64,000 nucleotides of DNA from Sipunculus nudus (taxonomy: Eukaryota; Annelida; Sipuncula; Golfingiida; Sipunculidae). Both the position numbers and the translations under genes were made by a program. Numbering within the stretch: the first letter of the stretch is position 1; each line of letters opens with the position of its first letter. Positions 1 to 64,000 of the stretch are shown here, one piece after another. The notes below the pieces were generated by a model. The model ran no database searches, was not told where the DNA came from, and saw only the letters and a program-made list of their open reading frames with translations. The stretch covers positions 69,511,916 to 69,575,915 of the forward strand of contig CM049315.1 in the NCBI GenBank assembly GCA_026874595.1, read 5' to 3'.

Positions 1-103
1 ACCCAAGCTCTCATTGGTGTAATTCTTTGCCTTATACCAGAACGGGTGTTATCAGAACAATGAGAGCGGATGCTGCATGTTTAAAATTTGGGCTGGAGGC
101 ACA

Positions 104-229
104 ATGCAATACCACGCTCTCAGTGTTTTTATACAATTCATTGTTCTATGCGCTCCCTGGTGTTCCTGCCCAGAGAACCTTGCAATAGAAAGAAGCGGTT
201 ACACGAAACGTTATCTTGGACGACTGTAG
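104..229 (+). CDS. short ORF with signal-peptide-like start, unrecognised
   Basis: A 41-codon reading frame starts at ATG 104 and stops at TAG. Its first 22 residues have a short polar start, a hydrophobic stretch (residues 6-17) and small residues before a Cys-rich segment, as in a secretion signal. I do not recognise the rest. It could be the first exon of a secreted protein whose other exons are not visible, or chance. It lies just upstream of a dispersed repeat tail, and no promoter is evident. Confidence 0.2.
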   Translation: MQYHALSVFIQFIVLCAPWCSCPENLAIERSGYTKRYLGRL

Positions 230-269
230 TGTATAACCGCTGCGCGAAGAGCGTTTTGATATTCGTCGT

Positions 270-700
270 TCAAACACAAGGCTCAAGTGAGGAAACAAAT
301 GCTTGTTCCTTTTGAAGGAAGGCCTAATATATATTATTATTTGTAGAAATTCCGACTGGACGGCAGCCACTAAGTGTTCAGCATATTTGCGTTGATTATC
401 GTTTCATTCAGGCGACATATGTTAGAATAAATAGTTTATTCAAAAATACACCAAGTCTATCGCGCATATCATTTATTAAAACAGTTGGCGGTAAAGTTTG
501 CCAGTAAAATATGAAGTTTGTGTTCGCACCTGACCACGGCAGGTTTCTGTGCATGCCAAACTTGATGATTCATTGATTGATAATCATTATTTCCTCTAAA
601 TAATTCACAAAGTAACAGTCAAAATGTGAATATTAATATAATGTATATATTTTGTACAGGGATACAGTGCTAAAGCCCAACACATTATAGTCTTCATTTC
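270..700. repeat. tail of a dispersed multi-kb repeat
   Basis: This stretch resembles 54020-54440 in order and wording, for example the shared block around cctctaaataa followed by caaagtaacagtcaaaa. A shorter match occurs at 13120-13260. It looks like the end of one copy of the unit whose next copy begins near 850. No coding signal is seen. Confidence 0.45.
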
Positions 701-3509
701 CTCTTTAATATTAAAAGCTAAAACATATTAAAAATTAAGAAAAGCCTTAATATATCGGTGAAAAAAGGTAGCTTCAAGTAAGTTATTAAAAGTTCATATG
801 ACAGTGCAAAACTTTATAACACTTGATTTACATTTGACACTAAATCTAATCCCAGCCATTATCAATTTATTTGATAATAACGTCCGCTAAGAGCGTATGC
901 GTTCATTCCCGTTCGTGTGTGGTTGTGTGTGATAGTTCACAACATAACTCACGACACCCTGAATGGAATTTCATGAAACTGTCAGGGCATTTCGAAAATG
1001 GGCCAATGAAGTATCGATTGAATTTTGGTGTGGATCCGGAACATGATCCAGATCCAGGAACGTCATCAAATATTATTTACAAATGTAAAATCACTTATGG
1101 ATGAATAAACCTGGAAATATTGGTTGAATAAGTGAATGGCAGAGGCCTGCATTCATTTAATACTTATAAAAGGAATTCGGTTCACGTCTGTTCGCAATGT
1201 TCTCTAAAACCGCGTTGTGTACAATACTGTGTCATACATCATTTTAAAGGTTATTATCCCCGCAGTGACATAGGCGATATGAGAATAAATAATTTTAAAT
1301 GTACATATAATCTTTAGTGATTTTTTCGGTTTTAATTACTTGCACGGAGATTAGAATGAGCACAACCCAACTGCCTTCGGCAATGACTGGAATGCATGCA
1401 TCGTGGTCTCTCAACCTCAAACACTACTATTTTTTATATGAATAACGCTTGCTTTCAGTGAGGGATTTTAGCCTGTCGGGCCTTGCATTTGAACGAGGCT
1501 CTCACCCACATGCGTGGTCAGTAAAGAGAAAAACACATGTTTCTCGCTTTATGAAATGGAGAGTTCAACCCAGAAGGATTAACCTAACAAAACCGAATTC
1601 AAGGTCCTAATTTCAGGAACAGACGTGGGGTGGGGTGGAGTGGTGTCGGGGGTTTCAGCCCTCAAAATTTGTCTGATACGATGAAAAAAAAAGTTGTGGT
1701 GGCTGAAAATGGGATACGGACCCTCTGAATGGAGTTTCGTTTCTGCTACTTACGAGGTATGCATATTTCTGTTTCTTTCTTCAGGAACAATTTCCTTGCA
1801 ACGTACATTTAATAAATCTTTCATGTGTTTCTCACATAAATCTAATCTTTATACGTCCAACGATAGAATCCAGTCAAATATCATCGAAAACCTGGATGCC
1901 CCCGCGTCTCATTCCGGTTCTCAATGTAAACATCATCACTGACCAGGTCTTCAAGGTAAACAAACCGCGGTATGAATTTCTTACCACGAGGACAACCCCC
2001 AAAATAACTGTAAAAATATTTTACATATCTTATTGAGACAGTTTCCCACTGAAAACCTATATTTTCTGTTAACTTTTGAAATAAAAAATGAGCCAACATT
2101 CCACATCTCAGTTAATATATCTCCCCAACCCCGGTTATTAGCCCGGTATACCGGGTTTTTCAGCTAGTTAGATATAAAATGCAGATTTCTTGTTTCAACT
2201 GAATTTTGTTCATCTATTTTGCAAACAGATTGTTACACTGGGGTTTCAAAATGTGTTGGAAGATTTATGATATACCATTATTCCGAAGGTAACCAAAGGT
2301 AAAAAATGTCTGTCACATTTGTTTGAGATATTTTAAAACTGAAATCTGTAGATACATTGACCCATGACGAATCTCAATCAGACACAGGGGGCAGGAAATT
2401 AACATCCCAGAGTCTGACATCAATATTGACATGGTGTTCACGAGCAGCTGTGGCGCTGAAACTGACATGGTGTGAATTGTCGATTTCAATTGCCTTGACA
2501 CACCTGTATGCACTTACAATCAAGGTGAACTCAAAATATCGTCTCGCAAACATGAATGTGAAGAATTCCTTAAAATAATCAAGAATATCAAAGAACAAAT
2601 ACACCGACATTTAGTTTTGCATAACCAAACATTACATCATTTATTTTTTTTTATTCGAAACGCTGGGATAATTATCCGAGAATACAACGAATGGTTGTTT
2701 TGAGTATAGGGATATGATAAATACATGGTCAATATTCATCCGTGTATTTCCTTTTAAATTTCCCCTCCAACAAAGATAAAAAAAATATCATCGTCTGATA
2801 TACGATAGTTTTTATTCAGCATTTTACACAAATAATAATAACAATCACTCTTTGAAAATATGGGCAAATTAATTGATAGCGAAATAGTATATGGTGTGGT
2901 ATGATTATGCTTGTATGTTACATCTGTAGCGTAAGCACTAGCTTGATGTTTTGCAAAGCTCTAATTTGAATTCACGGTTTCTTTCCATTTGATTGTTGAG
3001 GATGCGCTATATCTAACAAAATAAAAAAAAAAAAATAAAAAAAAAAACGTATTGTGAAAAGTTCCATTAGCACCGAACACACAAGGTGACAGTAGAGGTA
3101 TCATCGCTCGATTTTTTATACCCGACCGAGGAGGCTCATTCGAAGGTAAACCAAAAAGGTGGTCCGAGACCACACACATACCTCCGCAAGAAAATATATT
3201 GAATCTGATGCAAGTTCAGAAGAATATACATACCAGTTCATGAACTCTGTGGTCCAATCAAAGGTCAGTTCTGTGGGCCAGCACGAAGTCCTAATACCAG
3301 TGTTGTCTCATGTCATGTGATCTGATAATCTCGTTGCTCTCACAACCATCTCATAATATTAATTAACGTTACTTATTTAAATAAAACATTTTATATCAAA
3401 ATTTAAGAGATGTCTGCCTAAACATCCATAAATTTTCATGAAAAATTCAGATTGCTTTTTCAGTAAAGTTGCTAACCAATCAACAACTTTTAAATATACA
3501 ACAGCTGCT

Positions 3510-3612
3510 CGTGCGAACGGATTAGTAATTGGTGCGCACGGATAAGTATTTCGTGCGCACGGATTTCATAATTTGTGCGTTTTGGTCGGTAATTCGTGCG
3601 CACCGATAAATT
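3510..3612. repeat. short GTGCGCAC-containing degenerate repeat
   Basis: Four to five imperfect copies of a roughly 25-bp unit carry GTGCG(C/A)AC followed by ggat(t/a)a. GTGCGCAC is itself a palindrome. Confidence 0.4.
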
Positions 3613-3704
3613 AATATTTGTTGTCTCCCGGGATATGTAGGTTATAGTGACATTACTCAAAAGGCTTCTTTTCTAACTAGCGGACAGGCTTGGGTCAAGT
3701 GCAG

Positions 3705-3850
3705 GGGGTGTGTACTTCATTACAACTACACGTTCTTCAGCTTTTGACAAATACAAGTCAAATTACAAGTACATAAATTTTTAGGTGTACTTGAGTACAA
3801 GTACCAGGACAAGAGTCTGTACTTAAGTACAAATTCAAGTACTGCCATCA
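3705..3850. mobile_element. possible hAT-type MITE fragment
   Basis: The stretch is dense in gtactt/aagtac half-sites in both orientations, such as gtacttgagtacaagtac and gtacttaagtac. This resembles subterminal repeats of hAT-type nonautonomous elements. No clear terminal inverted repeats or 8-bp target duplication were found. Confidence 0.25.
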
Positions 3851-4606
3851 TTTAATTCATTGAGGTAAAGAAAAACGCACGAAATGTTCTGAATGTTATT
3901 TTATTATGTATAATGAACATTGTATATATCTTGATTGTGCTCTGGGAATGAAACAGGTTGCCGCATTTGGATTCTGTGAGAACATTCTGAAGGTTAAAGA
4001 TCAAGCTGCTAAACAATGCAGTAAAAATACAAACTTGACTCTGTACTCTAACTAATGTTTGCAAGCAATTTATACTGTGTAGCAAACACATATCAAACTA
4101 ACCAAAACAAACATAAGTAGACGAAATATACATGTCTAACTAGGTATGCCATCTGTGATGTGTTTATGACATTTATAAAGGCATCTTAAAACCTGCATAT
4201 AATGACGGTGTGTAGTCAATGATATATTTTACTTCAAAATGTAGAGTCGTGAAAAAATAGTTTATGTATAAATGTCCAAATAGAGTTAAACAAATAAAAA
4301 ACAACACTTTGAATGTTATGATTTTTTTTTGTAGCAGAAGCGGACATTTTTACACCTTTTGGAAATGGCAAAGACATTTGAATGAAAGGTAAATGATTAT
4401 TTTGTAAATTTTGAGAAAACCGCTTTTTAAATTAAAATCGCCACTAAGTGTTCAAAATTTTATTTTTTTTTGGTTTCACCGTTTATCTATGACTAAGGCA
4501 GCAGATTTGAATATACAGTAAATTATTCGAACAAACATAAAAAGTTCATCATGTATATCACCTATTAAAGAAAGTCGATAACGTTCACCAGTGAGCTTGT
4601 CATAAT

Positions 4607-6014
4607 TAGCTATATGACTGATAGGACATAAAAAGCGATATAACTGATAGGACATAAAAAGTGATATGACTGATAGGACATAAAAAGTGATAAAAGCGAT
4701 AAGACTGATAATACATAAAAAGTGATATGACTGAAAGGACATAAAAAGCGATATGGCTGATAGGACATAAAAAGCAATATGACTGATAGAACATAAAAAG
4801 TGATATGACTTATAGGACATTAAAAGTGATATGACTGATAGGACATAAAAAGTGATATGACTGATAGGACATAAAAGTGATATGACTGAAAGGACATAAA
4901 AAGTGATATGACTGATAGGACATAAAAAGTGATAAAAGCGATATGACTGATAGGACATAAAAAGCGATATGACTGATATGACATAAAAGTGATATGACTG
5001 ATAAGACATAAAAAGCAATATGACTGATAGAACATAAAAAGTGATATGACTTATAGGACATAAAAAGTAATATGACTGATAGGACATGAAAAGCGATATG
5101 ACTGATAGGACATAAAAAGCGATATGACTGATAGGACATAAAAAGTGATATGACTGATATGACATAAAAAGTGATATGACTGATAGGACATAAAAAGTGA
5201 TATGACTGATAGGACATAAAAAGCAATATGACTGATAGGACATAAAAAAGTGATATGACTTATAGGACATTAAAAGTGATATGACTGATAGGACATAAAA
5301 AGTGATATGACTGATAGGACATAAAAGTGATATGACTGAAAGGACATAAAAAGTGATATGACTGATAGGACATAAAAAGTGATAAAAGCGATATGACTGA
5401 TAGGACATAAAAAGCGATATGACTGATAGAACATAAAAGTGATATGACTGACAAGACATAAAAAGCAATATGACTGATAGAACATAAAAAAGTGATATGA
5501 CTGATAGGACATAAAAAGTGATATGACTGATAGGACATAAAAAGCAATATGACTGATAGGACATAAAAAAGTGATATGACTTATAGGACATTAAAAGTGA
5601 TATGACTGATAGGACATAAAAAGTGATATGACTGATAGGACATAAAAGTGATATGACTGAAAGGACATAAAAAGTGATATGACTGATAGGACATAAAAAG
5701 TGATAAAAGCGATATGACTGATAGGACATAAAAAGCGATATGACTGATAGAACATAAAAAGTGATATGACTGATAGGACATAAAAAGCGATATGACTGAT
5801 AGGACATAAAAAGCGATATGACTGATAGGACATAAAAAAAGTGATATGACTGATATGACATAAAAAGTGATATGACTGATAGGACATAAAAAGTGATATG
5901 ACTGATAGGACATAAAAAGTTATATGACTGATACGACATAAAAAGCGATATGACTGATAGGACATAAAATGTGATATGACTGATAGGACATAAACAGTGA
6001 TATGACTTATAGGA
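4607..6014. repeat. 26-bp satellite array with higher-order structure
   Basis: About 53 tandem copies of a 26-bp unit read tgatatgactgataggacataaaaag with small variants. Larger blocks recur: a ttaggacatt-type variant appears near 4810, 5260 and 5580, and a gataaaagcg variant near 4931, 5381 and 5701. The spacing is therefore about 450 bp and then about 320 bp. Because 26 is not a multiple of three and the unit has no stops on the minus strand, all three minus frames stay open for hundreds of codons. The 487-codon frame here is most likely an artefact, not a protein. Confidence 0.9.
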
Positions 6015-6147
6015 CCCTCAGTGGATTCAGTCCCGGTGAATAATTAGCATGTCTGACTACTGAACAGACAAACAAGGAGTTGTTGGTTCGGCAATGGCGT
6101 AGACAGGTAGACAGACCTGGGGGGGCATGGTCATATATATATAATTA

Positions 6148-6149
<2 letters not shown>

Positions 6150-6187
<38 letters not shown>
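6150..6187. repeat. (AT)n microsatellite
   Basis: Uninterrupted AT dinucleotides directly follow the 26-bp satellite and a short unique spacer. Confidence 0.9.
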
Positions 6188-6190
<3 letters not shown>

Positions 6191-6199
6191 GAAAACAAT

Positions 6200-7385
6200 A
6201 CAATCTCAGATATATTTACATATAACACAACATCATAACAATTTCCAATACACAAAAAAGCACAACATATAGCACAAAAGGAACAAATATACAGCACGAG
6301 CGTAATATTATCACCTAATATCAGCTATTTGGCAAGTTTAGACAGGGCCACAACTCTTGAGTCTCAAGCAATTTATTGCCTTTCTTCGCTATCTCTATCT
6401 CTTTCTCATGATATCGTTTTACTTTATGCATAAATATTGTGACCTTTGGTTTTGTATCATGATACCTACCCTCATAAAGGTACTTCTTAACAACCAAAAT
6501 ACTGAAATTTATAATTTTGTTTAAATCTATATCTCTTATAATACCAAATATTTTTTTTTATATCTCGACTCCAATCTTTCGTTGTTGAAAACTTGCAATG
6601 ATTTTCTAATTCTTCCAAAAATTGTCTGCTTATTTCACACTCATATCAAACTCACAGTTTTTTATCGTTGGTAGTTATCTAGGGTAATTTATATACGGCT
6701 GTCCACTGACCGTCTTGTATAGCATTAATTTCTTCATGCTTTTGTTCACCTTTACCCATGTCCCTTGGGATGTTATTTTATAAAATTTTATACAACTGCT
6801 TTGAGGTAATCTTTGAGAGCTTTGTCCTGGAGTATTTCAGAATCCATTCATCATTGTTAGAACATTTAGCAGATTTTATAAACCTCAGTGTTTTCCATAC
6901 CTGACTAATTATACTTCTCGAAGACATGTAATTTTTCCCTTTAACTCCTCTATTCCTCCACTAGTAATTTCCATGGGATTTTATTTCCCTATAAATATTT
7001 TTTCACCCAATTTATCTTTTGGGCCTCAATCATACATTTTACATTAACCATTTTCTGTCCACCTTGTTCATATTCATCCATATAAATCCTCCTTCTTATC
7101 TGTCCTCCTTTTTTCTTTCCAGATAAATTTTAAAAAAAGCAAACGGTCATCTTCCCGCACATAATTTTCAGGTATATCTACTACTGATGCTACATATTGA
7201 TACTAAGAATAACCCAATGATTTTGCTAACATAATCCTTCTTTGAATCAAGCCAATTCTGAATTAATTCTGGTTAATTTTAAGGCCCGAAACTCTGAAAA
7301 AGGATTCAATCAGACTTAATAATTTGTTTGCAGATTCACCATATTTCATTATAGCTGTCAAATCAACTGCATACAATATAATCTT
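6200..7385 (-). pseudogene. 3' part of an L1/Tx1-like LINE, degenerate
   Basis: On the minus strand, 7300-7385 reads as a reverse transcriptase palm segment with YAVDLTAI where functional LINEs have YADD, followed by a long helix and SFFRVSGLKIN. Around 6950-7130 it reads FIWKEKRR and, after a frame change, EQGGQKMVNVKCMIEAQKI and WVKKYL. This is the motif order of the C-terminal RT region in L1/Tx1-clade elements. Several stops and frameshifts interrupt it. The missing middle of the RT is not seen. The fragment at 9594-10060 appears to be a more N-terminal piece of the same kind of element, split by about 2.2 kb. Confidence 0.6.
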
Positions 7386-9593
7386 CAAGGGCGTGCGCAG
7401 GATTTTAGCCTAGTGGGGGGGGGGGGGGGGCTCAAGGCCGCAAAAAAGGGGGGACAACCCCCCCCCCCTTCGGCCGAGACAGTGGACAGTCGAGGTATAA
7501 TCTATATACGTGCTCTCACCCCCCCCCCCCCTCCAATTGGATTCTGGATCGACCATAAATGACATTATTTATATTGCGAAATTGTGTGTGTGTGTGAGAG
7601 AGATAGAGAGAGATTAGAAGCCCCCCCCCCATTGCAACAGAATATTGCGCCCCTGCCACTATTAATTAATTAATTTTTGCCTATAAACCAGGTTAAAAAA
7701 CTATTCTTCTAAATCAATACATATATGCATACTCTACACAGACGCAAAAAACTAGGTAAGCTACTTGTTTTCCCAGGCTGTTCTTATGCTGTTCTGCATT
7801 GTGTTGTACATGAGAAGTGGCTTAAATTTTTGATCAAACTTTTCTACTGTCCTACTTCGCGTCAAGGGTGACAGTCACTGACAATTAGTAATATGTCTAT
7901 ATTCGATCATATTATTAAGATTAATAAACAATCAGTGATGTTTGAGTAGAAAGGATAAATTTTATTCAGTTTTCTGGAGATAATATGTTGACGCTCTGAA
8001 TGAGACTTTAAGCAGGGCCTCCGAGAGAAAATTTTCGAGGGGGTACAAAAGGTTTTAAACAGTATACTAAAGAATGTACTGTAACAGAGGAATGCATAGT
8101 TTTTCTCCATTTAATGCTTCGTATATTCTCATATATATATACATGTATATATATATATACTTAATCTACCCTGGTGAAATGAGCAAAAACTCGTATGGAG
8201 GTCCTAACAGGGATCCCTAAAACCTCAAGGAAGCAGCCTACCAGAGGTTACCCACACTACAGTCTGTGCCTCCCATCCTATATGTACTATCAACAAAAAT
8301 ACTGTCACAACAACGACAAAACTAATTAAAACTTGTAATAATAAAAAAATACAGGAACATAATAAGGGGTTAAAATAGTTAAAATAATGCCGCCACAGCC
8401 AAAGCGAATGCAGATGTGTCAGATTGTTACATACTTTGCCTGGTGTTAGATCAGCAGTGCAAGCTGTATGGAGGACTACTGTGATTCTGTGAAAACCTTT
8501 TTTTTCTTTTGATATACAATAGCTCAAGGTTTACATATATCAGCTTGCATCATGTTCCACCAAACAGATCAAAGGAACTGCCAAAGTTTTGTTTACTTTC
8601 TGGGGAAATTCGGGATGTATAATAAAAACGTTTAATATAAATAAAACCCGACATATATTTGCTCGTTTAAATTTGAATATTTATACACGCTTCCATACCT
8701 AGTAAAAGAATAAATTGAAAACAAACGGCATGTACTTCCGGAATGAAAGACTACGGACCATGGAAAATGAATGCAAATAAATATTTATTTTGGTTAATTT
8801 TTTCCATGCACGGGTCTGTTGTACTAAATAAAAGATTTACCATTCTGTTATACCGTAACTATTATGTGCCATCACTATGGAATTCTACATTCCCAATTAT
8901 TCTAAAAGGCCTTAAGAATTTCTGACCCATCCAGGCCCTTAGGACCCAACGGGTTAAAATCTGCATATATAAACTAGCTAATGCTATTAAAAGAAATGAG
9001 ACTTTAATTTGAGACTTCAACGTCAAGCCTGTTCTTGTGCCCTTGGAAAATTTTGGGCACGAGTACCCATAGGCCCTTCCGATCACATCTGATTAAAACT
9101 ATAAGCTACACGTGACTTTTTCGAGCTATTTCTTGTGGTTTATTCACTAGGCCCTTTAGGAAATTCCTTACCGGTACGGGTTCTTTAATTTACGCCCCTC
9201 AATTTCGATTAAATGCTTCGTAAATGACAAACGTAATGCGCATTGCTTTCGCCTTATATAGGACTGTCTTGTCCCATGACATGAATTATGCTTGAGCAGC
9301 AACTTTAAATGAGGATTTGGTGTGGTACATCATAGATACTAGAGGGTGTCATCCAATTCTGTTACTAAATTGTAACAGTTTTAACTAGGGCCTGGGACTA
9401 AAAATGCAATTTTGTGAGAATATTTTACAAAAGGCTTAGACTAGATCAGTTATATGTTATACATGAAGAGATATTATTGTAAAACGCCAGTTTTTAATCA
9501 GTACTCAGCTTTTCTCCTTTTTCAAGGATTGTTATAATCGACTATTTTTGAGATGGTGACATTTCCCCTACATGGTATAAATCGTTGAATGAA
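7386..9593. other. no gene seen; poly-C/G tracts and an (AT)-rich stretch
   Basis: This 2.2 kb separates two LINE fragments. It holds homopolymer G/C runs at about 7417-7430, 7459-7468, 7519-7531 and 7621-7630 in a block that resembles a MITE or SINE with gggcgtgcgcag at its start. There is a short TG/GA microsatellite near 7587-7612 and AT repeats near 8130-8160. Nothing here reads as a supported coding exon. Confidence 0.4.
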
Positions 9594-10060
9594 TCAGCAT
9601 ACAATGGCTCCCACCTTTTTCCAAAAACATATATAACATTCTGTGTATAAACCATCATTTCCAGGGGATTTATTATTTTTCATGGATTTAACTGCCCTGT
9701 CACACTCATCTAAAGGAAGTAGACCTTCAAATATTATTTTTTGATCATCTGTAAGTTTAACCAGACTTGGGTTATTAAAAACCATTTGACCTTCAGATAA
9801 ATATTTTCTCGATATCTACTTTTGTACCTATTTTCAAAAAATGGTTTTACTGTTGATAGTATTTCGGTATTATCAGATATAGTGTCTTCAGAGTCCTGTG
9901 ATTTAAGTTTTATAATGTTTCTTTACTGCATTTCATTTCTCTATCTAATAAAAATACCTGGAACTTCTCACTCTCCATTCTCTCCATCTAACTCTGGCTA
10001 TAATAATTGTCGCTTCAGCCTTTTTAAGATCTGAACAGTTCAATGTATCTTTTAACTTGA
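9594..10060 (-). pseudogene. N-terminal RT fragment of an L1/Tx1-like LINE
   Basis: The minus strand at 9594-9785 reads as a 63-codon open stretch including LPLDECDRAVKSMKNNKSPG and then ND-GL. This is the conserved block before the fingers of L1/Tx1-type reverse transcriptases. Upstream on that strand (9786-10060) a broken frame resembles the linker between endonuclease and RT. Stops and frameshifts show it is dead. The orientation matches the LINE tail at 6200-7385. Confidence 0.6.
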
Positions 10061-10266
10061 AGGATTCTTCAGTATCTGTGTTTTCTCTCTCTAATATGTT
10101 ATTCTTGAGGGCAATTGATCAATAAGATCATTCACTTGCTTCTTAATGTTCTTTTAGTAAACTATGGCAAAACTGTAATCTGGTTAAACATTACCAGCAT
10201 AGCCCCGATCTGATCACCGATATTAAACCTCAGTAAACAGAACAAGATGAAATTCATTTTAAATAA

Positions 10267-10409
10267 ATAGTACCAATTTTATCAAGCACGGAAAATGATG
10301 AAATAAACCAGGTGGGTTGTCGGAAGTTAACTGTAGAGATATATTTTTATCATCATTCACAGTGGCTCAATATTTCTTCCAGGGTGGGGGATGACTTTGC
10401 ATATACATG

Positions 10410-10460
<51 letters not shown>

Positions 10461-10740
10461 TTTCAGCGTCTTTGAGTGACATATTCAACTATATATAAAT
10501 ATATAAAATTATATAAAATATATATATAAATCATATTTAAAATAATTATAATTTTTTAGAAAATAAGTTATTTTGTAAATTCAAAGCAAGGTTTAGATAT
10601 CACATTTTTTAGTAATTTGATCCAAAGACTTTAATTCTATTTATTAATATATTTCATTTGCAATATCATAATATTATTCTCTGAAAAGTGGGTGGGGGGA
10701 TGATTACATTTACCATCCCCCCCCTCCCTTGCCAAAAAGT
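10267..10740. repeat. direct repeat, copy 1, with embedded (AT)n
   Basis: The block runs from ttttatcaagcacggaaaatg through an AT microsatellite (about 10420-10457), then tttcagcgtctttgagtgac, to a G-rich tract. It is repeated at 11810-12200 in the same order and strand. It has no coding content. Confidence 0.7.
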
Positions 10741-11089
10741 GGGGGGTAGACATAGCCCCCCCCCCCCTCCCCCGCCCCACCCCCTATATTGACGCCCCTG
10801 ATCATTAGAGTCATTTCTTATTATGCTATGTGATGAAGATTATACGGCGGAATCAGGAAAAACACAGGAGAAAAACATACTTGTTTCAGTTCTTATTCTC
10901 TTAAACTGTGCAGTAGTATAAACGCTTGAAGTGCTATATGTCGCAGAAGTTTCTAGTATCAATAACTTTTTTTACAGCACTTTCAAGTCTGCTTATAGAT
11001 CTGAAGAAAACAAACTGTTATTGTATCTATTATTTCAGTCTTTATTATTAAATAATGAACAGATTCAATTTATCGACTCTGAAAATAAA

Positions 11090-11480
11090 CAAACAATGTC
11101 CGAAAACATTGCACCCAAACTCCTCTTAGGTAGAGCTGCGGTCAGGGGCATTTATGCGTGTGGTCCCTGGCCGTTCGGCCTCTGGGTGATTCTTCAATCC
11201 AGGGCTTGGGCCACGTTTAAGCTGGTTTATCATTTCGGTCGCGCTCCGGCTTTGCCTTGTATTGCCACCAGGTGTCAATTCATTATTAGTTTCCCTCGGC
11301 GGAACACGGCTTTCTTCTGGTCATTATATGCAGCCTCAATCTGCGGTTGCGCCCTTTTCTTTTCTTTAGCTCATAATCTGCTTTTGTAAGGCCTTCGAAC
11401 ATTTTCATTCCGGCGCCTTCTACTCTGTTCAGCTGACTCTTTGCATTCTTCACTATTGTATTTCTATCAGTTTTTTTAGC
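11090..11480 (-). other. possible decayed retroelement ORF fragment
   Basis: The minus strand between about 11280 and 11450 reads, with one frameshift, a basic helix-rich segment that includes RVEGAGMKMFEGLTKADYEL and then KAVFRRGKL. It could be the tail of a LINE ORF, and it lies among LINE debris. I cannot assign a family. Confidence 0.2.
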
Positions 11481-11809
11481 AAATTTAGCAATTATTTGCC
11501 TGTGTTTGTTTGGTAGTCGTTATCTGATATCATCTTGATCATGACAGTGTACACTGCAACATGATTTAGAATGGAACTAGTATTTAAGTCTAGAAGAAAT
11601 AACATTGTTTATGAACAAATTAATGAATCCACAACTAAATGAATAAACCAAAAAATAGATAAATGATAAATCACTCGAAAAAAAATAATATCAAGAACCA
11701 TAAAAAAATAATAAACGGGTAAAATCAAAATGATAAAAATTATATTCCTTATCAACCTGCAGCTATGCAGAAAATGAAATGCTACTCTCTTTACAAAACT
11801 TTATTAAGA

Positions 11810-11850
11810 GGGTTTTATCAAGCACGGAAAATGATGAAATAATACCCCAT

Positions 11851-11923
<73 letters not shown>

Positions 11924-12200
11924 CAGCGTCTTTGAGTGACATATTAAACTATTTATAAATATATAAAATTATATAATATATATATAAATCATATTTAAAA
12001 TAATCATAATGTTTTAGAAAATAAGTTATTTTGTAAATTCTAAGCAAGGTTCAGATATAACATTTTTTTTAATTGATCCAAAGACTTTAATTCTATTTAT
12101 TAATGTATTTCATTTGAAATATCATAATATTATTCTCTGAAAAGTGGGTTGGGGAGGGGGATGATTACATTTACCATCCCCCCTTGCTAAAAAGTGCCCC
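11810..12200. repeat. direct repeat, copy 2, with embedded (AT)n
   Basis: This is the second copy of the 10267-10740 block, starting tttatcaagcacggaaaatgatgaaataa. The AT tract (about 11852-11909) is longer than in copy 1. The shared cattttc/tttcagcgtctttgagtgac and atgatccaaagactttaattc words keep the same order. Confidence 0.7.
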
Positions 12201-13120
12201 CCTCCCCCGCCCCCACAGAATTTTCTTGTCATCTAGTCAAAGAAACGCCCGAATGTTTGGAGCCTCCTGTCGCTTCTGTTCGCCAAGTTAAAACACAGTA
12301 AGTCAGTGATACAGTATGAACATAACATGAGGCTGAAGTTTCAAGATTGATTAAAATTTCCATGTAAAAGGTAAACTTTCATAAGCATGCTTCACTTATG
12401 CTGATACTCTGCCTTTACATTCAGTAGTTAACTACAGGGGGGGGGGCAGAACTTGCCTTAAAGAAGTAGAACTTGCCTTAAAGAAGTAGAACTTGCGGGA
12501 GTGACTTTATAACTCATCATTAGCCACAAGGTCCAGAATTTATAAAGAAAACACGAACATTAACTTTTTGAAGCAATTTCCATAAATCTCAATATCTGCC
12601 CTTTACAGCCACAGTATGTGATAAAAATCATTCCGAATCAAACATTGAGAAAATCAAGTTTCATTCATTCTAATTTGCTCAACTTTTACTATATTACAGG
12701 GAAAATAATAATTTTGTTGATTCTAAGTTTTCTTCTTTAAAAAAGGGTATCAGATTTGTAGGAATGGTTTTCTTGTTTTGGTCATTCCATGTGAAATCAA
12801 CAAATACCTCCTGAATGACCATCTCTGATTTGCCTAATACTTCGTGTCGATACTTTCGGTTTTCCCAAAAGCAAATGTGCAAAATTTTAAGCCATGTATC
12901 TGGAAAAGTTTTGTAAATTTGGAGACTTTAACCTAAAAAAATGGGCATGGCCCTAATTTTCTTGGGGGGGGGGGGGGGTAATGTTGCTAAAATAATAATA
13001 TCTTTTCTAACTATTCATTCTAAACGCATGAAGCCTTTAGGGGTTGTTCTACACTATACGCTATCTACGCCCCTATGGGTTCGGACATGACTGCTGCAAT
13101 TGCCTGCTCATGCCGGAGTT
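12200..13120. other. no gene seen
   Basis: The stretch holds unique AT-rich sequence, G runs at about 12438-12446 and 12965-12978, and a short local triplication (agaacttgccttaaagaagt) near 12450-12500. No exon or RNA gene is supported. Confidence 0.4.
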
Positions 13121-13339
13121 TCCCACTAATGTACTGATTGATAATTCTTATTTCCTCTGAATGAATCACAAATAAACAGACAAAACATATATTGAACATA
13201 AAAAAATATGCAGTGAATCCTCACCATTAACATTCAGTCGTATCACATTAAATGTTGCAGGAACACAAACAATACAAAAGTACCGGTATATAATGAACAA
13301 CCATAATAGTGGAGAGGATATTATGAGATCAACCGTGTA

Positions 13340-16300
13340 CAACCGTGTGCGACAGTTTCATATGGGGGGCACAGCATTAGGACGCATGGAAAGCCCGGAA
13401 GAGAGTGGTGGCAAGTCGACCTGGGCCAGACACACGTGATTCAGCGGATAGCAATTTAGGTGAACAGTCGAAGAAATGCACTGTAGAGTATAGGATTTGT
13501 TTAGCAATTTCCCTTCTAGTTATCCTGTCACTAAATAAAATGCCATCAAAATACGTTTACAACTTCACTGCTTTACAGGGTTGATTATATTATATAATAT
13601 AATTGCCTTAAAAGAACTGGGTTTTAATGCCACGTACAGCATCACTGAGATTATAATTATTGTAACCGGGTCTGGCACAGGGTCTAGCTTATTACAGACA
13701 CAAGTAATGGGACGACCAATTCAGCCTTGAATATATTGTACACGGAATCAGATGGACCTGGTGAAATGAATGGAAACAACACTGGTGGAATGAAAAAGGA
13801 AAGGACACCAGGTATAATAAGCTGCATATGCTTAGAGATTTTTCTTCTTTTGAGAACATTTAGAAGTTAGCAATCTTATTTTAAATACTGACTTCTCCTC
13901 GCGTTATTCACGGAAAGTAATGTTTTAATACTTTTACAGACTGTGGCTACAATATGGATTCCCCCTTAAATAACAACAAACCAGTAGGTGCTTAAGCTTG
14001 TCATACACGGTGAAAAGCTGGGGCGATAAAGAATAAACAATTAAATGCAACGAATGTAAATAATCTATCCTGAGGCCTCCTGACGAGAACAAAAGGCACT
14101 ACAGGAATGGCAAAACGACCGTATTAAAATGTAGGGGAGGTGAGTACTTTATTTACATTAATTGTTTGGAATTTGAAAAGTACGATTGTATTGATAATAA
14201 TAGTTTTGTGAATGACATTCACCAGTCAGAGCAAGGTCTTGTATAAAGAGCGAAAAAAAAAATTGTGACCCGTGATTTGTGGTCGTTGTTTTGGTGCCTA
14301 AAGCGAGCTGGTCGTTCTGCGAATTAGTTTTTACACCACTGTCACTGGTTCTTTTGCAATGTCATTTGTTCTTTTGATGTAAAACCTATTCCTATAATGA
14401 CATTAACTGTTGGTACCCTCTTCTTTTAGTTTAGATATTTCATGGCAACAAAGATGCAAGGACCATAGTAACAGTCACCCTGCCGATTTCCATAGTAACA
14501 CATTATCTGCACGTGAGGGTAGAGTCTTAATAACTTGGGTGAGAAAACCTGTACTAGTTTTGAGCTGTATGGATGCAGACTCCAAATCAGCTTGGCTAAA
14601 CAGAGAAGGACATTCACCAGTTCTTGAGATCGGCGTTTACCTTTTTTGAGAATTGTAAGCAAAATGAATAGGATGCATTCATGCAACTTAACTTGAAATT
14701 CGTGTATCTCGTGGCTCATTATCTCTCTGCACATAACCCGTAAAATATCTAGATTTTAACATTATTTTGCAGGAGATACTGAAGAGCATGGTCAATATAT
14801 CACGCTACCATTCGATCAGGATTTAAACAAAATTAAATTATACAGTAACACCTAGAAATTACGGCAAACATTGGGACATCGATAAAATGGTGGCGTTTCG
14901 GAGTTTGTCGTCAGAGCAAGGTCTTGTATAAATAGCGAAAAAAAATCGTGACCCGGGAATTTTGGTCGTTGTTTTGGTGTCTAAAGCGAGTTGGTCGATA
15001 GGCGAATTAGTTTTTACATCACTGTCACTGGTTCTTTTGCAATATCATTTGTTCTTTTGATGTAAAACCTATTCCTATAATGACATTAACTGTGGGTACC
15101 CACTTCTTTTAGTTTAGATATTTCATAGCTACAAAGATGCAAGGACCATAGTAACAGTCACCCTGCCGATTTCCATAGTAACACATTATCTGCACGTGAG
15201 GGTAGAGTCTTAATAACTTGGGTGAGAAAACCTGTACTAGTTTTGAGCTGTATGGATGCAGACTCCAAATCAGCTTGGCTAAACAGAGAAGGACATTCAC
15301 CAGTTCTTGAGATCGGCGTTTACCTTTTTTGAGAATTGTAAGCAAAATGAATAGGATGCATTCATGCAACTTAACTTGAAATTCGTGTATCTCGTGGCTC
15401 ATTATCTCTCTGCACATAACCCGTAAAATATCTAGATTTTAACATTATTTTGCAGGAGATACTGAAGAGCATGGTCAATATATCACGCTACCATTCGATC
15501 AGGATATAAACAAAATTAAATTATACAGTAACACCTAGAAATTACGGCAAACATTGGGACATCGATAAAATGGTGGCGTTTCGGAGTTTGTCGTCAGAGC
15601 AAGGTCTTGTATAAATAGCGAAAAAAAAATCGTGACCCGGGAATTTTGGTCGTTCTTTTGGTGTCTAAAGCGAGTTGGTCGATAGGCGAATTAGTTTTTA
15701 CACCACTGTCACTGGTTCTTTTGCAATATCATTTGTTCTTTTGATGTAAAACCTATTCCTATAATGACATTAACTGTGGGTACCCACTTCTTTTAGTTTA
15801 GATATTTCATAGCTACAAAGATGCAAGGACCATAGTAACAGTCACCCTGCCGATTTCCATAGTAACACATTATCTGCAAGTGAGGGTGGAGTCCTTCAGG
15901 AATATTAATAACTTGGGTGAGAAAACCTGTGCTAGTTTTGAGCTGTATGGATGCAGACTCCGAATCAGCTTGGCTAAACAGAGAAGGACATTCACCAGTT
16001 CTTGAGATCGGCATTTACCTTTTTTCAGAATTGTAAGCAAAATGAATAGGATGCATTCATGCAACTTAACTTGAAATTCGTGTATCTCGTGGCTCATTAT
16101 CTCTCTGCACATAACCCGTAAAATATCTAGATTTTAACATTATTTTGCAGGAGATACTGAAAAGCATGGTCAATATATCACGCTACCATTCGATCAGGTT
16201 TTTAAACAAAATTTAATTATACAGTAACACCTAGAAATTACGGCAAACATTGGGACCTCGATAAAATGGTCGCGTTTCGGAGTTTGTCGTCAGAGCAAGG

Positions 16301-16720
16301 TCTTGTATAAATAGCGAAAAAAAAATCTTGACCCGGGAATTTTGGTCGTTGTTTTGGTGTCTAAAGCGAGTTGGTCGATAGGCGAATTAGTTTTTACACC
16401 ACTGTCACTGGTTCTTTTGGAATGTCATTTGTTCTTTTGATGTAAAACCTTTTCCTATAATAACATTAACTGTGGGTACCCACTTCTTTTAGTTTAGATA
16501 TTTCATAGCTACAAAGATGCAAGGACCATAGTCACAGTCACCCTGCCGATTTCCATAGTAACACATTATCTGTGCGTGAGGGTGGAAACCTTCAGGAATG
16601 TTAATAACTTGGTTGAGATAACCTGTGCTAGTTTTGAGCTGTATGGATGCAGACTCTGATTCTACTGGCTAATCAGAGAAGGACGTAGGCCGGCATTTCC
16701 TTTAGAAGTAGACGTCAGAA
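13340..16720 (+). pseudogene. decayed F5/8 type C (discoidin) paralogue with four copies of its last exon
   Basis: The plus strand repeats the exon order of the 18.5-22.1 kb gene. The end of the first discoidin exon (about 13388-13459) reads EWWQVDLGQTHVIQR. It ends in an in-frame TAG where the other copy has a sense codon. The second exon (13681-13799) has TAA in place of the Tyr codon of YW, and its GT donor is lost. The last exon then appears four times, beginning near 14435, 15118, 15802 and 16498. Copies 1 and 2 share a small deletion that creates stops. Copy 4 (16498-16659) is a full 54-codon match in length, and copy 3 reads past the usual stop to 16005. No PAN-like exon was found upstream. 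Confidence 0.65.
14224..16720 (+). repeat. tandem array, about 0.68-0.70 kb units
   Basis: About 3.6 direct repeats start with gtcagagcaaggtcttgtat near 14225, 14910, 15593 and 16289. The period is 683, 684 and 696 bp measured at the exon. Each unit holds one copy of the final discoidin exon, with its acceptor and upstream intron. Copies are nearly identical except for short indels, so the amplification is recent. Confidence 0.85.
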
Positions 16721-18480
16721 AAGACTTCAATAATTGGATAACAATTTAATTTTGTATATTCTAATGTTTCTGTTGTGTCTGTCGTGTCTCTCCCATCAGC
16801 ATAATAAAGATTTGTAAAATATAACTTTTCAAGTAAATAATATTTTTGTTGCATCATTCTAATCATGTAGTAAGACCCAAAATAACCATTATTTTGATCA
16901 CATAAAAACTGTATTTTACCAGTACGGCTTTAATAGTACAAGAAATAAAATATCGTTCCTGAACAACATTCGTTAATCAGAGTACGGAACAAATCATATT
17001 GGTTTAAGTTCCCATTCAAATTTAAATTCGATGAATTTTTCGCTGAACAATTCTACAAAGTTCCTGATACAAACTGTCAATGTCAGTAGAAGTGTATACC
17101 TACCAGGTCGTCGTTAATTATGTTTTCCACTACAATATGTGAAATAAAACATTATTCCATGCGTCGATATACCTATCCTATAATTCTGTTTGTGGAACTT
17201 CTGTGTTTGCTCCTATACAGACATGTTAACCTGAATCAGTGAATTACATATATTTGGATATCAGTGCTTCATAATCAGTTGGCGATCATCAGTTTGTGAG
17301 TCTCTGTTGTAAAGCTATTTGAATAAACCTGTGTTCTAACCATTAATAAAAAAAACTACAATAAGCTGTCCATACTGTTTAATGGTAAGGAAAATTGTGA
17401 AAGCAGACCTTTACCATGGAAATTTCAGTTGGTATGAGATTCCCAGAGGTGATATACACATGAAATGGAGCTTCGCAATGTATAAAGTATTGCTGGGCAG
17501 ATGGGCTCTCTAAAACTGATGGTAACCACACTGTTATATTGAGTAATGAGATATTTCTCTCTAATGAACTCTTAAATATATACTGCTTTCTGTATGATAT
17601 GCAGATGTTTGTCGTTTGCCTGTGAAGAAAATGTGTCCATGACAGCTTAGGATGGTTTTGGAGAAATGTGTGAACACATGGGTATGTAACAACTATGTAA
17701 TGACACGTCTGTTGGTCTTGATGGTAACGTGAGAAAACGTAAATGTTCTTCAACTAGGGCAGAGTTTCATTGTTTCGCTTCAAAGTAGTGAAAATTCGCA
17801 TAACTTTATTTCAAAGACATAAACTTTGGTACATGTGCCCTGTAGAGAGTAACCACTGGAGCATAAACCCTCGCCCTCGGTGACAGCTTTAAGGCTTCTC
17901 ACTTTGGATTTCTGTTATCGAAACATATCTTTATAGTTTGGATATTTAAGATACTCTTATATACCTAGGACAATATGACACTCCGTGCGACCTGGAGTCT
18001 GCCTTGCCACGCACACGTAATCAGAAAGACAAAGTACGGGACAATAAAAAAATGGCAATGATTGGCGTATGAAATGGAATGTCATGTGAAAGTCGACAGT
18101 CCCCAACCCATGATTCTCCACACAGATAATAAGGGTCTAGCAAATGAGTCACATTTCCAAACGAACGTCAAGATAAACACGTCACATGAATAGACTGTGG
18201 CTTTATAATCAGGAATGTATATGGTAGGACATATTGGATTGTTTACAATTTCCCTATGGTATGGCATGTGCATTTTATATGAGTAACAATAGAGTCATGT
18301 ATATCTGTCTGTGGTTGACGTGCAGCCTCCAAGGCCGATAGGTCTTTGTAATAATGTTATGTATTGATATAAAAGCTTAAGTTTAATTTTATTTTAAATG
18401 TAACTTCGACAGATAACCCATTATGCACGTATAGATACATAATCGATAGTAAAGTAACGGTCCATTTGCAGAGTCGGCGA
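16720..18480. other. no gene seen
   Basis: This is AT-rich unique sequence between the decayed paralogue and the discoidin gene. A 124-codon minus-strand open stretch at 17379-17753 has no recognisable domain and may be chance. Confidence 0.35.
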
Positions 18481-18556
18481 GAAACCTATGTTTAATGAAA
18501 GACATTCACGGATAGTGCGGTACCTACCGAAGGAATCTGTACAGTTGTTGTTCGCG

Positions 18557-21500
18557 ATGATTGATTCATTTATGACCTTAGGTCAACTGATCGTCTTATT
18601 TTTTAATCTTAGTTTTAATACGTTGAGCGGATGTCTCGGCCTCATCTCCAGAGAAAACTTTCGAAGGGAATTAGTCAAACTGCCGTCTGACGCTGTGTTA
18701 ACGACGGCAACAAACAAAATCACGTGTCTGGCTGCTTGCGGGAGAAGTGCTTGGTGTTCAGGAGGAGAGCACCATCAGCATTCAAACACCTGCAAATTTA
18801 TCAGAGTTTATCCGTCAACATAGATGGTGGGGCGGTAAGGATATATGTCAAAGTAAGTGTGTGTCTGCAGTTGTGTGTTTGCAGGTGAAAGACAGAAAAT
18901 AAAAAAAAAATATTTTAGAGAACAATGAATATACGTGCTGGTGGTAATGGTTATTTGATAGTGTACATCGGCGAAGTCCCTGAGACGCCGTTTCCATATG
19001 GCGTAGGTTTTAATAAAGAGGCACCTTATGGAGTATTTTAAGTTCTAGAGATTGAGATAATAACATATAAACAAACAGACAGAGAGATACCGTGCGACTG
19101 TTTTTTTTTGTACTTAAAAAATTAATGCTGTTCACTTGTTGCAGTGTTTTCGAAAGTTGTACTATGGTTGGATATATATGTGTATTCTTATTCTTTACAA
19201 ACTGACTCGTTCAACGTTACGTTATATCATTTTTGTTCGTGTTCACAAGGTTCATATGAATAAAAAAGTAGAAAATCTCCGCCATTATGGTTTAAATACA
19301 ATGCAAAGATGTAACATTTTATACTTCAATATACACAAAATATATTCTAGGCTATATTCCTCGATACCTATAAAATATGTCTTCCGCTTTTTAACCTATT
19401 TTTTGCAGCTCAAGCCGAAACCAAGCAACGAAGGTATGTATACACATTGTCAAACACAAACGGTGCATTCTTTTTTTTCTACGTAAACAATACAGTAAAT
19501 CCTCATCCGACTTCCACGATGGTAGCTCGATACCCTTACTTGAACAACCCCTATTCTGTCCCTGGAGCAAATATGACATCCAAACAGCTACCTTGAATAA
19601 GCTTGTAAGGATGGCTGTCCAACCATGTTATTTGTGTTGATATGGCTGAGTTGGTCTATATATTAAATCACTAAGTTGTTTGTGTTGACATTTCGTCTGT
19701 TGATGTTTAAAGACTTCATCAGAATGCTACATGTCTCCGCTAATGGCTGTCCAACCATGTTATTTGTGCTGATATGGCTGAATTGGTCTATATATTAAAT
19801 CACTAAGTTGTTTGAGTTGACATGTCGTTTGTTGATGTCTAAAGACTTCATCAGAATGCTACATGTCTCCGCTAGGTGGAGTTTTGGTGCGAATGTTGTA
19901 TCACTCAAGCCGGTCCTAAGGGAATTTAGCTTAAACTATTTAATGTCAGATTTTTACAACTCACCAGGTGCTGCCCGTCTGTTAATCATTTCAGCACCTA
20001 ATTGTGGGGCCTACCCTTCGGTCCTCGGAATTGGCGACCCCGGCATTATCCCTGACTCGGCCTTTCAGGCCAGTAGTACCGACCTCAGGCCGTATGCAGC
20101 TCCGAATGGGAGGATTTGTAGTGATTGTGATGCGTGGTGCACAACATAAGGGCACATAGCAATACCCGGAAAAGAGTGGTGGCAAGTCGACCTTGGCCAG
20201 ACACACGTCATTCAGAGGGTCTCGATAAAAGTAAACAGTCAAAAACCATACTGTAAAGAAAACGGGGTTTATTTTGCAGGTTACCTGGAAGTTACCTTAA
20301 CACCCAATAAAATGCCATCTAAAGCCGTTCTTAGCCGCATTAAATGGTTGATTATATTATATTGTATAACTGCCGTTAAAAGGAATGGATTCTAATGCCA
20401 CATACCGCGATGAGCTTGTTATTATTGTAACCTTTTTCATTTCTGCACCACAGGGTCTGGCTTATTACAGACACCAGTACTGGGTCAACCGATTCAGCCT
20501 TGAATATTCTGAACACGGAATCAGATGGACCACATACAGCACTGGTGGAGTGAAAAAGGTAAGAATACCAGGTAAAATAAGTATCCCATTCTTAGAGATT
20601 TTCTACTTCTGATAACAATTATAAGGTAGTATTGACTTTTCCTCGAATTATCCATCGACAGTTATTTCACTACTTTCACTGACTCCGGCTACAATAATTG
20701 ACCTATCCATGAACTCTATGCGACTTTAATCGCATATTTATTCAATGAATAAACATAAGCATGGGACTAAGGAGCAACCAATCAGGTGACCTGAAACATT
20801 GTAAAGCGTCAATCATCTGAAAAAAAAAAAAAATGTTGCATAATTTGACAGAGCTCTGTCAAACAGAATACGTGTAGTCTGTAAATACTACCAGTACCCA
20901 TGTCTTCATATTTTCCAGGATATTTTATTATACGAAGGAGACAGTATAAAAAGTTTCTAGGCCATAGGTTGCGGGAGCCATTCCTCTGACTACCGAGTGA
21001 ATAATAATGTCTTACCTGGCACATAATTCGTATTGGACAAATAATCCAATATATATTGCAACACAGTTTATAAATGACTGCGATATAGTAAACAATGGTC
21101 AGATGATACCAGTTGATGACGTCAGCAATACGACGTCATGCGCCATCGCCCTTTGTGACGTCATTATTATGTTTTAATCAGCTCTCATTACCATGGGCAT
21201 GGAAGTCCATATATGTAGGAGCGTTTTGGGGGCTCATTATAAAAATAAGTTAAAAGGGCGGAGCATTTGGGCTGTGGTGGATAGATCAATATTCCCCCTA
21301 AAGTGACAACAAACAACCAGGTGAATAATGGCTGCCATACACGGTGAAGCGCTGGGGAAATAGAGAATAACCAATACAAAGAATCCAAGTAATCTGTCAA
21401 TAGGCCTCGTGACGAGGACAAAAGTCACCGCAGGAAGGGCTAAACATTATATGTTGTTTGCAGCGTAAATTAATCATCTTGGATATATGTTTAGAAAGTT

Positions 21501-22135
21501 AAAAGGAGAGAGATATCATTAACAATAAAATATGAAGATAGTTATCGATTTACTCTTAATATTTTGAATTTGAACAGTACGATTGCGTGGCTAATAAATG
21601 ATTTCATAATTACATTCAACGGTTCTTGAGATCGGCAATTACATTTATAAGAATTTAAAGCGAAATGAATCATATCAGTTATTGCAATCGTACTTGACAT
21701 TTGCATATTGCATACCCCTATATCTTTCTGCACCAAACCCTGAAATATCCAAGTTTTAACATTATCTTGCATTATATATTGAAGAGCATGGTCAACATAT
21801 AACGCCACTAGGCGATCCGGATTTATACAGAATTAAATGATATGTTGTTCACTTGTGAGGGGCTGTAAAGAATGTGTGCCACGGTCACTGGTTCTGTCGC
21901 AGTGGCTTTTAACCATTTGAAGTATTATCTATTCTTAAAATGACATTAACTGCAGACATCCTTCTCTTTTTAGGTATTTGATGGTAACAAAGATGCGACA
22001 ACCATAGTAACAGTCACCCTGCCGGTTCCCATAGTAACACGCTGTCTGCGCGTGAGGGTGGAGTCCTTCAGGAATGTTAATAAAGTGGGCGAGATAATCT
22101 GTGCTAGTTTTGAGCTGTATGGATGCAGACCCTGA
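18557..22135 (+). pseudogene. secreted PAN/apple-like plus F5/8 type C (discoidin) domain protein, probably disrupted
   Basis: ATG 18557 opens a signal peptide (core LIVLFFNLSF, residues about 9-20). A Cys-rich PAN/apple-like segment with C-x3-C-x6-WC spacing follows, to about 18793. Three exons then encode an F5/8 type C domain. They are 19995-20230 (entry after one borrowed base, WWQVDLGQ motif), 20454-20558 (35 codons, SLEYSEHG) and 21974-22135 (54 codons, ending ASFELYGCRP and stop). Splice sites are GT-AG and phases agree. F5/8C domains usually bind glycans or lipids outside cells. Two lesions are apparent: in-frame TAA near 20148 between DAWC and WWQVDLG, and a one-base frame change near 18793. 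With that frame change, donor AAA|GTAAGT (about 18852) joins in phase. A possible 25-nt microexon lies at 19411-19435. Assembly error or an intact allele remains possible. Confidence 0.5.
19611..19874 (+). repeat. 132-bp tandem duplication inside an intron
   Basis: Two consecutive copies begin atggctgtccaaccatgtta at 19611 and 19743. They differ at a few bases. They lie between the PAN-like exon and the first discoidin exon. Confidence 0.85.
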
Positions 22136-23025
22136 TTCTGATGGCTAAACAGAGAAGGACGAAGGCCGACTTCACCTTAAAAAGTAGACACCAGCAAAAG
22201 ACTATAAAATTAAATCATTCAGTTTAATATTATATACCTTTAAATTTTGCTGACGAACGTATCGTGTCGCGATATCAACCCCGGTTATATTTCAAATACG
22301 TTTTATTTCAAAATAATATATCTTTTTCTAAATTTTATTATTGTTGCGATTGTAGGTCAAGTAAAACCTGTAGCTCCATAATATTTTTTTTTGTTGCACC
22401 ATTGCTGGATGTCAAGAAGTGAAACTTGTCGTTTTGTTTAATCACGTTGTATTTTTATTCTTAGGTTAAGTTGTATCTTTGCATTTGTTGAGAGGACAGT
22501 CTGCGCACTTGCCAGAATCATTGTGTTGTGTGACAAAGGCTAGGGGTATTTAATAGGGGTCCCCATTGCTCCAAGTTATGCCATTGTTATGGCAAGCGCT
22601 GTGGTGGGAAGCGTGTATTGTCCTCAGCCTACATAGTTTTCAGCGTGCTCATAAATATAGATGAGCTTCCAGGGTATTAGGGTATTTATATGGAGTCGCT
22701 TAGACGGAGTGGTCATTCAGTCTTCGTTGTCCAGATGCCAGCCAGCTGCCAGTTGGGGACCAATACCTCCAGTCGGGGACCAGTGATGCCAGTCGAAAAT
22801 CAGAACCACCAGCTGGAGTTAAGTACCGCCAGTCGGTGTCCAGCAGGCAACCAGAATTCCTTTCGTAGAATTTCATTATCTTTGTATCATTTATCTGAAC
22901 CTTGTTATAATCAACATCAAATAGGGCTTCACATGCCGCTTTCGATGTGAATACCCACAGACCATTCACATTTATTCAAGTGGTCGGAGTTTAAAAATGT
23001 CCCAAGACCTCTTTTATCTGTCCCT

Positions 23026-23066
23026 TTGTCTGTCTGTCTGTCTGTCTATCTCTCCCTCTCTCTCAA
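23026..23066. repeat. (CTGT)n/(CT)n microsatellite
   Basis: Tetranucleotide ctgt repeats pass into a short CT run. The partner block at 44577-44621 has a longer CT run at the equivalent place. Confidence 0.75.
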
Positions 23067-23476
23067 AGTGATACAATATTATCTTTGATTTTTTTTATAA
23101 TACATTATAAATGAACAACATGCTTGCTATATGTTTTATTAGCATTGCAATTCTCTGCCATGCACAATTGAAAATAAATAGCCAATAAATTTTTTTTAAA
23201 AATTTAATGTTGAAAGCTAAATAATTGGTGAACGATTTTTACAACAATCATTCAAAAGATAAATCATTGAATACCATTCATTTGACCCCCTGTTTAGAAG
23301 TGAATATAGTTCATCCAATATTTGTAAACCAGTCCGTGTTCGTTCACGATTCTAGATCCCCGTTTTAGTTCTAAATAAGGCAGGGTCTGTCTAGTGAAGC
23401 AGTCTGCGAGGCTTCTCTTTAAATCTAAATCCAACTATAATTTATGGATGAGGGCGCTGTCATCCCCGGAGCGTTC

Positions 23477-23480
23477 CTCC
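23477..23480. repeat. target-site duplication, left copy (CTCC)
   Basis: CTCC immediately precedes the 5' LTR and recurs immediately after the 3' LTR. The paralogous empty site at 45231-45234 has it once. Confidence 0.75.
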
Positions 23481-24285
23481 TGTAAATATTCTTTCATAGA
23501 ATATGTTAAGTTATTGCATATATATATATTCAATTCTGATTTTATTCTGATGTATTAACATCAGAATAACATCATTGAGAATAACATTATTGAGGGATAA
23601 TATTTGTCTTAATGTACAATTTTCATTACAATGTAGTATTCAGTAGTTTCATAGGAATATGCATGTCCACCGTAGTGCTATGAATTATGTAATATTATGT
23701 TCTCACGAGAACTCGGTATGTACTTGAACCATGAATGTTTTAATCTATTTGGATTTACTCCTTGTGTAAGCTTCCGGGGCAATGTATGTATTTTGTATGA
23801 AGCTGTACACTAATTTATGTCTCCATTGTGACTCTATTCACACATCGTGCGGGTTAGATCTTGATTATATAATATGTAAAGCGAAGCCGCCACGGTAAAT
23901 TTCCCCTCTGTCTGTACAAGTGTCAGCGGCCAAAGATACCCTAATTGAGGTGCCGCGCACTCACGTAATCACTGTAGTAATTTCACTTTGTGCATACGCT
24001 CTTATGTTCTATTGTGTCTAATTGCGCTTAGGCCTGACAAGGCCCCACATTGATTAATGTTACACTTGAACATTGCTTTAATTTATATTATAATGAGCTT
24101 CCGTACAAGTTCCTGATTGGACAACTCCTTGTATTTGATAGATATATGTATGTACGGTGGATGGGGATGCCAGAGTAAAAGTGGGACTTGAACTGAGCGC
24201 AAGCGAGTTCAACCCAGCTCGAGATATATTAAAAAAATCACGTATTGCTGTAACCCGCTGTTGTGTATTTCCTTGGGAACCTACA
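23481..24285 (+). repeat. 5' LTR
   Basis: The 805-bp LTR runs from TGTAAATATT to CCTACA. It matches 31037-31819 closely, with scattered substitutions and a small indel near the start (the extra catcagaataacatcat region). It contains a TATA-like run near 23868, but no promoter activity can be claimed. Confidence 0.9.
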
Positions 24286-24286
24286 G

Positions 24287-24304
24287 TGGCGAGCGTGCTA
24301 TTCA
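24287..24304 (+). other. putative primer binding site
   Basis: TGGCGAGCGTGC begins one base after the 5' LTR, the usual place for a tRNA primer site. Gypsy elements often start this site with TGGCG. The tRNA was not identified. Confidence 0.4.
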
Positions 24305-24399
24305 CGAACTCGGAACTTTTGTCAACGTGCAGTCAACAAGCCATTCACAGAAAACCAGGCTGAACCGACGCCACTAGTTTCGGCACATCCGGTAGTTCT

Positions 24400-25456
24400 A
24401 CATCCGGAACAAATGGACAAAGTGGATCGGTGCATCTCATCCCTGGAACGCCTTTCTCCTGTCCGACAGAGAAGCTAAACAGCGGGACCAAGCGGAGCGC
24501 TACAGATCAAAGTTAGTATCGGATTTAGTGTAAAGAACCTCGCTCTGTGACGGGTCCTCCCCAAAACTCCTTAAAACATGGTTGAGAGAGATAGATTCGG
24601 CTATAGACTATTCCACGGATAACCGCATAATACTGGAACTAGTAACAAAGACAGCTAGAGGTGAACTCCGCTATGAGATTGAAGCCATATTAAGCCTATT
24701 CCGGGCGAACGCTTAAGACGCGGATGTCGACACCCAGCTGGATCGCTTTGACTGCCCATGGAGGTTAAAAAAAAAAAACAGATAGGGCGCGCATTCCCCC
24801 CCCCCCCCCCCCGACACTGACAAAGAATTGAGACTGCAACTACCAAAATTAAACAATCACCCCACGAGGATTTAATTTCGTTCAACCGTTGCTTTCGCGC
24901 CGCAGCTGAAGAAGCCTATCCCCTCGCCGCTAGAAACCCTGATCAGCAAACCGCCATCGTTGAAAACTACTTGGCCTCACTAACCAACCAAAAAGTAAGT
25001 TCGCAAGTAGTTTATCAGGAGCCAGATTCGTTGACAAAAGCCATGGCTCTGGCGGCTCAGTACGATAAATGCGAAAGACAAATTTCTAACATGTTTACTC
25101 GCCCAGTAACGCACAGAGACCAGGAACCAAAGGACATCGGAGCAGTATCTGAAAGCCAACCGCTTACGAGCGACCAAGTAGGTCACATTATAGAACAGAA
25201 GTTAGCCGCCATTTTCCCTGTCGCTGCAGTGTCCGACTCACAGTCCGCACGGCATTACCCAAGCACCAGACAACCTGGGGTCCGCTGCATCAGTAACCCA
25301 TATGCCTGGACACCGGAAGGCCGCCCGAAGTGCTATGAATGTGGGAAGGAAAACCACATCGCAGCCAACTGCTTCCTCCGACTAGAGAGACAACGACGTG
25401 GTTATTACACTAGTCACAGGACTTCTGCACGTTCTAAAAGGGAATTACCGTCCTAA
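24400..25456 (+). pseudogene. Gypsy gag remnant with CCHC zinc knuckle
   Basis: The last part (24971-25456) is an open frame with a CCHC knuckle, C-x2-C-x4-H-x4-C, at 25331-25372. It follows a basic linker, as at the C-terminus of a Gypsy nucleocapsid. Upstream, frames are broken. Homopolymer A and C tracts near 24768-24812 interrupt the coding stretch. Gag normally forms the particle that packages element RNA. This copy cannot give a full-length product. Confidence 0.65.
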
Positions 25457-25534
25457 CTCTGCTACCTCTACCCGCCCTACTAACCCCAATGGTACATCTC
25501 GTTTAAACTATTAACAGCCGCGACACTGCAAACA

Positions 25535-25780
25535 GTGAGACCTCAAATAAAGTTAAACCTTCATCGCATCCCCGTTCGTTGTTTGGTTGACAGTGGGGCC
25601 TCCCGTAGCCTGTTGCGGCGTGATATATTCTTACAGCTCTGTGATAAATTTGGCAGGATCCCTATTCTAACTAAATGTAGTTCAATATTCAAATCAGTCA
25701 CTGGCCAACCTTCGACAGTCTTAGGTTCAGCCGAAATATCCATTGAGGGGATAGGTAACTTACAATTTGTTTTGTGGTAG
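25535..25780 (+). pseudogene. retropepsin-like protease remnant
   Basis: An 81-codon open stretch holds the aspartic protease motif LVDSGAS (Asp at 25589-25591). A beta-rich continuation ends GSAEISIEGIG. It sits between gag and RT as in Gypsy pol. The frame ends at TAG near 25778, just where the RT-side frame begins. Confidence 0.65.
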
Positions 25781-27240
25781 AAACACTGCCCAATCAAATG
25801 ATCTTAGGGACAGATAATTTACTGTTAGGCCGAGCTAAATTGGACTTCCATCACAACTCAATGCTATGGTTTAACCAACACTGGTCCTTCGTCGCCAACC
25901 ATGATCACGGCATAGCCGGTTTAGATCAGACGTATACGTCCTGTGCCAACTCAGATTTAGACCAAGTCATTAGCAAATATGTCGACGTGTTCTCCAGCCC
26001 CAATGACCCTAACGGTTTTTGTGATCTATTCCCAATGCACATTGAAACATCCGGCCAGCCCATCTATCAACGGGCCTACAGAGCTCCTCTCACCAAAAGA
26101 ATCGAAATTTCAAAATGCATAGACGAATTACTAGCACAGGGTGTTATTCGACCTTCGGCCTCGCCCTGGGCGTCCCCAATTGCACTTGTCGGAAAAAAAG
26201 ATGGCTCAACGCGTTTCTGCATCGATTATCGACGGCTCAATGCTGTGACAAAGCGTGACAGGTAACCCATACCAAGGATTGATGATATCCTCGATCAATT
26301 AGGGGGCAGCAACATTTTTTCAACTATGGATCTTTGCAGCGGCTATCATCAGCTGGCGCTCCACCCTGCTGACTCCGAAAAAACTGCTTTTACGTGCTAT
26401 CGGGGCCAGTTTGAATTCGTAACCACCCCCTTCGGCTTAGCAAACGCACCAAGCATGTTCCAAAGCGTGTTAGAAACCATGTTAAAAGATTTGTTAGGAG
26501 AATGTGTCCTGGTCTATATTGTCGATTTCATCATTTATAGCCGAGACATTGAAAGCCACAAATAGCATGTTGAATCGGTACTTAAGCGACTGCGTGCGGC
26601 AAATTTGAAACTCAAACCGTCAAAGTGCTGTTTTGCTAGCAATGAGGTCAAAGTGCTGGGTTTCTTGATAAATCAGCATGGTAGCCAGCCTGACCCGGAT
26701 AAAACCGAAGCAATCCTCAAAATTCCGCCCCCGACACATGTTAAGGGAGTCAGATCATTTATGGGAATGGCCAACTACTACCGCAATAGCGTCCCCAACT
26801 TTGCTCACATCGCCGAGCCTCTTAACCGGCTAACAAAAAAGAACCAACGGTTTCAGTGGACACCAGAGCATTCTTCTACTTTTGATAAACTCAGACATGC
26901 TCTAATATCCCCACCTATCAAGGCCTTCCCTAGGACTGATTTACCTTACCGCCTGTACACTGATGCAAGCGCGACTTGTGTAGGAGCTGTCCTATCACAG
27001 CTCCAATAGGACGGAACAGAACGTGTTGTACCATACGTTTCCCATCAGTTGGCGGTCGTCCAAAAACGGTGAGCCACAATAGAGAGAAAGGGCGTAAGCT
27101 ATTATTTACTCCCTGAATAAGCTCCGGCCCTACCTCTTTGGTAGCTCCGTAACAATCTTTACGGATCACAAACCACTTCTCTCTCCATTTAGCAAAAAAA
27201 AAGCAGTTGAATAATAAACTGCAACGCTGGGCCATTATTC
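25774..27240 (+). pseudogene. Gypsy reverse transcriptase and RNase H remnant
   Basis: RT motifs appear in order: GVIRPSASPWASP, RFCIDYRRLN, MDLCSGYHQL and FGLANAPSMFQ. The catalytic block reads YIVDF, where an Asp pair is normal, so the first Asp is Val (26521-26523). The connection and RNase H start follow (YTDASATCVGAVLS, near 26955-26997). In-frame stops occur near 26264, 26563 and 27007, mostly at positions that look like Gln or Arg codons changed to stops. RNase H continues in broken frame to about 27240. Confidence 0.8.
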
Positions 27241-27245
27241 TTTCG

Positions 27246-28002
27246 GAATATGATGCCAGCATACAATAGCATCAGAGCAGAAACAATGTGTGCGCCGATA
27301 TGCTCTCAAGAGTTCCCCAATCCATGCATGAGCAGATTAGTCTTATTGACGTGGACCACGACTGGGTGGACCCAACAGCGTATCCAGAATCCATTGCTTT
27401 ACAGCAACTCCCGTGTATGCTTGATGGTATTGATCTGCAGATTGTTGCCACAGGTCAACATACGGAATATCCGGAGTTCTTTCAAAGCGCGGAAACTGCC
27501 GAGGAGTCTGACTATATTGTCATTAATAATGTAATGTACAGCACACGCAGACCCCACAACACTGCCCCAGCATACCCGCGTCTAGTTCTGCCAACCCGTT
27601 ATGTTAACCAAGTCATAGATCGCGCCAACAAAGAGGTGGGGCATATGCCCTGCCTTATGACATTAAATCGCATACGGGAAGCGTACGTATTTCCAAAAAT
27701 GCGTCAACAAATCCGGGACCGCCTAAAAAAGTGCTCGACCTGTATAGCCAATAGCAAAAGACAAGATCATACAGTTATGGGGGACATGCCTTTGCCGGCT
27801 TCCCCAATGCAGATGGTGAGTATGGATCTCGTAGATCCATTCATACCCTCATGTAATAACAATAAATATTTTTTAACTATGATTTGTCACAAAACAGGGT
27901 GGGCGGAAGCATACCCTATACCCGATAAAACGAATGAATCCGTGTGGAGCATGTTCGCTAAATACTTTGTCCCGACCCATGGTGTACCCGAAGTCCTGTT
28001 CT
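27246..28002 (+). pseudogene. Gypsy integrase, N-terminal part
   Basis: A long open stretch includes an HHCC-type zinc domain ending LKKCSTC (about 27728-27745). The start of the catalytic core follows (MVSMDLVDPF, holding the first core Asp), then GWAEAYPI and HGVPEVLF. Similarity stops abruptly at about 28002, before the second core Asp. The frame then runs into the palindrome-rich block. Confidence 0.7.
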
Positions 28003-28018
28003 GCAAATTGCTAGCAAT

Positions 28019-28229
28019 TTGCGACCTGGGCGCCCAGGAGAGAGGGGCCTGGTTGTCAAAGTAGCAATTTGCTAGCAATTTGCTAGCAATTTGCGGATTT
28101 ACCAGAAAAAAATATTGCTAGCAATTTGCCGATACCCCCCGGCCAATTTTTTTTCGGGTAAATCCGCAAATTGCTAGCAAATTCTTACTTTGACACCCAG
28201 GCCCCCTCTCTCCTGGGCGCCCAGATCGC
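28019..28229. repeat. long inverted repeat, potential hairpin
   Basis: The left arm, about 28019-28092 (gcgacctgggcgcccaggag onwards), is nearly the reverse complement of about 28156-28229. The arms are around 70 bp with a spacer of roughly 60 bp, and each arm contains a TTGCTAGCAA palindrome. Confidence 0.7.
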
Positions 28230-28364
28230 AAATTGCTGGCAATTGCTAGCTACACTCGGTGCCCAGGAAAGAGGGGGCCTGGCTGTCAAAGAAGCAAACT
28301 TGCCGGCCAGGAGTGAAGGGGCATGGGTGTCAAAGTAGCAATTTGCTAGCAATTTGCGGATAGA

Positions 28365-28890
28365 CCCGTGATGCGTAGACTGGTACCCTGCTCTATTATG
28401 GCCTTCAGTCAACCAAAGAGATAGGCGTACAACGACATCTTAAGTTCTCCCAGTTGCAACTCCTGACTGACCTGTAGACTTGTTCCAGTTCCATTATGCA
28501 CCCTCATACCGGTTGTCATGGACGTTCACGCGTTCCTGGTTGATACTCCATGAAGATTTCTTATAAAATAACTTGAAGAATGAGTTGTTGCACAAAAAAA
28601 TGAATGATGGATGTATAGATAACACGATATACTGGATCTTTGATATTCCACTGTGCGTTGCAGTGATTTATTATTGATATCTATTAATCTAATCATTAAT
28701 ATCACAGGTAATGTACAGCCAACTTTTGGTAACTTCTCAGAGCAAACGAAATGCTTATTTTTATCATATATAATACATACTGGAGTTGGAACCAGTCTGC
28801 CGGGAGTACATAAGATGGCGTTGTACGCCCGTCGCTATGATTGGCCTAGAGCAGCGGTGCCATAATAGAGCGGGGTACCAATCTACGTGA
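28365..28890. mobile_element. nested inverted-repeat element, about 0.5 kb
   Basis: Imperfect terminal inverted repeats of about 65-75 bp run inward from gactggtaccctgctctatt (about 28378) and, on the other strand, from gattggtaccccgctctatt (about 28883). Both also share gcgtacaacg further in. The interior is AT-rich without coding content. It lies inside the palindrome block, so it is nested within the Gypsy element. Confidence 0.6.
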
Positions 28891-29007
28891 TGGGGACGGC
28901 TGTTACAAGGAGGATGGTAAAGTTGCTAAATTGCTAGCAAATTGCGTGATGGGAACGGCAATCACAGGAAGGGCGAGAAAGTTGCATAATTGCTAGCAAT
29001 TGGCTAG

Positions 29008-29010
<3 letters not shown>

Positions 29011-29073
<63 letters not shown>
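29011..29073. repeat. (AT)n microsatellite
   Basis: About 31 uninterrupted dinucleotides sit directly after a truncated TTGCTAGCAA module. Confidence 0.9.
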
Positions 29074-29077
<4 letters not shown>

Positions 29078-30602
29078 TATATATATACAATAAATGCGCA
29101 TAGCAAGTTTTTCAGTGAGGATTCAAGCTTTGATAGACAATCGAGGCAAAATTGCTAAATAACTAGTAAATTGCGTAATTGGGCCGGACGTCACATGCAG
29201 GGAGGGCGAGAAAGTTGCAAAATTGCGGGCAAATTGATAGCAAATTGCATGATAGGGATGGCTGTTACATGGAGGATGGCAAAGTTGCTAAATTACTAGC
29301 AAATTGCGTGATGGGGACGGACATAACAGGATGAGTGAGAAAGTTGCAAAATTGAGAGCGAATTGCTAGCAAATTGCATGATGGGGACGGCTGTTACAAG
29401 AAGGATGGCAAAGTTGCAAAATTGCAAGAAATGGCTAGCACTTTGCGTGACGGCTGTTACAAGGAGGATGGTAAAGTTGCTAAATTGCTAGCCAATTGTG
29501 TGATGGGAACGGCAATCACAGTGAGGGCGAGAAAGTTGCATAATTGCTAGCCAATTGCTGGCAAGTTTGCAATAATTGCTTATAGCAAGTTTTTCAGTGA
29601 GGATTCAAACTTTGATAGACACTCGCGGCAAAGTTGCTAAATTGCTAGTAAATTGCGTGATTGGGCCGGCCGTCACAGGGAGGGCGAGAAAGTTGCAAAA
29701 TTGCGGGCAAATTGCTAGCAAACTGCGTGATAGGGATGTCTGTTGCAAGAAGGATGACAAAGTTACTAAATTGCTAGCAAATTGCGTGATGGGGAAGTTC
29801 GTTACAGGATGACTGAGAAAGTTGCAAAATTGCGAGCAAATTGCCAGCAAATTGCGTGATGGGGACGGCTGTTACAAGGAGGATGGTAAAGTTGCTAAAT
29901 TGCTAGCAAATTGCGTGATGGGAACAGCAATCACAGGGAGGGCGAGAAAGTTTCATAATTGCTGGCCTATTGCTAGCAACTTTGCAATAATTGCTTATAG
30001 CAAGTTTTTCAGTGAGGATTCAAACCTTAATAGACACTCGCGGCAAAATTGCTAAATTGCTAGTAAATTGAGAGATTGGGGCGGCCGTCACAGGGAGGGC
30101 GATTTAGTTGCAAAATTGCGTGCAAATTGCTAGCAAATTTCGTGATAGGGATGGGTGTTACAAGAAGGATGGCAAAGTAGCTAAATTGCTAGCAAATTGC
30201 GTGATCGGGCCGGCCATCACAGGGAGGGCGAGAAAGTTGCAAAATTGAAAGCAAATTGCTAGCAAATTGCATGATGGGGACGGCTGTTACAAGAAGGATG
30301 GCAAAGTTGCTAAATTGCTAGCAAATTGCGTGATGGGGAGGACGGTCATTACAGGATGAGTGAGAAAGTTGCAAAATTGCGAGCAAATTGCTAGCAAATT
30401 GCGTGATGGGGACGGCTGTTACAAGAAGGATGGCAAAGTTGCTAAATTGCTAGCAAATTGCGTGATGGGGACGGTCATCACAGGGAGAGTGAGAAAGTTG
30501 CATAATTGCGAGCAAATTGCTAGCAAGTTTGCAATAATTGCGTAATGGCATGTTTTGCAGTGAGGATTCAAACTTTGATAGCCACTCGCGCCAGTTTGCT
30601 AG

Positions 30603-30944
30603 ATACTCATGCTTCAACAGGGAAAAACCGACAGTTCCCCGCCTATATGAGTGGGGAACAACATGTGGCTGAAACGTTAGCAGCTCATAGGATTAGCATC
30701 AGTACAGTAACTGGCTATTCCCCTTTCTTTCTGCTATACGGGCGTCATCCAAGGGTGCCACTCACTCGGCTCTTACAATCCGCGTCCACAAACACACCGT
30801 TTGGTAATCGCTTGGATGATACTGCGCAAATATATCTTCAGGCACATAATAATTCCCTCGAAGCACGAGAGGTTAACCGCCAAAGCGGATTGGACAATCC
30901 TAGTTATTCTAAAACAACTCCATTCCAAACAACACAAAATAAAT
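30603..30944 (+). pseudogene. Gypsy integrase, C-terminal part
   Basis: The open stretch resumes with integrase-like sequence. HVAETLAAHRISI is followed by TGYSPFFLLYGRHPRVPL, the conserved segment after the catalytic core of Gypsy integrases. It continues about 70 codons to a stop near 30943. The core between the first Asp and this point is missing. Confidence 0.7.
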
Positions 30945-31019
30945 GAATAAAATAAACAAATGAGTTAAGAAAGAAAAAAATCGAAATTGGTTAACCCATT
31001 TCTCTATTATTTTTTTTAT

Positions 31020-31036
31020 TAGGGGGGGGGGAGATA
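31020..31036 (+). other. polypurine tract
   Basis: A run of G with flanking purines (aggggggggggagata) directly precedes the 3' LTR, as expected for the plus-strand primer of an LTR element. Confidence 0.75.
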
Positions 31037-31819
31037 TGTAAATATTCTTTCATAGAATATGTTAAGTTATTGCATATGTATATTTTATTCTGATTTTATT
31101 CTTATGTATTAACAATTCGTCATTAAGGGATTATATTTGTCTTAATGTACACTTTTCATTACAATGTATTATTCAGTAGTTTCATAGGAATATGCATGTC
31201 CACCGTAGTGCTATGAATTATGTAATATTATGTTCTCACGAGAACTCGGTATGTACTTAAACCGTGAATGTTTTAAGCTCTTTGAATTTACTCTTTGTGT
31301 AAGCTTCCGGTGCAATGTATGTATTTTGTATGAAGCTGTACACTAATTTCTGCCTCCATTGTGACTCTATTCACACATCGTGCGGGTTAGATCTTGATTG
31401 TATAATATGTAAAGCGAAGCCGCCACGGTTAATTACCCCTCTGTCTGTACAAGTGTCAGCGGCCAAAGAAACCCTAATTGAGGTGCCGCGCACTCACGTA
31501 ATCACTGTAGTAATTTCACTTTGTGCATACGCTCTTATGTTCTATTGTGTCTAATTGCGCTTACGCCTGACACGGCCCCACATTGATTAATGTTACACTT
31601 GAACATTTCTTTTAATTTATATTATAATGAGCTTCCGTACAAGTTCCTGATTGGACAACTCCTTGTATTTGATAGATATATGTATGTACGGTGGATGGGG
31701 ATGCCAGAGTAAAAGTGGGACTTGAACTGAGCGCAAGCGAGTTCAACCCAGCTCGAGATATATCAAATAAACCACGTATTGCTGTAACCCGCTGTTGTGT
31801 ATTTCCTTGTGAACCAACA
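31037..31819 (+). repeat. 3' LTR
   Basis: The 783-bp LTR runs from TGTAAATATT to CCAACA and closely matches the 5' LTR. CTCC (31820-31823) follows as the right target duplication. Confidence 0.9.
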
Positions 31820-32100
31820 CTCCGGCTTCTATTTCAAAGATTCGGATCTAAGGTTCACCAGACTTTCTCCGCAGACAGATCCCCTCTTGAGACTGTCTTC
31901 GAAGTACATTTCCTGTCGTATTTTCGTACCCTTATAAAAGCTCGAAACCACTCATTGTAGCTCACATGTCGGAGAAGTACACTGTGTACAAAACACACCC
32001 TGAGTAAGCGGCTCACTCCACTTGCCCTGCTAAGGTCCCCACTGTTTTCGAAATACAACCTCCTTTCTTTGGCAGTGGAGGAGTTCACGCTGCCTGGTGT
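31820..32100. repeat. right part of segmental duplication (partner 45231-45510)
   Basis: Starting ctccggcttctatttc, this matches ctccggcttctacttc at 45231 and onwards through agctcgaaaccactcattgtag and gtaagcggctcactccacttgcc. Together with 22380-23480 it gives a continuous match once the retrotransposon is removed. Confidence 0.75.
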
Positions 32101-32181
32101 TACAGAATCTGATATTTTTTATCTCCTTGACAAAATTTATGTTCATCACGCATACGTGATCTGTTAATATTAGGTTCCGTT

Positions 32182-32184
<3 letters not shown>

Positions 32185-32255
<71 letters not shown>
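32185..32255. repeat. (TA)n followed by (GA)n
   Basis: A TA run (about 32185-32222) passes directly into a GA run (about 32224-32255). Confidence 0.9.
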
Positions 32256-32258
<3 letters not shown>

Positions 32259-33760
32259 AACATCGTGGGGAGAGTACCTTTTTTGAGCTATCCAACGCCC
32301 CCCCCCCCCAAAGAAAATATAACAAACGCTCTGGTCACATCTTAGACGTGATAACAAGTGTCTGTACCAAGATGTTGGTTACCATCATAGAGATAAAATT
32401 TGCAATAACCAGTGGGAATTTTAAAAAATGTCCTTTTCCAGAAGACATTGTTCACCGTAACATGATGATTTATTTAACCTAGCAGTGGCCCCTAGTGAGT
32501 GACCAGTAGCACATCCAGCTTTTTGATGTGGCCGACCATTTTGTTAGTCAAAGCCCGGTCACAGCTAAATGGACCAGATAGCTAAGAGAAACTGGTATGG
32601 GTAACGCACAAGTTAGTAAACAGAAACTAAACGAATCCACCCGCACATTCCAAATCATTACCAGTATGAATTCAATTAACCGTTTGCATCGACTCACTGT
32701 ACTCAATATATCGTAGCTATCTGTGCACACATATCGACTGAATGGAAAATTTACCATTTTGTTCATAAACTTTTCCACCCTCTTGATATATTCTTTCTAT
32801 TCAACAACCTAGTAAATGAACAAGGTTGTGAGATGATCGTTTCAGGGTCAGGGGTCAACATAGATGCTGTTTGGGATTCAGTCAAGCCGGGAGGTTTACC
32901 TTTGAAAGTTTATGGGGCCGTGGCTTCTTATCAAAGAGAAGAGTTGTCTGATGTCTCTGTCTGTCTCTCTTAGGTACGTATTTCTCTCTCACTCTCTGTC
33001 TATCTCTCTCTCCCTCTCTCTCAATACAAGCGACAGAATCAGTATGCTCTTTTATACACAGAACTTTATTACCAATATTTATTGCCAATGTGTGTAGATA
33101 TTTTATGTGCCTGCAAGCTGCACATGTATAGCAAATTTAGTCAAATGCCTGACATTACTTTTAAACACTTGACTATTGTTGTAACAAATGGCGGTAGAAC
33201 TTGTAAAACTTATACAGCAAATAATCACAAACACTAGGTTCGCCCGTAACCTCGGTTTCATCAATCATCGTCATCATAAGAAAATGAGAAACATGCATAT
33301 CACACTCTCTCCACATGCGTTGAATCAGTTCATGTGTATGTGCTCATTTCCCGAAAGTAGTCTTCAGCTGCATCACACCATTCCGTTCGGTTTCTCGGCT
33401 CCCACTTTTCAGTCTCCATGGTCTCTGTATTTGTAGAGTTATTGGTGCCCTTTACCAATCGATGGACATGCAATGTCCCATTGGACCCCCGTCATCTGCA
33501 GTTTCCTTCCTGTTGGCGGCTCAGACTCCGGCCGCTTGTTATCAGCCTGTTCCTTCATATGCGTCTTGACACAACGCTTTCCCTCCCACCTGTGTCAATA
33601 GTGTCAAGTCTGTCAGCTGTGTCAGCTTGTGCCATCCGATAGACGTGTAGTGTACCTTGTGAGCACCTCTGTGAACTCCAAGTGTGGAGGTCTGCAGTTC
33701 TTACAGATTGTCTGGAGCCATCCGTGTGTCAGCTCCATATGAATCTTGTTGAAATCCCGC
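32256..33760. other. no gene seen; 3' flank of polo-box gene A
   Basis: The part nearest gene A (about 33500-33760) partly resembles 39700-40020, the same position downstream of the broken third copy. It may hold the 3' UTR. A candidate AATAAA on the minus strand is at 33064-33069, about 700 bp past the stop. Confidence 0.35.
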
Positions 33761-36700
33761 TCAAGGCGTCTGTGCTTCTCTCAGTTTGTGAAGAACTGCT
33801 GGTAGAGCGTCCATTTTCTGCCTCACTTTTAAAGGGATATGATCATTTTCCTTAAAACTGAAATATGTAAAAACACAAACAAATAAAATACTGTCAGAAA
33901 GTTACATTCTGAGTAAATTTATATTTTCATTTTCGTTTAATTGATACTATCATTTAAAAAATCGTGACTTCTACTAAGCCTGATTTAATATTCTAAAATA
34001 AAACTTATTTAAAGTTTAAAAAGTAGGCTCCTTACCCAGATCAAAATCCGAACTTTATACATCTATCTCTGGGAATACAATATGGCATTAAGTATACAAA
34101 CCTTGAGGCGTTTCCCTTTGGACACCTGTACTGGATGACCATGGGGTTGGGTTTAAGTGAGAGTTCTGACCCGTCATCGAACTGAACAGACACTTCCTTG
34201 TTTGACCACTGAGTTCCCCAACCGATACCGGGGACGAATACTTGGCAGAGCATCCTTGGTGACGGTAAAGGGAAACTGTTACAGCCAGAGGCAGACGACA
34301 ATGTTTCATCCTGGTTTAGCGCCATTTCAACAGACAACAGTGTCTCATCCGGTGTAGCAAATATATCTGTCCTTCCGTCGATTGGGTTGCTGCTTCTTGG
34401 GTTTTCTTTCACAGACGACGAACCTGATGAACTGGACATAGACTTCGCAATGACATGGCATGGACGTCTGGATAGAAAGAAAGAAATAATGGTGATTAGA
34501 GACCAATTAACCTTGTAAAAGTAAAGGAATAAACCTATTATTGCATTTAATTGTTCTGAAGGCAATCTATAATATAAATTAATCATATTATTTATTACGT
34601 ATTATTACATATTAATATTTAGAACGTATTTATTTTTTAGTTATGACTCAAACATATAAATCAGAACTTTCTCAGACTAACGGCCCACTTATATGTGTAT
34701 AAATCTATTTGTAAAGTCATCATATAGGATAAGATATCATTTATTGCCAAAGAGGAATTTGAATGTTTAACAACTGACATGCAGCACAATTAAGAAAAAT
34801 AATACTGTGAGAATTAATAAGCATATGATTAATGACTAGAAGATAAATATAAAAAATTATATATGCTTATATATGCACACGCCCTGTACTTGGCATGAAT
34901 GAGTCCCAGAATACGCAAATCTCATGATTCTTACCTCCCGATGACAGCAGGGAAGCAGGTCACATCTGATCTTGATCCTTCGTGATCGCCCATTGACGTC
35001 ATCAGGTAAACGAAGTCTAAACATTTCTGACGAAACTGAAACAATACAGATAATTAAATACAAAAACTGTTTGTTTGCAACATGAATTCCTTTAGTCTTT
35101 TTTTTAAATATGTTTGACCTTCTTTAATATTATTTCATCTATACGACACAGACACTCTTGGATAGGTTTTATTATATATCACATAAAAATATGATTGAAT
35201 TACAATATAAAAATATCTTAATGTAAAATTATTTTAAATCATTTTTATGCATATTTACCTTCATAGTGTGTGAAAGGAGTTGTCTGGTTTTAAGATCCAA
35301 TTTTTCAGAACTTGATTCAGAATCAAACTTGAAAGAAATTCCGTCGCTCTGGGTGATGCTCGTGACGTCATTATAACAACGGACCTTGCCTCCGCCATAA
35401 AACGTCGCATCAAAGTCACGGTTGTCGTTCTCCATCAACATACACTTGGCCTGGTCCGTGTACATGGTCACTTTTGGGGTCTTGGACTTGACCACGTCAA
35501 CGAATCTGTAGGAAATGGAAACAACAAAAATATTTTGAGAAAAACTTATAATTTGTACTTAACATCGTATATTTGTCATATACTTTATTCTTTATTTTTC
35601 ATGATATATATTGGAACAAAATGTAAACGCAGTTAAATAAGTTGAACGGAGGTTAAAACAGTTAAATAATTTGAAAACAAGTATTTTTTCCATTTCAAAA
35701 CACAAGATTTCTATAAAATGAAAACACAAAAAAAGAATGTCACAGGATCACCGTACTTACCTTGCCGCATGCTGGTACCTCTTCCAGTATTTCTGGGGCA
35801 GCCTGTCGTGGCTGTACACCCTGACGGAGCCTGCTGCAGGGCTGGCTGGACTGTCACTGACTGTCGCGTTGTCACACTGGGGCTGATAGAATTGTATCAC
35901 GTGACCATCTGGGCTGATCTTCATCACTTCTCTCACGATCTCCAGGTCTTGTATTATTCTGAGGATCTCCAAGTACACGCTATAGTCGTCTGTGATCGTC
36001 AGCTGTTGTGGAATGGAAATGACTCATAAATGTGATATCTTGTATTTTATTCTTACTACATGCCTCCCTCCTCTGTTACATATGAGTGAAAGGTCAGGAA
36101 GGGTTACATAATAAAATTTTATATTTCACAGTTTGTCTATTTATCGGTTCGATTCGGTTGTCTGTTAGTAGTTTGATCTGCAATTGATTTGAATTGTTTC
36201 AAAAAGATATTTCAATAACTGTATTATTTAAAAAGTTTATAGATTAAATTCTGCATTTATTATGTCACTGTAGGTATATCCTCATCGCTGATTATAACAA
36301 ATAACGGTAACTTACCACGACGTTACGTATTTTCTGACGATAAGGCTTCAGACGAAAAGACGTCCGAGGAGGAGTAGGACAACCGATCACGTGACCACTG
36401 GTGACGTCATCGGCTGAGGATGAACGCTCTTCTCCTTGACTGTGACAGTTTACCTAAAACATGAAGTTTAGGATACCAGTATTTTAAAATGCGTCGGATA
36501 TCGGATGAGTCACTCATATCTAGCGATGATTTATACTCAAATTATATATTATTATACGCAAATTTAGACACACTTTTAATTTCTCTCATTAATGTATTTA
36601 ATTTCAGTATTCAAGCTAAATTTGACATAAAAACTGTGATCAGTTTTCATGGTGGAAAATGAAGTGTAGGTGTATTTGTAGCCCCGAAGTGATGTATTAA

Positions 36701-36802
36701 AAAAAGTGCAATAGTGAATCTTTTTATGGCCAAACTAAAATCAAATTCTCAGTCTATATAAACATAATCACTGAGAGCCCTTACCATATTCTGGACTTTC
36801 AT
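33761..36802 (-). CDS. gene A: kinase-less PLK4-like polo-box protein
   Basis: Seven exons are joined in consistent phase by GT-AG introns: 36785-36802, 36316-36453, 35761-36002, 35259-35505, 34935-35035, 34102-34467 and 33761-33857. They total 1209 nt, or 402 residues. Residues 7-52 end [11 protein letters not shown], the entry to PLK4 PB1. Residues 53-133 ([24 protein letters not shown]) complete PB1, and 133-249 ([20 protein letters not shown]) form PB2. A Ser-rich linker reaches about 320. PB3 ([20 protein letters not shown], then YRCPKG and a C-terminal helix) fills 322-402. In PLK4 these boxes dimerise and bind centriole scaffolds (CEP152/CEP192 type, STIL). No kinase domain is present and no upstream exon carries one. 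ATG 36802 is the first after a TATA-like box. Exon limits are by eye. Confidence 0.8.
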
Positions 36803-36925
36803 TCTTTTTCCCTGATGATAGAAGTCCCTTGAGGTATTAAGATAAGACCTTAATATAAAATGACCTTGTAACGGCTGTAGCAGAATAATCGAGAACAACT
36901 GATGGACTGTGAGGAAACTTGAGTT

Positions 36926-36933
36926 ATTATATA
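36926..36933 (-). promoter_or_regulatory. TATA-like box of gene A
   Basis: TATATAAT on the minus strand lies about 125 bp upstream of ATG 36802. No other ATG occurs between them. The third copy has gaataaaaag at the aligned position, so the box is not conserved there. Confidence 0.4.
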
Positions 36934-38060
36934 AGTTAAAGTTAATAAACGTGTTTCACCTCGTGTTTTACCCTGACCCGCCCGTTCTTGTTTGATTATA
37001 ATCAGGTCAAGTGATCACCTGACTCGGCGAGGAGTGACTGGTCGAGTATTATTTAATTAATATTAATCAATGCAGACTCGTATAGGGCGAGTAAGGGCGT
37101 AGGAACCAACCTGAAAGTAATTAGTGGGATTAAAAATGTGATATATTTAATGAAGTCACAAGATGATGACGATGATGGTCATGATAATAATGATAAAGTA
37201 CATATTATTTAATATTTGTTAAATAATATTTCATTGCAAAAAGCTACAAAAAAGTTTTAGGAAATAGGACAAGGTGCTGCATTAATTTCTGCAATGAATT
37301 TTTTTAATTACCATTGATTCTTTCTTCTCCGTCTTCTTCTTTATATTATTATTATTATTTTTCTTTCCTGTGCCTCGGGAATGTTCTTCCTTCGCTATGT
37401 GGGCCGGTGAACTACCGTCTGGTCAACCACCGGAACTCGGTGAGGTTGTTTGCACCTATTGAACTCTGATGAGTTGTCACGCTCTGGGGGCGCCCCCTGT
37501 CCGCATAAACCGAGAAACTTGTTTATACATCATTGTCAGGAACATCATGGGCGAAGATATACTTTATTGTTCTAAATCCCCTCATGAGGCGTGGATACCT
37601 GATTAAACAACGGGACAGTCTCGGTCGGGTTGCTGTCAACTTCACAATTACAAACCGTTATATACATATTGGTATATGATCAACATTTTTAGCTACTATC
37701 GGCCTCGTCACCAAGCGGAGTTCAACCAAGAAGGCCACCTAGATCATGTGACATAAGCATGTTTGACCCAGCTTACATTGTGCCAGACAATCAGTCAGAC
37801 AGAAAGACAGACAGACAGAACGGACCGTATCAATGTATGCAGCAGTTTGTTTCAGGTGTTTGTGGTAACATTAATTGATCGTTACAGGTGTCTTCATTCT
37901 GCGCTAGATTATATTATGATATCTTGGTACACCTCATGAGCTGTAGGATGATTCGTTGATTTTAAACATTGGTGGCACTGTTTATTGAAGAGAATGGACA
38001 ATAAGAATAATACGTGATTATATTATATTTTATTAAAGGGACAAAGGGTAATTCCCTCCG
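36934..38060. other. 5' flank of gene A; no other gene seen
   Basis: The first 150 bp resemble the flank of the third copy (41060-41300), with shared words such as ttaaagtta...aac and gacccg...gttt. Beyond that it is unique AT-rich sequence with a short gacag repeat near 37796-37817. Confidence 0.4.
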
Positions 38061-38310
38061 TCAGGATGATATGCGTTCATTCCCGTTAGTGTGTGTGTGT
38101 GTGACGGTTCACAACATAACTCACGTAATCCCATTAAAATTTCAGGGCACCTCGCGGACAGGCCAGTGATGAATCGATTACGTTCTTGTGTTGGTACGAC
38201 TTAAAATCCTGATCCAGAAAGGACTTCCAGGAATATTCACAAATGTGTAGTCACCAATGCACGATTGAACATGGAAATATGGACAGAATAAGGGAATGCA
38301 AACACTTGCT
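38060..38310. repeat. partial copy of the dispersed repeat unit
   Basis: It carries tatgcgttcattcccgttag, cacaacataactcacg, gatgaatcgatta and cacaaatgt in the same order as 890-1090 and 52210-52400. It is more diverged than those two and lacks the rest of the unit. Confidence 0.6.
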
Positions 38311-39360
38311 GGAGAAATTGTGCACCAACGAACCTGGGAATGTGGGGTCAATTAGTGAATGAGAACACTGATTGTGGAGTACCTCTTATTGAGATTGTAT
38401 ACATGCGGAGGCCTGCATACCTGAAAATGTATTTTTGGTGTTGTAAAGTGTTAACCTGTTTAAATATGTCAAGACCGCAAGGTTGTGGGTTCGCGTCCCG
38501 TTCTGACGACATTCAGCGTTTACTAAAGGGACAACTCTCTCCAACAAAGAGTGAATTGGAACTGATCATGGGCGGCAGGCAAATGTAGAACGAATAAAAA
38601 TATTACTTTGATGATTTTCTGTTTCGATGATATTCAATTGATATATTTGGTTGGGTTCAATAAATGAAGGCATGAAATCCCAAGGTACACATATGAGGTG
38701 TTATCGCAAATGACTACTACGTGAATTTAATCGATTTTAATTTAATCGAATTTAATTTAAATCGATTTAAATTTATTATAATCGAATTTAATTTAATCGA
38801 ATTTGATCTAATTGAGGAATAAATAAGTTTTGTAATAATATTTAAAAAAACAACATGTACATGTAGTGAACGCAATCATCATTTTTTCCTGATCGTTTGT
38901 GGTTACTAGTTTTTCAGCTCATTGGTCAGTTTATTTATGGATATTCTGTTAACCTTTCCAAGATGACCAACCGTCACGGACAATATCTGCAAAATCATCA
39001 GAGGATTAAACACACAGACGCCACCTGTTGTGATTGATGTTAAATACTGGCACCGGTAAGGTCAATGGAGTATCAGTGTAATGGGGGGGGGGGGGGGGGA
39101 GTACTTGTTCGCAAGGAGCCAACAACACTCTGACACAGTAGGTGTGAGATGTTTATATTCATCACAACTGGTGGCGCTGTCACCTGTGTTTTACAGAATG
39201 CAGAGTACTTCATTGTTTTACTTTTGGAATCAAAATAGCTGTAACAATGCCTCTTGACAACTAAACATGATCTTTTTTTTATTTTTACTTAAGATGTGGT
39301 CTTTATTCCTTCGACATTGGTCAGTTCCCTTTCTTGTACAATTTCAGACCTGTTTGAAAA

Positions 39361-39421
<61 letters not shown>

Positions 39422-40020
39422 GTATATGGAAGGCAAAATGATATCTTACTCATTTATTTGATTTGTAAATAAAGATTTTTATTTGTTTATATTTTAAATA
39501 AACAACAGTATATGCTTTTCCCGTGTGCGTGCACATCCTTATCGAACACCACACGGACTGAGTCTTGCCGTCTGAAATTTCACACATTTGATATGATCAT
39601 TTCAGGAGGCTTATCCAGTCTGCGTTTATGCAATGATCATACAGTGTAAATAAACATTTGTTCAGCCTTGCATTCTATTAGGACCAGTCCCTGTATCGGT
39701 CACACTGAGGCTATTTTCTGCCTTCTTTACCAAAAGCGCCTTGGGACGTCCAACTAAACCCAAGACATGGTCAGCCTTGTGGAGAACTGGAGATATTTTC
39801 TCTACTCTTTGACCCAGCAGACCACGTACTGACGCAGCTAAATTACGATGGACCGGTGGCTCCGCCTGTGGTCGCCTTATGCATAATGGCCGCCTGTAGC
39901 TTCCGTCAGCTCATCGTCAGACCATAGGCTGCACTGACTGACCTGCCAATACGTCACGGTCGGTCGTGGTGAACAAATTGACTTGAAACAATGCCTTGTG
40001 GACTTTTTTCCGCGCCTTGT
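38310..40020. other. no gene seen; microsatellites
   Basis: The stretch holds a local degenerate atttaatcgaattta repeat (about 38730-38820), a G run (39086-39099) and (CT)n at about 39365-39417. The end nearest 40020 resembles the 3' flank of gene A. Confidence 0.4.
39365..39417. repeat. (CT)n microsatellite
   Basis: About 26 uninterrupted CT dinucleotides. Confidence 0.9.
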
Positions 40021-40994
40021 TTAAGACGTCTGTGCTGTCCTCAGCTTGTGAAGCACTGCGGGTAAAGTTTCCATCTTCTATCTCACCCTCAGCGGGATAC
40101 AATCATTTTCATTAAAACTGAAACAGATAAAAAAAGAAAATAAGCTGCATGTCAGTTTTCAATATATGGTGAACAAATAATCAGTTATAAATACTGAGAT
40201 AGAGTATTGACGCAATGATTCTTATCAATCTGTTTTATTCTATTATACTCTCAATTACCTTTAGTTTTTTTCCAATTCGAACAAAATCTGTATCTACCTA
40301 TATTTTACAAATGTTATATCGATAAAAAAGTTGATCGAGCTCAAATTTGACAATTTTTTAGGCTCCCGTAATGTGTCAGATATAGGCTTTGAAATTCTAC
40401 AGCTACATTTAAAATGCAATGAAAAGAAGAACTTACCACAAGACTGCAAATTTTTCTGCCGAAAAGGCTTCAGGCGAAAAGACGTGAGAGGAGGAGTCGG
40501 GCATTTGTCAACATGACCATATGTGACGTCATTCAATGAGGACGACCACCCTTCTCCCTGGCTGTAACTGGTCACCTGAATAAAATATGAAAAGAAAATT
40601 GAGATGTATGATATTATGGAATAATTCAGATGTCACGTTTTTAAATAGTGTTTAAAATAATTATATCATAAGATAACCCTACATTTTCATTTAAAACAGG
40701 CTGCGGGATGATATCAAAACAGCGGAATCTTTTTCCATGTAAATGAGAAACTGAAAATCTCCTCTTCGATTAATTTATTTAAATTTATATATACTGCATT
40801 AATTATATATTTATTTTAAAATACTTAACATGATCAATATCTGAATGCTTTTAATAATTTAATAATCTTATCGCTTTGCTCCGTAAATTAGGTTTTAAGG
40901 AATTAATTGTGTTCTGAATTAACTTATAAAGCTCATTTTGTTTTGTAAAAAAGTCAACACTTCAACCATATTTTGAACTCCCATTTTTGTGTGT
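40021..40994 (-). pseudogene. third polo-box gene copy, lacking its polo-box exons
   Basis: Three exons correspond to genes A and B. The six-codon first exon is at 40977-40994 (MGVQNM, donor gttgaa). Exon 2 is at 40437-40575 (DVTYGHV, TSFRLKPFRQK) and is one base longer than in gene A, so the frame shifts before the donor. The last exon is at 40021-40117, exactly 97 nt as in both genes, but with an in-frame TAG at 40078-40080 where gene A has Gln. Only about 320 bp separate exons 2 and 7, so exons 3-6 (PB1, PB2, linker, start of PB3) are gone. The 5' flank resembles that of gene A. It is clearly a dead copy. Confidence 0.8.
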
Positions 40995-41960
40995 TGTTTC
41001 TATACCAAATGATTCTGTTACAGCTACAGATTGCGATCAAGTTATATATAATTACAACGACTGAGGCGGGTAGTTATATCCTTAACTGAGCTCTCGTCCA
41101 GAACATCTGATGGATTCTGAGGACCGTTCTTTTTATTCACATTAAAGTTAAGCAACATGTTTGACCTCGAACGCCCCGACCCGTTTGATCTTGTTTCGTC
41201 AATCACGTGACCTCTAGGGTTGATCAGTCGGGTGTATCGTTGTAGAGTAACAGTAGTTAACAGTAATCAGATCAATCGCGGCGAGCGGGCAAAGACGGAA
41301 AATTCATCCTGGCCGTAATTAGTGCACATGATAAAAAAAATTTCTTAAACGACAGTGGTGATGATATCACTGTTTTACTCATTACTTTTTGTTTTCTAAG
41401 TCTTTATCCTCAATTTACTTATCAGAAATACGACGACTGGAGTAATGAAAAGTGTAATGCCAGGACGGCTATGTAATGAAAATGTTAATGATAAAACGGC
41501 TAGAGTAACAGATCAGAACCTTGAGAACAATACATGAATGTTTTAAAATTTAATTTAAAGAAACAAGAGATCAGTAAATATTAATAGATACGTTTTTATG
41601 GTATCATTATATTCATATAATTTTTTTTGTATTATTTTGAATATATAAACAAGCTTATGTAATTTAAAGAGCTCAAAGATTAATTAATATGAATACTACT
41701 TGTCAAGTTTTACCAGTCTTTGTTCTTTCTGATATGTGAGCAGCAGTTCTCTCACGCGTCAGATGACCAATCATCCATACATACATGAGACAGTTGCCTG
41801 GTGAAGTCATGCAGGGGTGACGTGTTTGTGTGTCTGTGGTACCTACCCACGCTTTTCTATGAAATTTGATACAAATATCGGCAGTGTAAACATTCAGAAG
41901 TGTTTAGATTTTAGAAAAACTCCTTATATAAATTAAACATTTTCCTAATGTATATCTTCA
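40995..41960. other. 5' flank of the third copy; no gene seen
   Basis: It holds a promoter-like flank homologous to that of gene A (to about 41300) with CACGTG at 41204-41209, then AT-rich unique sequence. Confidence 0.35.
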
Positions 41961-41978
41961 TGTATGGTCTAAAGTATA

Positions 41979-42212
41979 TTGTCACGGAACCCCTCTGTGG
42001 ACACGCTGTGCGTTTTCGCCTTGAATTGCCGGGAACGTTGCCAGGAATATCCTTCTGGGGGTCCACTTCCATATTTTTCTATAAATCATGAGAAATTAAA
42101 CATTTGCACCAGAAGGGGCTATTGCAACGCCATTTATCATAGACTACGCGCACCATGTGTCATACAGGAGTACTCGATCAATGGAAAACCTGGATATCGA
42201 AAGTCAGATGTC
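41979..42212 (+). other. possible cysteine-rich exon, unrecognised
   Basis: An open stretch contains seven Cys in about 50 residues, including LNCRERCQEY, ICTRRGYC and RAPCVIQEY. It ends at a good donor, ataacg|gtaagc (near 42220). No convincing acceptor or start lies upstream, since a stop precedes 41979 and the frame begins with TTG. I recognise no family. It could be one exon of a secreted protein or chance. Confidence 0.2.
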
Positions 42213-42909
42213 GGGATAACGGTAAGCGCTAGTTTGTTTATCTTTCTTGTCAATCAGATTGTTGCACTGGAGGGGTTTCACACTCAAAAGCCACAACCTT
42301 ACCCATTTAAAATATGAGCTGCTACCAAATCTTCGGTCCAGTACCACGGAATCACAACGGCAGATAACACTGAGGTCACATTCATGAGTAACACAGGCTT
42401 TAATATATCAATATTCAACGTATATGAATGATTCCACTCTTAAACATTCACAGCTTGTATGTTTCCACAAATAAATTAGAATTAATTGCTATACCACTTA
42501 GTGGCATTCACGGCAGTCATGCAGGGTTTTGGTAAAAACTATAAGCTACAAAGTGCATCTTGTCGTTTCGTTTAACCATGTTTTATTTGATCCTTGGGTT
42601 TAGCTGCATCTTTGTATTTGTTGACAGCTGAGTTTGTGCACCGGCCAGGGTCATTGTGTAGTGTGACAATAGGGGTATTCAATAAGTGTGCTCTAGGTCA
42701 AGTTATACAATGGTAATTGTGTATTGTTCCCAGTTTATTTAGTGTTTAGTGTCCTCATGTATATAGATGAGCCTTAGTAGCAAAACGGGTCCAAGGCCTT
42801 GTATGTGGCTTATGAACATGGGGAGCCTTCAGGGTAGAAGGGTATTTAAAAGGGTCGCATACACAGATTGGGGATTCAGACTTCAGTGTCCAGAAGCCAG
42901 CCTGCCGCA

Positions 42910-43275
42910 AATTTGTGGATCAGTGCCGCCAATCGGGACCAGTGCCGCCACTTATTGTCCAGTGCCGCCAGTAAGGGTCTGGTGCCGCAAGTCGGGTCCA
43001 GTTCCGCAGGTCGTATCAGGTACCGCAAGTCGGGTTGGGGTCCAGTGCCGCCAGTTGGGGGTCCAGTTCCGCCAGTTGGGGTCAAGTGCCGCCAGTCGGG
43101 GTCACGTGCCGCCAGTTGGGGTTACGTGCCGCCAGTAAGGGCCCAGTCCTGTCGGTCAGGGTCCAGTACAGCCAGACAGGGTCCAATCCCGCCGATCGGG
43201 GTCACGTGCCAACAGTCGGGGTCCAATCCCGCCAGTTGGGGTCCAGTGCCGCCAGTCAGGGTCAAGTACCGCCAT
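42910..43275. repeat. about 20-bp GC-rich minisatellite
   Basis: Roughly 18 imperfect copies of gtccagtgccgccagtcggg, 19-21 bp each. The GC content contrasts with the AT-rich surroundings and keeps several frames open (up to 158 codons), which I treat as artefact. A short, older version lies at about 22730-22850. Confidence 0.85.
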
Positions 43276-44575
43276 AACTTTGTCAATATAAGTCCTTTCT
43301 TCACAAATTTAGGCTCAATTTCTTTCTATAGATCTTCTCCATAAACTGGTCTATTCGAATGGTCTAAATCTGGTGTCACTTTGTCAGTATGCCTGTCTGT
43401 TTGCCAGTGATCTTCATTTTTGCACCTGTGATGGTTCTTGCAACTTAGAACTAGAAGTCTACAAGCCGCAGTTTTGCAGGAATCCCTTTGAAACTGGTAA
43501 ATCTTATGTCTCACAGTAATATCTCAAAAGCGATTTTTTTCATTTGCGGAAAAGGCCATTAGGGGGCGCTGTAGTCGAAACACTAGAACATATATATTTT
43601 TGGCCATATCTCCAAAACTATAAACCATACCTGCATATAAACTATATATCATTTTGTTTCTCTTTACCTTCTGCATCAGTTTGGCAACTCATCTGTAAGC
43701 TCAGGTGTCTCATTTTGTCAGAATGTCTGTCTGTGTGTGAGTAGTCTCCAATTTTGCCTGCTTGCTTGTTCTTGCATTATATAATTAGCATTCTACAGGC
43801 CAAAGTTTTACATGAATCCTTTTTAAACTTGTACATCTTTTGTCCTTAGCAAAAATCTCAATAGTGATTTTAGATTTTCGTAATATAGCCGCTAGGAGGC
43901 GCTCCACTTGAAACACTACAACATTTTTTTTTGCAATATCTCCAAAATTATTTACCTTACCCACATAAATTATAGCTCATTTTGTTCCTCTTAAATTTCT
44001 CCAAAAGCTTATCTAATATCTAATCATCTGAAATCTCAAATGTGTCACTTTGTCAGTATGTCTGTCTTTTTATCAGTTGTCCTCGATCTCGCCTTCTTGC
44101 TTGTTTTTGTATTAAATTTAGCATTCTTAAAGCATTTATTTCCTACTTCATTGTACGTGGAATCTTTTATATGCGTACTTTTCAAAATCAGCTATTCCTT
44201 TTAAGAGCCCCATTATCTGGCAGATGCTCGATAATGATAATATTTCCCCGTCGGTCCGTTCATCCGACCGTGTCATCTTATACAAAAACTGTTCCACCAA
44301 CAGACAGAAACTTCACAGAGGATTGGCATCCCGTGAGAGGGTTTTCATTAGGAAACTAAAGACCAAACAAGTCTAATATGTGAAAAAGGTAACCATTCCA
44401 GAATTCTTTTCGTTGAATTTTATTATTTTTGTAGCATTTACCCTGAACCTTGTTTTTATTAACATGAAATAGGGCTTCACATTCCGCTTTTGATGTAGGA
44501 CACTCCAAGTCCATTCACATTTTTTTTTCAAGGGATCGGAATTGAAATAAAATATCCGTCTTATCTGTCCGTCAG

Positions 44576-44576
<1 letters not shown>

Positions 44577-44621
<45 letters not shown>
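44577..44621. repeat. (CT)n microsatellite
   Basis: About 22 CT dinucleotides followed by caaagtaatacaatattatc, as at 23050. Confidence 0.9.
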
Positions 44622-44624
<3 letters not shown>

Positions 44625-45230
44625 GTAATACAATATTATCTTTGAGTTTATTATAAATACTTTAAAAGTGAACAACATGCATGTTTGCAATACGTTTTAT
44701 AAGCATTGTATGTTTTTGCCCTGCATAATTGAAAATAGATAAAAAAAAAAATAAATAAATAAATGTTGAAAGCTAAATAATTGGAAAACCATAAATGATA
44801 GAATACCATTCATTTTACCGTCTGTTTAGAAGTGTATAAAGTAATATTTGTAAACCAGTCAAACTGTTTTTTTTTCTTAAAGAACAAACGACCCATACAT
44901 GAAACTCGTTCTTTTTTCAGTTTTCCATTTTCATAAATACAGAGCATAACAACAGACACCGGGCCATCTATGCCATCTTGGTGTTGTATGTACATATGGT
45001 ATCCCATAACAGCAGCTCAGCTCAGTTTTTATCAAAGGTGGATCCATGTTGTGTTTTCAACTACAGTCTTCCTTCATTTACTTCAGAGAAGATTACTAAG
45101 CCCCTGAGTCTCGCTGTTTGAGTTCTAAAGAAGACAGAATCTGTCTAGTGAAGCAGTCTGTGTGGTTCCTCTTTAAATCTAAATCCTACTATAATTTACG
45201 GATGAGGGCGCGATCATCCCCGGAGCGTTC

Positions 45231-45234
45231 CTCC
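45231..45234. other. uninterrupted paralogous target of the Gypsy element
   Basis: cggagcgttcctccggcttct reads straight through here. In the other copy the same words are split by the retrotransposon with CTCC duplicated. Confidence 0.75.
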
Positions 45235-45599
45235 GGCTTCTACTTCGATGATACGGATCTAACGGTCACCAGACTTTCTCCGCTGATATAGATCCCGTCT
45301 TGAGACTGTCCTCAGAGTACATTTCCGTACCCTTATAATAGCTCGAAACCACTCATTGTAGCTGTCGCTTTGGGCAAGGATGTTATAATTCATATGTCGG
45401 AGAGGTACACATTGTACAGAACATTACCTAAGTAAGCGGCTCACTCCACTTGCCTCTCTGTTTTCGAAATACAGCCTTCTTTGGAACATGAGAAGTTCAT
45501 GGTGCCCCAAGGGTCTGAATTCTTTGGTCATCTGTTCAGAACTAAGCCCACTCCTGTAGGCTTCTTTGTTTCATATACCCCGGTTTTGTATATTCTGGT

Positions 45600-47570
45600 T
45601 CAAGGCTTGAGCGATGCTTCAAGTTTGTCAACGACCTCTTGCGCCGCATCAAGTTTGTCTTGGACGTCCGAGGGAATTAGGTCTTCCTCTGTGTAACTGA
45701 AACGAAAACAAGCAATCATCGTCATTAATCTAACGGCGCTGTCACCGAAAGAAAGGGCAGAGGCATCATCACCTTGTAAATAATCAATATTGAACGCTAT
45801 ATCAGCAATAGTCTGTTGAATGTTATTACATATAATGTTCGTGTTCAGTATAAATGAACCTTGTATCAGGAAGTCGTGTTTATTCGATATATGAAATTTT
45901 GTTTTATTAACCGATCTCACGATAAAATCATGTTATCAGCCGGATACCGGTACATTGCTCTAGATGCCGAAATATATTACGGTCTATTTATTACGAGTTA
46001 TGTCGGCCCTGTGCCTCCGTATCAGCCCGTTAGAATGCACTGTTTTTGTATTTTCTCGCAGTAATCTTGTGTAACATAATTGTCGATAAAGCTCTTTTTA
46101 CCATTACTTGGTAGTTTGATTAAAAAAAGAATATGAACCTTTTTGATAAAGTCAGGTAACCATATCGGATCTAGGCACTGTTCATTTCGTACCGACCCTC
46201 AGGCCAATAGAAAGTAAAGGCAAATAACATATATTTCATTTAATCTTTTATACTCAGAGTCCTGTTTAACATGGCAATGCAATATTAGCTTTATTTGTAG
46301 GCCTTCACGTACCTGGCGCGGAATCCTTTAGGACACTTGTATTTGATGACCTTGGGATCTGGTAGGACAGACAGTTCTGAGCCGTCATTGAACTGGATCA
46401 CTACTTCCTTGTTGGACCACTTAGTTCCCCATCCAATGCCAGAGACGAATATTTTACACAAGATTATTGGCACCGCGGCGCGTCTTGCGTTGAAGCGTGG
46501 AGAAGCAGACGTTGTTGAAGCTGGTGGCGTCCCCTGGTTTGGCGTTAAGGAAGCAGACGCCGCTTCCGGTGCAGAAGACGATTGTTTGGTTGTTGGCTTC
46601 ACCTGGGATTGCACTGTGCGGTCATCTGGCTCAGGCGCGGTCATCTCTCTCAGGACAGACGAAAGCGACGAACAGTCAACTGGCGTGCTACTTCTCGGAG
46701 AAGGTAATTGTGACAAAGAATGTGGCCCTAGATATCCACGCGAAGTATCGCTGCTGGTTTGGTAAAGCATGGCGGCCTCGGTGTTGTTATTATTTCGTGG
46801 TGAAGGCGCTGGACTGGACGATTCCTCTTTGACCGGTGACAGTTTCCCTTTTGAATGACTGATGTGATCACTGCCAGGACGCCTAAATTTTAAGGAAAAT
46901 AATTAATAAATACCTAATTGTGAATGTTTTACTAAAAGTACACCGATCAAGAACGTCTTTATTGGAAGAATGAAAAGGGCGAGCCTGAAAAAATATTACA
47001 TATATACATGTATATATAACTCCGCAGAAAAACAACACTGTAAATTTACAACAGTCTGTTTCACGGGATGCGACCCGATCATCAGGTGAATGTGGTTAGA
47101 ATGAAGCTAACGGCTGGGTTTGAAAAGCCGAGACTTTACAAGATTACGAGATTATGCTTTGTACGATTCGGGGGGGGGGGATGTGAAAGACTGACACTGA
47201 TCCTATTGTCTTTGGGGCACAATAGGATTGGTCGGGGTACACGTGCGATACTGGAACATAACAGGGCAAAGAGGTTTGTTGTTGTTTATGTTTAAATATA
47301 AAAATATATAAAAGATATGTTACCAGGATGCTCAATTAGCATAGTAAACTGATTTGCAATAGGGTCCTGGAAGCAGTTAACATATCAGTAGTATACACAT
47401 GATATAAATACACGATATACTATGAAAATACACAATATATAATATATAAGGCAAATATACAATATAAAGGCCAAATATACTATACTATACTCATACCAAG
47501 TGGACTCCACTCGATAAACTCACCATAGGGTATTGGAGGGTAATTTACAACGGAGGGTAACTCTGCCTTC

Positions 47571-47639
<69 letters not shown>

Positions 47640-49349
47640 ATATTATGAAGTAAATGTCGTCGTTATCGTTATATTTTCCGCTGGTATGAGTTTATTTTAT
47701 CATATAAACGACCCAATCACAATTTTATCAGTTAATCAACTCACCTTCCAATTACCACTGGGAAGCACTGTCCGCCTGGTCTGATGGATTCGTCTCTCCC
47801 ACTAGAGGTCAGCACATGCACAAACCTTAGGCATCTCTCCCGGCACTGATAGAACGAGAGTAAAATAATGTTTGATATGTTACTTTATAGTTTCATTCTT
47901 ACATTTTGTTCAATATTGTATGTTATATTTTGTCAATAGAATTAAAATTTTCTCTCTTAAAATAATAGCTTAATTATCCTTTAATCATTGTTTACCTGCT
48001 ATCTTTGCTATATACATTATGTTTTCCTTTATAGGATCATTCTTATGCAACTCTTACAACTTTAATTAACCATTTAATGCAAACAAATGTGTCATATTTT
48101 GTAACTATAATGGATACATTGTTTTGGTTTTACCTGCATTGAATACCGGTACAGCTTCCGGTTTCTGGGGGTTATTTGTTGGTAACTGGATACGGACTCC
48201 AAAGTAAAAGAGCTTCCGTCGCCAAAGGTGATGCTCGTGACGTCATGACTACAGCGGACCTTGACGCTGTTATAAAACTCCACCTCAAAGTCACAGTTGT
48301 CGTTTTCCATCAGCATACACTTGGCCTGGTCCGTGTACATAGTCACTTTTGGTGTTCTCGACTTGACAAGTTCAACAAATCTGTAACATTAATTAGAAAT
48401 GAATTGATATGCAACGGAATCCAAAAGCACAAAGAAAAATATAAATCTTTTAAACGAATTAATCTGTAAGAAATAAATTTTCTTTACTGAATGTAAGGTC
48501 CATTATATATACTCTATCTTATTCTTTAATCGTTCTTTTTAACATTATCACCTTGCTGCATGTTGGTACTTCTTCCAGTGTTTCTGGGGCATCCTGTCGA
48601 AGCTGTACTTCCTGACAGAGTCTACTGCAGGGATGGCTGGACTGTCACTGACTGTCGTGACGTAACACTGGGGCTGATAAACCTGTATCACATGACCATC
48701 AGAGCTGATCTTCATCACCTCTCTCACGATATCCAGGTCCTTTTTATTTTTGAGTATCTCCAAGTACACGCTGCAGTCGTCTGTGATCGTCATCTGTTTT
48801 AGAATAAAATTGTAAAAACAAAGTTGTACGGAACTCATTTACATATATTCTAATATTATATCTTGAAATAAAAAAAAAGAAAGAACATGGAATGCAAATA
48901 TAATTGTGGAATATAGACTTATATTGATATTTATCCAATTTGATTTTATTGTTCGCTTACCATTGTATTTCGTATTTTCTGACGTATAGGCTTTAGACGA
49001 GAGGTGTTCAGAGGAGAAGGGGCACAATAGCTCGCGCTCGTCACGTGATCACCTGTGACGTCACTCTGAGACTTGACGCTCTCCTTCTTCTGGTCACTCT
49101 GAATAAAACTCTCCCCGGTGTCTCCCTCAGTATAACCTGTAGACTGGGTATTCTGACATTCTTGTATATTCTTCGTATTGTCGTCTTCACTTGGATGATA
49201 GAGCTGAAAAGAAATAACGAATTTTATTATTTTATGTGCAAAATTCTTGATTATAGTAAAATTAATTTCCGCATATGTAATAAAACGAGATAAATGTGGA
49301 AAGATTTTAAAATCTTCCAGTTGATACGTACCATGCTGAAAGCACCCAT
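45600..49349 (-). CDS. gene B: kinase-less PLK4-like polo-box protein
   Basis: Seven exons with GT-AG introns and consistent phase: 49332-49349, 48961-49203, 48552-48793, 48134-48380, 47745-47845, 46313-46882 and 45600-45696. They total 1518 nt, or 505 residues. Exons 3, 4, 5 and 7 are exactly as long as in gene A. Residues 7-87 are a polar leader ending [14 protein letters not shown]1 covers about 78-168 ([14 protein letters not shown]) and PB2 168-284 ([23 protein letters not shown]). A long Ser/Pro/Thr-rich linker runs to about 420, then PB3 ([20 protein letters not shown]) and a C-terminal helix to 505. Exon 3 is about three-quarters identical to that of gene A. There is no kinase domain. 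PLK4 polo boxes bind centriole scaffold proteins, so a scaffold or competitor role is inferred. Start and splice sites are by eye. Confidence 0.8.
47577..47637. repeat. (TA)n microsatellite in an intron of gene B
   Basis: About 30 TA dinucleotides lie within the intron between exons 5 and 6. Confidence 0.9.
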
Positions 49350-49489
49350 TTTAGTTTTCAATGGTATATTATTTTTCAAGCTTGCAACTTTTGAGATTCT
49401 AAAATAATGATTACTGCAGAGATAATGCGGTGTCACAGTGTCAAGAGAGTCACGGTGAACGACTAATGACTTCCATGGAATCCAGCGTG

Positions 49490-49497
49490 TATTTATA
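49490..49497 (-). promoter_or_regulatory. TATA box of gene B
   Basis: TATAAATA on the minus strand lies about 141 bp upstream of ATG 49349. With initiation about 30 bp downstream, ATG 49349 is the first start codon in the transcript. An E-box CACGTG (49511-49516) sits just upstream. A second TATA-proximal ATG at 49474-49476 would fall before the likely start of transcription. Confidence 0.5.
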
Positions 49498-49510
49498 TCG
49501 TTCTCAGGGT

Positions 49511-49516
49511 CACGTG
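49511..49516. promoter_or_regulatory. CACGTG E-box upstream of gene B
   Basis: The palindromic CACGTG is about 14 bp upstream of the TATA box. The same hexamer occurs in the 5' flank of the third copy (41204-41209). This is a motif only. Confidence 0.3.
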
Positions 49517-49549
49517 ATTTACCACGTCCCACCAGGACCTGTCCATTCA

Positions 49550-51730
49550 TGATTGATCATCCTGGTCACCAGACCGTGACGTGTAATCACCGGCGGGTAG
49601 CCGATTATAACATCATTCACACAAGTCGTGCATTTTATAAATTCTCCTTGTTCTTAATTAAGACCATTTCTCTTATGGGCCTTTGATAAGCGTATTAATC
49701 AGGATGTATTCATCTATTGTGAGAAGAATTTAAGAGAATTAAACCGATATTTGTATATAATTTAACTTACCAATCTATACAACTCAGTTTATGAATTCAA
49801 TGCGGGACATCACAGTGTGGTAGAAAGCGTAAAACGGCGCAATACCAGTTGAAATCAAACTCGCTGCAAGCATACAAATTTATTGCAAGATTAAATATAT
49901 AGTATGAAGTTTATACCAACGAATATCCAATGACAAGAAATCCATGAGGCCGGATAAATGAGTTTTCGACGCTTTAAAGGCGGTCTACAGTAGTCCTGTT
50001 TACTTTAATCCGGTTTTCAGGAAAACGGTTCTTAGTGCGTATAGGCAAATCCGCTTCTAGTCTGCGTGAACCGAGTTTCCCTCCCATTTGATCCAATCCT
50101 TCCTACGAAATATAACTTTTTGCAGCACAGTAAAATTAGATTATGAACTAGGTGCGGACAGCATAGACAATTTTGATTGAATAAACCGATTTAGGCTTTT
50201 GTAAAGCGACGTAGAGTGCGGACGGAAAGCGTTATATTTCAACTTGACCACGAAGATGTGGTCTCACCCACGCGTGACGTCGCGATCTAAATTTTCACGG
50301 TTATATTTCGTCTAATGTAGAGAAAAAAAGACCATATTTTATCATCAATATTTTATTTTACCTTCGTCAGGCTATAATTAAAGTATCAATTTCATTACTA
50401 AATTTAACATTTTACATGCACATAAAAGCCCTTCCAACTGTCTCTCTCTCTCTCTCGTGCTCATCATTTTGACAGATGCTGCACCTTGAGTCTTGTACTC
50501 ATAATGGATAATCTATAATTTTTTGTTTCATATACATATAAGATGATGATCTAATAATATGATAAAATATATAATATAATAATTATATAATAGTACTCAT
50601 TGATATATATTTGCTTGACTTTATCTCTAATGTGTAAGGATTTCTCTTGGTAAATATTAACCCATCAGTGAAATTAATTTATTTCAAGGATCGATTGAGG
50701 ATTAATTTTAGACTTAGTTGATATTGACCTCAATTAAAAACTTTTGACTCGATCAGAAGACAAAACTATATGGTCAACTTAAATCAGTCTATAGTAATGT
50801 GATAGATTCCTTCTTATAATCCACTTAGACTTATAATTATAATGATCTGATCATCTCATAATCTTAATCACTACTTATATACTTAAGATCTTAATTACTC
50901 TCAGATCAATCAATTGGTCGAGATCTCCCTGTTTGACTGATCAGATTAACGTTAATCATTGTCTTCGGCGTTATTACTCATGTCACGTGACCTGGTTATT
51001 GACAAAAGAACACACGGGTCACTGTCGGACAAGATGAAACATACCTATACCTAATGTAATGGCTAATCGTAAATAAAAGGTTTCTCTCTGATAGAAGACA
51101 TATCACTGGGATAGGACTGGTCATATCCAAAAATCGCACCGAAAATCTCGAAGACAGAATAGATATTTTCCTTTACTTTGACAACGCCTCAAGGCCTAAA
51201 ATATGTTGTCACTTAATAAACAAGTTCGTGTGCTATCTAGGAACACTTTCAAAGTTCTTAAAGTTCCCCCGAGGTATATCTCAGTATACTGGTTAATCTC
51301 TCCGCAAATGTGTCGAATTACATACATGTAATAACCCCGCAGGTTATGAAGGAATGACAGCCGAGTCATATGAGGCACATGAAATGACAATGGATAATCT
51401 GGAGATGGGGTTAACCCCTTGACTTTTACATTCAAATATATTCCTCTCTCGTAGCATATTCTTAAGATCGCTAGTTCTGTTCAGCAATATCGATGCAATT
51501 AGATGGATGACTGTTGCAAATGAAGTTTTTTTTTCTGTAGGACTCATGTCGTGACTCAACGTCATGAGCTATCAGTCTGATATATTATAGTGTCAAGGAT
51601 TCACGGCTAGTTTCAGCAGGCCGCACACAGAGCGGACGAGACTGAAGAGTCCGTGACAATCTTTCCCGTTTCGGCCCAGTCCTAGAGGGGTCACAGACAG
51701 AGCGGACCGGACTAGTTCCGGACTAGTTTT
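49550..51730. other. no gene seen
   Basis: AT-rich sequence with a short CT run (about 50440-50457). Near 51620-51720 are direct repeats of cacagacagagcgga/cacacagagcgga type. The stretch then leads into (CA)n at about 51736-51758 and the SINE-like element. Confidence 0.4.
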
Positions 51731-51736
51731 CCATGG

Positions 51737-51767
<31 letters not shown>

Positions 51768-51768
51768 T

Positions 51769-52110
51769 GTAACCGGGTGACATAAAAGCGGACAGAACTG
51801 TCTCGCTAGTGAAGCTTGGTTTTATTTGCTATCGAAGCGGTTGGAACGCCGGACTTTTTGCGCCACCGACATGGGTTTGAATCCGGGATCGGCTCAGTAT
51901 ATTCCCCTGAGCAAATTAATTTTTCTTCGTAACAAAATGGGGGCTCTCCCAACGTGACGGTTAACTTTGTGGCCCAGGGAATAAGCTCATTAAAGTGTGA
52001 CTCCTGGGATAATTAGTCTTGTTCTGATAGCAGAACGCTCTTAACAGGGGGTATGTTACGGGGTGACATTAAAGCGGACCGAACTGTCTCGCTAGCGAAG
52101 CTTGCTTTGC
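51769..52110 (+). mobile_element. tRNA-derived SINE-like element with repeated head
   Basis: The head gtaaccgggtgacataaaag is followed by an A-box-like tatcgaagcgg (51830-51840) and a B-box-like ggtttgaatcc (51874-51884). Spacing is as in a Leu/Ser-type tRNA head. The sequence gttacggggtgacattaaag at about 52054 starts a second partial copy. Similar units lie at 61440-61714. No cloverleaf is intact. Confidence 0.6.
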
Positions 52111-52169
52111 CAAACGGTTTTCGTGTGTATGTGTGTGTGATATCCGATGTTTCACAAAAAATTATCCCA

Positions 52170-54440
52170 GGCATTATCCATTTATTTGATAATAACGTCC
52201 GCCAGGAGGATGTGCGTTCATTCCCGTTCGAGTGTTTGTGTGTGTGTTTGTCCACAACATAACTCACGACATCCTGAACGGAATCTCATGAAACCTTCAG
52301 GGCATTTCGAAACTAGGCCAATGAAGAATAGATTGAATTTTGGTGTGGATTTGATCCGGACCCAGGAACGTCATTAAATATTATTCGCAAATGTAAAGTC
52401 ACTTATGCACGGAAAAAAAAAACTGGGACTATGTGCCGAATAAATGAATGGCGGAGGCTTGCATTCATTAGATATTAAATGCAGAATCGTAGTTTCTACT
52501 GATTTTGTCATCTATTTTGCCCACCAAAATTGTTTCACTGGGGGTTTTAAGCTTGGTAAGAAAAGAATAATGACATGCAAATATTTTGACAAACAAAAGG
52601 TAAAATCTGAAGCATTTGTGTAAGATATTTAAAACTAAATTTTTAAGATAAATTGAACCATGACGAACGGCATTCAGACACAGGGGGCAGGAAATTAACA
52701 CCCCAGAGGGTGACATGAATATTGACATAGCGATAACGAGCAGCTGTAGCACTGAAACTGACAAGGGGCGAATGGTTGATTTCAGGTGCTTTGACACACC
52801 TGTATGCACTTACAATCAAGGTCAACTCCAAAATAGTCTCGCATACATGAATGTGAAGAATTCCTTTAAATATTCAAGAATATTTATGAACAAATACACT
52901 CAAATTTTGCTTTGCATAACCAAACATTAGATCGTTTATTTAATATTTTGCAGTAAAAATTTTAATCTTAAGTTTTTGTTTAATATTGTGAGTCTCTAGA
53001 CAATTTGAAGTTGCATATAAATAATCCTAACATTTAAGTCATGATTATTTCTGTAATTTTCATATGTCTGAATAGTTACAGTACCAATCAGCGTTGAGCA
53101 TCACCCAGTTACTCTTAACGCTGTTATTATTATCCGAGAAAATAACAAATATTAGTTTGAGTTTATAGGTATATTATAAATAAATGGTCCGTATATACCA
53201 AAAAACAGCTAAAATTTTTTTATGTTCTTCCTTAATTTCCCCTCGAACAAAGATTAAAAAAATATCATCATATAAAAACAACAATTTTTACTCAGCATCT
53301 TACGGAATAATGAAAAGTACTCTTGTAAAATTTTGTGCAAAATAATTTACCGCATTATAAAACATTGTGTATATGATAAGGCCCTTGCGTCACAGCTTTA
53401 TTGTTAGAACTGGCTTTTTTTTAGCAAAAATGTAAACAAAGTATGTGTACATATGAAGATCATTTGAACATAAACCAGAAGAGTGGTCAGAGACTACATG
53501 CATACCTCCGCCAGGTTTGTGTTACAAAGGAAATATATCAATGCAAGCCCGTGGGACCGAGTGTCACAGGTCGGATAAACACACTGCCCTCACAAATATC
53601 TCATGATGGTTATTAATTATTTAAAAAACTGAAATTACTTTTTCAGTAAAGTTGCTAACCAGCCAACAAACCAAACTAAACCTACTGACGACGACCAAAA
53701 CAATATGCTTCCTGGTGGAGGTATAACTAACTTGTATGATTGCACAAAATAACCTGAAGAACAACTGAAAAATAAAAATAATCGAGGCTCTGAAAATTAC
53801 AAAAGAATGGTGTGTGAGTTTCATGTCCAATGATGTGTCTTTATGCTCTCGGAAAAAGGCCACGCTTGCAGTTTCAATATTCACTGATTTTTATATTACT
53901 AAATATTACCTTATATAAGAGGGTAACTGTTTATTATACAACAACTCATCTGGTAATTGTGACGTTACTCAATTTTTGTTCTAACAAGCGGGTACTTTTA
54001 TACCCGGTGTTTTATGGAAATGGCCCAAGTGAGGAAACAAAGCTTAGTCATTTGACTGAAATATAAATGGTTCTTTACAGAAATTCTAAGAAACCGCAAA
54101 ATAAATTAAGGTCACGAATAAGCGTTCAAAATATAATTTTTGTTGTTCTTCGTTAATTCACGACTCGGACACTAGATGTGAACATAAAGAAATTTTTCAA
54201 ATAAAAAAAAGTTTATCAAGCTTATCACCTTTTAAAGAAAGTTGTTGATAACGTTCACCAGTAAACATGTTGTTGGTTTGGACTTGACAAGGGCAAGTGT
54301 CTGTCCTTGACGGACTTTCACCATGATTAACTGATTGACATTTCCTCTAAATAAACCACGAAGTAACAATCAAAAACATATTTAACATAAAAGAAAACAT
54401 GCAGTGTATCCTTTCCATAAACTTGTATTTGTTACTAAAA
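52170..54440. repeat. copy 2 of the dispersed multi-kb repeat unit
   Basis: Collinear with 850-4610, and its end with 270-700. It starts catttatttgataataacg and continues through gaattttggtgtggat, cacagggggcaggaaattaac, tttttcagtaaagttgctaacca and gataacgttcaccagt. It lacks the extra 1 kb of copy 1 and is not followed by the 26-bp satellite. Confidence 0.6.
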
Positions 54441-54769
54441 TGTCACATGAGTAATCTTTTTCTTTCAAATATTAAGCTAGCATGGACTCGTTTTATCCGC
54501 GTATTAAACTATAGCCACATTGTAGAAAAAAATAGACAGCCACGTCAGGCATGGAATCATTACATTTTGTAGAATCACTAGTTCCTAGGTTGAGTCGCAT
54601 GCATTAGTTGCAACGATCAGTCACTATAGTTACGACCGGGGATCGTGACCAGCTAATATGGTATTGAATATTTTGGGCAATGGAAACACAGTGTTGTCTG
54701 TTTGAAAGTTTGTGTCGGACTCATAATACCAAGGTCTCGCCGAAAAGAATATTCCTGAATCTACAAGTG

Positions 54770-55145
54770 TTAGATTCCCTGGACTCGACACCCAGAAAAC
54801 AGTCCTTGGACTCGATACCAAGAAAACAATCCAAGGACTCGATACCCAGAAAACAGTCCCTGCACTCGATACCCAGAAAACAGTCCCTGCACTCGATACC
54901 TAGAAAACAGTCCCTGCACTAGATACCCAGAAAACAGTTCCTACACTCGATACCCAGAAAACAGTTCCTACACTCGATACCTAGAAAACAGTTCCTACAC
55001 TCGATACCCAGCAAACAGTTCCTACACTCGATACCCAGAAAAGTCCCTGAACTCGAAACCCAGAAAACAGTTCCTTGACTCGATACCCAGAAAACAGTCC
55101 TTAGACCCGATACCCCAAAAAAGTCCCTGAGCTCGATACCCCGCA
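54770..55145. repeat. 27-bp minisatellite
   Basis: About 13-14 copies of cactcgatacccagaaaaca-gtccctg with small variants. Because the unit is nine codons long, the plus frame repeats DSIPRKQSL and the minus strand also stays open. No flanking exon supports translation. Confidence 0.85.
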
Positions 55146-55149
55146 AGCA

Positions 55150-57040
55150 GAGATTAAGTGAAGGATTTCAAGAATAACTGGAACAACTGGTAATTAAGAT
55201 ATTGAGCAATACTGGCGGAGGTATTTGTCATGTCAGACGGTTCTAGTTTTATTTATGCTTATTTTAATTTTATAGATGGTTGTATTATATTTTAAACATC
55301 ACTGATTACACACCTATTTGACTTAATCGTTCAATGCCGGAGAAACGAAGTATCAATATCCACATCATGAGCCCAAACATGTAAAATGACCTTCGACAGT
55401 CGTACTCTCGGTATTTAATTAATTCAATAACTGAATCAGAGTTGGCAGCCATTAAGTTCAAAACGTGCTCAGATCACACCAATATCATTGACACACTTGT
55501 AAGACTCATCCCAAACGCGCAATTAGCGTGCTCTCACCGTTACTTTGGTTGTGGCGTCCATGTTACCGTCAAACACCTAATAGTACATACCCAAAGTTTA
55601 TGTTATATCAACTAATAATAATAGTTAACCTTAATTTATATATAATATATGCGGTGAACCCACTTTTGTCGGATAAAAGGCAGGCCAAGTACAGCAGCCG
55701 AATAAAGGAAATCGGTCCTTCATAAAATCATAGGTTTGACACAACCCCAGTCCCGGCCACAACCACAGCCGCGTGCAAAGAATCGTATTTTAGACAAATT
55801 GTTCAATGAAGGGGGTTTTTTACACTTTACTTGCTCATCACTGAATTCATTTCTAAATATGAGTATATTGGACAAATCAATGACTCCGGTAGAAATGTTT
55901 ATAGAACAAGCTTAAGCGAGATTATTTGTCCATAAGAGCCTTCTATGTCAATTTGATATAAAAGTTGAGTCACGATAATTTTAAGATAGATGCATGTATT
56001 TGTTGACACGTAATTAAGTAAATCAGTTAGTTTTTCTTTTTGTAATGTACTGCTGAATGGGTTGCTAATTTACTGAGTGTACATGTATGTAATCTTTAAT
56101 TCAGTCTTTGCGGAAGGAATAATCTAAACCCTGTAAATAAATGCTTTTACAATAAACAGTAATGAATAGCCATGAATTTGAACAACAGCTGTTTTTGGTA
56201 AGCAGTTTAAGACACGAGGCTAGACTTGTATGCATATATTTAATTTCTAGGCCAACGAAATAGTTATGTAATCTGCCTCTAGACTGGAGTAAATTACTAG
56301 TTTATAACACATAATAGCAAATATATCATACACAGCTGCAGGCATAAAGACTGGTAGTGTGGACAATGAGGTGGTAGTTAGCGCCACCTGTCAAGTTCAG
56401 CTGAACTGAAGGTTATCTTGATACGTCAACATTACTGGAGATTTCACTGCATATAAACAGTACTTCTTCGTTCTTGACGCAACATGTGACGTTTAAATAT
56501 GACGTTAGAAAATGCAAATAAAAGGCTTCTTCCACGGCCTTGTGACGTCATAATTTTCAAACATCCGGGATTCATCCGATTCAAGTAAAAGACTGTTAGT
56601 TATTATGTCCGTGACGTCTATTCAACTGCATTGCTTCAACGTTAACCCATGGGTATCCTTTTCTTAGAGATCGTGCGAATTGTCTGTTTTCTGGGTGATC
56701 ATCCACATTCTTTTTTTTATAATTCTGACCATCTCACTCAACACATCCTCATCTTATACATGTACACAGAAAAAAAAACGATTAGGAGTTTTGAGCACAA
56801 AAGTATAATAAATATGCATAACTGTAGCAATGTTCAACATGAGGTACATATGATACACAAAGTATAATCCACACGAATATACGAGAGATCCTGGATTATT
56901 CGCATACCTTCCTCCCGTAGAGAATTTCTGAAGTGTTTTGACGATTCTTCACGCACGTGTAATAAAATTCCAGAAACACTCATGCGCGTGTCCGCGAAGT
57001 AATTTCAACACAAGAGGTCTCGGTGCTAATCTAACGTAAA
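55150..57040. other. no gene seen
   Basis: AT-rich unique sequence with no supported exon, RNA gene or clear repeat. CpG-bearing words rise just before 57050, where the Harbinger-related block starts. Confidence 0.35.
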
Positions 57041-57049
57041 CTAGTAAAG

Positions 57050-59200
57050 TCACATTACCGGCCGAGCTCCGGCGTTTTTCTAAAATCGGCCGAGCAGCGA
57101 TTCCCAATCTTTTCCCTATTAAAAATCATCCGTCGATTTTCACAGATTGTTGTCACAAAAGTATCGAGGCTCGGCCGAGTCCAAAGAGTTTTTTTCTGCT
57201 CCTGAAATGTGAGGGGCCCGACAGAACGTCGTTGGATGCACGTCCGAGCCTCCTCCGAACATCGTTTGGAGCTCGTCCGACGCTCTTTAACTCGAACGAG
57301 GCTCCTCAGCGGTCCGCCCGACCAGTTTGGTCCTGTCAGCTTTGTCCGGGCGGAGTTCACGCTACTGAAAAATCCCGACGATCCAAAAAATCCCCCGGCG
57401 ATGCTCGCTGGAGGCCCCGGCGATCTCTCTTCTCGAGCTGCTACCGAGCAGAATTTTCGCCGAATTCCCAGCAAGTACTCGTCGCCCTTAAGCGACTCTC
57501 ATACTTTCACGACTTAAAAATCGATAGGTGCCTAGTACCGCGGAGTTCAGACTTAGTGTCACTCGGCAATTTTTTTCGTCGAGTTTTATCACTAAATTTT
57601 TGCAAAGGGTGTGTGACGATGTCATCCGTGTCACCTACGAGCGTGCGCTGAGGTGCTACAGAGTTAACACCGAGTTGTACCGAGTACTGCACGAATATTG
57701 CCGATTACCATAAGAGTTTATCCGAGCCTTGTAAGAGTTGTCTCGAGTTACAACGAGTTTCAAGGAATATCTCACGAGTTTACACGAGTGCCGTAGGGGG
57801 TTTCCTAGACTTATTCTGAGCTACCTACGAGAGCCCACGAGTACGAGTTGAGTCTGGCGTCGGTTCCGGGAATGTCTATATAAACTTGTCAGCAACATCT
57901 TTTTTATAATTTATCATCATGAACCGCACAGATGTTGCCACGCTCTACTTCCTGTTTCCTGAAGAATCCCTACTTTTAGCAGGTGGTGCATTTATCTACG
58001 TTACTTGGCGTGAAGAGAACAACAAGAAGAATCCAGTTCAAAGGCGGTTCTGGGCATGGCTTTGGCTTATTCCCAGGGCAGATTATGGCCTGTACGAGAG
58101 ATGGCCAGAGAGGATTCGCCAGGTTTCAAAACTTTCAGCGTGTGGAGCCTGACCTCTTTCAGGAGCTACTCAATCGTGTGGGCCCTCGAACCAGGATTAC
58201 GGCTTGCGCTGATATTACGTTTCCTGGCAACTGGGGATTCCTACAAGACTCTTGAATATGGATTTCGGGTGTCGAACAATGCCATTTCAATTATCGTCCC
58301 ATAAACTTGCGAAGCCATCATAGCGGAGTTGGCGGAGGAGGTTCTCCATTGAGCTACTCAATCGTGTGGGACCGAGGATGAAGAGGCAGGACACCTTCGT
58401 GCGCAAAGCCCTTGAACCAGGAATAGGCTTGCGCTAACATTACTTTACCTATCAACTGGGGATGCCTACAAGAGTCGTGAATATGGATTTCGGGTGTCGA
58501 ACAATGCTATTTCTGCTTAGTCCCTGAAACTTGCGAAGCAATCATAGTTAGCAGAGGAGGTTTTCCATTGTCCAAAGTCATCTGAAGAGTGGAGGGTGGT
58601 GAACCAGAAATTCTCCAAGCGGTAGAAGTTCCACAACACTATATGGGCCCAGGATGTAACTCAACATACACTCGGCACTACTCCTTGGGCAATCAGGAAT
58701 AAATCTTCGGAGCTCGGTTTAACTCTTGCTGAGCTCGGTTCAATAAGACGTTAACTCGCAGGAACTAGTACTCATGTCGGCTTCAATTTATACGTAACTC
58801 GGAAATATTCGCTGTGACTCGGGACCCCACGGGCGTTACTCGGCCTGAGCTCGGGATAACCAGGCTTGTTATTCTAGACCGGGAGATCACCGATCTTTGC
58901 CGAATTAATCCTGAGTAACTCTCAGCTCCACCCGAGGGCCCCACGATTCACGCCGCCTCTTAACTCGGAATGAAATTTTTGAACATGTTCAATTTTTTTT
59001 CCGAGCTTCACGAGCTCACCGGCTGACACCGACTTCTGCAGAGTTTTCCCGAGCATGAAGCCGAGTGTATCAAGATTTCTGACCGAGTATTACTCGGCTT
59101 TCAACTCGTGAAAGTGTATGAGCTGCTTTTAATTCGCGCTAAAGAGCGGCTAGCTCCCGAACGAGCTGTTAATACTGACGAGGCTCGTCTTAAAAGCGGA
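57050..59200 (+). mobile_element. PIF/Harbinger-like element with inverted CGAG(T) motif arrays
   Basis: The block is GC-richer than its surroundings and centres on a transposase remnant. On the left, mostly 57560-57870, CGAGT occurs about ten times in plus orientation. On the right, 58660-59110, the same motif occurs about eight times as ACTCG. Such opposed subterminal arrays fit transposase binding sites. Clear terminal inverted repeats and a 3-bp target duplication were not resolved. Confidence 0.5.
57919..58640 (+). pseudogene. PIF/Harbinger transposase remnant (HARBI1-like), frameshifted
   Basis: ATG 57919 opens a frame with RRFWAWLWLIPRADYGLYERW. A second frame reads FQNFQRVEPDLFQELLNRVG, and a third reads EPGLRLALILRFLATGDSYK and EYGFRVSNNAIS. 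This is the N-terminal half of a HARBI1-type DDE nuclease. About 58354-58565 repeats the last part, with the segment missing from the first copy (MKRQDTFVRKALEPG). An EEWRVV...KRWKFHNT-like stretch follows and ends before any catalytic Asp motif. The protein cannot be active. Confidence 0.7.
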
Positions 59201-60926
59201 GGTTTTTTTTTTCATTTTGGAGGCAAGGTCAGACACGGACTTGCGCTTATTTAGTACGATTTATTAGTTCCATTATTTTCTTTACATCAGTTCAGTTCCA
59301 GTACGTAAAAGTTTTATCAATTAAGCCTTACACAGAAACGAAGAAGCGGCTTCATGAAAATCCGAAGAAAAGCCAAAACTGGAACAAACAAAATTAACCA
59401 ATCGCTGTAATTCTGCATATAATAATTTTAAGTACAAAATATACATTTGTCCCTTACAAGTCAGTTCGCAGTAATAAAGAACTCTGTAAAGCATCACAAC
59501 TTATGCTATTTGTATTAACCATAAGCATATATACTGTTATACGCTAGCTACACAGAATTAAATTCTCAAATATATATTAGATATACATATATATATAATC
59601 TGTTTACCCATCATCCCCTGTTCACAACGTTCTACTTCTCCACGCATAACCATCAGTAATAGATCAAATTATTCGGAGAGGCACATAAATGTTATTCCTT
59701 AATAGTGTTAATTACTATCCTGATTTGCCCCGTCTGACTGTCTTGGTGCTAAAAATCAAGTTTTCGGCCCGTACGTCACAAGATATAGGTCACCATGACC
59801 TAATTTCAGGTTTCCAAGGTGATTTACCTATAAACTCCCAGGATATTGAGTAAAAAGATTCTAGGCCTCACATATACGATTTGTCCCCCGGATGGACGCC
59901 GGACAAAGGGTGATCGCTATAGCTCAGTTGACTAACAGTCAGCTGAACTAATAAAACTTACTGATGTACCGAAGCGAAAAGCCCCTGATTTAACTCCCTA
60001 AATACCCTTAAAAACCATATTTTCCATTGTTGGATTGACACAAATTTTACCTGTCATACTTCAGTATGCCTGATTGTCATTCATTATATGAATAAATGGA
60101 AAGTTTTATGATGCAAGGGAATTCTTGCTATGTGACACCTTCAAGGGGCCAGGATATCTATTAACCCATCCATCGAAATCTTACAGAAAACACATCAAGA
60201 TGTTTACAAACGTTGGATCGGATGCAGTTCTAAGTACATGCACAAAAACTAATCCCAACATTCTCAACGTAACACCAAACAAAAAACAGAAGAAAACCAT
60301 AACTTCCATACACAATTACTGTTATAATCAAATTAACTAAAACTTAACCTTTATTTCTTTATATATCACTCGACCTGCCACCACTCTCTTCTAGGTAATG
60401 CTATGTACCCTTTGTTCGTGCACCACGCTTAACGACCTTCACAGATCCTCCCATTTGCCGCATTTATTGGCTTTGATAGGAGAGTTTGAAATCATGTCTA
60501 GGTCGCCGATTCCGAGCGATGGGTGAGGGTCCCCACGTACTTTAGATGCTGTAATCGTTAACCAATAGAGTAAATAGATTAAATAGATTTAAATATATTT
60601 CCATATAACATCATATGACAAGTTTGGCAGTGTGTACTGTAGATTTAAAAGCTACAGATGGAAAGAATAGATTGTTATAGTATTTCCGTGGATTGAAGCT
60701 AATTTTAAATCAAGAGACAACCATACCCTTGTAGATCCAAGGAGATAATACAGCAAAGACACTTATTTTTTAACTCTATTCTTGACGTCAACAAATGCAC
60801 TACAAAGTTAATTTTACTCAGTTTAGTATCCTAGTGACATCCTTGATGGCTGAACATTTCAGTAACCTTGACTTCAAGTAACTTAACATACCATAATGCA
60901 TAATTATTACGTTTTAAGATTAAACC
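59200..60926. other. no gene seen
   Basis: AT-rich sequence. A tRNA-like A-box word (tatagctcagttgactaac, about 59920) has no B box nearby. No exon is supported. Confidence 0.35.
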
Positions 60927-61160
60927 ATGTCTCAATACATAAAGTCATACACAGCTGTCAGGCGAGGACGACAATATAAACTGCCACTCCGTTCTGATAA
61001 GTCATTCCTACCACCTGGTGGCAAGAAGCACCACCTCAGGGAGTTCATGCAAGGACGTAGACTGAGTGGCTCATTGTTTCAGCGTTACCTGCGTGCTAGT
61101 CGAGTATTGTTATGTGGCAAACCCCCTAGGGTACGACGTAACCTTCGTACGAACGTTTAG
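60927..61160 (+). CDS. small basic ORF, unrecognised
   Basis: A 77-codon frame from ATG to TAG is rich in Arg and Lys, with stretches such as AVRRGRQYKLPLRSDKS and PPRVRRNLRTN. Its base composition is more GC-rich than the flanks. I do not recognise the product. It has no signal peptide or membrane segment. It could be a short exon, a retroelement fragment or chance. Confidence 0.25.
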   Translation: MSQYIKSYTAVRRGRQYKLPLRSDKSFLPPGGKKHHLREFMQGRRLSGSLFQRYLRASRVLLCGKPPRVRRNLRTNV

Positions 61161-61439
61161 TTACGGATGACTTGAACAGAGCTCGATACTGTTTTCCCGT
61201 TTGGTATAAAGTTTGGACAGCGATATTCCGAGGAACCTCGTCTTGGACTTGAATTAAAATGTCCGCCCGACCAGATAAAGAATATTGCGGCGGGCCCTGG
61301 ATAAGCAAGGTATACGGGAACCCGTAGACTCATCATGCAATGTACAGTAAATCGTCCGGCAGTGGATTCTTGTATTAATTGTAATTCTTCCTTATTTTGT
61401 TTATAATTGTTTAATCAAACTATCTGTCTTTTTAATTGT

Positions 61440-61714
61440 GTTACGGGTTGACTTAAAAGCGGACCGAACTGCTTTGCTAGACTTGTGCGCCACCAACATG
61501 GGTTCGAATCCGGGATCAGTCCAATGTTTTCCCTGATTAAAATTGTCTTCGTAACAAAATGGGGGTTCGTCCCATTTGACCGAACTGTGACGCCAGTGAA
61601 GCCTGCTTTTCTAGCGAACCGGTTGGTACGCCGGACTCCTGTGCCACCAATATGAGTTCGAATCCGGGATCAACCCAATCTTTTCCCCTGAAAAAGTTGT
61701 CTTCGTAACAACTG
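61440..61714 (+). mobile_element. two tandem tRNA-derived SINE-like copies
   Basis: The first unit starts ttacgggttgacttaaaagc and has a B box ggttcgaatcc (61501-61511) but a truncated A box. The second has an A-box-like tagcgaaccgg (61612-61622) and B box agttcgaatcc (61655-61665). Both carry ttgtcttcgtaacaa in the tail, shared with the 51.8 kb copy. Confidence 0.65.
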
Positions 61715-62338
61715 CATGACTGACTTTATATAACAATGAACGCTGGCCAGTAAAGTTAAAACATTGGCTAGTTTATGATCAATCCCTCAATTAAGAACAT
61801 CGGGCTGTAGCGCCCAGGGATGCCCCGTCTGTTGTGTGTGTTTCAAAGGGAATAAGAGTCCATAATCGAGAATGTACACACCTGTGTCGCCTGTTTCAGT
61901 TAATACCTGAAAAATAATGGAATGTTAAAGGATTCAGAATGTTTATTTAACAAATGGTGACATTTTTTGTATTCATGAAATGCATGAAGACTGAGAAAAG
62001 GTAACGAAGACTAACTGCATATAAAATCAAATATTCTTTATCTCTTATATTTATATACAATTATTTCTTTATTTATAATATTCAAATTAATAAAATTGTT
62101 AAATCAAACATTTGGTTTTTCAAATAATAATAAAATCAAACTCTTCTGATTCAAGAAATATGGTGACATAATATTTTAATATTTGGACTAAGCAATAATA
62201 GAAAAAGGGCCCGAGTGAAACAAATATATATGTACCAACAAAATTTTTGAAATCACATTACCACTGACTACCCGATATATCCAGACCGAAAGCTTTCTCC
62301 GTTACACTGAAAAAGTGGTACCCACTCAGGACAGGTAC
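61715..62338. other. no gene seen
   Basis: AT-rich unique sequence between SINE-like and MITE-like elements. Confidence 0.35.
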
Positions 62339-62882
62339 AGCCTCGGTCACAATCCGCTGCGGTCATCGCACACCGTAGAGTTCCGCACGGTTTTCGGGGC
62401 CGCAGGAATACTTAAGCCTCGGAGACAACCCGCTGCGGCCACCTTCAGTTTTTTAAACCGCAGGAATACTTATCCGGCCGACGTTCGGGAATGGGAAGGT
62501 GTCTTCCTCATTCTCACGGCCTTCGCACAGTAAAGAAAGATAACCCTGCGGACGCCGCAATCTAACCTTGCGGAAGCCGCAAAGACCCCTTTCGACAGCC
62601 GCAGGGACGCCTTACGTCTCTCGGGTAGCCGAATGGGTATTAAAAATCGCACGGGCATCCTATGACATCCGTACGTCCACTGTACGGTGCCTGTATGGAG
62701 CCCGTAGGTGGCTGTCTGACGCTCGGCCGCCACATCAACTTAAGCGCTTGCGCTAATGTCAGTTACGTTCGTTGCGGAATCCCTGCGGCCTTTGAAAAAC
62801 GCACGGTTGCCGTACGTCTACTGCACGGAATAGCCAAAAACACTAGCCGTACGGCGACCGTATCCCGGTTGTGACCGAGGCT
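62339..62882. mobile_element. MITE-like element, 544 bp, 14-bp terminal inverted repeats
   Basis: AGCCTCGGTCACAA at 62339-62352 is exactly inverted at 62869-62882. The interior is GC-rich against AT-rich flanks. It is full of CCGCAGG/CTGCGG and CGTACGG motifs in both orientations. It has no transposase coding, and the open frames inside look like composition artefacts. The target duplication is unresolved. Confidence 0.7.
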
Positions 62883-63490
62883 TATTGCTCAGCGCGGAGT
62901 GAAAATGTACACTAAAACTGGCAAAGCTGATGAGTTACATTATAATTATTTATGTAAATGTTGATTTTCAATATTATTTGTAGAAGAAGTAGTGGTAGTA
63001 GCAGTAGTACTAAATAAATCATTCTTTCATAATGCAGCTTAATATTATGAAATACTTGATAATTGCTTCTAATTTATAAATGGTCACCCAAATGCTGTAG
63101 ATTTTATGAAAACAAAATTATAAAAAATACAATGGCTTTCAGAGGAAATAATTTTAGTCGGTAAGCGTAGTCCAAATAAACGTACACCAGCAGCTGGCGT
63201 CATATATTAGTATCAACTTACTAATTATAACGATCATTATATTGCTTCCCATTTTTAAATAATTAAACATGTGAAATAAAATGTAACCGAGTTCATCAAC
63301 CATCTAGGGTAACATACCAGAAACCTGTTTATCATATTTTCAACAGATGCTGGTAATAGCCTAGCCCTATCTTTTAATGTCCAAAATTTTGGTCTGAGTT
63401 ATCTGCATGTGCTGCTATTTTCTCTATGTACGTCATGTTACTTAAACGTAGGAGAAAAAAAATCTCACTCTCTCCCTCTCTTTCTCCCCA
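62883..63490. other. no gene seen
   Basis: AT-rich unique sequence with a short gta/gca trinucleotide run near 62985-63008 (gtagaagaagtagtggtagt). Confidence 0.35.
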
Positions 63491-63680
63491 CAGAAGCGGA
63501 TCCAGGGGAGGGGAGGTTTCATACGCTGCAAGCTTTTTTAAGTGTTTCAGAAAAAATGTTGCTGCCTGGACCTCTCATTTTCCGGACCTGGTGATCTTTT
63601 TTTTCAGGTTTTTTATTTGTTCTCCTTGGCAGGACCCCCCCCCCCCTTTTTTTTTCCCTCAATCCTGGATCCGCCCCTGT
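63491..63680. mobile_element. short MITE-like element with GCGGATCCAGG inverted ends
   Basis: GCGGATCCAGG (63496-63506) is inverted as CCTGGATCCGC (63664-63674), with G and C runs next to each end. The interior is about 160 bp and has no coding signal. Confidence 0.55.
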
Positions 63681-64000
63681 CCCATTTAACACTTACTTTA
63701 ACATATATCATCTCCGCTATGTCAAACGAGTTCTTGTAACTCAGATTAAGTTTGCAGGTGTTTTATGCTCGATGGTACACTCCACTGGAACACCAAGATG
63801 TACTGCTGCAAACAGCCAGGCAAGAAACTTGGTTAGCTGCCGTCATAATCAGAGCCAGAAATTCTAAATCTACTGTTTTCTTTCGAACATTTTCAGCGGA
63901 GATGAGAGAACAACAGCTGCCCAACGTATATTCACTTAAAATTTTAAAATTAGGTATAAGACGACAACGATGAGAATAATAATGAATGGTCAGACATTGT
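63681..64000. other. no supported gene; window edge
   Basis: A 73-codon plus-strand open stretch (63752-63973) has no recognised domain. It could be part of an exon whose acceptor (tttgcag near 63757) precedes it, but this cannot be judged at the window edge. Confidence 0.2.

Follow-up and report, generated by a model that had tools for sequence, protein, structure and literature searches.

Next to its one complete PLK4, Sipunculus nudus carries a tandem-amplified gene family derived from PLK4. Family members start from a short exon peculiar to them and otherwise encode only the linker end, the cryptic polo box (CPB, formed by PB1-PB2) and PB3. PLK4 is the kinase that controls centriole number, and it is regarded as one gene whose dose is critical. 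The 1.43 Gb genome holds 51 PLK4-type polo-box loci without a kinase, of which 44 lie at C10:68.45-70.04 Mb and the other 7 on C16. No earlier description of such genes was found among the matches listed from the open-licence PMC literature, which is a weak negative.

Two of the 51 loci, A and B, lie in the window, the 64 kb stretch of DNA analysed here. The original prediction had proposed two open seven-exon minus-strand genes encoding PLK4-type PB1-PB2 and PB3, each starting with a six-codon exon and lacking a kinase. Splice sites, Pfam and PDB matches confirmed both genes where they had been placed:

33761..36802, minus strand: gene A (subfamily A), 7 exons, 402 aa, PB1-PB2-PB3, kinase-less; evidence from splice sites, open frame and Pfam PB1/PB2
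Exons 1-7 of gene A: 36785-36802, 36316-36453, 35761-36002, 35259-35505, 34935-35035, 34102-34467, 33761-33857
36785..36802, minus strand: exon 1 of A (MKVQNM), 18 nt, phase 0 end, donor GTAAGG
45600..49349, minus strand: gene B (subfamily B), 7 exons, 505 aa, PB1-PB2-PB3, kinase-less; evidence from splice sites, open frame, Pfam and PDB
Exons 1-7 of gene B: 49332-49349, 48961-49203, 48552-48793, 48134-48380, 47745-47845, 46313-46882, 45600-45696
49332..49349, minus strand: exon 1 of B (MGAFSM), 18 nt, phase 0 end, donor GTACGT

All introns of both genes are GT-AG, and exons 3, 4, 5 and 7 do not differ in length between A and B (242, 247, 101 and 97). The PLK4-specific Pfam models PF18190 and PF18409 match above cut-off, with E values for Plk4_PB1 of 8e-28 (A) and 4e-33 (B) and for Plk4_PB2 of 8e-29 (A) and 2e-30 (B). 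At PB3 the POLO_box model is sub-threshold (0.011 in A, 0.010 in B), and C5orf34_C also matches this stretch of A below threshold (0.004). A PDB search with B as query returned the human PLK4 CPB (4n9j, 1.3e-45) and PLK4 PB3 (2n19, 1.6e-8), matches from which the fold of these proteins is predicted.

The absence of a kinase from the window held as well, the best match to the human PLK4 kinase reaching only E 1.7. A genome search for a separate kinase-bearing PLK4, proposed with the original prediction, found one ordinary gene at C10:70.114-70.122 Mb. A genome-wide listing gave 107 kinase matches, from 142 scored out of 288 candidates; the six of these within C10:68.4-70.2 Mb all come from this canonical gene, and none lies near the C16 family loci. 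As for overlooked upstream kinase exons, none was seen, the canonical gene aside, in the window, in the 45 loci examined or in the clusters among the matches listed. PLK1-type polo boxes occur at only two places in the genome, on C14 and C4.

The family shares with canonical and human PLK4/Sak the CPB, PB3, the S/T cluster that is a PLK4 phosphorylation target in human PLK4, and K711, and with canonical PLK4 the introns at the exon 3/4, 4/5, 5/6 and 6/7 borders. Unlike canonical PLK4, the family genes have no kinase, little linker and no DSG string, exist in dozens of copies, carry an extra intron in PB1 and the six-codon first exon, and lack one linker intron.

Both PF18190 and PF18409 are present in 45 of the 51 loci, and a single polo box in the other 6. 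We modelled 26 loci, which fall into three subfamilies (A, B and D). Exons 2-7 are open in 18 (one of these not read into exon 7) and damaged in 8, counts of open copies being biased upward because the model builder preferred open splice choices. PB3 is present in all 17 open copies read to their end.

A six-codon, phase-0 first exon with a GT donor recurs in 20 of the 26 modelled loci; in all five modelled B-type loci it reads MGAFSM, MGAFSR or MGAFRR. Four of the six loci without it are damaged, and in the other two (C10_69918 and C10_68475) a one-base deletion removed the first ATG, although exon 1 still ends in an in-frame ATG codon. A chance ATG is therefore an unlikely reading of this exon, the 20 being related loci and not independent events, counted with no shuffled control. 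Canonical PLK4 has a candidate first exon of 11 codons, also phase 0, at C10:70121658, picked, by position and likeness to human PLK4, from eight listed candidates; it is a candidate source of the family exon. Upstream of the start codons, the two window genes carry the following strings:

36927..36933, minus strand: TATA-like string, 131 nt before the start codon of A; a sequence motif with no chance control
49492..49516, minus strand: CACGTG (167 nt before the start codon of B) and TATAAA (148 nt before it); sequence motifs with no chance control

Across the family, 14 of 20 loci have CACGTG upstream and 19 of 20 have a TATA-like string at an upstream distance of 100-170 nt, in AT-rich stretches and with no chance control. 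A promoter common to the family and canonical PLK4 is unsupported (scores of 20-23 against shuffled maxima of 28-33). Nor is a single promoter for all subfamilies supported: A resembles D (score 53, shuffled maximum 31), whereas B does not rise above background against either. The upstream likeness of A copies extends into intron 1 and thus reflects common descent, not special constraint.

Between A and B lies a third copy:

40027..40984, minus strand: copy C, dead and of the subfamily D type; stretch resembling exon 1 at about 40967-40984 (MGVQNM), exon 2 at 40453-40575, exon 7 at 40027-40119

Its exon 7 contains one stop, and exons 3-6 gave no matches at the locus. The assignment to subfamily D, which has open members elsewhere in the genome, was made by eye from the likeness of exons 1 and 2. 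The original picture of two intact genes kept by selection beside a dead copy therefore stands as to the dead copy and as to selection (omega 0.27-0.33), but not as to an isolated pair, given 51 loci in three subfamilies.

dN/dS, originally suggested for A against B, was estimated across the open copies, and omega=1 was rejected. Omega is 0.318 for the CPB (18 genes; dlnL 82.2 against omega=1) and 0.268 for PB3 (17 genes; dlnL 42.0), and the CPB values within A, D and B are 0.33, 0.29 and 0.27. In a damaged pair pN/pS is about 0.9, with few changes (8 and 2). These coding-sequence estimates suggest selection at the protein level, with many of the approximately fifty copies in use.

All 18 open copies retain the positions of human S698, S/T700, T704, T707, K711 and N717; the canonical gene likewise has the S/T cluster in PB2 (human 698, 700, 704 and 707) and K711. 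STIL-contact positions in PB3 are for the most part hydrophobic. DSG is the phosphodegron of the PLK4 linker; the canonical linker region has two such strings in a 154-aa open frame, and none was found in proteins A or B or in any of the 18 open copies. Hydrophobic residues of the PB2 tip, required for clustering in human PLK4, are partly kept; V758 is replaced by S in nine of ten A copies and by F in the remaining one. With segment limits set after viewing the alignment, pN/pS of the tip is 0.71 in A, 1.02 in D and 0.17 in B, against 0.18-0.26 for PB1 and the PB2 base in A and D. By these ratios, free divergence of the PB2 tip appears limited to subfamilies A and D.

Among other systems, PLK5 is similar in having polo boxes without a working kinase. 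It combines a PLK1-type polo-box pair with a truncated kinase, whereas no such pair was found in the family, which matches the PLK4-specific models, adds PB3 and forms a large tandem array. Kinetoplastid kinetochore proteins with divergent polo boxes, likened by title alone, resemble the family in reuse outside an ordinary Polo kinase, in another lineage. The polo boxes of PLK1, expressed without the kinase as a laboratory construct, oppose their parent kinase, according to the title of the report; that construct is artificial, and such opposition may extend to the natural family genes by analogy.

The best explanation, to which we give about an even chance, casts these proteins as polo-box adaptors or decoys that influence the PLK4 pathway in trans. 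The conserved CPB would allow them to dimerise or co-assemble; they would bind the centriolar scaffolds CEP192/CEP152 and, by way of PB3, STIL; and canonical PLK4 would phosphorylate their conserved S/T cluster. They would then enter or cap PLK4 assemblies, adding no kinase activity and free of the parent's degron, so that they would buffer or limit PLK4 in the manner of dominant-negative adaptors, probably in certain tissues or in germ cells. Subfamilies may differ in the extent of clustering that their PB2 tips allow. In excerpts of the respective reports, PLK4 phosphorylates isolated CPB in vitro, after which the CPB clusters (PMC6823436), and PB3 binds STIL (PMC4530586); a further excerpt says this binding is not conserved in flies (PMC5374404), so it need not hold for the family proteins. 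Besides the fly result, these observations count against this explanation: the 8 damaged loci among 26, the merely partial retention of the PB2-tip hydrophobics, an intact pair with 19 nonsynonymous against 4 synonymous changes in exon 4, and CPBs of net charge 0 in three of the A copies, compared with +2 for canonical PLK4.

The family may instead have left centriole control, its polo boxes being reused as peptide-binding or scaffold modules elsewhere (ciliary, germline or immune), a possible but doubtful alternative. Family CPBs have 0.49-0.53 identity to canonical PLK4 of the same genome, against a mean of 0.51-0.85 among the 18 open copies depending on segment, and the family stem branch is long; dozens of copies are unlike a core centriole gene, PLK1-type boxes being confined to two places, and PLK5 and the kinetoplastid proteins would be precedents by analogy, with other polo boxes. 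Yet none of the 18 shows a change in the PLK4-specific phosphorylation cluster or in K711, a constancy that would be hard to explain had PLK4 ceased to act on the family. Genetic conflict, in which copies compete or suppress one another at centrioles, for instance in sperm formation, and so drive copy number and PB2-tip diversification, strikes us as unlikely. The tip ratios in A and D would fit it, as would the turnover evident from dead copies and from repeats of nearly identical loci, but the B tip is constrained, and relaxed constraint would yield the same numbers within limits chosen post hoc.

Slightly less probable again is runaway tandem duplication of a truncated PLK4, leaving mostly non-functional, decaying copies with few under selection. 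The damaged and single-box loci and the upward lean of the open counts agree with it, but omega is below 1 within every subfamily, and 18 of 26 loci are open, with a median fourfold distance of 0.39 between open copies, whereas in neutral simulation (three genes, 400 runs each) 0.1 substitutions per site left about 1-2.5% of such frames free of stops. Uncollapsed haplotypes may raise the number of loci: two blocks are repeated in order (68.588-68.627 as 68.981-69.020, and 68.831-68.925 as 69.305-69.399 Mb), and loci L002 and L003 are 99.6% identical across 3.4 kb. About eight pairs at most could be such duplicates, however; the fourfold distance exceeds ordinary allelic divergence, and the three subfamilies are clear, making an assembly artefact a very improbable account of the family.

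A bolder form of the decoy explanation, which we consider rather improbable, is that of expanding natural PLK4 decoys in conflict or specialisation at centrioles. The constrained docking and phosphorylation base would tie all copies to one PLK4 kinase while the PB2 tip diversifies, so that copies would sort into different assemblies, tuning or sabotaging centriole duplication in germ cells. Whichever form holds, a genome with one PLK4 kinase and about fifty kinase-less relatives, many of them kept by selection, would be a natural setting in which to study the recruitment, buffering or blocking of PLK4 by polo boxes on their own, and the importance of the PB2 tip in clustering. Should the copies prove to be germline genes, they would also suggest an evolutionary conflict over centrioles.

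Two polo-box-only genes of PLK4 type lie in the window, as the original prediction had held, and the third copy that it had called dead is recognizable between them:

33761-36802, minus strand: gene A, seven exons
45600-49349, minus strand: gene B, seven exons
between A and B: dead copy with one stop, in which exon 2, exon 7 and an exon-1-like stretch remain

Genes A and B are stop-free and all their introns are GT-AG. Both begin with an 18-nt exon, and exons 3, 4, 5 and 7 are of equal length in the two (242, 247, 101 and 97 nt, respectively). The PLK4-specific models PF18190 and PF18409 are matched by both genes, and B also matches the solved structures of the human PLK4 cryptic polo box (CPB, PB1-PB2) and third polo box (PB3). 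The absence of a kinase was borne out, since a search of the whole window with the human PLK4 kinase showed none (best E 1.7).

The window also holds a broken Ty3/Gypsy-like retrotransposon and several repeats:

4601-6015: 26/52-bp repeat array of ~1.4 kb, giving long spurious open frames
14255-16617: tandem unit of ~683-696 bp, ~3.5 copies at 85-100% identity, whose 109-aa open frame had no match in a Pfam search
24821-28061 and 30524-30943, plus strand: Ty3/Gypsy-like zinc knuckle, reverse transcriptase, RNase H and integrase pieces in differing frames
29.1-30.5 kb: 59/129/415-bp repeat array, followed by a further integrase-like end of the Ty3/Gypsy-like element (judged by eye)
54776-55141: 27-bp tandem repeat, ~14 copies

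A separate kinase-bearing PLK4, the canonical gene, was found at C10:70.1137-70.1217 Mb, where six recognizable kinase exons are followed by a long exon with PB1 and then by PB2 and PB3 exons. When the genome was searched with the human PLK4 kinase, 142 of 288 candidates were scored and 107 matches were listed. Among those listed, the matches at C10:68.4-70.2 Mb are the six of this gene, the next on C10, of 33% identity, lies at 70.43 Mb, and the single match on C16, at 22.13 Mb, is distant from the C16 family loci.

Across the assembly (1.43 Gb, 153 contigs), in which the window occupies C10:69511916-69575915, we found at least 50 PB2 and at least 48 PB1 matches, counts that are lower bounds. 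Pairing PB1 and PB2 matches within 1.5 kb gave at least 52 loci, namely the canonical gene and 51 kinase-less family loci, of which 45 have both boxes, four PB2 alone and two PB1 alone; 44 lie at C10:68.45-70.04 Mb and seven on C16. PLK1-type polo boxes gave four matches in two places (C14:64.30 and C4:80.20 Mb), both near listed kinase matches. Among the polo-box genes found, these searches thus indicate that only the PLK4 type is expanded, and solely without the kinase. About eight family loci may be haplotype copies, given repeated blocks on C10 (68.588-68.627 and 68.981-69.020 Mb; 68.831-68.925 and 69.305-69.399 Mb) and the pair L002 and L003, 99.6% identical across 3.4 kb. Among the papers listed by literature searches, some of which listed a small share of the papers matched, none describes a kinase-less PLK4 polo-box family.

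At C10:69.44-69.93 Mb, family members of subfamilies A, B and D occur in pairs ~12.3-12.9 kb apart, a spacing which suggests that a two-gene unit underwent repetition:

C10:69445638/69457925: A and B
C10:69547150/69560025: A and B
C10:69787052/69799804: D and D
C10:69918022/69930342: A and D

Gene models were built for 26 of the 51 family loci, including A and B. Exons 2-7 are open in 18, with GT-AG sites throughout, although the builder penalized stops and its splice choices are therefore biased toward open frames; one of the 18, C10_69386, was followed to exon 6 only. The other eight (C16_58970, C16_58986, C16_39612, C10_70037, C10_70042, C10_69787, C10_68924 and C10_70002) are damaged by stops, frameshifts, missing exons or missing splice sites. 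The sole clear lesion of L025 (C10:70037195, plus strand) is a missing exon 4 acceptor, its adjoining exons being otherwise open, and B-type L044 (C10:70002036, plus strand) has a frame break in exon 6. Four additional, partly read loci (L002, L003, L007 and L008) all match exons 2-6, and three match exon 7. A six-codon first exon with a GT donor is present in 20 of the 26 modelled loci, reading MKVQNM or MKVLNM in A-type, MGVQNM, MGFQNM or MEVQNM in D-type, and MGAFSM, MGAFSR or MGAFRR in B-type copies; in two open copies lacking the first ATG, its last codon is an in-frame ATG.

The family differs from canonical PLK4 in gene structure. Canonical PB1 lies in a single exon from profile position 2 onward, whereas family PB1 is interrupted by an additional intron and its matches start at 18-24, the exceptions being two that start at 10 and two fragments that start at 47 and 51. 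A linker intron of the canonical gene, deduced from a frame break there, is absent from the family, and the two DSG strings of the canonical linker region occur in none of the 18 open copies. A tree built from these 18 together with canonical and human PLK4 places the family in one group (bootstrap 100) with subfamilies A (99), D (98) and B (100), A and D grouping at 61. CPB identity is 0.43 between canonical and human PLK4, and 0.49-0.53 between family and canonical gene.

The A-B comparison called for by the original prediction gave dN 0.36, dS 1.17 and a ratio of 0.31 (NG86, pairwise). Codon models over the tree yielded omega of 0.318 for the CPB (18 genes) and 0.268 for PB3 (17 genes), and the CPB of the separate subfamilies A, D and B gave 0.330, 0.290 and 0.272. 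Setting omega to 1 lowered the log-likelihood by 82.2 (CPB), 42.0 (PB3), 34.9 (A), 14.5 (D) and 19.6 (B) units. For exon 4, seven of nine intact pairs had ratios below 0.6, one ~0.73 and one above 1 (C10_69799 with C10_68533; 19 nonsynonymous, 4 synonymous changes), and the control of two damaged C16 copies gave pN/pS of 0.040/0.043 (8 and 2 changes). In neutral simulation at 0.1 substitutions per site, 1-2.5% of frames were stop-free. With segment boundaries chosen after the alignment was viewed, every subfamily shows constraint on PB1 and the PB2 base (0.18-0.35), and the PB2 tip has ratios of 0.71 (A), 1.02 (D) and 0.17 (B).

According to PMC6823436, human PLK4 phosphorylates CPB sites S698, S700, T704 and T707, isolated CPB that PLK4 has phosphorylated in vitro forms clusters, and clustering needs four hydrophobic residues of the PB2 tip. 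All 18 open copies conserve the S/T cluster, K711 and N717, and the human tip residues are conserved only partly:

750: F, I or V
752: L or F
758: S (9/10) or F (1/10) in A copies; Y in B; F or S in D
761: L, I, M or F

In PMC4530586, PB3 is described as binding the coiled coil of STIL by way of specified hydrophobic residues, and these positions are for the most part hydrophobic in family PB3; according to PMC5374404, the contact is apparently unconserved in flies. Taken with these published CPB and PB3 findings, the conserved S/T cluster, K711 and N717 and the tip and PB3 residues give roughly even odds to a role for the family proteins as trans-acting components of the PLK4 pathway, in which they would serve as adaptors or decoys.
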